Positions 1 through 64,000 of a stretch of 64,000 nucleotides of DNA are shown piece by piece. Origin of the DNA: Terebella lapidaria (lineage: Eukaryota; Annelida; Polychaeta; Terebellida; Terebellidae); contig OX424565.1 in NCBI GenBank assembly GCA_949152475.1, positions 9,803,953-9,867,952 of the forward strand, given 5' to 3'. The stretch's first letter is position 1. Every line of letters starts with the position of its first letter. The position numbers and the translations under genes were made by a program. The notes under the pieces were generated by a model. That model worked only from the letters and a program-made list of their open reading frames with translations. It was not told the DNA's origin and did no database searches.

Positions 1-1423
1 GTATGAGTCGAGTCTATCGGTGCCACAGAGGATGCGGCGCCGCTTGCGCCCTCGAGGCCGTCCGTTGGGACGAACCCAGGCGGTCCGGGTCTCCACCCCA
101 GGACCCAGCGACTCTTTGTCACAGCCCACAGGCGTCAGCACATGATCAAGGGACGGCGTCACGCTGCAGGCGTGAGACTCAGCGCGACAGTGGATATCAA
201 ACTCCTCCTCCTGAAACAGACACCGGTAACTGGCGAGTGTGGGGCAGGAATCCAACTAATGACACTCAGGCTACCGGGCTATGGAACGGTGTGATGTGAT
301 ATCTGTACCAGACTCTCTCTTTTGTACTCACGAGGGTGAATGCCTGCAAGTTGTCGAGTTTCCGCTGGATGTTGAGCTTTCTCTGGGCCACTCTGTCTGG
401 CTCCAGACAATGTGCCGAGATTCCCAGAGCCTTGGCCAAATCTGAGGTAAATCCACCAATTGCAGTCAGTATGCATGCAAAATTAGACATACTGACCTAA
501 ATAATAAGTATTGGCCTCAATAAATCTTTCAACAATATAAAACAGTTACCTATGTCACCCTTTGCTGCTGAACGAACGGCGTCCGGATTTTTCCACATCG
601 AGTTATTTTCACTTGTGATATTGAAGACGTTGTGGTTGCGTTTTTTCGGAGGTTCTTTGTGTGTGTTGCTGGCTGCTTCTGTAATGGAGTTTTTGTCTTT
701 GTCTGCGATTAAACGGTCTCGATGGCATGCCTCGGGTAGATCCATGATAGTTTGACGTGGTTCTTTTGTTGTAGATGATTCTGTACAGGTTCCTTTTTCC
801 GTGGACGAATGAGGCGGCTCATTGGCCGTCATGACTGTTTCTGAGCTGATTTTGGTTGTGGCAGTTTCTGTGCTGGCACTAAAGGGTTCTGTGTTGGTTA
901 AATGTATGGTTGTTTCTGTGTAATCATGAGACTGTTCTGGGTTGGTCTCGACTACTAGTATTTCTGGGCTGACACTACACTCTCGATTGGCCGGGGAGTG
1001 TGCTACGCTGTTTCCTGCTGGCAGCACATGATTTGAAGACGGTTGTCTACGGTCTGGAAGAGAGCATACAGCACCATCTACATGTGGGGACGAAATCTGT
1101 TCTGTGGTCGGACGGGTAATCGAAGATCTGACTGTTATGTCCACTACTGTATCATGTCGCCGTATCCGAGTGACTGAGTGTGTCTGAAGCGCTGCTTCAG
1201 TGTTTTGTGCTTCCAGAATGAATGTGATAGGAGTATGTTTGGCCATTTTGATGGTGGGGCTGTCATGATTAAACCTCGAGTGTACATCTACGTGATCGGT
1301 CATGTTTACACAGTCTATCTGGAGCCCGAGCTGTTTAGGGCCTAGTATCACACACGTATTTGCAGGATAGGTACAGGACGATATCTCTGATATATTCAAC
1401 ATCATTCCTGGGTATATCCTCTT
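1..1423 (-). CDS. Unrecognised basic Ser/Thr-rich protein, 3' part of gene (partial)
   Basis: Three minus-strand exons join in phase: about 1423-550, 441-332, and 210 running off the left edge. The first has a candidate acceptor at 1424 (CCCCAG) and ends ATAG|GTAACT at 550. The second starts after CTCAG at 441 and ends CTC|GTGAGT at 332. The third starts after TTTCAG at 210 and stays open for 70 codons to the edge. The large exon is low in complexity and rich in Ser, Thr, Glu and Asn, with PPKKRNHN near its end. The second encodes a helical Leu/Arg-rich stretch ending LDNLQAFTL. The third holds a strongly basic GRPRGRKRRRI run, a likely nuclear localisation or DNA-binding patch. I do not recognise the family. 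The true start may lie upstream of 1423, because an in-frame stop sits just beyond that acceptor. Three compatible splice joins argue for a real gene; the function is unknown. Confidence 0.6.
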
Positions 1424-1892
1424 CTGGGGTCAGGTTCAACGGTCTGGGAATATAAGATGATGTTAGGAATATTATTTTCATTTCAATTTGTTTAATTTAG
1501 CAGTTCACACTGACTAGATCATTGCACAATCCACTTCCTTGAAGTGGGCCTTTGTTGCTCGCATGTGACAGTAATACATTACTGCAGTGGCTGCTTTATG
1601 ACATACTTGGCCGGGGAGTAAGTTTTTTCTTGTTCAGATAGTATTCGTTGCGAGTTTAATTGTGGCGTCCAAAATCATTAAATCCGTGATCAAAACGTGA
1701 TCAGATATTTCAAGTAGATCTGGTAGTAATTCCAAAGTCAATGACGACATTCAAAAGAATATTGCACATATAGCGTATGCCTGAGAAAGCTTGTGAAGTT
1801 TGGGAGGTCAACATGGAGAATTCAGTTCATGGTCAATATAAATATGGGCAAAATGCAATTAGGCCTACTAGTATGACACACTCATAAGCTTG
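1424..1892. other. Intergenic or intronic sequence, no feature seen
   Basis: AT-rich, without a convincing exon, RNA gene or element end. It may be an upstream intron of the minus-strand gene that ends at position 1. Confidence 0.4.
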
Positions 1893-3157
1893 CAGGCGCG
1901 TAGCCAGGGCTCGAAATCGCATACGCTAAATATGTATTGAAACGGGAACTAGGAGCGAGCGAAACCAGAAATACATCTCTCTCTTTATGTATTTCTGGCG
2001 AAACTTAATCCAGCTGGGGGGTTGGGGGCGCTGTAAGCCCCCAAGAACATTTCTGAATTTGCGTTCTCCTAGAAGCATTTTGACGTATATTTTATGAAGT
2101 ATAATATTCATGCTCATGGCCTGTGATGGCCCGAAATACACTCAGCTGGTTTATTTTGACAGGTTTATTTCTTTCGTTCGAAACTGGCCACGACGGGAGC
2201 GATTTTCAAAACGACGGTTATTTTGCGTTATTTCATCATTTTGGGGACGAGTAACTCTCCAACAAAAATTCAATCCCTCACCTATGAACGATGAATGTAT
2301 CCTTGCATGCATATTTTTGGAAGGTTTGAATAAGCTATGTTTCTGTGCTTCGAGGTCATGACCTTCGCGGGAGAGAGAGAGAAAGAGAGAGAGAGAAAGA
2401 GAGAGAGTGGTGATGCTTTCAAATGATGGAAACATTATTTTTCCTTGCCATATTTTGAATAACTACATAAGCTGAGATTCATTTAAGTCATATTTCTAGT
2501 GTGACATCATAGAGATAATTATGTTATGAAAGAATATGAATATTTATGCATAAAAAACGCACCAAAGAATGTATCAAATACTCTGCATGTGAAATACTTG
2601 TGAATTCAAGCAACATCAGTAAAACTGACAACGTGATCAAGCCAGTACCTGTAAGTACACAATTTCACCGTAAAATGTGTTTTTCTTCTTGTGGATAGGT
2701 CTATACACATGGACTTAGACTTCGTTGGCCTGTTGAATGTAGACCCCGATACCTGTGTTTTTTTCCTCCCCGTATGTGGCACACGACATGCCTTGAAGCT
2801 TTCATGTGTGATTGAAGAATATGCACCAATATGCAACAAAACTTCATTCAAGATCTACATTTAGCGTTACATTTTACTATTACGTGTAGCCTGTAGGCCT
2901 ATAAGTATTGCCAAACTCATTCTAAAGTGAGAGTCCTGCTGATACTTAATGATCCTTTTTGACGAAAATGCTTACCTTCGACGAATCGTCATTATGTCAG
3001 TAGGCCTAATACTGTAGGCCCGGAAAATTCGCCACTTTTTCTCTTCATACTACAGTCTACACAAAAACGCTACTTTCTCATGTATTTACGGGATATAGAT
3101 CTACGCTGAAATGTTGGTACGCTATAGCGTATTAGCGTATGCCTGGCTACGCGCCTG
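1893..3157. mobile_element. Non-autonomous TIR element, about 1.27 kb
   Basis: Perfect 16-bp terminal inverted repeats: CAGGCGCGTAGCCAGG at 1893-1908 and its reverse complement at 3142-3157. No transposase frame is present. A GA microsatellite lies inside at about 2369-2407. Stretches around 2220-2360 resemble 26960-27260, so a second degraded relative is in the window. I could not see a clear target-site duplication, so the superfamily is undecided. Confidence 0.6.
2369..2407. repeat. GA-rich microsatellite
   Basis: A run of GA dinucleotides broken by a few AAAG units, inside the TIR element at 1893-3157. Confidence 0.85.
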
Positions 3158-4440
3158 GTTTGTGGCCTTGGAGTGGTTGAATAATCATTTGGTACACGCG
3201 ATTCCCACAAAACAAGCAACCAGTTTAATTTTTAATACCTTTAAAGCAGCTGCCTTCAAAACCAGTCAATATTTTTTGAAAACTATATTTCATATTAAAC
3301 ATGCTAAACATGCTGAACTAACTGAATGAAAATTGAATGGCCTGCTCCAGATGGCTCCAAGTGAGACTTTCAAAAATGTAAACAAAGGAAAAATCTCCAA
3401 ATTCCCCCAAAAAAATCCAACATCACCTAGGAAGAGCCCTGCTCTTCCTAAAAAAATACTGCGCGTACTCAGGCGTAGGCCTACTGCCGTAGGCTAGCTT
3501 CTGACCTAGAGCTCCAACCATTACCAAAAGGAGTCAGTCAAGGTGTAACAATGTGTAAATTACTTTAGTCTTAGGACTGAGAAATGTGATGAAAATCTCT
3601 ACAAATTAAACTAGATCTCTGACCCTTTTGTCCACGGTGGGTGCTAGGCTGCTAGCCCTGACATCGGACACATCCGCCCCCAGTCCAAGCGACGCGGAGC
3701 TCCGCGTCGCTTGGACTGACCCCCCCCCCCCCCCTCCTTAAATCCTGGATCCGCCCCAGTCTCAGCAGGATTCATGTCAACAGCCGGTGGGCTACGAGGT
3801 GTAGGCATAAATGTAAAGTGAACTTATTTCTTTAAGACTAAGAAATGTGATGAAAATCTGCACAAATAAGTATACAGTTGCTGTACAATAGGCCTACCGG
3901 TACAGATTGATCAACCGAATTCGTCTGCTCAGACTCAGAATGCTGCTGTGCGAGACAACTTTTGTATCCACGTTCCCGGGACTAACTTGAATCGTGCGCA
4001 TCGTGACACTCCTGTCACAAGCGTTCTGATTGGCCAGGGTAATGCAGGAACGACACAGAGCTCATGGGTCGAAAATACCAATTATTTGTTGCATTTTTAA
4101 TCAATGTTAAATTGGCCAACTTAGGATGTGCGTTTCACCTTTCCAAAAACAAAAGGACCTTAGAGAATGATAGGGTATGACAGTAGGCCCATAGTCCTTC
4201 AAAAAAATCTATGTCACTATAGGGCATGAAAATACCCGTTTTTCATAAAATGACGTTGAACAGGACCCCCCCCCCCCCACCAATTTAGCCCATTTTCAGA
4301 TCGCAATTACCCGGGCGCAATTACCGTTCTAACAATAGCAACTACATTCTGCTAAACCTTTCTCTACTTCAAATCAATTCAATTCAATCACCAATGGTAA
4401 TTTTGTTGTATTATGTTACATGTCACCATTTAATAAACTT
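3158..4440. other. Non-coding stretch with a palindrome and C-tracts
   Basis: No gene seen. It holds a perfect 38-bp palindrome at 3681-3718, a 14-base C run directly after it (3721-3734), and a second C run near 4266-4278. Confidence 0.6.
3681..3718. repeat. Perfect 38-bp palindrome next to a C-tract
   Basis: Two 19-bp arms with no spacer, centred on GAG|CTC, arm beginning CAGTCCAAGCGACGCGGAG. GC-rich and able to form a cruciform. A 14-C tract follows two bases later. Confidence 0.85.
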
Positions 4441-4567
4441 ATTCTATCATCTGTAACACATCTTATGTTATTTTTGAGCTATTGAAAATTTTAGATCAAG
4501 GTTTACATAATTGTTAATATCTGCATTTGAACATTTCCTTGTATATCTTCATGTCACATTAGATCTG

Positions 4568-5240
4568 TCAATACCAGTGTTTTTGTTTAGATGAGTTCTC
4601 ACTGAAGTTGAAAATGGGTAAATGGTCTGAAATGTCATTACTAGTAATTAATATGCCACTCCTCATCTGAGAGTCAACCAAATTTGTGAAAATGTTATCG
4701 ATCAATGTTGAACTGTTTCCAGTTATACGTGTGGGAGAGTCAATCAATGGATAATAGCCATATGAATAAAGGTTATTCACAAAACATCTGCTTTGTTCAT
4801 GTGAATCATATTTAAGTCAATCTATGTTGTAATCACCACAAATATATACTTTACTATTCAAAAAAAAAATCCGGTATATTTTGAAATTTCTCATTGGATA
4901 CATTTAAATAAGAATTTGGAGCTCTATAGGTGCAACCAATTGATATTTTTTCCATTGTTCTCCAGTATAATTTTTACAAAAACTGTTTCCATTCGAACAC
5001 CTTTAAAATTTCTTCTATTTCGCAACTCTGTAGGTACATGTAGTTATTCACATATATATTGGTACACCACCTCCAGACCTCGAGTTTTGACATACAGAAT
5101 ACATTGTATAGCATCCTATGGTACAATTGGATGGATCATGCTTGACAGGATTGATCCATGTTTCGGACATTGCTATCAAACTTTTTTACTATCAAACTTA
5201 CTTTTCAAATTTCGCATTTTTGCAGACATTGCAGTTTTTG
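4568..5240 (-). mobile_element. LINE endonuclease-domain remnant (CR1/L2/Jockey type)
   Basis: Minus-strand translations, in more than one frame, give the landmarks of an apurinic-like endonuclease in the right order: SETWI near 5139-5172, then GGGVPIYM, then a TVFVKI-like strand, then an open 70-codon piece (4780-4568) with TLIDNIF and the terminal SDHLPIF motif. Stops and frame changes between the pieces show it is dead. A tRNA-derived SINE abuts its upstream side at 5248-5577. It may belong to the same LINE group as the copy at 53.8-57.4 kb, but the two do not overlap in domain, so this is unproven. Confidence 0.65.
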
Positions 5241-5247
5241 ATTGTTT

Positions 5248-5577
5248 AATAATAATAATAATTGCAAGCTTTTATATAGCGCTTTTCCATGTACAACATG
5301 CTCAAAGCGCTTTACAATTATTACCCCTGGCAGACCTGTTCATTCCGACACATTTTCAACCTCCCGGGAGGCACACAGCTGTAACTTAGGCAACCATCTC
5401 TGGTGCACATACAGTATTCATACACATTGCCATCTCTGTCTATAGCCAGGTTCCCATTTTACTGATGGGTGAAACAGATCCCCCAATGAAAGTCTTTCAG
5501 CGCCGGCGCCAAGGATTGAACCCGGTACCTCCCGCACTCAACACTGACGCCTTAACCAATTGAGCTATCATGGCTGG
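5248..5577 (-). mobile_element. tRNA-derived SINE
   Basis: Read on the minus strand, the head carries a pol III A box (TAGCTCAATTGG, complement of 5556-5567) and a B box (GGTTCAATCC, complement of 5513-5522) at normal tRNA spacing. The body continues to a tail with TAAAGCGCTTTGAGC and AAGCGCTATATAAAAGC, ending in an (ATT)n run at about 5248-5262. That tail resembles 3' ends used by L2-clade LINEs. It sits next to, or within, the LINE remnant at 4568-5240. Confidence 0.7.
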
Positions 5578-6340
5578 ATAAATCAGAAAACTTATTATTA
5601 AAACCAATATCAGTAAAATAGTTGCATTCATAACATATTCTTTGACCTTAGAAATTTTCATCAGGGTTCAGGTTCCTGTCAAATTGAAGTTTTAAATTTT
5701 CTAATGTATTATTCACTTTGGATTTGAAATATTTACAAATTTCATTCCTGATGAAAGTTTTTTTTTTTGTCAAACCAGATACAACTGAGATAACAAATTT
5801 CCAAGTCATCATCATTCAAACAGAAAAAAAGGCAGATTGATCAAGCATTCAAGGCATTTTGGCCATTATCGCCAGTCAATGTTCTTTTTGGACGCTTCAT
5901 CTTCTATGTCCTAGTTGGCTATCCTGGGGTAATTCTGACAGCGTCCAGATCCATCTTGCTCTAGAGACTTGCGAGTCTTTCACAAATACTTAGCCCAGCG
6001 TGGTCCTTTTGAGTCGCGGCTTGGTGTATGGAGTTCCCAAAAAATGTATAGGCGTGGTTGCGCGGCATGGGCTGGGTTTTGTGATGACAGCCTGACAAAA
6101 GTCCGCGTGCGAGTGATATTTGGGCTCCTAATGTATCGTAATAGCCACACAAGCCAATGAAGACCTGCTACCTTGGTAAAATGACTATTCAGGCATACAT
6201 ATAAATAAACTCGAAAATGTCTTGTTCAAATGAATAATGTGATGACAATAGTAGTTAACACCCGGATTTAGGCTAGGTTTGACCTAGTTTCTCGGCCTCA
6301 GTTTGACCTAGTTATGACGTCATATTCACCTCCAAATATG
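5578..6340. other. Non-coding stretch, possible LINE remnants
   Basis: No gene seen. Minus-strand pieces at 5590-5860 may be upstream parts of the LINE interrupted by the SINE, but they are too decayed to be sure. Confidence 0.3.
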
Positions 6341-6349
6341 GGCATGTGT

Positions 6350-6660
6350 CATAACGTTCGCCATGTACTCGCCATTTGGCGTCATAACGTACCCGTAAAT
6401 GTTTGGAATATCATAACGTACCCATGAACGTTTAAAAAATCATAACGTTCCCATAAATGTATGAAAAACCATAACGTACCCATAAAAGTTTGAAAAATCC
6501 TAACGTATCCATAAATGTTTGGGAAATCATATTGTACCCATAAATCTTCGGAAAATCATAATGCGCCCAAGGATGTCTCAAAAAATCATAATGCACCCAT
6601 GCATAATGCACCCATAGATATAATGCACCCATAGATAATGCACCCATAGATTTTGACCTT
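6350..6660. repeat. Degenerate tandem repeat, about 36-bp unit
   Basis: Repeated CATAACGTACCCATAAATGT-type units, each followed by TTTGAAAAAT, decay rightward into short ATAATGCACCCATAGAT units. The short ORF across it on the minus strand is a by-product of the repetition. Confidence 0.8.
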
Positions 6661-6849
6661 TCAGGGTCATCAAATGTTAAATTTAAGGTCACCACACAAA
6701 TCGCCATATATGACTTCCTATTTGAAAGTGCCGATATCTAAGCTCCATTCTCAGCTCTATTAAGGCCAAAATAATTTTCAAAGGGTGAGAAAGATTGGTG
6801 TGCAAAGGCACAGCAGATCAGCTCTGCCCCAGGAGGTTATTATCTTTAG

Positions 6850-9800
6850 TATATTGTCAGTATTCAAGAGTTTGGGTTTGGTCCCTCCTCCAGGGTCCCA
6901 AGAGACTTAAGGGGATTGCTCCTAAGTCTCTGCTAGCTCGTCACTCTAAGTCGTCACACTTTGACGGTGGGGTGTCGTCCGAGGGCCTTGGCCTGGACGA
7001 GAGTACTGTGTCATTGCAGGACTCGCATGCTAGTTGGTCCGAGTGGTGGGACCAGTCGTTAGGCTCTTCGAGTGCTCCGTTTGGAGCCAATTAGGAGCTT
7101 GACGAGTGTGGGTTACGTACGGTTGTGGGATTGCCGGTCGTCTGTTCGACCGTATTCGAGGTTCTGTGGTCGACTTGGTGGCCTTGGATGCAAATCCTGG
7201 TATAAGTTGGCGTGCAGCCGCGTCTGGTGGTCAGGCAGGTCTCCTTGGGGCTTATCGTATTCCCAGGATCGATAAGTCCCAGCAGGGAGCTGAGGAACGA
7301 TCAGGCCGAAAGCTCCAATTGTGGGTGGGCCATCAATTAGGATGGGTCGTCAGATCAAGACTCAAAAGCCTGTTCAGGGTAAGGATAGTTCAGCCCCATC
7401 ATATCTCTCAGTGAATGGCCCCGCCGTTATTAGCTGCAGTGCAGTGAATCAACAAACGGTTCACCTCCAAGCGGGACGTCTCTCCTACTGAGGTGTTCTT
7501 TCCCGTCTGGAAAGCTTCGGCCATTGCTGTGGCAACCTATTGTCAGCCGCCCCGGTCGAAGACCCCCATCTTCACTTGCTCTCCCGCAAGCAGGATGCTG
7601 TGTGGTCTGCCTGCGTCAAGAAGGCATGCCTCCAGACCACGGTGTAAGTGCGATCTTCACTCTTACGGAGGTTTTAAACACTCTTTCGGTTTTAACGCGC
7701 TCTTGTGGTGAAAACATGTGAGCATCTTGGGCACAGAAACGACAGCAAGGAGTGAATTGAACAAATATGACAAACAAACTGTAAAAAGGAGGTGATTAAG
7801 TGTGTGCATTGAGTGTCTGTATAACCCCAGTAGGATCTGGTATGATTTTAGTTTTTGAATATGATATTGAAAGCTGTATTTATTGCATTTCCGTGATGGT
7901 CCTGGGATCGCTGTTGTTGAAACGCGTATACTATTCCCGTGTATATCGAGGAAAATATGAAGTTTATTGTTCACAGAAGAGCGTTGTTATCAACTACAAA
8001 GTGCTTTGAGCCACAGGAAATGTATGGAATGCAACTGGTGTCGTTAAACTTGGAGGAAAAGGGAAATACTCAATTAATTTTGATTTGTTGACAACACACT
8101 CTTGTGGTGTAAAGAACTCTTGTGGCGAACATTCCTCACAAAGAACTCCTCCGGATCACTTCCTGAAATATATCGATTAATTGTGATCCCTCCACACTTT
8201 CAGATTATTTCTGAGTAATATTGATAAAGTAGTTTTACGGACAGTACAACGGATCATAAATGTATGCATCAAATAGTTTGTCTATATGTGTTAAATGTTG
8301 ACACATGCAATTGCAGATCAAGAAGAAAATTGTAACGCACTCTATTCCCGACACCACTCTATTCTCGATTTTGGTACTGGCGAGTGTTACTTTTTGTGCC
8401 AAATAATTGATTAATTATTGTGCACACAGGGCCTATCCTTGTGTATTTATGTGACATGTATTCTACATAATAAAGTTAAAGATCGTTTTAGGCAGTGCCG
8501 GTAAGCATCAGATACATGTACAAGAATGTTTGAAATGATGGATGAACCAAAAATCTTAGCATCCCTAATATTATTATATGTAGGCAGGGTTCAGTTGCGG
8601 GTTCTGTTCAGTTACAGGGTTCAGCGGGCAGGGTTCAATTGCCAACATATACGCTTCCTCGCCCTTGAACAGTGTCTTGTAAAAAAAAAAATTCTTCTTT
8701 CTTTCTGAAAGTATTCAACATATATAATTTTTATGTGAATATATTCAATTACATATCAATGAGGTGTTTGATGTTGAAATAAATTGATTGATTGATAAAA
8801 ATAAACATCTATAAATTTATTTGTAGCGAGTACATCACAAGATGGAGTGAACGTACAGTATGCTACCCCATGGATGCCTCCAGCAAAGGCCTCCAAAACA
8901 GTTCTTTGTTTTAACCAGAAGAGTGCGTTGTTTCATACTGATATTGCCGAACTGCTTATTTCTTGATTTATCTAACTATATAAATGAAGCAAACACATCA
9001 TATGCAATCCATTTGCTTATACCAATGGTTACTGCGAATGAAATATGGAAATTGCGCATTTATTGAACATATTACCAATATATGTTCTTCACTACAATAT
9101 TTTCTCAAGAGTTCTTTGTAATACTCCGAAAGAGTGCTATGTTATGTAGTTTATAGAAATTACTAGCATACCTCCCAATTCTATCGAAAATGATGGTATA
9201 CATATCTTTAAACTATCAAAAACAACTTCATCTATCATAATACATGACATAATTTCATGAGCAATCGCCGTATAATGTCTAAAACACTCCACGATACCAC
9301 CCCTCTGGCTCGCGGTGTGTGGAGTCGCTGGCAGGAATCGCGTTCTTGTTAAGAATTAAGCCTTTATATCGAACCACGTGTCTTGCGAGTATCATATATA
9401 TATTCCGACACTCAATGCAATACCTTTTACATGATTTTTCCCTATCAAGCTATTAAAATAGTTAGAAATTCAACATTACTCACGTTTCCAGCCATGCTTA
9501 TTCACCACAAGAGTGCCTTCATATACCACAAGAGTGCGTCATCGCTGAAAGAGACTCCGTAAGAGTGAAGATCGCACTTACACCGTGCAGACGTGGCAGT
9601 CCATGATCCATCAGTTGATGGGTCAGCTCTCGCTCGCAGACCACCTGACCACTTTGGTACTGGATCTCGTGGACGAAAGTGCACTGCCCGATGGGGAGCG
9701 CCAGTCCTTCTTGGCAGGCCTAGAGATTCTGTCCGGTGTTCTCAAGGGCGCTGAGCAAAACTCCGCCTATCTAGCCGCTCACCTGGACCTGACGGCCAGG

Positions 9801-10380
9801 GAGACAGAACTGTACACTCTTGAGCTTACATCAGTCGATGTAGCTGAGATTCGGGCTCGTCCATTGTTCACAGGCTTCACTTTCGGTGATGTTTCTCGGG
9901 AGGATGTTCTGGCCTTTAGGCAGAGCCTTCGCGACGAGGCTCTCACTAGGGTGACTGCTGAGGGCAGTGGTGCGGAGAAGGCTACTGGTAAGAAACATAA
10001 GGCTTCTACAGCAGCTCTGCTGCAGCCTCCTCAGGCCGTTCCCTCTTCCTTTTGTCCCTTTTGGGTACAGCCTCCCCCACCGCAGGGTGGGGGGAAGTGA
10101 GTTAGAAAGGAAGGTCAGTTTCATGGCGGAAAGTCATTTTCTAAGACTTCTGTCCTATCAGCTAGTTGAGAGTGGTGGGATTTTGATCAGAACTCCAATA
10201 TCTTCACCAGGTCCAGTCAGAGAGCATTTGGGCGTGCAAACACACACCCCAACACACAATTAAGTCCTAGATTGGCTGGGGAAAGAATTGACCTTCAGAG
10301 TGGTTGGACTGAAAGCTACTGGTGCATCAGACGAAGAAAACAGGTGGATGGAGACCAGTATCAGGGCATTTCAGCATGAA
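6850..10380 (+). mobile_element. DIRS-like retrotransposon fossil, decayed and split by a DNA transposon
   Basis: Two pieces flank the insertion at 7638-9587. The left piece (about 6850-7637) and right piece (9588-10100) match successive parts of the gag-like region of the DIRS-like fossil at 39.6 kb; for example both contain HQLMGQLS followed by DHLTTLV, and end in a PPPPQGGGK-like basic tail. A short stretch near 10320-10370 matches the start of the reverse transcriptase (KKTGGWRP). The rest of pol is absent. It is clearly broken, with many breaks and large losses, and older than the copy at 39.6 kb. Confidence 0.7.
7638..9587. mobile_element. Transib/RAG-like non-autonomous DNA transposon, 1950 bp
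   Basis: Perfect 33-bp terminal inverted repeats at 7638-7670 and 9555-9587 begin CACGGTGTAAGTGCGATC. The element is flanked by a 5-bp target duplication, CAGAC, at 7633-7637 and 9588-9592. A 5-bp duplication together with a CACGGTG terminus (compare the RSS heptamer CACAGTG) is the hallmark of the Transib superfamily, the relatives of RAG1. No RSS-like nonamer is evident at 12 or 23 bases from the heptamer. Subterminal CTCTTGTGGTG-type motifs recur in both orientations near both ends (about 7697, 8099, 9502 and 9520). No transposase frame is present. It landed inside a DIRS-like fossil. A different 5-bp-duplication family is possible but less likely. Confidence 0.75.
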
Positions 10381-10918
10381 ATGCCGTTATGGTTTCGTCT
10401 GGATTTTTTTTTTCACTTTTTGGTTTCCAAACGATAACCTGAGAACGCCTGGACGTATCTTCGAAAAATTTTTACTAGAGCAAGGGTGTCACGCAATAAA
10501 TTGAAAAATTTGCATACTTGGCAGTGGCGACCTCAAAGTGGGAGGGTCTCTAAGACCTGTAAAGGCCACAACGTCCTAGAACTATCCTAGAAGTGAACCA
10601 AAAGTAATGGTAGATACTAAGAAATAGTTACTTGAAACTAGCTATGGGAGATCGTGGAAAACTTGATCAGAAAACCAACGAAGTTGAAACAGTAAACAAA
10701 CTAAGTGGGTGATAATTGGTCTAGATGGAATTGATCTAGATCACGAAATCTGAAGTGACTTCAGATCAACCAAATTCCAATACTTATCCGATTAATGTCT
10801 CCTATTCTGGAAGCATTAGCCAAGAGGAGAAGTTATGCCACTAGGATCGCTAAATACATGCCGGCATGAGGCAAAATCCTCAGACAATTTCCAAACTCTA
10901 AAGGTCTGCGACCACAAA
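10381..10918. other. Intergenic sequence, no feature seen
   Basis: I see no gene or repeat boundary here. Confidence 0.4.
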
Positions 10919-12020
10919 TTAGCCCCGGACAAGAAAATTAGCCCAAAGGCTAAGATAGGTCACCGGACAGTTTTGGTTTGGCCATGGCAGGCAACAGCCC
11001 TTGAGATTTATCAATTAAGGTTATCAGTGTGAACATATGACCTTGGGATTTACCGTGTCATTACCAAGGTCATCCATGTGAACTTCAATGTCACCATTAC
11101 TTGTACGTGTGCGGCATTTGATTTTCTACAAATATGTTCATAATGCAAAGATAATCTGGGTGCAAGCGTTTAGATGCAATCTATGGCTGTTTTGACCTTT
11201 CAAGGGTGAAAACATTTTTTTGGCCTAGAAATGGCCCAAAATGGATAGTAACGCGTTTTGGGCCGAAAACATTTTTTTTTCGTCGACCCATCAGAAATTC
11301 AAAATGGCTGCCACACGCAAACTGGCGATTCAAGGGCAACCAAACTCATTCACATCACAGAGGTACATAAGGGAAATCTTTTGAAACAAATTATCAAAAC
11401 TGTTTGAACAGTTTTTGAGAAAATGGCCGTGAGAGTAAGAAATCGGTCGTTTTTCATCAAAAACGGCTGCCATTTTGAAAATATGCAAAAATGCAAAAAC
11501 TAAAATATACCTCCTCGAAATATTTTTAGGTATTTTTGTGCAAAATTTCCAAAAAATTGGAATCAATTGTGGACATATAACAAATGATATAAGCTGAATA
11601 TTTTCAAGACCTTGAAGGTGACCTTTGACCTTATTTTCAAGGCACAAAATGGCTAATATCTCGCTTATTATCGACTTTACAGCTTAGGAATCAATTGCGG
11701 ACATATAGAAAATGATATACCAGGTATGCCGAATATTCTGATGACCTCGAATTTGACGTTTCACCTCATTTTCAAGGTCAGAGCACAAAATGCCTAATAT
11801 CTCGCTTATTTTTTACTTTTCAGCTTGGGAATCAATTGTGAACATATAAGAAATAATATACACTGAATATTCTCGTGACTTTGGATGTGGCATTTGACCT
11901 CATTTTCGAGGTCAAGCACGAAATGACGCATATCTCACTTGTTGCCAATTTTACAGCTTACGAATCAATTGTGGACATATAGGAAATGATATATGCTGAA
12001 TATACTTGTAACCTTGAAGT
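10919..12020 (-). repeat. Copy of the GGTTACCGGAC-end repeat family (incomplete)
   Basis: Begins with AGCCCAAAGGCTAAGATAGG followed by TCACCGGAC, the inverted form of the terminus seen at 53712-53740. The body has the family's CAAAATGGC words and several ...GACCTTGAA/TTTGACCT... segments, including TCAAGGTCA at 11772-11780. The opposite terminus is not clear. At about 12021 a further fragment starts (GTTACCAGACCATCAGCCC), matching 37004-37080. Confidence 0.55.
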
Positions 12021-12082
12021 TACCAGACCATCAGCCCGAGCACCTATTGGCTAGCCGGTAAGCTACAGGTCCCTTGGGCCTA

Positions 12083-12246
12083 TGTTGTAATGTTAAGTGT
12101 TGCCATGATTTTTTAGGGTGTTTTGTAAATGAGTATTGCCATGTTTGTTGAGGGTGTTTTGTAATGTTGAGTGTTGCCATATTTGTTGAGGGCGTTGTGT
12201 AATGTTATGTGTTGCCATGTTTTTTTAGGGTGTTTTGTCATGTTAA
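12083..12246. repeat. 38-bp minisatellite, left part
   Basis: Units of GTGTTGCCATGTTTGTTGAG plus GGTGTTTTGTAATGTTGA. The array resumes at 13677-13840, on the other side of the element at 12247-13676. Confidence 0.85.
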
Positions 12247-13676
12247 GGTGGTATGAGTGAGTACGCTGTGCGCATAATAACGCGCATGTTCAATCAAGCG
12301 TGACAACGATGTTCTAGTACGGCAATGCCCTGCGTGCTTGCTTTTTCGATCACTTTGGACGCCTTTGGTGGTCAAACTCCAGTAATATCATGATAAAATT
12401 GTTGGCTCTATGTTTTAGGTCTAATAATTGTGTGGTTGCATCCATGTTGTACTGTTTTAAATTACACATTGTATTTGTGCAATGTAATGATAATTGACCA
12501 ATGTAGTTCCCGGCTTGTTCCGTACGCATGCTATATCTTGAACTGGAATGAAAATTTGAGCAAACATGGTAAAATATGACAGGCAGAGTACTAATACCTG
12601 AATACACCATGAAATGATATCGAAATTCGATCATGTTGCTATGGGCATAAACGTGTATTTGAAGCATGCTAAATTTGCTTATAATGATTTACATGCTAAT
12701 CAATAAACTACATAGTGCTGAGCATATTTTACAGGTTTCTTCTATGTCTTGGCAACAGCATCATCGGTCATAGAAAAGTGGTTGCTACCCTCTGTATAGA
12801 TTGATTCGGGTACTGATTCGGAATATAGATCTATTGGCCATTGATGTCACGAAAAGGAAGCTTACATTCTTCGCCAATATCACCGTGTGGTTTGGTAATT
12901 GATATTCATGGTTATAGTATTACAGTACCAACATCGGTTGTCATAGCAACCTCCATTGTACTGGTAAATATGCATCCTAAATTGTTAACTGTTTTATACT
13001 CTGTAGACCCAACCTTGAAATTAATCGTGAGAAATTGTTTGCTTCCAAACATTCAAAAACACAGATTCAACGCACATGGATACATGGGTTAAAACACATG
13101 ATCACCGGATGTATTGGCTCCAACAACCACAATTTTATCCCCCGTGACCCCTATTTTTTTCTTCATAATCAGAATCTTTGTGTTTCTGGTTACAAAATAC
13201 ACCAAATCTGGCCATTTCTTGAAAAAATTAGCAGTGGTAGAAGAAAAAAACTGGATATGACGTCTCTGATTAGCAATGTAAATGGGCAGAAAACAATGAG
13301 AAAAACACCTGATCACCAGATATATCTTGACACCAAACACCTCAATTTTCCCCCCATGACCACTATTTTGTCTTGATAATCAGATTCATAGTGCTTTTTT
13401 GTACAACATATGCAAAATCGGAATTTTTTTAAAAACAAATTAGTCTTAATAGACGACAAAAATAAAATTGACACTTATGCGATCAACCACTGACAACAAT
13501 GTCAATCTTCCGGCAACTGTGAGATCTGACATAAGTTGTTGAATGTAGATTATTTTACAGGGGAGCCCCGGTACATATGGTTCTTATTTTTTTGAATGAA
13601 CACATGTAACCTTACTTTTCCAAAACCACAATTATTTGGGATGTCTTGAAATTTTTGTTTACTCACTAATACCACC
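12247..13676. mobile_element. TTAA-flanked TIR element, 1430 bp (Kolobok/piggyBac type)
   Basis: TTAA lies at both borders (12243-12246 and 13677-13680). The 17-bp terminal inverted repeats GGTGGTATGAGTGAGTA (12247-12263) and its complement (13660-13676) differ at one base. It is inserted in a 38-bp minisatellite that continues on both sides. The GGTGGTA terminus fits Kolobok better than piggyBac, whose ends usually start CCC. No transposase frame. It contains a perfect X-box-like GTTGTCATAGCAAC at 12937-12950. Confidence 0.7.
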
Positions 13677-13840
13677 TTAAGTGTTGGCATATTTGTTGAG
13701 GGCGTTTTGTAATGTTATGTGTTGCCATGTTTGTTGAGGGTGTTTTGTAATGTTGAGTGTTGCCATGTTTGTTGAGGGAATTTTGTAATCTTGAGTGTTG
13801 CCATGTTTGTTGAGGGCGTTTTGTAATGTTGAGTGTCACA
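13677..13840. repeat. 38-bp minisatellite, right part
   Basis: Same unit and orientation as 12083-12246, interrupted by the TTAA element. Confidence 0.85.
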
Positions 13841-15094
13841 AATCACCATGTTTGCGTCCCGGGCCACAGTTCACTTGGCCCAAGTATCATGTCCTGCATT
13901 TCCCTCTACCGGGTATATATTCAATAAAGATTAAAAAGGTGACAGACGGATTGAACATGCACAACAAAGGAATTTCACATTTTAGCCCCTCTGAGTGGGT
14001 CGTGTGCGCACAGAGTGTTTTCAAGGCCTGGTGTCTATTGTATATACATGTACATGTACGCCAATATCCCCATTGTTACACAGTGCAAAACAACATAGAT
14101 AAAATGCATTTATTTCCAATCTCTTGAAAGAAAGAATTATAATTTAATCATACATACCGAAACAAAATACATACAAATGAGGTATAATATGAAATAATGA
14201 ATAAAACAATTACATGATTAAAAATATTGGTACCACAAATAAAATTTTCCAGGACACAAGAGCACGCAATTGATTTTAATTAAATTTAAAATAATAAATA
14301 CAAATCTAAGAACCCCGCATAAAGCACAAATCCAATTGACAACATTTTTGCAATTATACGAGCTTTAAACATAAGTTGATAATTTTCGTATAAAGTATTC
14401 AATGTGAAATATTGAGTCTGGAAAAAAGTAAGAATTTTATGCAATATGTCCACGATGTTTTTCATACACATAAAATTATCCATGCACTTAGCCGCACAAA
14501 CACAGACATACGCATTCAATAGTTTGATCAAATACCACTTAGTTTACAGCTCGCCATTTCTTTCATTCACACACAAATCACAGCTGACTGCGCACAGGAT
14601 CGTTCATAGTTAAGACATCATTACAGAATAAACAGCACACTGAAAGTAACGAGACGTTTTCCAGTCGCCGACAACTGGGTGAGTGTATCCCCCTCCGCTG
14701 TTTAATGTTTTAGCATATGTAAATAAGTGAGTGATATTATCTAATAATATCATTACAGGTATGAAATCTTCACTGACAGAAGTTTTGCCTTTCTTAGTCC
14801 AAAAATATATATTTCTCAACTTAAGTCTTAACAAGTGAAATTTGTGTTAATTTATTCAGTAATTGCACAAAACCATCAACCCTATACACACATTCAGTAT
14901 GATTTGATTTCATATGACAAAATAATGGAATGATTTCAAACCTCAAACTGGATATTTACCGTTTTTGTTATAAGTTAACTCATCAACTTTATTCATTCAA
15001 TCTCTCCGAAAAACAATAGGTATCGTGTATGGTGTACATGTAGGTCAACCTCATACTTGCTCAACATGCCTCTATGATATAGCAGTGATTCCTG
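13841..15094. other. Non-coding stretch with Helitron debris
   Basis: No gene seen. 14645-14840 resembles a worn version of the Helitron 3' end and its satellite (CAGTCGCC... and GTGTATCCCCC words). The rest is AT-rich and featureless to me. Confidence 0.4.
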
Positions 15095-15170
15095 TAAAAC
15101 TAGATGCTTTACGGTCGCCTATGACCACATGGGTGTATCCCCCTGTTGCCCTATCAGGACCGTTGCCTAA
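15095..15170 (-). mobile_element. Helitron 3'-end remnant
   Basis: Matches the 3' terminus of the Helitron at 15326-16929: CTAG, then GGTCGCCTATGACCAC, then GGGTGTATCCCCC, read in the same orientation. Only the end survives. Confidence 0.55.
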
Positions 15171-15325
15171 AAATGTTAATTCAAACAAAATATCATTAGG
15201 CCATGTTTTTTTTTTTCTTTGTTTCCCATCAACTTTTTTTTCGAAAAGTACCAGCCAGCCAGTTCACGCCGGACAGACGGACGCAACGGCAATAGGTTAT
15301 CAGACCTATGGCCCGGTAACCTAAA

Positions 15326-16929
15326 CTAGACGCTTCCGGTCGCCTACGACCGCTTGGGTGTATCCCCCGTAGCCCTATCATCCCTGTTGCCCCAAATATA
15401 TCACTGATGTACATTGTGAGTGTGAAACCTTTCAAGCTTATTGAAGGACGAATTCAAGATCACCACTAAAATCACTGCATACGAATTTCCATTTCGACAT
15501 GTTCGATAAAATAACGAAATTACAGCCAGATAAAAGTTTTCACCCAAAGTTATACTTCAACTCAGAATATTTGACAAACTTGGTTCCAAGTTGAAATTCA
15601 AGCAAAAGTTGACAAAAACTGCATTTCAAGATGACTAAATTGGAGCCAGATCGAACTTTTCACCATAAATAAATAGATGATATTTCAACTCATACTATAT
15701 GCCAAACTTGGTTCCAAGTTGAAATTCAAAGTAAAAGTTGACCAAAACTACATTTCAAGATGACGAAATAGGAGCCAGATCAAACTTTTCACCATAATTT
15801 AAATTTTAATTCATAATAATTATGTGCCAAACTTGGTTTCGAGCTGAAATTCAAGTAAAAGTTTACCAAAACTGCATTTCACGATGACGAAATTGGAGCC
15901 AGATCGATTTTTTCACAATAAATTATATTTTAATTCATAATATGTGCCAAACTTGGTTTCAAGTTGAAATTCAAAGTAAAAATTGACTTTAATGGTAAAA
16001 ATAATGTTAACTTATCCAGTTACACCCATGAAATCTCTACTGGACAAAACTTTTAAATTGTTGAGCCCAATAATAAATGTTTCTTGTCTTAACTATTTTT
16101 CTTGAGGTCATTAATAGACTTAACTAGTAAAAATGATGTTAACTTATTCGGCTACAGCCATGAAATCTCTACTGCACAGAAGCTTTACCTTGTTGAGCCC
16201 AATAATAAATGTTTCTTGTCTTAACTATTTTTATTGTGGTCAATAATAGACTTAACTAGTGAAAATAATGTTAACTTATTTGGTTACACCTGTGAAATCT
16301 CTACTGGACAAAACCTTTACCTTGTTGAGCTCAATAATAAATGTTTCTCATCTTAACTTTTTTTATTGTGGTCAATAATAGACTTAACTAGTAAAACCAA
16401 TGTTAACTTATTCAGTAATATTGTTCTGTTTTCACCAAAAACATCAGTTCTGTATTCTGAACAAGAATCCAGTGCAATTTGCCTTCATAGTACAGGTTAT
16501 TGGAGTGATCACACATGTCAAAGTAGGCATTTTAATTGTTGTAATAAGTTAACCTCTCAAACTTATTAATATTTATTCGATCATTCTGAAAAACAATAGG
16601 TTTCGTGTGATGGTCTTTCTCATTGAGCCTGTGCGATTTCATCATCATTCATCGAAAACTCCCACCTGTAGAGCGTTCACAACCCATGTGTGTTAAACAG
16701 GCTAATTTGAGCACAAAATGTTACACCAATCGGCTATTTTGGTTGCTATGGCAACCAAAATCGATAGGTGTTGAGATCTCACCATAAGTCATGTCCATAT
16801 AAAATATTATCAAAATCGGTTCAGATTTGTAAGCTGTAGCGCGTTCACAAGAAAGTGTCTGCGGACGCGGACGCGGCGGCGGCGCGACGATCGTAAATCC
16901 ATAGTATCCGCCGAACTTTGTTCGGGGGA
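15326..16929 (-). mobile_element. Non-autonomous Helitron with two satellite arrays (copy 1)
   Basis: Read on the minus strand it starts TCCCCCGAACAAAGTTCGGC at 16929 and ends GCGTCTAG at 15326. A 3' hairpin (CGGTCG-TAGG-CGACCG) lies 7 bases before CTAG. The flanks are A on the 5' side and T on the 3' side, with no target duplication. TC...CTAG termini, a subterminal hairpin and A^T insertion define Helitrons. Inside, in element orientation: a CG-rich segment with repeated GCGTCC, then about three 132-bp units (TTAACATTATTTTTACTAGT...), then about four 121-bp units (TTGACCAAAACTGCATTTCA... complement). No Rep/helicase frame. It closely resembles the inverted copy at 54112-55740. Confidence 0.85.
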
Positions 16930-17001
16930 TACAATAATACTTCTTTCTTGAATATGTTAAGGTATCTTTCCCAGAATTTTCAGAAAGATCGAACCGTACA
17001 C

Positions 17002-17790
17002 TTCAAAGATAAAATTAGCTCAAGGGCTTAGATAGGTCACTGGACAATTTTTATTCAAGCACCACAGGTGAGATATGACATTGAGATTTACCAATCAAGG
17101 TCATCTTTGTGTACATCAATGTCACCATTAGGTGTGCTGCATATCATTTTGTATACAACATATACTAGTATTCATAATACAAAAATAATGTCTATCTACA
17201 AGTATTTAGTCCGTAAAGGCCAATTTACACATTTCAGGTCAGGCATGACCTTGAGATTAAGCCTTTACGGTAAACTGAAGTCAACCTTAAGGTTACCAAA
17301 AGAAGGTGACCACAATATATGTCCACAATTGATTCATAATCTCTAATCTCAATATTAAGTGAGATATTTAGAAAAATGTGCCCCATTATAAAGCATAGGA
17401 GAATTCAACATGGAAAAGTCCCATTTGGGCCGAGTTTGAGCCCAAAATGGCCCACTTCGAGCAATTCAAGGGAAACGAAACTTATACACGTCACAGGGGT
17501 TCATATGAGGAGTATTACACATCAATGGGTTACTGAACAGATTTTGAGAAAACGACTGTCGAAGTCCAAAATTGGCCGTTTTTCATCGAAAATGGCCGTC
17601 ATTTTGAAAAAAAATGTGAACATCCAAAATTTAGAAAATACCTGCTTCTTGAAATAATTTTCGGCATTTTTCGGCAAAATTTCGAAAGATTCGATTGTAA
17701 ACTTCAAAGATAAAAATGTAGACAGCAACAGACGACAACGGACATAACGCCACGGCAATAGGTTATTGGACCAAAGGTCCGGTTACCTAA
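17002..17790 (-). repeat. Copy of the GGTTACCGGAC-end repeat family
   Basis: Left end AGCTCAAGGGCTTAGATAGG then TCACTGGAC; right end AATAGGTTATTGGACCAAAG then GTCCGGTTACCTAA. These are the two family termini in inverted order relative to 52811-53745. The body contains ATGGCCGTCATTTTG-type words and TCAAGGTCA at 17095-17103. No coding frame. Confidence 0.65.
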
Positions 17791-18490
17791 ACAATTTCTG
17801 CTAAAACCATTTCTGCTGAAATGCCTTCATTTTGCTACAATCCAGAGTATAATACATGTAAATATAGGGAATACCTCGATCACACAAAATACCATGTAAA
17901 GTAGTAAATAACAATTCACAGTTGACATGATAGTCTGTGTTTATTATACCGTATGACTATCTTCTTATTGCAAGAATATCCGACATGGAAACAGTCACGA
18001 AATGCAAGCATGTCGGCTGCAGCGCATGCTGCCCATTTATCAATGAACCAACAAAAATATCAAAGGCACAATTTGTACGGTTATAGTTATCCGAGATCAC
18101 ATTTTAAATATTCTGTATAATACAATGATATCATAATGCGAGAACAATGCAGAATTGACTCCTTTGGTGACAGCCTTGCCCACTGTAAACTTTAGAACTT
18201 AACAGACACTGCCTCTCACAGTTGGTGACACCTTGCCTACTGGTGACTCTAGAATTTGGCAGATCATACTGCTGATGACAACCTTGCCTGATGAAGACTC
18301 TAGAATTTGGCACATACGCGTACTGCTGGTGACAACCTTGCCTGCTGAGGAACTCGGCAGATACCTCTGGCGACAACCTTGGCTGTCATGGACTCTGGTA
18401 CTTGGAAGGCACTGTTGGTGACAACCTTGTTCATCGAGGACTCGAGAACTCGGCAGACACTATTTGTGACAGCCTTGCCTGATGAGGACT
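17791..18490. other. Sequence 3' of BORA with short degenerate repeats
   Basis: From about 18160 to 18490 a degenerate unit of about 60 bases recurs (GGTGACAACCTTGCCTGATG, GACTCTAGAACTTGGCAGAC). The BORA stop codon lies at its edge, so the 3' UTR probably runs into this array. No poly(A) signal was assigned. Confidence 0.55.
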
Positions 18491-21400
18491 CTAGAACTCA
18501 GCAGACATGGACACGCGGAAGTTGGGTGCCCTGTCAAGGTCCGCTGGTACCAGGTAGTTGTTGCTGTCCTGTGTGTCATAGTGTTCCATGAGTGTGGGGG
18601 CGTGAGTTGGTTCGAGATCTGGCAGCCTCTGTGACACCCCCAAAGAGCTGCAGTAGCGTTGGTAATCTTCACCGGCACGCTCCAGAACCTGTTTCGCCAA
18701 CTCACCTAATGAAACACCCAGGGGGAAAAATGTAAACAAATGTCAATCTGAGCAGTTATATGCTAAGTCAAGATTATATCACACCATGGGTGCTGTACCT
18801 TACCAGCAATTTGTTTAGTTTGTTTTTTCTTCAGAGTGTAAATCGATGAATTGATCCTGAGCATAGTCTTCAAGATTGTATTCAATGGCCAATTTACATG
18901 TTTTCAAGTAGTCGTTTTTGAGCAGGCATATAAATCTGTCAGGTTAATGATATTTCATGTAGAGTAGTTTTGTTTAGTTAGGTTATTTGGGGGAATTTTT
19001 GACACTACTCAGGTACATCTGAGGTCAACTTCAAGGTCATCATTTAAGCTTTGCCTAAAAGCATTTTGTCTAGAAAGGCCAATTTACAGATTTCAGGTCA
19101 GACGTAAACCTTGAGGTTTACCATTCAAGTTCATCCGAGTTCTAGTTCAAGTCACCTAAATATCAACCTTAAACAGTCCAGACAACAAAAGCTTATTTTT
19201 GCAGAAATATCATTTTCTGTATTCCTGCAGGAATACGAAATATTGTATTCAAAATATAGAAATACATGAAACTGTATTCCTGTTGTCAGAACAAAATACA
19301 CAATATCATATCATATTTGGTTTTGGAAGGGTTAGTCGATAGTTGGTTGGCCCGTAGCCAGTCATTGAGAACACACAAAGATTCTGTGTCGTCTTCGGAT
19401 TATTCCTGGGCAAAATTTCAGAAAGTATTGAAGATAAAATTTTAAGGGCATAGTGTTGAAGGCCAGGGATCTGTTTATGAGTCTGGTAACATAAACTTGT
19501 ATCACATGTTTTAAATATTCAACATCATAATGCCAATTTCGTAGCCTCACACAAACCACCAAAAACATGTAGATACATTTTGAAATGAGACTAGGAAATA
19601 GACAAAGAACAAAGCTAAGTTATACACATATTTATACTCACTTGGGAGAAGGACAGTCTGCCCTGAGAGAACAGCCTCATTGTCATCACAGCCCTCAGAG
19701 GAGTGAAACGCTGGCATGCCAATAGCATTCAGAAGCTCAGGTCTAGAGTGTGTGGGCTTGTTCTGCCGCGACTCGTCAAGTGATATCGACTTGCCAAGTA
19801 CTTTCCTGGCACGCCGGATTACCTCACAGTCATGGGACCCCTGCCCGGAGACCGTGGTTTTCGTGATTGAATTTTTGGATGACACATGTCGGATCATCGG
19901 CCGTTTCCTGGCCTCGGGTTGATGGTCGTCGACTCGGTCAACAGCATCACTGACATCGATTCCATTGTCGTAACTGGTGAATGGCAAGCCGCTGAACTGC
20001 TGGGTCAGGTTTGTGTGACTGGTGGCCAGCCCAGTGTCCTGGGTCGTGGTCAGCTGAAGACTGTTGGTGTTGTAGCCGGTGTCCTGGCTGACGAAGTAAG
20101 TCTGTTGTGCTGCCTCATACTCTGAGGCCTCGTCATCAGTGTACTGTTTGTCATCGTCCATATGACGGTGAGTGCTGGAGGCGGCGAGGTCAGCAGCTGC
20201 CAGGAACGACAGTCCTTCGTCCATAGACAGTGCCAAGTCCACTTCCATGTGGTGACCGTCAAACTCGACTGGCTTCGGTTCATCGTTGGCTGGCCTAGGG
20301 GACTTGGGCATCAACAACTCAATTGGAACAGGGATCTTTTTCGCCATTCTTCCTCTACGTCTCAACCCTGACAACAAATGATCGAATTTGCTTGATGACT
20401 GCACCAATCAACTGACAAGTGAACACAAAGTTCTGATAATCACAGTCGGACCAGCAACATCAATACTTACAAGATTGTGATTGTGGTGAGTTGGCAAAGC
20501 TGCCTTCCATCTGTGTGATGGGTGACATTCCCGGGCTGAGTAAGCCGGGACTGGGATGTCGAAGAGAGTGACGGCCAGAGCTGGGGGTGGCCTGGAGGGG
20601 CTGGGGGTGAGGAGACGCCTGGCCACGACCACCAGGAATTGGGCTGAATCCAGGCGAGTCCATCATGTCTGGGTCAGACGAGCATCGACGCAGTCTGGCA
20701 GGTGTGAACGGGCATAAAGACTGTGGCCCTGAGATAGGACTGGAAGAGAACTGTGCCTGGATAGAGAGAAAGAGTGGCAGGTCAGTCAGTTGACAACACA
20801 GCAGCACCGTACACTACACTGACACATGAACTGTCCAACACTTACTGAGGCAGGTGTCTGCATAGAGTCGTTCTTGTGCAACTGTTTGGGAGTCTGAAAC
20901 TTGACTGGAGATACATCAGGAGATAACTCAAAGTTCATCCCGGTCCTTGCTGTGCTTTTGTTTGCTCTGTCAAAGAGAAAATCACTTTCAAAAAGTTTTC
21001 ACCTACCATAATGCAAAGCTTACCTTGGTATCATATATGGTAGGTGAGCCATGTGTTAACAACTATGAATTTAGTACAAAATGTCTACAGCATCTACGAG
21101 GAGGTCGCCTGTGAAGGTACAGTACATGTGGAGCCAGAAACTCCATATAGTAACTGGTTAACCTCTAGAAATTACTTGTGGGATAGCCGACATGTACAAT
21201 CACTGCCGGTTGCCAGACTGACTTTATGCCCTATATTTGTTGTTGTTACCTGACGGGGCTGGGCGCTGACTCGACCTCGCCGTGAAAGAACAGTTTTCTG
21301 CGTAGAGACGACGTGCTGAGACTGTCAGCTGTGCTCGAGTCCTCTGAGTCTCGACCAGCTGACTGGGTGTAGTGATCTCCTGTGAAGCAGCAGAAAATAA

Positions 21401-24400
21401 GTTTAGTAGTCACTGTCACACTCACCTTGTTTGGCTACACAACATGCTTGAAGAAATAACTGATATAGCAAGTTTACCATTTCAACAAAAGGAGGATTGA
21501 GTTTTAGACCACTTTAGTGAGATGAAAAAGTAATAAAAACCTAGCATTTTCTCCACATCCAGATCAGGTGGCAGACTCAGTGTTGTTTGACAAACAGCTG
21601 TAGGAAATAAAACCTTAAATATGAGAAACAACTAACAGAACACAGCACAGATACAATGATTAATGGAATTTAAGCGAGTAACGGATGTAAAAGTAATTTG
21701 AGGTAGCCTAAACTCTTACTCTAAATTGCACCTTACAATTTAAATAGAACCAAAAAAAAAAATCAACAAAGTCCACTATCTGAAGGCTGGTATTATTGAG
21801 AATGACAGAATGAGCTACCTCAAGCATGCAAGCCCTTTTCTTATGTTAGATCATACTGTACTAACCATCAGCTTTATCTGTGGATGTCCTGCTACGATCT
21901 GATGTCGGTGTGTCCACGTGATAGCCGTAGTCCATCACTCTTGCTGGGCTGCAACCTGGTGAACAGAGAATCAACAGAGGAGTCAGATGTCTTGTGCGGA
22001 TGCACAGATGGGGTGACAGACAGACAGACAGACAATGTATGTGAGTGAAGCCACTCAGGTAATCCTGTGTCCTGGGGCTTTCAGGGGATGTATTTGTTTG
22101 TATCCACTGAAAAATGTATCATTGTTGAAGCTCTAAATACAATCAGAAACCCATAAGAGAGGTATGGGTTTCTGATATAATACAATACAATAGGGCCTGT
22201 AGTCACGTGTAGGCACATAGACGGGGCGACAGACAAACATGTTAGTGAGACGTTTGGTGTAGGCACACAGACGGGGTGACAGACAGACAGACATGCGAGT
22301 GTGACGTTTGGTGCTGGCACACAGACGGGGTGACAGACAGACAGACAGACATGTGAGTTAGACGTTTGGTGCAGGCACACAGACGGGGTGACAGACAGAC
22401 AGTAATGTGAGTGAGATGTTTGGTGCAGGCACACAGACGGGGTGACAGACAGACAGACAGACATGTGAGTTAGACGTTTGGTGCAGGCACACAGACGGGG
22501 TGACAGACAGACAGACATGTGAGTGAGATGTTTGGTGCAGGCACACAGACGGGGTGACAGACAGACAGACATGCGAGTGAGACGTTCGGTGCAGGCACAC
22601 AGACGGGGTGACAGACAGACAGACATGTGAGTGTGACGTTTGGTGCAGGCACACAGATGGGGTGACAGACAGACAGACATGCGAGTGAGACGTTTGGTGC
22701 AGGCACACAGACGGGGTGACAAACAGACTGACAGGTGAGTGAGACGTTTGGTGCAGGCACACAGATGGGGTGACAGACAGACAGACAAGTGAGTGAGACG
22801 TTTGGTGCAGGCACCCAGATGGGGTGACAGACAGACAGACAGACATGTGAGTGAGACGTTTGGTGCAGGCACACAGACGGGGTGACGGACAGACAGATAG
22901 ACCTCACTGACCTGGAGCTGGGGTGCGGGGAGTAGCGGGCAGTCGGAGCGGCTTCTGTTTTGAGTTGTCTGTCCAAGGGGACGGAACAATGACGTTTTTA
23001 GAGAAGTAGGAGTTGATTATATCTTGAGCTCTACTCTCCAGGTCCTGGTCGTGTTGTCTGTAAAAAAAAAAAAAAAAATCTAAAACAAATCTGTGCAATT
23101 ATTGTCTCGTAATGCAAAACGCCTCACTGCGCGATCTTGATTCAGCCCATACACATAGCATGCAGTGCCATGCACACTTCAAAGTCACTTTCAGAGTATG
23201 ACTATGTGCATGTCAAATAAATCGACAATAGATCTTCACAGTGAAACAGTACTAGTAAATGTTTTCCAGGGGAAATAATTCCATTTCAGTTTAGGTGCTT
23301 ACGTTCATACACAAGCAAACTAGTTGATGATGTATATGATAAGAATGAACAGTATTGTGAAATACCTTAGCTACACGTTGTACACATGAACTGCACTAGT
23401 TTACAAATACGATATTGTGTATTTTATATGAACAACAGGAATACAGTTTCATGTATTTCTATATTTTGAATACAATATTTCGTATTCCTGCAGGAATACG
23501 GAAAATGGTATTTCTGCAGAAATACGCTTTTGCTATATGGTCCGTACCGGTTTTCGCAACTGGCATAAATTAGTTAATATTAGAAATGACCAAAATAATG
23601 GACACATCCAATCAGGCAAGTTTATAAATGAAAGAAAATCGGCTGCTGTTACTGTAGAACTGGTTAAATGTCTGGTGAATCGAAACCAGATATTTCTGTA
23701 TTTGGATAATATTGATAAGCTACAAAACTGACTGAGAGGAAAACTGGCTTGGTGTGGTCTCGATGTCAACAGGTTTCAACACTGCAAGCTCATCTATTGT
23801 CCATTTGAAAGACTTGGGCGTCTGAAACACAACAAATCATTAGTGCACAAACATCAACCCATCACAGGTGCATACATGTAGCTATCACAAACTAGATTTG
23901 TCATGATGGTGAGCATGTTAACTTACATTCTCTGAGCTTGAGCACTGAGCAAAGACATTAGGACTGAACACAGATCCATCAAGACGTTCCAGCATGTTCT
24001 CGTCAAACGGGTTTCGTGGAATCTTTCCAGATGGTGCTCTCAATGGTGTTCCCTGCAATGAAGGTTACATTTAGCATGCGATATGAGAGCGAGGAGGGTT
24101 ACACCTACAGTGGTCCCCCTCAGATAAGACCTACCCTTCTGCCACAAAATTAAGGTTTTATCTAAGGGGATGTCGTATTAGAGGGGTGTATTTACATGTT
24201 AACATTCTCCTAGCGCCACCCGAAAAAGTCTTTACAGAGGGGAAAGTCTTTATTGAGGGGGGTCTTATCTGAGGGGGACCACTGTGCCCTCATTCATGCT
24301 GTATGGTGCCTTCTATCCCCACATGTTACATGAAAGCGCCATAACAACAATATTTCCCCTCCCAAGATCATAAAGTGTTTCTTCACATTCTGATCTTGCT

Positions 24401-25156
24401 AACTCAAATCTATTGTTGTTACATACAAGTGAAGTTTATAGGACCAATTGAACCATTTATTTCAGCTGGATGATGAATGTCAATGGGGTTATCCAGAAAG
24501 AAGTCCTGGGAAGGATTCTGAAAACCGGTCAAACATGTCAAAGGGTTTATGGGAATCAAGCAACAAATATTTAGCACATGTGTGACAAGTCTCTAGTACA
24601 TTCACCTTGTTGCTGCTGCCATGGAGATGTCCTGAGCCGGGCTGGGTTGCAGTGGTGGGGCACTTGCCGGAGGGGGTATGGAAGTTTGGGAGCGCCCACG
24701 GCGAGGTAACGATCCCACCCGGAGTTAGGGGGCAGGGACTAGACTGGGCAAGGTGGCCCCAGGGTTGGCCTCGACTCTTGGGTGTCCCAACAGTCCCATA
24801 ATGCTGACTATTGTACAGCTGCCCCAAGCACTTGACCGGCGTCCTAGAGGTCATCTGATTGTCTTCAGTGAGAGCAGTGGCGGAGAGCAACAATCTCTGG
24901 GAGTGACAGGTTGTGGCTTGATGGCTTGTAGGCTGGTGGCTTGAAGATTGATGATTTGTCACAGTTGGTGATTGCTGGTTCGCTGGCTGTTGGCTGACAA
25001 GGTGATGACTAGAAGGGAGCTTGTGGCTCAGGGGCGACACACACCCGGCAATACTACTAAAGGATGGTCCAACTTCTGCTGAGGATGCCATCATGGACGG
25101 AAAAATGTCTTTGTCACTCAGTGATTCTGATGTCTCAGGATTTGTTCATAATGGAG
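18491..25156 (-). CDS. BORA: BORA, Aurora A kinase activator (11 coding exons)
   Basis: Bora binds Aurora A and lets it phosphorylate PLK1 at mitotic entry. Coding exons on the minus strand: 25094-24606, 24052-23927, 23821-23733, 23057-22912, 21943-21866, 21597-21541, 21379-21250, 20966-20846, 20756-20471, 20367-19642, 18705-18491. All joins keep phase and total 2463 nt (820 residues). Family landmarks in order: IPRNPFDENM, FKWTIDELAVLKPVDI (human FRWSIDQLAVINPVEI), VIVPSPWTD near residue 260 (the cyclin-CDK site motif), CQTTLSLPPDL, SSLRRKLF, QFSSSPI, and DTGYNT near 603 where human has the DSGYNT degron. The first exon adds about 163 Ser/Pro/His-rich residues absent from human. An acceptor at 25157 implies an upstream non-coding exon; a short upstream frame (25149-25135) precedes the start. 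The donor at 23733 is the least certain: another, 12 nt further upstream in the exon, is also in phase. Confidence 0.92.
19190..19310 (+). repeat. Intronic repeat, partner of an inverted copy at 23405-23530
   Basis: About 120 bp, including CGTATTTCTGCAGAAATA-like and TATTCCTGCAGGAATACGAA motifs. The reverse complement, with a few changes, lies at 23405-23530. This copy sits in the BORA intron between exons 19642 and 18705. Confidence 0.8.
22240..22900. repeat. 54/58-bp minisatellite in a BORA intron
   Basis: About twelve units of ACGTTTGGTGCAGGCACACA plus GACGGGGTGACAGACAGACA and GACATGTGAGTGAG. Spacing is mostly 54 bp and sometimes 58 bp, through one extra GACA. Because 54 is a multiple of three, long spurious reading frames run through it on the minus strand. 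Confidence 0.92.
23405..23530 (-). repeat. Intronic repeat, inverted partner of 19190-19310
   Basis: Lies in the BORA intron between exons 23733 and 23057, in opposite orientation to its partner. The two flank BORA exons four to ten. Confidence 0.8.
24107..24285. mobile_element. Small TIR element (MITE), 179 bp, in a BORA intron
   Basis: Perfect 25-bp inverted ends (24107-24131, 24261-24285) reading ACAGTGGTCCCCCTCAGATA then AGACC. A CAGTGG start next to TA suggests the Tc1/mariner-pogo group. The flanking dinucleotide on the right is TG, so the TA duplication is imperfect. Confidence 0.7.
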
Positions 25157-25586
25157 CTGCAAAAGACAATACACAATCATGAGAATCGTACACTGCATTG
25201 TCAATGAGTACCAGATTTAAATTAAATTGTGCCAACTATGCTATAGAGTAGCCTTGGATATGCTATATGGATTCCTCACAGATCCAGTTTGTGTATTTTT
25301 CCTATTGTAGGTGTCATATGGCTTCTTCGGTTCTTCCCCTTATCACCAGTAAATTTACCATTGTATTTGCAACATCAATTTTGTGAATGTATTAAAAACA
25401 ATTTACACGACTTACCGTGATGTACATGATTTTTATTTATTCTCGACATATATTATTGTATATATGTTATCTTTGTATACACATTATGTCAATAAACTAC
25501 TACTTCTACTACCAATCTAATTGTTAGTATTTTATTTTTTATAGATTTTACAAATTTGATACTAGTATATATATGTGAGTAATTAG

Positions 25587-26363
25587 CCAAAAACGAGATC
25601 TCGAGAATCTGAGCATAATCGAGGATTTTATCTTGTTTACATCAATCAGGAATCTATATCATGTATATTAGACCAGAACATACATTGGGGGTGTGTTCTA
25701 CACAAACATCTTGATTTCAAAAGATTGCACCACTAAAATGCACAAATTGTGTGCGGACCCAGAAATTAAATGACGGGGCTAAATTTAACAGTGTAGATTG
25801 CCAACTATTTCAATTTTCGTGATAGAGGTATGAAATTCGGTAAATAATTGCCGTTTGACTCCCGGGTGAAGTATGCCAAGTTATAGAACGATAGCATTCA
25901 GCATCACAAAAATATTAGCGAAAAACAGTGTAAACGAGTTAGAAAAATCCGGAGTGGTCCCACTCCCAGGTATACTCTGATTTTTCTAACTCGTTTACAC
26001 TGTTTTTTGCTAATATTTTTGTGATGCTAAACGCTATCGTTCTATAACTTCGCATATTTCACCTGGGAGTCAAACGGCAATTTAATACTAAATTTCAGAC
26101 ATCTAACGTGAAACCTTAAAAAGTTGGCAATCTATCCCGATGTTAAATTTAGCCCTATTATTTAATTTCTGGGCCCGAACACAATTTTGTACATTTGCTT
26201 GGTTTTGTAGCGGAGCAATGTTTCAAAATCAACATGTCTGTGTAGAATACACCCCAGTGTATCTTCTGGTTCAAAGTTACAAGAATATTTCGAACCCTGA
26301 TGGAGGTAAACAGGACCAATTCCTCTAATATGCTCAGATTCTCGAGATACCGTTTTGCTTTTG
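25587..26363. repeat. Long foldback (inverted repeat), arms about 370 bp
   Basis: Left arm about 25587-25955 and right arm about 25972-26363 are reverse complements with scattered differences. Outer ends share TCTCGAGAATCTGAGCATA. Inner parts share GTTATAGAACGATAGC and AGTGTAAACGAGTTAGAAAA. The centre is itself palindromic (GGAGTGG-TC-CCACTCC). A third, partial copy in the left-arm orientation follows at 26364-26570. It lies just upstream of the BORA coding exons. Confidence 0.8.
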
Positions 26364-26570
26364 GGTTGAAATTTAACATTGATGTGGATTGCCAACTTTT
26401 TCATTTTTCACGTTAGCTGTCTGAAATTTGGTAGAAAATTGCCGTTTGACTCCCAGGTGAAGTATGCCAAGTTATAGAACGATAGAATTTAGCATCACAA
26501 AAATATTAGCGAAAAACAGTGTAACCGAGTTAGAAAAATCCTGACTCCTGTGAGTGTGGTCCCAGGTAGG
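26364..26570. repeat. Third arm copy of the foldback repeat
   Basis: Repeats the left-arm sequence (TTGCCGTTTGACTCCCAGGT, GTTATAGAACGATAG, AGCGAAAAACAGTGTAACCG) in direct orientation to 25587-25955. Confidence 0.75.
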
Positions 26571-26648
26571 TCGTGGAACCACCATACAGTAGATCTAGTC
26601 CTACGTAATAATAATGGCAGTGAATCTATTCAAAACGAGCAAACATAC

Positions 26649-26870
26649 GATGGTTATTTTTGCGATCTGCTGCAAACATTCCGCTTGTAACTGTAAGCAG
26701 GTATGGTGCAACGAGACAAACATCGAACCACGTCCAAACTTGTTGACAGCTCAATTTAAAATCCTCAGTCGACGCGCGCTCTGGTTGACCAATGAGAGCA
26801 CAGCAGCTCCGCAGCGGACACTGTACCGTAATCCCGCGCATAAAGGCGCATGCGCCTATAAACGAAAGTT
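26649..26870 (-). promoter_or_regulatory. Candidate BORA promoter and first non-coding exon
   Basis: A locally CpG-rich patch contains a palindromic NRF1-type core GGCGCATGCGCC at 26845-26856, an NF-Y box (GACCAATGAG, CCAAT at 26789-26793), and a CHR-like TTTAAA at 26755-26760. In BORA orientation the order is NRF1, CCAAT, CHR, about 30 bases between the last two, as in many G2/M promoters. A good donor, ATC|GTATGT, follows at 26649 and could splice to the acceptor at 25156. This is inference from motifs only. Confidence 0.35.
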
Positions 26871-26949
26871 ACCAAACACATTTAGAAATGCCATTTTTAA
26901 CTCCATTGTAAAGTTATAAAATCACTTCCAAAAGAATCCAACAAAGTGA

Positions 26950-28010
26950 GATTTAAAACGTCACGTTATTTTGCGTTATTTCTTCATTTTGGAGACACAA
27001 AACTTTAATTGCCGCCATGTGAATATTGTATGTATATTGTTTGGTTCCAAATAATATTAACGTAAATCAACGGAAATTCATCGCTATTTTATATTACCAT
27101 TATTGACACATTACATTGACACCGCTATCAGATCGCTATCAGATCGATGAATGTAGGCCTATTATTCCTCGAATATTTCCTGCCGAATGAAGAGTTTGAA
27201 TAACCCATGTTTCTGGGCATTTAGGCCATGATCTTCTCGGCAGAAAATTAAGGCTTTTAAATTGAGTCGAACTTATACTTTCTTTATGTGTTCCGAGGAA
27301 CTACCTGAGAGGAGAGACATATGTTGTCCTATTTCGAGTGTAACATCACATTATTTTTTTGTGTTATAATCGAATTGATGCCTCATGCAGAAATACATTC
27401 TAAACACAACTTGAACAAGGCGCATTTTCAGTTTGGAAAATACAACTGGTTTTGTGTACATTTTGTAAGTAAATAATTCCGAATACTTTCATCCCATTCA
27501 AGAAAGAGTTATGAATATATCTAAAAAAAACTTTGTTGTGCGGTACATGTGAATTCAAGGCGTATCTGGAAGTATAAACTTAAGTCAAACATACGTAATA
27601 TTTGGACACACGTGGAACGAGACTTCGGTGCATATGGTTAAATTTTAATAAAATTTCAGTAAGTTGAAGCAATATAAGCCTAACAAGATATTAAAAAAGT
27701 CACCACATGTTGTAGGAATAGCCTAGATCACACACTATAAGCATTTGACCGTAACTTGCTGACCCATGGCGAATTCCTCAGAAAGCAAACTCCCCAAAAG
27801 GGCCGAGTTGTTTATATGTATTCATGCGCACAGTAACAGCTCCAATCAACACGAAGACTCACATGTACAAAGAAGAATGCCACTATTACAACTCAACACC
27901 CCAAAAGAGAGACATTTTAAAGTAATAGCCTATGTAGCGATTGATTTCGGTTTGGTGCCGTGTTTTTGGGTGTTGTGTTTTCTCTCGTTGTGTTTATTTT
28001 TTGTATAGTC
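26950..28010. other. Non-coding stretch with a worn relative of the 1893-3157 element
   Basis: 26960-27260 shares TTATTTTGCGTTATTTCTTC and GTTTGAATAACCCATGTTTC-like words with 2220-2360. An 80-codon frame at 27766-28008 shows no recognisable family and I do not call it a gene. Confidence 0.4.
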
Positions 28011-28816
28011 TTTCTGTAGTACCTCTCGCCGCCTTGCCGTCAGCTGTAAGTCAAGAGGGCCATGGTTTATAAATTGTAGGGTTGTTGGACAGGATTCATT
28101 GGATTGATAACAGTGGGACCCGCACCCTTCCCGTTAAAGTTTCCCTAACATTGGAGCCTCAGTCTCTGGGGCTCCGCACTGCGGAGGTCAAATAGTGCGG
28201 AGGTACAAAATGTCTAAGTCCTTCCCTAGCCTGTCCTAGGAGGACAGAACCGTCTCAGGGAGATGGGTTGTCCGTGGTGTCTTGCCCCGACTGACGTCTC
28301 AGAGAGCTGTGGCTGCCTCCTTTCATTGTCCACCCTGCCGGAATCTGTTCTGTGCATGTGCATGCCCGGCCTTCCACATGCACGTGATCATGGCTCCGCA
28401 TACACGTGGTTGAACCTCAGCAAGAACATGGTCGAACCTCCGCGGGTGGTTATGTGGCGAAGACCGGTGTTTTTAGGAGTTCATTATATTTCCACCCTCT
28501 CTGGTTTGGACATGTCCTCGTGTCCAGTGATGAAGGCATCTCTGTGTGCCGCTCCCTCCACTCAGTCTTTCCTTGTCACCCCTTCATCCGAACCTCCGAG
28601 GTAGACACTCCAAATCTGTGAAAAAATCCATCGCTCTGCATCCGAGGAGGTAAGCTCTGCATTGCGGAGGTAGGTCTTCAGCAACTGCGGAAATAGGTCA
28701 CCCTCCGCAGCCGGCACCAAACTTCTGTAATATTGAAAACAATTTCCAATATTGGCATCCGGTTTCTGTAAAGGCATCGAGTTTCTATTATCCCCGATTT
28801 CATCGAGCCTTCGTCG

Positions 28817-30639
28817 CTAGGGTTTCGAACGATCATAGGAGAGGGCTAGAACCCCTCCCAGGCCAAGAAGCCATGGAAGCCAAGTGGGGGTTCTCCGAGA
28901 CGATGGATGTACAGGCATATCTCTGGGAGCGGAAGTGCTTCTCGTCTTAAGATGATCTATGTGGACCTCCTTCGGCACGTCCATCGGGGACTTCTGGATC
29001 TTAACACACCAGCCCAGTTGGGCGTTCCCGACCAGGTAAAGTCCTTTCCAGCCCAACCCGAGCTTCGGTCGAGTTTCGGGGGACACCAATACAACACCCA
29101 GTTACCAACTGGGAACCATCTTCGTGCCGCCTTCAAGTCATGGTTCTTCCTCTGCCATACTGTAGCCACCTTCATATGAGCATGGACGTACTCGTGAGTG
29201 ATGGCAGTGGCTTCCCTCACCCACTCCACGTACTCATGCGAGCACACAGTCGGGACCTCCTCCCTCCCTTCAGGGTCCATGCGATAAATGAGATTGAGAG
29301 GAGTGGTCGTCTCCCTGCCCATCATCATAAGTTTCGGCATGCAGCCCATGCTGTCATGCACAGATGCAGGGTACGCAGACGTCAAATATGGCAACCAGTC
29401 ATCCTAGTCGTCATGATGGCCATTAACGACTGTGGATAACATCTGGTGGAGTGATCAGTTAAATCGCTCCACCATGCCGTTCGATTGTGGATGATGTGGG
29501 CTAGCATAGATCTTCTCGCTGCCCAATATCGTAGCTAGCTCCTGAAAGAGACCAGATTCAAACTCGCGACCCATATCTGAAAAGATACAAGCCGGCACTC
29601 CCCATCTGCACACGAACTTTGTGACGAACACGTCCTCTACCATCTGCGCCCTATGGTCAGGCATCGCAAAGGCCTCCTTCCATCGAGTGAAACAGTCTGT
29701 GATGACGAGAATGTACCGCTGCCCCCTCTTCGAGATCACACTGATCTCCAGCACGTTCATCGCCACCTTCTGTGTACAGTCTCCCACCGGTGCATTACCC
29801 ATGGGCTGGTGCCCAGGCCCTGGCCGTGGCTTCCGCGCACTGCACCTCGGGCAGACTCCGCACCAAGTCTCGATGCCTCAATCTTCCATGCGTCCGGCTG
29901 ACGCCATTATGTCCCTCTAGAAGCTGATCATGGACTTCTTTCCGGACAGCCTTCCGCACACTGTAGAGTATGATGATCTGTAGCAGGGGCTCCTTCTGCC
30001 AATCCACCTGGGCACGGCAGAAAAGGAATCCGTCCCTCACAACCAGCTGGTCTCACTGCTGCCAATAGGCCTTCACTGTGTGGCTCTTAGTCCTGACATC
30101 CATCCATTCGGGTCTCTCGTCAGCCGCTGTCTTCCAATCGAGTATATGGCAAAGGTCCGGGTCGGAGCTCTGCAGAGACTTGAGCTCCTCCGCAGAGTAC
30201 CCAACCCATCTTGATGTCCGGCTGTTGACCTCCGCACTCCGCACCTCGGAGTCCATCCTCCCCAGTCCATCTCCTCAAAAGTCATCTTCCTGCCAGCGCC
30301 GTGCTTCCTCCGGGAGCTAAAAACTTCTCCTCTGGACCTCCCTCGTCCTTCGTCCCTCCGCATCCTTCTCTCCTACACTGCCGACACCGAAATATGCCGT
30401 CTTCATTGCTATGCCTCACTGGGACGAAGCTCACAGTGAAAGTCATAGCTCGCAATCTGTGCTGCCCAGCGGGCTATCATGTCCTCTGCATCCCTGAAAT
30501 TATGAAGCCAACTTAGGGCATGGTCGGTCCTAAGCAAGAACAGCCAGCCCCATAGGTAGTGGCGAAAGTGGTGTATCACCACCACCACCACAAGGAGTTC
30601 CCTCTTTGTGGTACAGTAGTGCCTCTGGATGGTACGCAA
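28817..30639 (-). mobile_element. Ty3/Gypsy retrotransposon fossil (pol remnant)
   Basis: Minus-strand parts in order: RNase H (about 30639-30409, with TTKRELLVVV and TDHALSWL), the linker to integrase (30256-30053), the integrase zinc-binding region (around 30040-29795, LLEGHNGVSRTHGRL), the integrase core (29802-29455, VITDCFTRW, GVPACIFSDMG, HPQSNGMVERF), and the integrase C-terminal part (to 28817). Gag, protease and reverse transcriptase are not seen. GC-rich sequence at about 28020-28816 may be its 3' end, but no pair of long terminal repeats is visible. Broken, with several breaks; an old copy lying between BORA and MZT1. Confidence 0.8.
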
Positions 30640-33600
30640 TTATCATGGATAAGCGAGCGAGTATTTCTGCTTCCTTCAAATTTTCGCACATGAGAGAGAA
30701 AACTCGGACACTGAATACGCTCCCACGGTTTATTTTACATGAACCAGTTCAAATTGGTGAAAATGACATGCACAACAGTCAATGTACATGTGATTGTTTT
30801 CACGAGCAAAACAATCAAAACCCAGAATAAATCAGATCAAATATATATGTGGCTGTCTTCACAGGACAAACAGCCGAAACCCAAAATGAGCAAAATTTAA
30901 ATCCCCCTTGTCTAACTGATACAGTATCCTAATTCTGACTGCCTAAACAGTCTAAATGTAATTCATAAGACACAAGTAAGCGTCAGGAAATATAGTAAAA
31001 GACATGTGTCGCCTCTTAGCAGTGCACAGCTCGATTCCGATGTGGGGAATGGGAAGTTTATTCGAGTCTGCATTCCTGTAGACATACATACTGTAATTAT
31101 AGTTACTGTTCTGTGAATAACAAGATCAGGGACTTTGCAGACTCAAAAATGAACAATTTCCAGACGCTTTCCAAACCCAGTTCAGTTCGAAAACCCTATG
31201 CATGATAGCTCGTTAATATAAATTTAGCATGCTATGTAAACTTGACTTGTACACTTAGGCTCCATCATTCACATCTATACATATAGTATTCGACTTGTAA
31301 AACAACATTTTTTTGGGTGAAACATTCCGTCAAACTGCATCGAACGGGAAAAATCGCTATATTTCCGCAAAGCATTGTCACATTGGGGAGTGAGCGTCAA
31401 TCCTCGGATTCGATTCAGATGAACCTCGGAATTTTTTTGTAAACAAAAGCCGAGGACAACAGCGGTACGCGAAGGAAAGCACACTAGAAGATTAGGTTTT
31501 CGTTGTATATAGTTCGTAATGTATGCGGAATGGATGTATGAATGTACTAGTATTGGTCACATCAGGGAACAGTTTGTTCCAATCTCATGGCTACAGTATG
31601 TTGATATTACCGCGGTTTTGTCGGCACGCCCTGCGTTCATCTCAGGGGTGCACTCGCTTCGATGTGTATCAGTCCTGAACTCTGAATAGCTATAGCTCAT
31701 AGACAATCAAGTATGATTTGAAATGGTCATGTGTTACATGAGATATCAGTTACTGGGAGAAATGTCGGCTTTATTTCTCTCTGGCTGAGAAAAATACGGC
31801 ATAAACGGATGCAACGACAATCCTCGTTGTTGCAACATTAATCCTCGGATGCTATTTTCATTGATTGTGTGAGAAAGCGCTATTAAAGCGGTGATATTTG
31901 AATAATTGATTAAAACAAAATTTCGGATGGAAAAAAGCTTCTTAAGCTTCATTGCTTCCATAACTTGTATGTGTCTAGATCTAAAGGCATAATGCTATAT
32001 AGAAGAGTATACATCTTGATTTGCGCGTCCAATGGTTACGGACAGACCTTTCAACAGATTATAGACTGATTGGCATGTGAGACGATGGAAAACATTCGCA
32101 ATAAATCTGAGAAGTATGAAATTCGATTCGAAATAATTCTATCTCAGTTTGGGAAGGTAATGACTTCATGTGTTATCATGTGTGATGATTGTAATTTTCT
32201 GAAGACATGTACGTTATATAAAAGATTTCGACCGTTGATCGTAGATGAGAAATGGGTGTTCCATATGCATGAAGTGAAAAGTTAAGACATCCAGGATCAT
32301 GACCCTGTATCGATTGAAATGTCATGGAAGACATACTGCTTACAGAAAGTAAATTTCAAGGGAAACAGGTGTCAAACAATCGAATGACTGCATCAAAATG
32401 TATTGAAAACGAGTAGATGTGTATCTATACTAGTCGTTTTTGGTGCTACATGCACTAATATTTCATTATTCTGCCCGCGAAAGGACACACGCAATCGACG
32501 TGGTCATAAAACAAATGAAGACCGGATTTTACTCCGTGGATAAAAGTTGCATATTTATAGTTCCAAGGATGTTCGTAGCAGAGTGGTAAATCACGAAATT
32601 AAGTATTTTCTAACATTATTCCATCACTTTATACAATGAAACATGTGCACAGATATGGAGGATGTGTTTGGATTGCAGTAGGCGCACAGAGCGATCACCT
32701 GTAATATGTATCATTCCTGTTTATCCATTTTCAGCTGGCCGATTCTCGAGTTATCTCCCAACCCGTGCGTACACTAGTTGTTGTGGGTATTGTTTGATGA
32801 GTACCGAGTGCATACGGCACATTTGTGGGTTAATGGCACTGCAACACACATTTAGGTTAAAAAAAAAAATTCTATGTTTCTGGTTACAACGGTCTTCCAA
32901 AAGTGATGCGGTGATGCGAATTTTTTTTTTTTCCTAAATCGGCACGAGTCGTGCTCGCCGAAGCCATGAAAGCTACAATTTGGCGTAGAAAACACCTACA
33001 TGTTAAATATAGTATGTGCATAGAACATCCTATTTTCTTTATAATATAAAAGAAAATTTTGTATTCTTTGATATAACGCATTTTATTACCTAAACTTTTT
33101 GTGGCTAGATGCTTTGTAGCATTACGCCTGTTTACATTCATGTATATAATTTGATGAACTTTTAGTATGCCGATATTCTTCACTAGTTTGAATTTTTTTT
33201 ATAATAACTGCTACTAAATGTATAAAACATGTAAAATATGACAATGTATGTCCTCTTTTATCATTCAACAACCGAACGTCGAGGACGGCGGTCAAGAAAA
33301 AATATAAAAAAACGAAGTGAAGCGCGGTGTTCTAACCAACGCGCACGATTTTTTTTTTTAAAAATGAAATGATGCGCTGGGTTTGGAGTGACGCGCGCGA
33401 TAACCAGAAACATGGAATTTTTTTTTTGGCCTTCAGGGGCGTTTATAGGATTTTGGGAGGGGGAGGGGCCCAAACCTTTGATTGACGGAGCAGCGAGCGA
33501 AGTGAGCCCATGTCGGCCGGGGGTCTGGGGCCCGCTCAAGGGCCCCAAACGCTGAAGGTTTATGCATCCCCAATGGTGTGTTCTAGAGCTCTCCTTGGAC

Positions 33601-34775
33601 AATTTCATGGCCTCGGAGAGTTTATGAATACCTGATCTGGGGTGGATCGAGGTTTCTGAAGGAGGGCCAAGATATGAAATGTTGCGAAGCGAGTTGGTGA
33701 AGGCCGAGGGTCAAGCCACAAGCTAATAGGATATGCATGCCCTGTCATGTTTTTTTTCTAGGTTTCCTTTGGTCCATTCCTCATTCCCCTAAGAGTTTTT
33801 GCATGGCCATTTGAGGGAAGGCTCGTTTGGGAAATGTAACTAAGTCAGGTGAAGCAAGCCCCTGTCGGCCGGGGGTCTGGGTCCCGCTCAAGGGCCTCAG
33901 ACGCTGAAGGTTTATGCATCCCCAATGATGTGTTCTAGGGCTCTCCTTGGTCCAGTATTCATGGCCTTGGAGAGTTTATGAATACCTGTTCTTGGGTGAA
34001 TCCAGGGTTCTGAAGGAAGGCAAAGATATGAAATGTCGTGAAGCGAGGTGGTGAAGACCGAGGAACTGGGACCCGCTTTAGGGACCCAGAAGCTGAAGGG
34101 ATATCCTGCAATGTTGGTATGGTAAGCAAGTCGAAGCAAGCCCCTGTCAGCGGGGGGTCTGGGGCCCGCTGAAGGGCCCCAGAAGCTGGCGGTGTTCCTG
34201 TGCCTAATACAGCATCCCAGAGCTCTCCTGGGTCTAACTATCAAGCATTAGGCCTACTTAACACCGATAAATGCATGATCACTGTAGTTGAAACAGAATA
34301 TGACATAAAATATTACTTGGTTTTGGACCCCACCAAAGGATTAAGTGCATTTGGCCATTCAATGCTCTCAAATCATTTATAGAAGGTGGAGGGCATGAAG
34401 TGCTTTCACTGAGAACAGGTGGGTTGACTATAGAGTGAATACACTGCTCCAGACATGGGGCCCCAGAAGTTGAATCTACTTCCCGGTGTAATTTATCTTG
34501 AAAACACTTCCTCCCCTCTCTTTTTCCCCTTTTCCTTCTTTTTTTCTTCTTCTCTGTTTCTTTCCTTTTTTTTGGAGGGGGGGGGGGGGGGGCTAAACCC
34601 GCCTCTGGCCTCATATTGCTCTGAAACATATTCGTAGATCACATTTGCACCAAACACTCCTCAAATACATACAATTATATCACAACGAAGCTGTGTATTG
34701 AGATATTTCATCCGAGGTTCATCTGAATTGACTCCGAGGATTGTCGCTCACTCAGAGGATTGTCGCTCAGGTTCC
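30640..34775. other. Intergenic stretch without a recognised gene
   Basis: Mostly AT-rich. Fragments with TCCTCGGATTCGATTCAGAT-like sequence at about 31395-31440 reappear inverted at 34705-34760. A GC-rich repeat (GGTCTGGGGCCCGCT...AAGGCC, ...TTTATGAATACCTG...) occurs near 33490-33720, 33846-34070 and 34130-34240, spaced about 350 and 280 bp. Poly-A/T tracts and a G-tract near 34577 are present. No exon is supportable. Confidence 0.5.
33490..34240. repeat. GC-rich tandem repeat, 2-3 copies
   Basis: Units share GGCCGGGGGTCTGG, CCCGCTCAAGGGCC, AGGTTTATGCATCCCCAATG and GAGAGTTTATGAATACCTG. Spacing between first and second unit is about 352 bp. The third is partial. Confidence 0.75.
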
Positions 34776-34930
34776 CCCACCGTGTGCCTTGTGGTACTCC
34801 ACACTGTAAATAGTTTTTTCACCAGATGCATTTCCATTAACATGAACAGTTTGTTTACGACCAGCTAAGTATGACATGAACCAGTTTGGATCAATTAATA
34901 CCATTAATAGTGACAGACAAACAGACAGGC
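34776..34930 (-). mobile_element. LINE reverse-transcriptase fragment
   Basis: Minus-strand translation gives NWFMSYLAGRKQTVHVNG followed by a decayed GVPQGT-type motif, typical of the region just before the catalytic palm of CR1/L2/Jockey-type LINEs. Short and frame-shifted. Confidence 0.55.
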
Positions 34931-36780
34931 CCAAATGCAATACCCTCTCCCCCCCCCCCCCCTACAGGAGGGTAGTAAACTAACTCTGGCAAGCGTATTA
35001 CATTCTCCCAAAGGCAGGGAACTGTTAAAAAATATCGATCGAAAACGCAGGTTCAGCCGTGGAGCAGGGTTAGTAGTAAACATACTAGAACCCTCGATAA
35101 ATTCCGAGGCAACAGTGGTTTGTCATCTACGGTATCTCGTAGGGAAAATTCACTGCGGAACAAAACTACAGTTCAGTTATGGCGGATTCCGGGCAAAAAG
35201 TGTTTGCGGCAAGAGAAACTATGCAAAGTACGATAACTAATGACGACCTCTGTAGCAGTTATATATAGAATCAGTTATATCGGAACCGGTATATACCCTT
35301 GGGCATAGACCTGTTCTTGCAATGAGTGTAGGCCTACAGTGACTTTTCAAAGAAGAGGAAAAGTACTTGTTTACATGGGCGATAACGAGGGAAACTGGTA
35401 TAACAGTTGATTAATGGTAGTTCAGCCCAAAGTGCTAGTCCCTTCCTGAGTTGACAACGGTTTTCGCCTGACACCCTGTCACAGTGGGTCAGGATTTGTG
35501 AACTTATTTCAGAACAAAACATGTTTTGAATGCATGAAATACACACTGTGTATCATTTTCTTCCCCTCTCAGTTGTTTCCAACGATTTATGTCCCTCAAT
35601 TTCAAGTTAATTCCATACTTTGTCACTTGACAGCTGTTTGTTTACATTGTCATCATGGTGCACTTTTTTCATGCTACAAAGCTGCCACTCAAATTAGCCA
35701 ATCAGGGAGCATCATCATTCATGCAATCAGCTGATGATGGGTGTGATGTCATAATCCGGGAAATATCCCCTTTTGGGACTTTTGGCGCCAAATCTTAGAT
35801 TGAAACAATTTAGCCTGTGGTTGAATAGGGCTCTGCCCGTGAATAGTGCTAGATTAATGGTATATAGACTGGAGGCCAAACCTGCAAAAGGCCGTTATTT
35901 TGAGAGTTAGTATGCATCGAGACACCGAATGTGGTATCGTTGGAAAGCTTAAGACCTATGGGTCACATTTTGACATGTCCCGTCTTTTGGGACAGGGGCG
36001 ATCTGACCGCGATCACCATGGGTATGGTCATGGAAACAGGCTTGCAAGGTCAACGACCTCAAATCTACCCAAGCGTCCTGCTAGGCACCCAGAATTCATA
36101 GTTCCGACGACATCTCAACAGGCCACGCCCCCTTGGCAACTGCGGGAAGAGTCCCACAAACATACCATGTGCTTTTGTTTGAGCGAGCCGCGAATAATGA
36201 AACTTTTGCTTGCTTCTGTTTACACATTCGTTTTGAAAAAAATATGCCATATTTCACATGTCTATACTCATAAAGGGATTGGGAATATATTGTGAGGCTA
36301 AATATTCAATTCATCTGGCTTTGCTTGGGCGTGAGTGCGTCAGAAGTACACTATCATCCCACTTCATTCAAGAGATTGGGCTGTTGAACACGCCGGTTTT
36401 GTTTGAGGGACTTTTACATTGAAAGTGGGCGGAGCTTTCGTATTATCGGAACTATGAATGGTGTAACATATCACTGAAAGTGCTCCTTTTGAAGAATGGT
36501 GCAACTGATTGGGTTTGATTTTGTAAAATAGACAGATGCTGGTATCAGGTATGTGTTGGTGGAGTGACCCCAATGAGGTGTCAAGAATTGAGGTCCCGGG
36601 GGTCGGGATCACCACCCCCTGGAGTTCGCCCCTTCTCCAAATAATGACAAAAGTGTGATCTGAGGTTCAAGAGTTTGTTTGTTTAAGAGACCAAGCAATA
36701 CAAGAGTTATCAAATTTCACCATTCAAGTGTAAGACCAGTTAGGATTGCAATGATACCAGCATCACTTGGGAGTGGGGCC
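34931..36780. other. Upstream region of MZT1, no exon identified
   Basis: A C-tract lies at about 34951-34963. No frame here has convincing coding character. The first, probably non-coding, MZT1 exon may lie here or just downstream. Confidence 0.4.
35698..35792 (+). promoter_or_regulatory. Candidate cell-cycle promoter elements (NF-Y, E2F)
   Basis: An NF-Y box in good context (TTAGCCAATCAG, CCAAT at 35698-35702) is followed 79 bases later by a perfect E2F-type palindrome, TTTGGCGCCAAA, at 35781-35792. Both motifs are common in promoters of mitotic genes. They lie 1.4 kb upstream of the first visible MZT1 exon. No transcription start is shown by the sequence. Confidence 0.35.
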
Positions 36781-36781
36781 G

Positions 36782-36795
36782 GTTGCCATGGCAAC
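36782..36795. promoter_or_regulatory. X-box (RFX-type) palindrome upstream of MZT1
   Basis: GTTGCCATGGCAAC is a perfect, fully palindromic match to the RFX X-box consensus (RYYNYYATRRNRAC). It lies 352 bases upstream of the MZT1 exon at 37147. Confidence 0.5.
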
Positions 36796-37003
36796 AGACA
36801 TTACGAATGGTAGGCGTCGGGTCTATTTCTCACCCGAAAATGGCAAGAATATTGGGGTTCAGGCTGTATAAAGTGTTAATCACTGAAGTCACGGATATAT
36901 GAGGCTACTATTAGTGTTAGGTCGAGCACTCAAATGATCGATTAATCGGTCGAGCTTTGGCCAGAAACTTTGGCCTTAAAATTCAGTGTCCGGGGTATTT
37001 AGG

Positions 37004-37080
37004 TTACTGGACCATCAGTCCGATCACCTATTGGCTAGCCGGTAAGCTACAAATCCCTTGAGCCTATGTTTCTTCAATTG
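37004..37080 (+). repeat. GGTTACTGGACC repeat fragment
   Basis: AGGTTACTGGACCATCAGTC, then CACCTATTGGCTAGCCGG, closely matches 12021-12075. It is a terminus of the GGTTACC repeat group, ending some 65 bases before the MZT1 exon. Confidence 0.6.
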
Positions 37081-37146
37081 TGAGAATATATCCTTATATT
37101 CAAGACCGTGACCCGTATCGGCTGTTTGTGACGTTGACATTCGCAG

Positions 37147-38810
37147 GGATACCAGTGATGTTGATAGCATGACGGAATATGTATTTGCAGTGCTACAGGA
37201 GATGTCGCGGCTGCTGAACACAGGCTTGGATGCAGAGACTCTTGCACTGTGCGTGAAACTCTGTGAGAGTGGAGTCAACCCCGAGGCTCTCGCTAAAGTT
37301 GTGCAGGAGTTGAGACGAGAGGGTACTGCACTGCAGGTCAGTTCCCCAACCATCTGTCGCACAGTCCAGGTCAAACCAAAGCGGGTAAGGCTGTGGACTA
37401 CCTCAGACCAGAGCCGTCTAGTAAGAGAGTTACGACAAAGACGTGATAGGCGCCATTTTTTGTCCAATCACGTTTGACGGAAAACAACAATACCCCACAC
37501 AAAGCTACATTGATATCATGAATACCTCGGGCTGAAAGGTCGTTTCAGCCGATGCAAAGCTTCTTTTGGACAAAAAATGGTGAATCACGCTAAAATCTCG
37601 AACGGTCATTGTCACAACTCTCTTACTAGACGGCTCTGCCTCAGACCACTTGACTGGTAAAGGCTCAGTGCCAGGATATCAAGCAAGGAAAAGTTGAAGA
37701 GCAAAGCTGCCTCTCTGGGCTGGTCTGGGAATGTCCAGAGTCTGCTCGTTTTTGGTGTACCTGCAGAATTAGCATAGCATAAAAGCTAACTTGTGGAAAT
37801 GAAAATGCTGGTAGAGAAGTTGATGATGGAAAACTCAGATACGTGTACCATGTGGATATGCTATTGTTGCGAATGACGAGATTTTCTTTAGACTTATCTG
37901 CATGCAGGTCGCATTCCTCTCATATTTTGTAGCTCACCACACTCGTCTGTCGTCTGTGAGCGTAAAATCTCGAAATCTGATAAATTGTTAGGTTACCAGA
38001 CCTTTGGTCTTGGAATTTGCACAAAATGGCTAATATTTCGCTTAATATCGACTTTACAGCTTAGAAATCTATTATGGACATATGGGAAATGATATATACC
38101 GAATATTCTGATGACATTGAATTTGACCTTTGACCTCACTTTCAAGGTTATTTGCTCAAAATGGCTAATACACATGTGTCTTGCTTATTATCGACTTTAC
38201 AGCTTGGACATCAATTGTGGACATGTAGGAAATGATCTACCGTTATGATGAAAATTCTGGTGTCTGAATTTGACCTTCAACCTCATTTTCAAGGTCGGAG
38301 CACAAATTGCAATCTCTCACTTATAATCGACTTTACATCTTAGGAATCAGTTGTGAACATGAAGTGATATACCGGTATCCTGAATATTGAATTCGACTTT
38401 TGACCTCGTTTTCAAGGTCACAGGACAAAACGGCTATTACCTAAAACATAAAAAATTGTCCGGTAACCTTTTTTAGCCTTGGGCTGATTTTCATAGATTT
38501 GGTGGTGTTGGGAAACTGTCAGTAATCAACAGTTCACCTGTAATAGTGTTGTGCATCGAAATGCCCCTGGCCTTTACATATAGTTTTTGTTCTGAATTTC
38601 TAGGCATCTTCTCAAGAGAGCTGACAAGTTATCTGTGAGCCACAGCTGAAGTCAGCATAGGCCAGGAGTGTTTGTCAGCATCTCAACAGTATACTGGATG
38701 GACTGTGCTTTGTAAATGTGCATGTATGCCATACGTGTGTGTGAAATGTTCCAATTTCATCGATTTTGTTTTGTGCATCTGTTTCTAAAATAAATTTAGA
38801 AATGATATTG
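37147..38810 (+). CDS. MZT1: MZT1, mitotic-spindle organizing protein 1 (last two exons)
   Basis: MZT1 (MOZART1) is a small helical subunit that binds GCP proteins and recruits the gamma-tubulin ring complex to centrosomes and spindles. Exon A, 37147-37336, starts after TTCGCAG and ends CTGCAG|GTCAGT. It encodes [31 protein letters not shown] and VVQELRRE, matching human LLEISRILNTGLD, LSICVRLCEQGINPEAL and VIKELRK. Exon B starts at 38604 after TTTCTAG and adds ASSQES and a stop at 38622-38624, in phase. AATAAA follows at 38789-38794. With the first ATG in exon A (37169) the protein has 62 residues; human has 82. The acceptor at 37147 means at least one upstream exon, which could be untranslated or add N-terminal residues (frame open upstream of the ATG within the exon). 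The intron holds a hAT MITE and a GGTTACC repeat. Confidence 0.93.
37409..37638. mobile_element. hAT-type MITE, 230 bp, in the MZT1 intron
   Basis: Ends read CAGAGCCGTCTAGTAAGAGA then GTT, and are inverted over about 30 bp with two mismatches. An 8-bp target duplication, CCTCAGAC, lies at 37401-37408 and 37639-37646. The CAGAG terminus with an 8-bp duplication is diagnostic of hAT. It begins 72 bases after the MZT1 donor site. Confidence 0.88.
37988..38500 (+). repeat. GGTTACCGGAC-end repeat copy in the MZT1 intron
   Basis: Starts TTAGGTTACCAGACCTTTGG and ends ATTGTCCGGTAACC followed by TTAGCCTTGGGCTGATTTT. The interior repeats CAAAATGGCTAATA and CATTTTCAAGGTC words, with TCAAGGTCA at 38412-38420. 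Shorter than the 52.8 kb copy. Confidence 0.7.
38789..38794 (+). promoter_or_regulatory. Poly(A) signal of MZT1
   Basis: Canonical AATAAA 165 bases after the MZT1 stop codon. Confidence 0.7.
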
Positions 38811-38859
38811 CTTGCATAGTCTATTTCATACATCACCAATCTAAATTACCATAATTGTA

Positions 38860-39235
38860 TCCCCCGAACGAAATTTGGTTGCCATAGCCATCAAATTGGC
38901 CGATTGGCGACACATTTTGTGCTCAAATTAGCCTGTTTAACACATATGGCTTGTGAACGCTCTACGAGTGGGAGTTTTCAATGAATGATGATGAAATTGC
39001 ATAGGCTCATTCTGAAAAACCTATTGTTTTTCAGAATGATCGAAAAAATTAGTTAATTTTAGTTAATGGACTAACTTATTACGACCAATAAAATACCCAC
39101 TTTGACATCTGTGATCACTCCAATACCCTGTATCATGAAAGCATATGGCACTGGATTCTTGTTCAGAATAGAGAACTGATGTTTTTGGTGAAAACAGAAC
39201 AATTTTTATCGAATAAGTTAAGACAAACATGTCTT
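38860..39235 (+). mobile_element. Helitron 5'-end fragment
   Basis: Begins A|TCCCCCGAACG, the same 5' terminus as the full copies at 54112 and 16929. It follows their head (GAACGCTCTACGAGTGGGAG, CTATTGTTTTTCAGAATGAT, CTGATGTTTTTGGTGAAAAC) with an internal deletion and stops before the satellite arrays. Confidence 0.75.
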
Positions 39236-39561
39236 GATGGTGTTAGGGATGACCTTTCACCCTGACCTTAATTTTTTTTGCTGAGTCGGCATTTTTCGCT
39301 TTTGTTGATATCTCGGAAATGGGGCATAATAGAGCGAAACGGACGTTATTTTCGGACTCATGGCCCTAGCCAAATATGTCTTAAGGGTATTAGGGATGAC
39401 TTTTTTTGCTGAGTCGGCATTTTTCATTTTCGTTGTTATCTCGGAAACTGTGCTTTGTAGAGCGAAACACGTTATTTTCGGACTTGTCGTTCTAGACAGA
39501 CGTGTCTTAAGGGTATTAAGGATAACCTTTGACCTTGGAGGATCTATGGAGGATTTGAGGT

Positions 39562-41527
39562 GTGATCTGTGCCGTTTCTGGCGTCCCTCTTCCTTCGTGC
39601 AGGCGACTGCAAAGTATTCTGAAGCCTCGTTGGCTCGTCAGGATGCTTTTTAGGCTTGCGGAAGCTTCGGCTCCGCAAGTCCGCCAGTCGCCCATGGAGG
39701 TGGAGACTCCGCTTGTGACGGCTCAGATTGCGTCTGGTGTTAGCCAGCCCCTGGGGCTAACACAGGACATGGTCAACGCAGCTGTGCAGTCCTTTTTTGC
39801 ACAGCCGCTGTCCTCCCTTCAGGGTCCCCTCCTGCCGGGTCTCTCTTCCCTGCTTGGACAGGGAGTCCCGGCCGGTTCTTCGGCTGCCCCTTCGTCGCAG
39901 GGAGAGCTTGCTCCCCCTGCTGGCAAGAAGTCGAAACCTTCTAAGAAGAAGGTTTCAGTTCTTGCCAAGACGAAAGCAGTCAAGGAACCGCACTCCACCT
40001 TCGTCGTCCCTCAGTCGGGGCCGATCGAGGTGGAGGGGTTTGTTGTCTCTTCCCCTGGGCCTTCCGAGGAGAGGAAGCGTGCTTCCTCTAAGCGCCGTGG
40101 CACTGAGACCACATCGATTTTCGATGTGGCTCAGGCTTCGTCCGACCTCTCGGTGGGCAACGATCAGGCTTCGGGCTTCGATCGGCGGAGCATCTTGGAT
40201 GGCTCTTTCGGGTCCTCGGTCTCGAGGTTCGAGGGGGAAGAGTTCCCTATGTTTGGGGGTGAAGCTCTCGATCGTTCATGTGATCGGGAGTCTTCACTTG
40301 GCGGTCGTGCTCCTGGTCCTCGATCAGGGCATGATCGGGCGGGTGGTGCTGAGGTCGTTCCTCAGGACCACTCAAGCCCTGTGTATGCTGATGTAGGTCG
40401 CCGGACGGGCGCGATCGCTGAGCAGGCATTCCCTCGCCCGTCCTTTGATGTACCCTTGGGGTCATCAAGGTCTTCGATCGGACCTGTGAGGTCCAACGAT
40501 CGGGGGGGTCGAGTGGAAGCTGATCAGGAGTCGTCCTCCTCGGAGGATGAGACTTCCGATCAGGCCGGGGGTTCTAACTTCCGGTGGGCTTTGGAGTCGG
40601 TGGCAAGGCGTATGGACTTGCCGATCGATGCTCCAGGGCCCTCACGGGGAACTGGTAGGTTCGCGTCGGCGCCAGTTCGTCGGCCGATCCCGCTCCCTGT
40701 GGCTCCCGCGTTGGTCAAGTCTTTCGACAAGATCAACAAGGGAGTTACGGCTAAGAAGGATGTGGCTCGTGCGGAGTCGACATTCCCGACTAACCGTGTT
40801 CGACCTGAGTCAATCGACACCTTTCGGACTGTAGAGTCCGAGGGTGGACATCAGACTTCCGTCCCGGTCGAAGACCCTAACCTTCACTTGCTTTCCCGGA
40901 AGCAGGGTACGGTCTGGTCAGCTTATGTGAAAAAGGCTCGCCTTTCTCACTGGCAGACGCTGTCTCATCAATTGATGGGGCAGCTCTCGTCAACAGATCA
41001 CCTGACCACCTTGGTTCAGGAGTTTGTGGACGAGGCGGATCTGGAGGAGGGGAGTCGCGCCAACATTCATGCGGCACTCGGCGTCTTGGCCGGAGTGGTC
41101 CATGCTGCTGAGCCTGACAGTGCGCCCAGGTGATAGTGCGCACCTGGGCGCACAATTGGATCTCACCATGCGTGATGCCGATCTCCTGCTTGACGTGTAC
41201 GTTACGGACGTCGCTGAGCTATGTGGGAGGCCGCTTTTCTCGGGCTATACCTACGCAAACCTCTCTCGATCGGATATTTCCGTAATGCGGGAACATCTCC
41301 GGGATGAGGCTATGGCCAAGGCTTTGCTTGGGAAGTCGGTGGGGTCTGGGACAGGCAAGAAGACCAAGGGTCAGAAGTCTGCCCAACCTCAGGCACCACA
41401 TGCACCCGCTTATGCGCAGCCGCCCTTTCGGGGGGCGCAGCCTCCCCCTCCTCAGGGGGATGGCAAGCGTGGAGGCAAAGGAGGTGGACGCTTTAAGGGC
41501 AAAGGGAAATCTTCTGCTAAGAAGTGA
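39562..41527 (+). other. Gag-like region of the DIRS-like fossil
   Basis: Low-complexity, Ser/Pro/Gly/Arg-rich sequence, then a conserved block (HQLMGQLS, DHLTTLV) shared with 9588-10100, then a Gly/Lys-rich basic tail (GGKGGGRFKGKGKSSAKK), typical of DIRS ORF1 products. Part of a broken element. Confidence 0.7.
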
Positions 41528-41665
41528 CTCGTTGCAGGAAAGCGTAGGCTCTGTGGAGGGTTCAGTTCTGTCGGAATTCGATCTCCCACAACCTGGTCCA
41601 GTCGGGGGCCCCTGGCTCAGTTCGTTCAGAACTGGAGCGATCTGGCGTCGTCAGACAACTCAGTT

Positions 41666-43540
41666 GTGGCATGGGTGAAGTTCGGTCTCACCTTCAGATG
41701 GGAGGCTGGAAAACCACCGGTCAGACCCAAAGCGTGGTTCTTCCCTGTGCCCGGCGATCGGGAAAAGTTTCAGCTTCTGCAGCACGAGGTGCAGCAGTTG
41801 CTAGAGAAACGTGCGATCGAGGTGGTCAAGGACGAGAGGGGATTTTATTCACTCATCTTCCTAGTGCCGAAAAAGACAGGCGGGTGGCGTCCCGTTTTCG
41901 ACCTGTCAAACCTCAACAAATTCCTGATCATACCCAGGTTCAAGATGGAGTCGGCGCTTTCCGTTCAGAAAGCTCTGTCCAAGGGGAAGTGGGCAGTCAG
42001 TATCGACGTCAAGGACGCGTACTTACATGTGCCCATACACCCAGCCGATCGGCGATACCTCAAGTTCGCCTTCGAGGGCTCGGTGTATCAGTTCAGGGTA
42101 CTTCCTTTTGGAGTAGCCACCGCCCCTTACGTGTTCACCCGTATCGTAAGGGCGATGGCAGCCAGGTTTCAATCGGTTGAAATTCAATTCCACCATTACA
42201 TCGACGATTGGTTAATCATAGCCGACTCCCCGTCTCAGGCTATAGAGCAATCCGGGTTCGTCCTCAGGTTGGCGACCAGCCTTGGCTCGATCCCCAATTG
42301 GGCGAAGTCTCATCTGTCCCCGACGCAGAGATTCGAGTATGTCGGGGTAGATTATGATCTAGATCGAGGAGTAGCTCTTCCTCCGCGGAAGAGAGTTCTC
42401 AAGGCGATTGCGGCAATGGATGTCGCGCTGACGCAGTCGTCGATCACAGCTCGACAGTTTCTATCCATCATCGGTCTGTTGGCGTCGATGGAGAAACAGG
42501 TGCCGTTCGGCAGGTGCTTCCTCAGACCCATTCAATGGTGTCTAGCGTTGCAATGGCGGATCCTCACCGATCGACTAGACCAAGTCGTATCGGTGGATGA
42601 TCGTGCTCGGGAAGCAATGCATTGGTGGCGGGACCATCCGAATCTTTTCCGAGGGATGCCACTGGCGGAGTATCTGCCCGATCAGACCTTCTTCACCGAT
42701 GCGTCAGAATTGGCTTGGGGAGCTCATATGGATGAGCACGAACTCTCGGCTGTGTGGAACACGATCGAGAGGGCGTTGCACATCAATGTCCTAGAGCTGT
42801 GAGCGGTGAGACGTGTGTCGAGATCTGGGGGCCTCAGAGTCCCCCAGGGACGAAATGGCTGGTCTTCACAGACAACAGCACAGTAGTGGCGCACGTAAAC
42901 AAACAAGGTGGAACTCGGTCGAGTCAGCTTTGTTTGGAAGCCGAGTGTCTGATCAGGTTTGCCTTCAAGTCCCGTCTGTTTATCAGGGCAAGGCACCTAC
43001 CGGGTCGCAGGAACGTCCTAGCAGACGCCCTGTCGAGACCAGACAAGATCATAGGCACGGAGTGGAGTTTACATCCGGGGGTGTTTCGTCGCATTTGTCA
43101 GGTGTTCGGGACACCGAACATAGACCTGTTCGCAACCTCTCGGAATCACAAGCTCCCGGTCTACTTCTCACCTCTGCCAGAGAGCGAGGCACTGGCTGTG
43201 GACGCGATGTCCCAGTCATGGGACGGGATGTTCGGGTATGCGTACCCGCCAACCCGGTTCCTAACGGAAGTGCTGCACAAAGTAGCCAGGTCTCAGTGCG
43301 AGATTCTGTTGGTGGTGAAGCAACCAGGGCGGGATACATTTCACGATTCCGTCCATGTGCTCAAGTTACACGTGTGGAGGCTATCGAGCGATCCTTCCAG
43401 GAGGCAGGATTTTCTCAGCAGGTGTCTGTACATATCGCGAGAAAGAATAGGAGATCCTCCTCTAAAACGTATGAGGCTAAATGGAGAGTATTCGTACGTT
43501 GGTGTAACGGAAGGCGCATTGATCCGCTCTCTGCCCCTCT
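41666..43540 (+). other. Reverse transcriptase and RNase H region of the DIRS-like fossil
   Basis: Landmarks include KKTGGWRPVFDLSNLN, SIDVKDAYLHVPIH, FRVLPFGVATAPYVF and the catalytic HHYIDDWLI. The RNase H part carries FTDASELAWGA, FTDNSTVVAHVN and RHLPGRRNVLADALSR. The combination matches DIRS/Ngaro pol rather than Gypsy. Part of a broken element. Confidence 0.85.
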
Positions 43541-44377
43541 GAATGCAATGCTAGACTTTCTCTGCTATCTCTTTGATAGGCTTAATTTGAAGCCTACTAT
43601 GATCGAGGGATACAGGTCCATGCTGGGGCCTGTATTCCGTGCTAGGGGGATCGATTTAACTAATAATCGTATCCTTGCTGATCTGTTAGCGTCCTTTAGG
43701 ACGCAAAGGCCACGGGGAGTTCTACTCTACCGGAGTGGGACATGGCTTTTGTGCTATATTGTCTTACTAAAGCACCTTGGGAGCCTCTCAAGGAAGTTTC
43801 CTTGCAGAGGTTAACTCTTAAGACTTTCTTGTTAGTCATGCTAGCAAGTGGTCGAAGACGCTCAGATGTCGCGGCGATCGACGTATCGCGAGTGGCATTT
43901 GGCGCGGATGGGTCCGTTTCCTTATACCCAGTACGTGATTTTATGCCTAAGACACGTGCTGTGGTTGAGGGTGGGAAAGCGTTCTCCCCTATCGTAATTC
44001 CGTCACTGGGCGATTAAGTAGGACAGAATGAGCCGGACGCTCTATTGTGCCCGGTAAGAGCGCTGGAAATCTACATCGATCGTACCAGATCGATCAGGAA
44101 AGATCGTAAGCGATTATTTATTTCCTATCAGCCTAATAGGGCTACGGATATCTCCACAGCTACACTATCCAGATCGGTGAAGGTTGTAGTGAGGACTGTC
44201 TATGCGGAGTCTTTGGCGGCCAGGTCGAATATTCTGTTGCAATATATCGTGAGGACCGGAATGTGGACTAATTATACAACATTCATCGGGTTCTCTCTGT
44301 CCAATGCTGCCGAACTTCAGGACCAGTCGTCCAGATTTAGACTGGGTCCGCTGGTCGTAGCACAGGCTATTGTTTGA
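43400..44377 (+). other. Tyrosine recombinase region of the DIRS-like fossil
   Basis: Downstream of RNase H, as in DIRS elements. Shows the N-terminal SAM-like part (TYEAKWRVFVRWC, LDFLCYLFDRLNLKPTMIEG), the box I region (LASGRRRSDVAAID), CPVRALEIYIDRT, and a C-terminal RTGMWTNYTTFIGFSLSNA block equivalent to the (R)TGGWTSxxTFxxFY region of DIRS recombinases. Part of a broken element. Confidence 0.75.
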
Positions 44378-46248
44378 ACCAGCTGGACAGAAAAGTCTTG
44401 GTTTTAACGTGCACGTGTATATAGCAACACTTTGTGTTTGTGTTTGAGTTCTTTATGTTACGGTCTCAAGTAGAGTTCCGTTTTCCACCGATGGGTGAAG
44501 AAGAAATTCGTGCATGTCGGAGGCAAGCGATCGCACCGCTAGGTGAGTATCTTTATTATTTTACTAAAGATATATCGAAAAATGTAGCATTTTAGCGATT
44601 CGCTTGAAATCAAGATTATCGTCTGTTTTCATGATTCTCTAGCACTACTGCTCCACCGCCTATCCTTTGATTCTAAGGAGCATGTAGTAGTTTAGATTGG
44701 TGATGTACAAAATAAACTTCCCAAATTTTAATTGTAAATTTGCCGTTTATTGTTATTACTCACCTCTAAACTACTACAGTAAAGGCCCTCCCATCCATCC
44801 CCGCCAGTTTTGTGCTAGGGGCTTCCTTTTGTCGTTTTTGGACAGAAAAGTGAAGCTTCTGCGCAGCTGCGCGCGCATATGCGCGGCGGTTTTGGCGGCA
44901 AAAGGAGCGCTCGAGTCATGCAGGCAGACGATCGTGCCTTGCTTTCAGTACGCGAATTTCTATCCAGAACGATCCAAAGGATCGAAAAGGAGCATGTAGT
45001 AGTTTAGAGGTGAGTAATAACAATAAACGGCAAATTTACAATTAAAATTTGGGAATTTTTTGTGAAAACATTGATCTGACTCCAATGTTGTCATTGAAAT
45101 GCAGTTTTGGTCAACTTTTACTTTGAATTTCAACTGGAAACCATGTTTGGCACAAATTATGCATTAAAATATAATTTATGGTGAAAAGTTTGATCTGGCT
45201 CCAATTTCGTCATATTGAAATGCAGTTTTGGTCAACTTTTAGTTTGAATTTCAACTTGAAACCCAGTCTGGCACATATTATGAGTCAAATTTTAACTTAT
45301 GGTGAAAAGTTCAATCTGGCTCCAATTTTGTCATCTTGAAATGCGGTTTTGGTCAACTTTTACTTTGAATTTCAACTTGAAACCAAGTTTGGCTCATATC
45401 ATGAGTTAAAATATAAGTTATGGTGAAAAGTTTGACCTGGCTTGAAATTTTTCATCTTGAAATGAAGTTTTGGTCAACTTTTACTTCGAATTTCAATTTG
45501 AAATCAAGTTTGGCACATATCGTGAGTCAAAATTTAACTTATGGTGAAAAGTTCGATCTGGCTCCAAATTCGTCATCTTGAAATGCAGTTTTGGTCAACT
45601 TTTGCATTGAATTTCAAGTTGAAATCAAGTTTGGCACATATTGTGAGTTAAAATATAAGATAACGTTAGTTTTACTAGTTAAGTCTATTATTGACCACAA
45701 AAAAATAGTTAAAATGAGAAACTTGGGTATAACCGAATAAGTTAACATTATTTTTACTAGTTAAGTCTATTATTGACCACAATAAAAATAGTTAAGACAA
45801 GAAATATTTATTATTGGCCTCAACAAAGTAAAGGTTTTGTCCAGTAGAGATTTTATGGCTGTAATCAAATAAGTTAACATTATTTTTGCTAGTTAAATAT
45901 ATTATTGACCACAATAAAAATAGTTAAGATGAGAAACATTTATTATTGGGCTCAACAAGGCAAAGGTTTTGTCCAGTGGAGATTTTATGGCTGTAGCCGA
46001 ATAAGTTAACGTTATTTTTTCTAGTTAAGTCTATTATTGACCGCAATAATAATAGTTAAGATGAGAAACATTTATTGAGCTCAACAACGTGAAGGTTTTG
46101 TGCAATACAGATTTCATGTGTGTAACCGAATAAGTTAGCATTATTTTTACTAGTTAAGTCTATTAGTCACAACGTTATAACCTATCTTTCGTTTTGGGTT
46201 TATTATAGAGGGTTTTCTATTCACGGTGTATTAATCATGTCCAGTACT
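44269..46248 (+). repeat. 1980-bp tandem duplication, first unit
   Basis: The unit runs from the last part of the recombinase region through the 58-bp inverted repeats and into Helitron-type satellite (121-bp then 132-bp units). It is followed directly by a second copy at exactly 1980-bp offset, with only about a dozen differences. Microhomology TAATT sits at the junction. Confidence 0.95.
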
Positions 46249-48231
46249 TAATTATACGACATTCATCGGGTTCTCTCTGTCCAATGCTGCCGAACTTCAG
46301 GACCAGTCGTCCAGATTTAGACTGGGTCCGCTGGTCGTAGCACAGGCTATTGTTTGAACCAGCTGGACAGAAAAGTCTTGGTTTTAACGTGCACGTGTAT
46401 ATAGCAACACTTTGTGTTTGTGTTTGAGTTCTTTATGTTACGGTCTCAAGTAGAGTTCCGTTTTCCACCGATGGGTGAAGAAGAAATTCGTGCATGTCGG
46501 AGGCAAGCGATCGCACTGCTAGGTGAGTATCTTTATTATTTTACTAAAGATATATCGAAAAATGTAGCATTTTAGCGATTCGCTTGAAATCAAGATTATC
46601 GTCTGTTTTTATGATTCTCTAGCACTACTGCTCCACGGCCTATCCTTTGATTCTAAGGAGCATGTAGTAGTTTAGATTGGTGATGTACAAAATAAACTTC
46701 CCAAATTTTAATTGTAAATTTGCCGTTTATTGTTATTACTCACCTCTAAACTACTACAGTAAAGGCCCTCCCATCCATCCCCGCCAGTTTTGTGCTAGGG
46801 GCTTCCTTTTGTCGTTTTTGGACAGAAAAGTGAAGCTTCTGCGCAGCTGCGCGCGCATATGCGCGGCGGTTTTGGCGGCAAAAGGAGCGCTCGAGTCATG
46901 CAGGCAGACGATCGTGCCTTGCTTTCAGTACGCGAATTTCTATCCAGAACGATCCAAAGGATCGAAAAGGAGCATGTAGTAGTTTAGAGGTGAGTAATAA
47001 CAATAAACGGCAAATTTACAATTAAAATTTGGGAATTTTTTGTGAAAACATTGATCTGACTCCAATGTTGTCATTGAAATGCAGTTTTGGTCAACTTTTA
47101 CTTTGAATTTCAACTTGAAACCATGTTTGGCACAAATTATGCATTAAAATATAATTTATGGTGAAAAGTTTGATCTGGCTCCAATTTCGTCATATTGAAA
47201 TGCAGTTTTGGTCAACTTTTAGTTTGAATTTCAACTTGAAACCCAGTCTGGCACATATTATGAGTCAAATTTTAACTTATGGTGAAAAGTTCAATCTGGC
47301 TCCAATTTTGTCATCTTGAAATGCGGTTTTGGTCAACTTTTACTTTGAATTTCAACTTGAAACCAAGTTTGGCTCATATCATGAGTTAAAATATAAGTTA
47401 TGGTGAAAAGTTCGATCTGGCTTGAAATTTTTCATCTTGAAATGAAGTTTTGGTCAACTTTTACTTCGAATTTCAATTTGAAATCAAGTTTGGCACATAT
47501 CGTGAGTCAAAATTTAACTTATGGTGAAAAGTTCGATCTGGCTCCAAATTCGTCATCTTGAAATGCAGTTTTGGTCAACTTTTGCATTGAATTTCAACTT
47601 GAAATCAAGTTTGGCACATATTATGAGTTAAAATATAAGATAACGTTAGTTTTACTAGTTAAGTCTATTATTGACCACAAAAAATAGTTAAAATGAGAAA
47701 CTTGGGTATAACCGAATAAGTTAACATTATTTTTACTAGTTAAGTCTATTATTGACCACAATAAAAATAGTTAAGACAAGAAATATTTATTATTGGCCTC
47801 AATAAAGTAAAGGTTTTGTCCAGTAGAGATTTTATGGCTGTAATCAAATAAGTTAACATTATTTTTGCTAGTTAAATATATTATTGACCACAATAAAAAT
47901 AGTTAAGATGAGAAACATTTATTATTGGGCTCAACAAGGCAAAGGTTTTGTCCAGTGGAGATTTTATGGCTGTAGCCGAATAAGTTAACGTTATTTTTTC
48001 TAGTTAAGTCTATTATTGACCGCAATAATAATAGTTAAGATGAGAAACATTTATTGAGCTCAACAACGTGAAGGTTTTGTGCAATACAGATTTCATGGGT
48101 GTAACCGAATAAGTTAGCATTATTTTTACTAGTTAAGTCTATTAGTCACAACGTTATAACCTATCTTTCGTTTTGGGTTTATTATAGAGGGTTTTCTATT
48201 CACGGTGTATTAATCATGTCCTGTACTTAAT
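46249..48231 (+). repeat. 1980-bp tandem duplication, second unit
   Basis: Second copy of 44269-46248, about 99% identical, ending where sequence unrelated to the unit start begins (TTGAAAAGGGACTACTCACC). Confidence 0.95.
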
Positions 48232-48479
48232 TGAAAAGGGACTACTCACCATATTATTGATGAAACAATTGTATTATGTACTTTCCAGACATGATCTAAT
48301 CCAATTGGTTTTGTGGCGTTTGTGTGTGTGTTGTGGCTCAGTGTTGTTTGTTTTTGTCTACCCAAAAACTCTTCTTGAGATCATAAAGAATTTCGTAACT
48401 CCCGCTCGTTGTGATTCGAGAGCCGCCACAAAAGGTGTTCCACTATTTTCGTTTCATTACTCCGTAGCTTAACTCATAA

Positions 48480-51235
48480 TATCTGCCAAATGTGGTTTCG
48501 AGTTGAAATTCAAAGTTAAGTTGACCAAAACTGCATAAATTCAAGATGACGAAATTTGAAGTTACATTCTAACCTATAGTATGTACTAAACATGGTTTCA
48601 AATTGAAATTCAAAGTAAAAGTTGACCAAACTGCATTTCAAGATGACAAATTTGGAGCCAAATTGAACTTTCCACCATAACTTATATTTTAACTCATGAT
48701 ATATGCCAAACTTGGTTTTTCAAATTGAAATTCATAGTAAAAGTTGACGAAAACCGCATTTCGAGATGACGAAATTGGAGCCAGATTGAACTTTCCACCA
48801 TAAGTTAAAATTTGACTCATAATATGTGCCAAATTGGGTTTCAAGTTGAAATTCAAACTAAAAGTTGACCAAAACTGCATTTCAAGTTAAATTAAATTCT
48901 AACCCATAGTATGTACTAAACATGGTTTCAAATTGAAATTCAAAGTAAAAGTTGGCCAAAACTGCATTTCAGGATGACGAAATTGGAGCCAGATCGAATT
49001 TTTCACCATAAGTCATATTGTTAACTCATAATATGTACCAAACATGGTTTCAAGTTAAAATTCAAAGTACAAGTTGACCAAAATTGCATTACAGGATGAC
49101 AGAATTGGAGCCAGATCGAACTTTTCACCATAAGCTACATTTTAACTCATAATATCTGCCAAACGTGGTTTCAAGTTGAAATTTTAAGTGAAATTGACCA
49201 AAACTGCATAAATTCAAGATGACGAAATTTGATTCAGATCGAACTTTTCATTGGAGCCAGATCGGAACTTTTCACCGTGAGTTATATTTTACCTCATAAT
49301 GTCTGCTAAGCGTGGTTTCAAGTGGAAATTCAGAGTAAAAAGATGACCTAAACTGCATTCAGGATGACGAAATTGGGCCAGATCGAACTTTTCACCATGA
49401 GTTATATTTTAACTCATAATGTCTGCTGAGCGTGGTTTCAACATGCAAAGTAAAAGTTGACCCAAACTGCATTTCAGGATGATGAAATTGGTGCCAGATC
49501 GAACTTTTCACAAGTTATATCTTAACTCAAATTATCTGCCAAACATGGTTTCAAGTGAAATTCAAAGTAAAAGTTGACCTAAACTGCATTTCAGGATGAC
49601 GAAATTGGAGCCAGATCGAATTTTTCCCCATAAGTTTTATTTTTAACTCATAATATGTACTAAACATGCATGACATGGTTTCAAGTTGAAATTCAAAGTA
49701 CAATTTGACCAAAACTGCATTACAGGATGAGAGAATTGGAGCCTTTTCACCATCAGTTATAGTTTAAATCATAGTATCTGCCAAACGTGGTTTCAAGTTG
49801 AAATTAAAAGTAAAAGTTGACCAAAACTGCATTTCAGGATGACGAAATTGGAGCCAGATCGAACTTTTCACCATAAGTTATATTTTAACTCATAATATGT
49901 GCCAAATTTGGTTTCAAGTTGAAATTCAAAGTAAAAGTTGACCAAAACTGTATTTCAAGATGACGAAATTGGAGCCAGATCGAACTTTTCACCATAAGTT
50001 ATATTTTAACTCATAATATTTGCTAAACGTGGTTTCAAATTGAAGTTCAAAGTAAAAGTTGACCTAAACTGCATTTCAGGATGACGAAGTTGGAGCCAGA
50101 TCAAAATTTTCACCGTAAGTTATATTCTAACTCATAATATCTGCCAAATGTCCTTTCATGTGCTTCAAGTTGGAATTTGAAGTAAAAGTTGACCAAAACT
50201 GCATTTCGGGATGACGAAATCGGACCCAGATCGAACTTTTCACCATAAATTATTAACTTTTGATATGTGCCAAGCATAGTTTCAAGTTGAAATTCGAAGT
50301 AAAAGTTGACCAACACTGAATTCCAAGATGACAAAATTCGAGCCAGATCAATGTTTTTACCATAAGCTTTATTTTTTCACCCCAAATATGTTCCAATTTA
50401 TGTTCGAATGTGAAACTCCAATTACCTGGTTGAGCTCAATAATAAATGTTTCTCATCTTGATTATATTTACTGGTCAATAATAGACCTAACTGGCAAAAT
50501 ATAATGTTAACTTATTTGGTTACACCCATAAAATATCTACTGGACAGAACCTTTACCTTGTTGAGCTCAGTAATGAATATTTCTTGTCCTAACTATTTTT
50601 ATTGTGGTTAATAATAGACTTAACAAGTAAAAATAATGTTATCTTATTCGGTTACACCCAGAAATCTCTACTGCACGAAACCTTTACTTCGTTGAGCTCA
50701 ATAATAAATGTTTCTCGTCTCAACTATTTTTATTGAGGTCAATAAATAAACTTAACTTGCAAAAATTATGTTAACTTATTTGGTTACAGCCATACAATCT
50801 GTACTGGACAGAACCTTTACCTTGTTGAGCCCAATAATACAGATTTTTTGTCTTAACTATCTTAATTGTGGTCAATATTAGACTAACTAGTAAAAATAAT
50901 GTTAACTTATTCTTTTACACCCTTTACATCTGTACTGGACAAAACCTTTACCTTGTTGAGCTTAATAATAAATGTTTCTCATCTTAACTATTTCTATTGT
51001 GGTCAATAGTAGACTTAATTAGTAAAACCAATTAAGTTAATTTATTCAATAATATTGTTCTGTTTTCATCAAAAACATCAGTTCTATATTCTGAACAGGA
51101 ATCCAGTGCCATTTGCTACATTGGTGGCAATAGTTAGATACCTACATTGCTTTCATAGTATAGAGTATTGGAGTGATCACAGATGTCAAAGTGGGTATTT
51201 TATGGTTGTAATAAGTCAGTCCATTAACTAATTAA
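48480..51235 (-). mobile_element. Expanded Helitron satellite array with head fragment
   Basis: About sixteen 121-bp units (48480-50360; GTTGACCAAAACTGCATTTC, GAAATTGGAGCCAGATCGAA), then about five 132-bp units (50430-51040), then part of the Helitron head (AAAACATCAGTTC...GGAGTGATCACAGATGTCAA). Order and orientation match the copy at 15326-16929, but the 121-bp array is four times longer. Neither terminus (TC or CTAG) is present. Confidence 0.85.
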
Positions 51236-52810
51236 GGCATTTCGGCGGTTTTTTTTCTTTCTATTTTTTCTTCTTCCGCCGTTTTGGTTTCCGGACGATA
51301 ACTTTAGATTGCCTTGACGGATTTTTGTCAAATTTTCACCACAAGTCAGAAATGATATGTGGAAGAACCCTATTCTTTTTGAGCCGGATCCGAGGTCTGT
51401 GAGGTCCGTGAGGATGAAATCAAGGCTAATTTTGAAACTTGGTTTCCGGACGATAACTGGAAAAATATTAACGCAATAGTTGCAGAACTCTGCATGGAGG
51501 TTCATATGCCACCAGGGAAGAACCCTATTGATTTTGGGATCGATCGGTCAAACGACCTTTGACCTAGAGCAAAAACAAACAAATTTTTTTTTTTGGCCAT
51601 TGAAAAATTTTACCCAATTTTTCCTTCATAATGGGAGCTGTGCGGAGTAAACTCATAGAAGACTTCAGAATAGGGCCTAAGTATTGGCACATTCAAATGG
51701 GAAATCATATATTGCGGTTTGAGTGATGACCTTGAATTTGACCTTCAGTGACCTTGAAAGGTCAAAAACGATGAATTTTGTCTTTGGTGGCCATTTTGTC
51801 TAAATCTATTCAGACAGTTTTTCTCAAAATCATGTATAAAATTCTCTTTATGTACCTTTGTGATGTGTAATTTGATTTCGTCCATACAGAAAATGTGTTT
51901 CCAGCAACATTTACGAACATGTTTTGACAATTAGAGTTCAAGATCAGTGTAACAATTTATATGTTGGAAAATCTATACTCTGAGTTTCTCATGATTGCCG
52001 GTAAGCTACAGCACCCTTGGTGCTATGTTTTTTTGATGTTTTTATATTGACAACCATATTATTTGGTTGTCAATATAAAAACAGCGAAAAAAAGCAGGGC
52101 TATCTCAGACTGGCTGTCCACTCGCACTTATATAGCCAGGTTGGCTGCGCACGCATCCTCGTCCGTGAACGGTTCTTCCGCGGCCGGGATCTTGTGGTGA
52201 AGAGTTCTTCCACGTACGGTTCTTCCGCGAAGATTCTTCTGTGGACGATTCTTCCGCGAACAGTTGAACGTTTTCGGTGCAGGAGTAGTTGCATTGGTTT
52301 TGTTACAGTTTTCAAGTAAATTCACAGCCTAGATGACAGACAGTTTTATTAGGACACAGTGTACTAATTCAATCAGCCAATCACACAGCGAGCGTTCACC
52401 TCACTTAGGTAATTTAGAGGAAACCTTTTTTGAAACATCACCTCGTATAATTTTTTTACGCCAGATTCCTGGACTTGGACGAGTGTATTTTCATCTGAAA
52501 GAATACACTGCTAGGAATTAATGACCCGGTTTTGAAGGCAATAACATGTTGTCGTTCTTTTCAGGAGCTGGGGAAGCAAAAGGGGTTTGCATGACCATCA
52601 TCATCCATAATTTCGGGTATTTTTTACCCCGGGTCCATTCAAGGCAAAATAGCAAAAAATCCCACGTGTCGTCAAATATACTAGTATTCATGCTTATCAC
52701 GCGATGTCCAATATGTCAATTGATAAAACTAGCATAGTGGATTTTTGGCTGAATTTTTTTTAGGAAGGTACTATGGACCGTCAAAGTGAGATCATTTGAC
52801 ATTGAGTTTT
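51236..52810. other. Repeat debris, no gene seen
   Basis: 51300-51800 has GGTTACC-family interior sequence, including two TGACCTTGA sites at 51727 and 51749. A 45-nt hairpin lies at 52038-52082. 52160-52270 repeats GTTCTTCCGCG-type words. No exon is supportable. Confidence 0.5.
52038..52082. repeat. Perfect hairpin, 19-bp stem and 7-nt loop
   Basis: GTTTTTATATTGACAACCA, loop TATTATT, then the exact reverse complement. The stem is too short to be a typical animal microRNA precursor. Confidence 0.8.
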
Positions 52811-53745
52811 TAGGTTACCGGACCTTTGGTCCGATAACCTATTGGCATGGCGTTGCGTCCGTCGTCCGTCCGTCCGTCCGTCCGTCCGGCGTTAACATTT
52901 TTATCTTTAAAGTTAATGATCGAATCTTTCTGAAATTTTGCACAAAAATGCCTAAAAATATTTTGAGGAGGTATTTTTTTGTTTTTTGATTTTCGCATTT
53001 TTTTCAAAATGGCGGCCGTTTTTGTCGAAAAACGCTCAGTTTTGGACTTTGACGGCCATTTTCTCAAAAACTGTCTGATCAGTTTTGAGATTTTGGTTTC
53101 AAAAGCTTCCCCTCATATACCTCTGTGATATGTATAAGTTTGGTTGCCCTAAATTCGCCGGTTTCCGTGTGGCGGCCATTTTGAATTTTTGGCGGGTCGG
53201 CGAAAAAAAATTTTTTCACCCCAAATCGCATTACTATCCATTTTGGGCCATTTCTAGGGCAAAAAAAAAGTTTCACCTTTTGAAAAAAATTTTGGACTTG
53301 GGAAAATTTTCAGCACTTTTTTCCTTCATAATGGGAGCTGTCCGGACTGTACTCATAGAACGCTTGAAGATAGAGCTTAGAAATTGGCACTTTCAAATGG
53401 GAAGTCATATATGGCGACTTGTGTGGTGACCTTGAATTTGACCTTGGATGACCTTGAAAGGTCAAAACAGCAATTTTGGGGTCAAAAAAATGCCCAGATT
53501 TGCCTCTGTAGATGAAATGCTTGCAGATAGAGCTCATGTTTGCATTATGAACATATAGGAAGACATATATGGCACAACTAATGATGACCTTGAACTTGAC
53601 GTCAGATGACCTTGAGTGCCAAATGTCTGACTTGGAATGTGTAAATTGACCTGAGCGGCCTAAACGATTCCACCCAAAACATAGAATATCAAATACCGCC
53701 AAACCAAAATTGTCCGGTAACCTATCTTAGCCTTTGGGCTAATTT
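52811..53745 (+). repeat. Best-preserved GGTTACCGGAC-end repeat (non-autonomous)
   Basis: Ends TAGGTTACCGGAC (52811-52823) and GTCCGGTAACCTA (53712-53724) are inverted, and short hairpins flank them (GGACC-TTT-GGTCC inside the left end, TTAGCC-TTT-GGGCTAA outside the right). A (GTCC)n run lies at about 52860-52888. The body has CAAAATGGCGGCCGTTTTTG-like words and two pairs of TGACCTTGA sites. No coding frame. Superfamily undecided. Confidence 0.75.
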
Positions 53746-53759
53746 TTTTTAAACGTAAT

Positions 53760-54173
53760 TTATTTATTGAGGATATTTACACGCATATGAAATGCACAAA
53801 GGTAATCTCCTCATCCAGGACGTATCATACAAATCGTTTTAGCAAATATTTATATGCATAAAAAGCGTTCAGTTTCTGAAATGTACTGATAGAATGCATC
53901 AAATAATATTTGATTTTGTCCCAAAGAAAGCTGATTATTTCCTATAATAAAGCTGTCACATACATGTATGGTCTTCTTTTGTTGCATAGAAAAACTTTCC
54001 AGGTTGAAATTTGTTATAACTTGTGACAGGAGGGGGCTGGAAGCGACAAGCATTCTCTGGTGGGCTGCTCGATAGGTTGGACAATCCAGGATGTAGTGTG
54101 ATATATTTGTATCCCCCGAACAAAGTTCGGCGGATACTATGGATTTACGATCGTCGCGCCGCCGCCGCCGCCG

Positions 54174-54213
<40 letters not shown>

Positions 54214-57200
54214 AGACACTTTCTTGTGAACGCGCTGCAGCTTGCAAATATGAACCGATTTTGATAATATTTCATATGGACATGTCTCATGGTGAGATCT
54301 GGACACCTATCGATTTTGGTTGCCATAGCAACCAAAATAGCCGATTGGCGTAATATTTTGTGCTCAAATTAGCCTGTTTAACACACATGGGTTGTGAACG
54401 CTCTACGGGTGGGAGTTTTCAATGAATGATGATGAAATCGCACAGGCTCAATGAGAAAGACCATCACACGAAACCTATTGTTTTTCAGAATGATCGAATA
54501 AATATTAATAAGTTTGAGAGGTTAACTTATTACGACAATTAAAATACCTACTTTGACATGTGTGATCACTCCAATAACCTGTACAATGAAAGCAAATTGC
54601 ACTGGATTCTTGTTCAGAATACAGAACTGATGTTTTTGGTGAAAACAGAACAATATTACGGAATAAGTTAACATTGGTTTTACTAGTTAAGTCTATTATT
54701 GACCACAATAAAAATAGTTAAGATGAGAAACATTTATTATTGAGCTCTACAAGGTAAAGGTTTTGTCCAGTAGAGATTTCACAGGTGTAACCGAATAAGT
54801 TAACATTATTTTCACTAGTTAAGTCTATTATTGACCACAATAAAAATAGTTAAGACAAGAAACATTTATTATTGGGCTCAACAAGGTAAAGCTTCTGTGC
54901 AGTAGAGCTTTCATGGCTGTAGCCGAATAAGTTAACATCATTTTTACTAGTTAAGTCTATTATTGACCTCAAGAAAAATAGTTAAGACAAGAAACATTTA
55001 TTATTGAGCTCAACAATTTAAAAGTTTTGTCCAGTAGAGATTTCATGGGTGTAACCGGATAAGTTAACATTATTTTTACCATTAAATTCAATTTTTACTT
55101 TGAATTTCAACTTGAAACCAAGTTTGGCACATATTATGAATTAAAATATAATTTATGGTGAAAAAATCGATCTGGCTCCAATTTCGTCATCGTGAAATGC
55201 AGTTTTGGTAAACTTTTACTTGAATTTCAGCTTGAAACCAAGTTTGGCACATAATTATTATGAATTAAAATTTAAATTATGGTGAAAAGTTTGATCTGGC
55301 TCCTATTTCGTCATCTTGAAATGTAGTTCTGGTCAACTTTTACTTTGAATTTCAACTTGGAACCAAGTTTAGTATATAGTATGAGTTGAAATATAACTTA
55401 TGGTGAAAAGTTCGATCTGGCTCCAATTTAGTCATCTTGAAATGCAGTTCTTGTCAACTTTTGCTTGAATTTCAACTTGGAACCAAGTTTGTCAAATATT
55501 CTGAGTTGAAGTATAACTTTAGGTGAAAACTTTTATCTGGCTGTAATTTTGTTATTTTATCGAACATGTCGAAATGGAAATTCGTATGCAGTGATTTTAG
55601 TGGTGATCTTGAATTCGACCTTCAATAAGCTTGAAAGGTTTCACACTCACAATGTACATCAGTGATATATTTGGGGCAACAGGGATGATAGGGCTACGGG
55701 GGATACACCCAAGCGGTCGTAGGCGACCGGAAGCGTCTAGTTTCATTATGGAAACCACATGAGGCACATTCAGCAGAATTAATGAAATTATACTTCTTTC
55801 TATGACTTTCAAACCACTGAGCCCCATGCGCATACGTGCCTGATGTACTGGAGCACGACCAGTGCCATACGAAAATGACGGATTGATATTTGGAAATAAG
55901 GAGTGTTTTACTCTCCGCTTGAAAATGGAAAAGTTTGAGAAGATTTCAGAGATGTATTCATCTTGTTCCAAGCATTTGAAGAAGACAAAGAGAAAGATTT
56001 CTTAAACGAAACTGTTCGTGCTCGCGGAACTCTTAAATTCTGAGGGTTCCTCACATCATATTGGTTTATATCAGAAACCAAGTTCGGACAGGCTTCACAG
56101 AGGTAAGGCGGAGTAAGGTTATTCATAATTTTGTAAAACATTGAGAGCTGATAGTAAGTACGTCGTGTTTTTAGTGTGGACCAACCCAGTTAATTCTGAT
56201 AGTGAAGGAGCGTTACTGACGGAGTTGTATGCACCTGTGCATGTGATAGCCGCAGATCTTTGAATTTTTTCCAAGGCACCCGACAAATGTTCAGAGCAGT
56301 TATTATATAACAAGTTACCATGTTCTGAAATTTGGCATATAAAAGTCGTATAAATATTTTGCTTGCATTGTCTTGGTGACATATTTGACATTCTCTTCAA
56401 CATGTTCAACGATGGCTCAGATTTGGAAATTTTATGTTGGAGGTGTTTTTCCCAATTGGAATTTTCTGTGAATAATACCCCAAGATGGCGATGTTCACGT
56501 ACTATCTGAATTTCCTGTCCATTGAAAATAATCAGGCTATGGTCAAACGATTGTCTATGTTTTGAAAAAATAATGGCTTTTGATTTTGCAGCGCTGAAAG
56601 ACGCAGCCCACTGGCTTTCCAAATTATTCAACGTTTCAAGATCAATATTTAAGTTCTAATATACAATGGTTCGGGTCCGTAATCGGCTTCATCAGACATG
56701 TGTCATCCGCATATAAAAATATGTTACTATTTATGTCAATTGTTATATCATTTATGAAAATAAAAAATAGCAAAGTTTCAAGTATTGAGCCTTGAGGAAC
56801 TCCTGCGTCTATATCCAATAGGGGAGACTGTTGACCCTGAATGACTACCCTTTGTTTTCTATCAAGTAAGTAATTATTTAACCAATTCAGGCGTGACGTT
56901 TCTATGCCCAGAGAATGAAATTTGTGAATTAGTCCTGTATGCCATACTTTGTCGAATGCCTTGGGAACATCCACAAATACCATACAAACGTCCACTTTGT
57001 CATCAAGATTCTGATATATTTTATGCGTTATCATTAATAACTGATTCATAGCCGAATCCAGTGGTTTGAATCCAGAATTCCTCCAAGTCAGCAAATTGTT
57101 ATTGGAGCAGTAATCGTATAAACGATTAAAAATAATTCTTTCTAGAACTTTCCCGACAACTGAGAGAAGTGACACCGGTCTATAATTGCATTTATTCTGA

Positions 57201-57362
57201 TGATCACCCTTTTTATATATGGGTGTAATATTTGCAAGTTTCCATAACGAATGGGATTTTCCATTTCTCAATGACTTGTTAAATAAATCGGTAAGATAAG
57301 AACTGACAGGGCCCGCTAAATTTTTCAATAACCTGGCACTTATACCGTCCGGACCGGGCTTT
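53760..57362 (-). mobile_element. LINE (CR1/L2/Jockey type), 5'-truncated, split by a Helitron
   Basis: Minus strand. The reverse transcriptase starts at 57362 with KPGPDGISARLLKNLAGP and runs NYRPVSLLSVVGKVLERIIF, KAFDKVWH and an intact FLYADD catalytic box (about 57328-56642). A frameshift near 56640 (CTTAAATATT) moves the frame for the thumb and connection region (56631-56119, HLGVLFTENSNWEKHL), and another near 56140-55900 precedes GTGRAPVHQARMRMGLSGL. The C-terminal Cys/His region is split: VPHVVSIM ends near 55745 and NISHYILDCPTYRAAHQRML resumes at 54111-53760. The gap is exactly the Helitron at 54112-55740. The endonuclease is absent. Dead copy. Confidence 0.88.
54112..55740 (+). mobile_element. 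Non-autonomous Helitron with two satellite arrays (copy 2)
   Basis: Starts TCCCCCGAACAAAGTTCGGC at 54112 after an A and ends GCGTCTAG at 55740 before a T, with the 3' hairpin CGGTCG-TAGG-CGACCG at about 55714-55729. No target duplication. Removing it leaves an open LINE reading frame across the junction (IMN then TNISHY), which proves both ends. Inside: a (GCGTCC)n/CCG segment at 54157-54212, a head of about 450 bp, about three 132-bp units (54660-55070), about four 121-bp units (55085-55560), and a 180-bp tail. No Rep/helicase gene. Confidence 0.92.
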
Positions 57363-58021
57363 TCCTATGTCAAGATTGGATTAAATGTATAATACTTCTT
57401 CATTTTGGACATGTATATGATGCAACCTTGAGCACAATTCTTAGAGGCGGCAATGCACACGGAGGTGCTTGAATGGCACATTGTTCAGCAAAATATTCGT
57501 CATACCGACATTGAGTTGAATGGTCAATTCAATTTATACTATGTAACCATTAGCATGGCTGTGGTCTAAGCTTATTTGTTATCTGCGTGATGTAGCGCGC
57601 TATTGGATGGCTTACTCTGCCGCGGTGTCTTGCGTAGGCGGCGGACTGCTACCCCGCATACCCACCCCAGAGCGCACGCGGTGGCTGATTGCGGCTCCCG
57701 AGGGCTATCAAGCGTGGCAACCAGGCGGTACGCCACCGAAAGAGCGATCGAGAGCCCCAACGCCCAGAGGTGTGCTGGCTACTTATTGCTGCCGAGGCCA
57801 ACAGAGACAAGACAGACTTGAGATACGAGTTCACGAGGCTCACAGGTAGCTTCAGACAGATACAAGGCCCGGTGCTCTAACCGGAAAACACATCACAATA
57901 ACGGAAATACAGACACACTTGATACAAAGTGAGATCTTAAGTAAGAAAGTATAGGCTAACTTCGCCTAACATGATGCGTAGTTAACGGGCATCTACTTTG
58001 CTTGGAGAATTGTAGCGGGGA
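57363..58021. other. Upstream region of the SFRP gene, with a GC-rich island
   Basis: 57590-57850 is clearly more GC-rich than its surroundings and open in several frames, but no translation shows a known family and its codon use is unconvincing. It may be a promoter-proximal CpG-rich patch or another element. No TATA box or start is assigned. Confidence 0.35.
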
Positions 58022-61000
58022 ATGAAGAATAAATACAGCTGGTCACCGAGACAATCCAGCACAATGTTCGCATACTACACACTGGTTGCCATAGTAACGA
58101 CGGTTGTCTTCGGATCAACCCATGATCAGTACGAACAACCCTACTACAGCCAGCACTATGGAGACACTGAGGCTGGTTATACGGATTGGGGGCCTGGGGT
58201 CGGCCTGCAGAGTCAGAAATGTATCGACATTCCTCAGAACATGTCCCTCTGCAAGGACATTGGTTACACGAAGATGCGACTGCCGAACCTCTTGGATCAT
58301 GACACGGTGCGGGAGTTGACACAGCAGGGGAGCTCGTGGGTACCGCTGTTGGGGATTCGCTGTCACCCAGACACGAAGCTGTTCCTGTGTTCGTTGTTCT
58401 CGCCCGTGTGTTTGGACCGGCCGATCTGGCCGTGCCGAACGCTGTGCGAGGCTGTCAAGAACGGCTGTGAGGCGCTGATGCTCAAGTATGGCTTCCCTTG
58501 GCCAGAAATGCTGAGATGTGACAAGTTCCCTCAGGATAATGACCTGTGCATCGGCCTGCAACACGACAATGTACCCGGTAAATACACTAGATAGAATATT
58601 TCAATGTACCCGATAAATACAGATAGATTATTACACGGTATCCGGTAAATACACGTTCCCAGTGAATATAGAGTATTACAGTGTACCCGGTAAATACAGA
58701 TGTATTATTACTTGGTATCCGGTAAATACAGATATATTATTACACGGTATCCGGTGAATACAACGTTCCCAGTGAATATAGATAGAATATTACAATGTAC
58801 CCGGTAAATACAGATAGATTATTACACGGTATCCGGTAAATACAACGTTCCCAGTCCGCCACTGTAACAGCCAGATTCCTCATACTTTATCTGTTTATAG
58901 ATGCTAATTGGAAACGCATCCCTCTTTTTCAGATTAGAAATATACTGTATATTAGAAATATACTGCTATAAGAGTCAACTGCTTGTCTGCAATGTTTATA
59001 GCTTCCATTTCATTCCTACTATGTACGTCCCTCTGTGTCTGAAATTGTTTCTATTTTTGTAATATCGGTGTTTTACCAGTCATAATGTTTTATTATAATT
59101 AGTTGGGATGATTGTGCGTGGAACTTTCCACTAGTTGCGGGCTTCATGTACCACTGAGCCAGTCTAACTTTAACATTTATACGTTTATCTTCGTACTTCT
59201 GAAATAACTTATATATTCGTTTTTATAACGTGTCGTTAGAATTAAACAACAGGATCGATGGTGGCCGATTTAGCTTCGATAGTTTTGGGTCTAGCTCATC
59301 CACTCCTGTGCTTCAGTGAGAATATTTACACGTATAGGTCACATTTGAAAAAAAAAACTTTGTAGTTATCTGCTCGCCGTGTCTTTCTGTCGTGTTTTCA
59401 CAAACCTCGAGTGATTTTTAGGGATTCGAAGTGTCTGTGTATAGATGTGAAGGTGGGTTCCCTGCGTTGCATATTGTACAAGATAGTCGAGTACTTCGCG
59501 AAGCACAACCCTCCAGTTGTCCCTCTACATTTCTTTGCATTCCGTCTACATGTTTTAGGTTTTTGTTGGATGGATTTTTACTGTTTTCAAATTTCTATCT
59601 GACAGCCGATGTCACACAAGCGCTACCCGGTGTATATAATGATTCCATTCCGAGAAGGCAGTCTGTGGCCTGCAAATTTGTTAAACTTGTCATTTTTGTA
59701 TTTTGTTTGACGAAAAAAAAAGAACAAGAAAATGTCGAAGCACTTAAAATGTGATCGATTTCAAGAGGTTTGGCCGTTCAAATTTAAGTGCGAGTGTGGT
59801 GTTATCGTATTAGGGCTTGGACAAACAGTCTCCTTCACACATAGCGAGACACACAGGACAATATAAGGCTGTTTGTCTCATTTGCATTGAGTGTACATGT
59901 CTTGAGATGTTGACACAATGAAGTATCGGATCAGGTTTTTGATACTAGAACAAACACAGTCGTGACAGGACAATACAATCGGCTGATATACTGCACGATC
60001 GGTGGGTATAATTAATTTAGGCCCATTTACATAGACAGACAAGTCACAAACACACTCTGCCTCTACTTCGGCTCTACTTTTGTTGAACTTGTTGTTTGGT
60101 TTAGTGTTTGACGTACCTCCGATACGACATTTGACACTGATTACAGACGCATAGCCAGATAATTCAAACAACCACTGCGTTCTATCAATGGACAGAGATA
60201 CTGATGTGTATAAGTGCGGTTGGCAATGACATCATTTGTCTCTGAAGGCCGGGAGACCGTTTTTAATTTGGGTTTTGTTACTTCTGCTGTAGTAGGCCCT
60301 TTGATAGACTGACAGCGAGCGCTGCTGGGATATTTTACACTTGTCTTCACAACAAAGCACACTCGTACTTGAAGCTGCTCATAAATTTTCCGACCGGTCG
60401 AAGTACATATACGCAGTGACAAGGGGCCCCGTAACTGGGTAGGTACTTCACCAGGTACATTCAAACCCCATGTCACACGTCTATGTCATCCTAATAATGG
60501 GTGCTCACAAATTCTTACTAAAGCGTTCCGTCGTGCCGTTGATCAAATTTTTTTTTTCTGAATGCAACGTCGCAGGTCTCACTAATTTATCTGGCATTGT
60601 AATTTTACTAATTGATAAGGTTGTGACCCCCGGGGGGTGTGGGGTAGGGGTCACCTTTGTGTCGGGCGCCTCTCGTGTACACAGTAGGGGTTGTCACCGT
60701 GTCAAAGGCTTCCATCGGACCCACAACAAAGGTGGCTATAGTTACCGCTCAGCAAGCCGCACAATTGTCACTCTCTTATACCACATCAATTGCACCAATA
60801 ATGTGCCTCTTGTGATCTATCAGGTAGCGTCTATTTGCTGTAACTAGTCCATTGTGGGTTTGGTATATTGTTATCTTTCTTTTGTCGTCCGTTGGAAACA
60901 ATTTCGAGATCCTCATAAAGTGTTCTTTATTTTATTTTCATGCTAGATTCACAAGTAGTCATGATATTGAGTCGTAATCACCGATGACTGTGTGTAGTAT

Positions 61001-61056
61001 GTGAATGACGGAATGGTGTTTGTCTTTCCCAGCAGTGGAGGAGACGACGAAGCCTG
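58022..61056 (+). CDS. SFRP1/2/5: Secreted Frizzled-related protein, SFRP1/2/5 type (5' part)
   Basis: SFRPs are secreted modulators that bind Wnts through a Frizzled cysteine-rich domain. The first coding exon runs from 58022 (or the better start at 58064, directly before a hydrophobic signal peptide, MFAYYTLVAIVTTVVFGS) to 58577, ending CCCG|GTAAAT. The CRD (about residues 67-176 counted from 58022) has all ten cysteines: KC, LC, RC, FLC, VC, PC, LC, GC, RC, LC. Landmarks include MRLPNLLDHDT, SSWVPLL, FLCSLFSPVCLDRPIWPC, YGFPWPEMLRCDKFP and DNDLC. CLDRPIWPC resembles SFRP1/5, and FPQDNDLCI resembles SFRP2, so an ancestral 1/2/5 gene is likely. NMS near residue 73 is a glycosylation site. 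A 24/21-nt microexon at 61033-61056 continues in phase. The netrin domain is not found before the right edge. Confidence 0.88.
58568..58850 (+). repeat. Minisatellite made from the SFRP splice-donor sequence
   Basis: The exon-intron junction sequence AATGTACCCGGTAAATACA recurs about eight times as alternating GTACCCGGTAAATACAGAT and GGTATCCGGTAAATACA units, spaced roughly 30-45 bp. The first unit includes the real donor at 58577|58578; most later units keep CCGGTAAAT. Confidence 0.88.
58851..61032. other. SFRP intron, no internal feature seen
   Basis: About 2.2 kb of AT-rich sequence without a convincing exon or element end. Short frames here are not conserved-looking. Confidence 0.5.
61033..61056 (+). 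CDS. Candidate SFRP microexon (24 or 21 nt)
   Basis: Flanked by a tandem NAGNAG acceptor (CCCAG|CAG|TGG) and a consensus donor CCTG|GTAAGT. Joined to the CRD exon in phase it adds AVEETTKP (or VEETTKP), which resembles the ATEEAPK segment that follows the CRD in vertebrate SFRP2. It ends in phase 1, as it enters. Confidence 0.55.
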
Positions 61057-61186
61057 GTAAGTTAGAGGATGATGTCGACAACATCACACTCTGTCACGAG
61101 TCTGCATGCTCGGAGATGGTCCTGAGAACAGTTTGCTCTGTTCACGAGTCGGCAGGTCTGACGGCGGGCAACATGCGGATCTGATA

Positions 61187-62855
61187 TCTACGGTGGCTCA
61201 TTGCCGCCAATTACATTCGTGCATTTCTCTACCCATCTATAATTACCACCTCATAATATTCACGGAGTTCATAAAATCCACCCCGTCTATAACTATCACC
61301 TCATAATTTTCACCATCTTTATAATTTCCACTCCGTTTATAATTACCACCTCAGAATTATCACCGCGTTCATAAGTTCCACCCCGTCTATGAATATTAGC
61401 TCATAATTTTAACCGAGTTCATAATATCCACCCCATCTATAATTAGCTTCTCATTTTTTTCACCGCGTTTTTCTTTTCTCCCCGTTTATAATTACCACCT
61501 CAGAATTATCACCGAGTTTATAATATCCACCCCGTCTATAATTATCACCTCATAATATTCACCGAGTTCATAGTATCCACCCCATCTATAATTATCACCT
61601 CATAATATTCACCGAGTTCATAATATCCATCCCATCTAAAGTTATCACCTCATATTTTTCACCGCGTTTATAATTTACACCCCGTTTATAATTACCACCT
61701 CAGAATTATCTCCGAGTTTATAATATCCACCCATCTATAATTATCACCTCACAATATTCACCGAGTTTATAATATCCACCCCATCTATAATCATCACCTC
61801 ACAATATTAACCGAGTTCATAATATCCACCCCATCTATATATACCACCTCAGAATTATCACCGCGTATATAATTTCCACCCCGTCTATAATTATCAACTT
61901 TTAATTATCACTGCGTTTATAATTTCCACCCAGTCCATAATTGTCACCTCAGAATATTCCCCGAGTTCATAATATCCAAAATTGGATTATGGAATTACGC
62001 TTATGGAAACGCCTCTATAGCTACCGTATTGGAACGCATATAAGGACAGGTCCTTATATGTGGATTTGTGCGTTTTCACAATATATCAAAAATTCAAAAC
62101 GTGTTCACTGATAAGGACACGTCCTTATATCAGATCCGGACATAAACACACCCCGTTTATTCATATATAAGGACACTGTATACACTAATATAAACTGAAG
62201 AATGAAGGCCTATTTAAGTCTATAACACAAACATTTGACATGTATAAAATTTAATTTCAAGACCACAAGACTATATATTAGAGATTAATATGCTGCACGC
62301 GGTAGTGGTACATTGCGTCATTTTCACAACTTGTAATCATCGTCATGCAGAATGTCCTTATATTTGGGTCAGATGGCTTGGAGGGAATTTCTAAAAAAAA
62401 GTTCACAAAGGACATGTTTTTATGTCCGGATATAAGGACGTGCTCATATATGAAGATCTAACCTTATATGCGCGTCAATACGGTACACATAATGCCAAGA
62501 GTGTTCATACTAAGACTCAATGCATCACGTGAAATCCTGTACCCAGTAATGATTGTGATCAATTTATAATTATAAACTCGGTGATAATTCTGAGGTGTTA
62601 ATTACAAACGGGGTGGAAATTATAAACGGGTGATAATCCTGAGGTGGTAAATATGCACGGGGTGGAAATTATAAACAAAGTGAACATTATGAGGTGATAA
62701 TTATGGACGAGGTGGATATTATAAACGAGGTGAAAGTTATGAGGTGATAATTATAGGGGGGTGGACATTTTAAACTTAGTGATAATTCTGAGGTGGTAAT
62801 TATGGACAGGGTGAGAAATGCACGAACATAATTGGTGGTAATCAGCCACCGTAGA
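61187..62855. mobile_element. Foldback element with tandem-repeat arms
   Basis: The left arm (about 61187-61980) starts CTACGGTGGCTCATTGCCGC, then about fifteen 50-bp units (ACCCCATCTATAATTATCAC, CTCATAATATTCACCGAGTT). The right arm (about 62555-62855) carries the same unit inverted and ends AATCAGCCACCGTAG. Long inverted arms built of tandem repeats recall FB elements of Drosophila and TU elements of sea urchins. The centre holds another element (62022-62485). Confidence 0.75.
62022..62485. mobile_element. Small TIR element (MITE), 464 bp, nested in the foldback
   Basis: 24-bp ends, TACCGTATTGGAACGCATAT then AAGG (62022-62045), inverted at 62462-62485 with a few mismatches. The interior repeats palindromic ATATAAGGAC/GTCCTTATAT motifs. 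No coding frame. Possible TA target. Confidence 0.7.
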
Positions 62856-63358
62856 TCTGTGCAATAGAGAAACTCTCCAACACACATCACTCCATTCTTT
62901 TAACAGCGTGACTGGAGATCGTGTTCATGTAGTTTCTTTGTTGTACAGAGCAGACACTGAGCCCGATGACTCTGCTCTCCTTTCTCCCTTTTAGAATTTT
63001 CTCCCTCATTCGGTAAACTGGTTGTGGACTTTTCTTTTATTGCAATCACACGTTTTCTTTCAGATTCGGTTCGGCGTTCGAGTTCGGTGTATTTTTCTAA
63101 CATTGTTCTTTAGTAGTGTACTGATCACTCAGTTTCTAACCTGTAGGCTCCTAGTTGTTCGGTAGATTACACATATCTGCAATCTCTATAGATGGAGAAG
63201 AAATTGCTAAAACTTTTCATCCACTTACACAAAGGGCGTTCGCATGGACTGGTGTGACATTTTGCATTAACTCGGTATTTCCCCCTGGTATTGGTGTTGT
63301 TTTTTTCCTAATATGATATGAATTACACCATATAATTCAATTGATTCATCCATTTACT
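62856..63358. other. Non-coding sequence, no feature seen
   Basis: No exon with netrin-domain cysteines, RNA gene or repeat boundary found. Confidence 0.45.
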
Positions 63359-64000
63359 TTTAGGTTACCTGACCTATGATCAAATAATCTATTGGTATGG
63401 TGTTGTGTTTCTCATTAAAGTTTGCGATTGAATTTTTTTGAAATTTTGCGAAAAAAAAAACACCTAAATTTAATTCAAGGTGAGATACTTTTTTGTTTTA
63501 TGTTCCTTTCAAAATTGCCTCCGTTTTCAGGAAAACGTCAAATTTTGGTTTTTATGCTATTTCTTTTCGAAACCTGTTCGGACAATGTTTATTTTTTAAA
63601 AATATGTATGTTGTGACGTGTACCCTTGCTATGTATATTTATGAGTTTGGTGCGATTGACTTGCCAGTTTGGGAGTCGCGGACACAGTTATTTTTCGACG
63701 GATCAGTGACGTACATTCTCTTTAGAGCCACTTCCAGGAAATAGAAAGCTTTTAATAAAAAAATCCACATATTTCCTCTATGATAGTGAGAGGAGTACGG
63801 ACTGTGCACGTACTTCTGCAATGCTAGGAGATATAGTTATAGGAAGTCATTAATGGGCGATGATCTTGAATTTGACCTTCGATGACATTGAAAGGTCAAA
63901 ATTGTCATTTATGTCATGGAAAATATCACCATTTCTGACCTCAACGGCTTGAAACTGTAACCTTTCTTCAGACCGACTTACTTGGGCTAATTTTGATTCA
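63359..64000 (+). repeat. GGTTACC-family repeat copy, reaching the right edge
   Basis: Begins TAGGTTACCTGACCTATGAT and AATAATCTATTGGTATGGTG, matching the 52.8 kb copy in order (GTTTGCGATTGAATTTTTTT, TTTTGAAATTTTGCG, later GATCTTGAATTTGACCTTCG near 63862). Near 63955-63995 it approaches the family's right end (CTTGGGCTAATTTT). Confidence 0.65.

Follow-up and report, generated by a model that had tools for sequence, protein, structure and literature searches.

A divergent BORA–MZT1 gene pair in the annelid Terebella lapidaria, with a likely common start region and probably long first introns

The pair in vertebrates and in Terebella

Human BORA and MZT1 lie on divergent strands and are separated by a few hundred bases; the names C13orf34 and C13orf37 are older designations of BORA and MZT1. 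On human 13q, the two genes belong to a block with the order KLHL1–DACH1–MZT1–BORA–DIS3–PIBF1–KLF5 (PMC12449741), and the order DACH1–MZT1–BORA–DIS3/RRP44 has likewise been reported in birds (PMC7759463). One human methylation probe has been assigned to C13orf34;C13orf37 (PMC9231808), and both BORA and MZT1 are present, column marks left aside, in a table of p53-p21-RB-regulated genes (PMC9090780). In a literature search that mostly lay outside subscription journals, no title was found that announces a shared BORA–MZT1 promoter or an invertebrate pair, and no paper was found that combines MZT1 with the term "bidirectional promoter".

Two more general kinds of arrangement invite comparison. Metazoan genomes are described as containing conserved ancestral microsyntenic pairs, i.e., ancient neighbours kept across phyla, as BORA and MZT1 probably are. 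Classic pairs of this kind consist of a developmental gene and a bystander, whereas BORA and MZT1 are both cell-division genes. Conserved bidirectional promoters are also formed by divergent neighbours kept between species, as here; however, the system in which they were described is mammalian, with 5' ends within 1,000 bp (PMC2688522), whereas the start of annelid BORA is a predicted one. In the same work, an orthologous pair serves to predict unannotated 5' UTR exons, with which the BORA exon proposed below may be compared (PMC2688522).

The window analyzed here is a stretch of 64,000 nucleotides of the polychaete Terebella lapidaria (contig OX424565.1, referred to below as C12). In it, BORA and MZT1 are neighbours with the divergent orientation of bidirectional-promoter pairs, and each is the sole clear match for its gene in the genome of 761,603,190 bases (438 contigs). 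The same two genes thus stand side by side as in vertebrates, and the orthology, strands, adjacency and likeness to the human pair that the original prediction had put forward are supported. The annelid differs from vertebrates in that its DACH-type and DIS3-type domains lie on other contigs and that MZT1 intron 1 is full of repeats. OB_Dis3 domains were found at three places (contigs C8, C2 and C1) and Ski_Sno/DACH-type domains at four (C1, C8, C8 and C2), with none of either on C12; these matches are at the level of domains, at which paralogs are not told apart. The BORA–MZT1 pair has therefore outlived its DACH1/DIS3 block, and its persistence while the DIS3- and DACH-type genes are elsewhere suggests that the reason for it is tied to the pair itself.

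The assembly also contains a mitochondrial contig of 15,973 bases, in which ARAGORN identified 22 tRNAs, which share a single strand and include two neighbouring Met tRNAs but none for Arg. From open frames and ARAGORN, its order is cox1-N-cox2-D-atp8-Y-G-cox3-Q-nad6-cob-W-atp6-(non-coding)-H-nad5-F-E-P-T-nad4L-nad4, followed by C-M-M-(12S place)-V-(16S place)-L-A-S-L-nad1-I-K-nad3-S-nad2. This is presumably the common annelid order. Two adjacent trnM have been reported for Terebellidae and Trichobranchidae (PMC11600547), and the arrangement has also been described in a pectinariid and in some sipunculids (PMC3282830). The mitochondrial contig is thus that of an annelid, and probably of a terebelliform one.

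Gene models of BORA and MZT1

The exons of BORA were located by BLAST (query: a human sequence), a genome-wide Pfam search for BORA_N and a motif search, and were then joined by hand. The result is a spliced model of 824 amino acids on the minus strand, with 11 exons that contain coding sequence and are in frame at GT-AG sites (Table 1). BORA_N matches this model with 165.5 bits (cut-off 27; model positions 15-213 of 225). Genome-wide, this domain gave four matches, namely three exons at the BORA locus (two above the family cut-off and one below) and one match elsewhere with an E of 3.11; the first 459 residues of the model had no match at E up to 1 among solved chains. MOZART1, on the plus strand, has a single match in the genome. 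Its score is 87.0 bits on the two MZT1 exons first noted and 90.8 bits once exon 1 is added, with positions 1-47 of 47 then covered. Together with the exon models, these scores bear out the predicted diverging strands. The outer ends of both genes (the BORA stop codon and the MZT1 AATAAA signal) had also been placed correctly, and from their structure neither gene looks retrocopied, as both have introns, two of which interrupt the coding sequence of MZT1.

Table 1. Positions of BORA and MZT1 exons, repeats and the proposed promoter region, numbered from the first base of the window.
Feature	Position	Strand	Remarks
BORA last exon	18,491-18,705	-	stop codon 18,493-18,491
BORA exon (QDTGYNT)	19,642-20,367	-	spliced model
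BORA exon (QFSSSPIS)	20,471-20,756	-	BLAST, spliced model
BORA exon (ELSPDVSPVKFQTP)	20,846-20,966	-	BLAST, spliced model
BORA exon (STSSLRRKLFFHG)	21,250-21,379	-	BLAST, spliced model
BORA exon (AVCQTTLSLPPDLDVEKML)	21,541-21,597	-	BLAST, BORA_N below cut-off, spliced model
BORA exon	21,866-21,955	-	frame and splice sites only
BORA exon (YFSKNVIVPSPWTDN)	22,912-23,057	-	BLAST, BORA_N, spliced model
BORA exon (TPKSFKWTIDELAVLKPVDIE)	23,733-23,821	-	BLAST, BORA_N, spliced model
BORA exon with GKIPRNPFDENMLERLDGSVFSPNVF	23,927-24,052	-	motif search, spliced model
BORA first coding exon	24,606-25,156	-	ATG at 25,094; acceptor directly upstream at 25,157
Inverted repeats	within 25,590-26,540		
Interspersed repeat	26,944-27,631		
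Gypsy-like fossil, broken	28,562-30,639	-	integrase core, RNase H, weak integrase zinc-binding; extent from open frames
Interspersed repeat	30,972-31,378		
Stretch with inverted arms	31,388-34,785		arms 31,388-31,430 and 34,711-34,753 (93%)
Repeated fragment, 110 bases	34,786-34,895		
Putative promoter region 5' of MZT1 exon 1	34,896-35,178		holds the 95-bp repeat and the weak candidate BORA donor
95-bp repeat	34,980-35,074		23 or more further places (40 candidates scored)
MZT1 coding exon 1 (MADSGQKVFAARETMQ + 1 base)	35,179-35,227	+	donor AAA/GTACGA; homology, phase with exon 2
MZT1 intron 1	35,228-37,190	+	1,963 bp
Interspersed repeat of about 415 bp in MZT1 intron 1	35,430-35,851		carries TTTGGCGCCAAA and CCAAT
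MZT1 exon 2, core of MOZART1 domain	37,191-37,336	+	profile match, splice model
MZT1 exon 3, coding part (ASSQES, stop)	38,604-38,624	+	AATAAA at 38,789

The first visible exon of MZT1 had been placed at 37.1 kb. A model that starts there has 62 amino acids, and its best match to a solved MZT1 chain (68.8 bits) begins at query residue 6; joining 35,179-35,227 to 37,191 gives 71 amino acids and a best match of 80.0 bits (+11.2), which begins at residue 1 of both. The added exon contributes RETM-type residues in phase. It was first spotted by visual inspection guided by human MZT1, and the scoring test was set post hoc; in this test, every plus-strand frame in 25,157-37,180 that runs from an ATG to a phase-1 GT within 60 codons received a score against two N-terminal stretches of MZT1. 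Among the 224 candidates, 35,179-35,227 scored 23 and the runner-up 9. None of 300 dinucleotide shuffles reached 23 (mean maximum 11.1, highest 22), and in seven further real blocks of the window no score was above 11. The scores of its donor (2.0) and of the exon-2 acceptor at 37,191 (-1.2) are low, yet inside the range of the BORA sites (-1.7 to 10.2 for the donors). On homology and phase, the first coding exon of MZT1 is thus 35,179-35,227, which corrects the earlier placement. The alternative, in which MZT1 begins at ATG 37,169 and the upstream exon is a chance open frame, can point to an in-frame ATG and to a possible acceptor for an exon start at 37,147; however, this acceptor scores -7.5, against -1.2 at 37,191, and such a start would leave the phase of the upstream exon and its gain against solved MZT1 chains to chance. 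It was rejected as highly improbable.

At the 5' side of BORA, an in-frame stop lies close to the start of the first coding exon, which indicates that its ATG sits in an exon with a 5' UTR. The acceptor next to this exon scores 6.5 and ranks first of the 74 AGs in 25,060-26,600, under a small weight matrix based on the remaining ten BORA acceptors (in leave-one-out scoring, BORA acceptors range from -7.1 to 14.2). We infer from this acceptor that BORA probably has at least one upstream non-coding exon. A weak candidate for the donor of such an exon is CTA/GTATGT, whose last exon base is 35,086 on the minus strand; its score of 6.5 is near those of typical BORA donors, and 14 of the 538 GTs between the two genes score as high or higher.

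Repeats and promoter signals between the coding exons

From the first coding exon of BORA to the MZT1 ATG there are about 10.0 kb (10,022 bases, 25,157 to 35,178). The gap had been estimated at about 12 kb, of which 1,963 bases are MZT1 intron 1. Under a strict list, which admits any stretch that recurs elsewhere, repeats of inverted or internal type, and Gypsy frames, 5,608 of these 10,022 bases are repeat or Gypsy, or 4,184 if Gypsy frames are counted only where Pfam matches them (42-56%); a generous list reaches 7,731 (77%). In MZT1 intron 1, the strict list assigns 1,512 of 1,963 bases to stretches with copies elsewhere, and the generous list 1,547. In the genome repeat searches, 40 of 421 to 3,125 first-look candidates were scored, so that every copy number is a minimum and failure to see a copy is no proof of uniqueness.

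The predicted Gypsy fossil and foldback are both present, the former with minus-strand frames for RNase H (30,409-30,639) and integrase (29,455-29,877), the latter as inverted repeats (Table 1); no direct repeats of at least 40 bases were found in 27,000-31,500. The stretch between the inverted arms may be a single terminal-inverted-repeat element with an interruption at 32,855-34,612, and copies elsewhere were seen for two of its parts, 32,083-32,854 and 34,613-34,785. As for the LINE pieces that had been noted, the 110-base repeated fragment resembles reverse transcriptase by eye, but the frame at 34,767-34,961 has no Pfam match. In MZT1 intron 1, three repeats lie within 35,430-36,917, one of them nested in another. 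Some stretches contain no demonstrated repeat, e.g., 26,545-26,943, 27,632-28,250 and 30,640-30,971, and for 35,081-35,429 no other copy appeared among the 40 scored genome candidates. None of the 52 open frames of at least 60 amino acids in 25,157-35,178 carries a host-gene domain in Pfam, a scan that can miss short exons, genes without Pfam domains and RNA genes beyond tRNA/Rfam; three of the 52 match Pfam, and all three are retroelement frames (integrase core, RNase H and, below the cut-off, integrase zinc-binding). Neither a tRNA nor an Rfam family was detected when the window was scanned for them.

The CpG observed/expected ratio is 1.26 at 35,075-35,300, 0.53 at 25,157-25,589, 0.38 in the first coding exon of BORA and 0.78 window-wide. 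Ratios above 1 occur elsewhere between the genes as well, and the pattern gives a weak indication of a start beside MZT1 rather than beside the first coding exon of BORA. The E2F, CHR, CCAAT, ETS and NRF1 patterns that were tried had no occurrence in 34,896-35,178; if this is the promoter, the result argues against vertebrate control sites having simply been retained. Cell-cycle sites of this kind would help to identify a bidirectional-promoter pair and do not strictly define one. An ATCGAT in this region falls in the 95-base repeat. An E2F palindrome, TTTGGCGCCAAA (35,781), and a CCAAT box were considered as a shared cell-cycle promoter and rejected, as they lie in a repeat downstream of MZT1 exon 1. 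This repeat occurs at no fewer than 39 other places among 40 scored (of 3,125 candidates), with 91-97% identity, and all four copies inspected contain the palindrome. Similarly, an X-box-like GTTGCCATGGCAAC at 36,782 was set aside, since it is inside the repeat 36,456-36,917.

Start regions and the age of the pair

The reading that we prefer, with a probability of about 0.65, is that of a head-to-head orthologous pair with a shared start region and long first introns, kept since the bilaterian ancestor. Transcription of MZT1 would run to the right from a start shortly before its first coding exon (35.18 kb), and that of BORA to the left, with a non-coding first exon in the neighbourhood of 35.18 kb as its most likely origin. 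Both first introns would be long and rich in repeats (about 2 kb in MZT1 and up to about 10 kb in BORA), and the transcription start region, likely a common one, would include a shared promoter perhaps near 34.9-35.2 kb. Intron sequence then accounts for at least part, and probably for most, of the gap between the genes. Of the two possibilities initially raised, long first introns that hide a short gap are thus favoured, on the MZT1 side by homology and on the BORA side through the acceptor at 25,157. The insertions invoked in the other did occur, in intron 1 on the MZT1 side and probably in intron 1 on the BORA side too.

That other possibility holds that an ancestral shared promoter was pulled apart by insertions between an MZT1 promoter at about 35.1 kb and a BORA promoter either just upstream of the first coding exon or in 25.2-31 kb. 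Repeats make up 4,184 to 7,731 of the intervening bases, depending on the strictness of the list, and the stretches free of demonstrated repeats could hold a separate BORA promoter. As the strict list leaves more room for one, it slightly raises the standing of this explanation and lowers that of a shared start. However, a splice acceptor at 25,157 calls for an exon further upstream, and the sequence directly 5' of this acceptor has a low CpG ratio (0.53), so that separated promoters appear rather unlikely, if a serious possibility. Far less credible is a coincidence, in which the adjacency re-formed in this lineage. The dispersal of the DIS3-type and DACH-type genes would agree with it, as the region has been scrambled, but the same pair re-forming in the same orientation by chance is very improbable: with some 25,000 genes, a number assumed and not counted, a gene is expected to have one particular neighbour in one particular orientation about once in 10,000 cases or more rarely.

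With regard to the shared start region, the likely reason for the retention of the pair would be one divergent promoter that serves two genes needed at the same stage of the cell cycle. On balance, we lean towards the view that the divergent pair is at least as old as the protostome–deuterostome split and has been held together by the need for joint mitotic expression, while the DACH- and DIS3-type genes left and repeats crowded the first introns near the promoter but spared the patch around MZT1 exon 1.

The BORA–MZT1 pair is common to a protostome, this annelid, and vertebrates. Gene pairs that survive while their surroundings are scrambled point to shared regulation, and this one couples genes that, judging by homology, encode an activator of Aurora A/PLK1 and a recruiter of gamma-tubulin. 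It also calls for caution with repeat-rich genomes, in which apparent intergenic gaps can be introns. More generally, an annelid with first introns as long as those proposed here would allow a test of whether selection keeps the orientation and common start region of such a pair rather than the closeness of its coding exons.

Sequences flanking the gene pair

Satellite units of ~121 and ~132 bases co-occur, and their arrays flank the BORA-MZT1 pair on either side. Right of MZT1 lies a retroelement that is perhaps a candidate DIRS-like element, because its open frames resemble, by eye, a tyrosine recombinase. In a partial scan of the flanks, Frizzled (Fz) was the sole host-gene domain detected on this side, and the exon that carries it probably encodes a secreted frizzled-related protein. 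By eye, the N terminus of this exon resembles a signal sequence.

Features of the BORA-MZT1 region, with a cox1-like sequence from contig C417 of the same genome (G000)
Feature	Position	Strand	Remarks
Satellite array	15,566-16,413		~121- and ~132-base units
Tandem array	18,223-18,507		48/51-base unit; extends into final codons of BORA
Minisatellite	22,207-22,897		54-base unit; within BORA intron
Interspersed repeat	35,430-35,851		~415 bp; copies elsewhere in genome
Retroelement	41,528-44,400	+	Pfam match for reverse transcriptase
Satellite array	45,062-51,027		~121- and ~132-base units
Satellite array	54,661-55,549		~121- and ~132-base units
Exon with Fz domain	58,016-58,591	+	Pfam match, 100.2 bits
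Second cox1-like sequence in genome	G000:C417:44,633-46,450		separate contig; contains TGA codons

A second cox1-like sequence

The cox1-like stretch on C417 may be either a mitochondrial insert or a contaminant.

A repeat with an E2F-type palindrome

The interspersed repeat in MZT1 intron 1 has at least 39 other genomic copies with 91-97% identity (best 40 of 3,125 candidates scored), and a perfect E2F-type palindrome is present in all four of the copies inspected. This repeat could be a vehicle that disperses E2F sites genome-wide.
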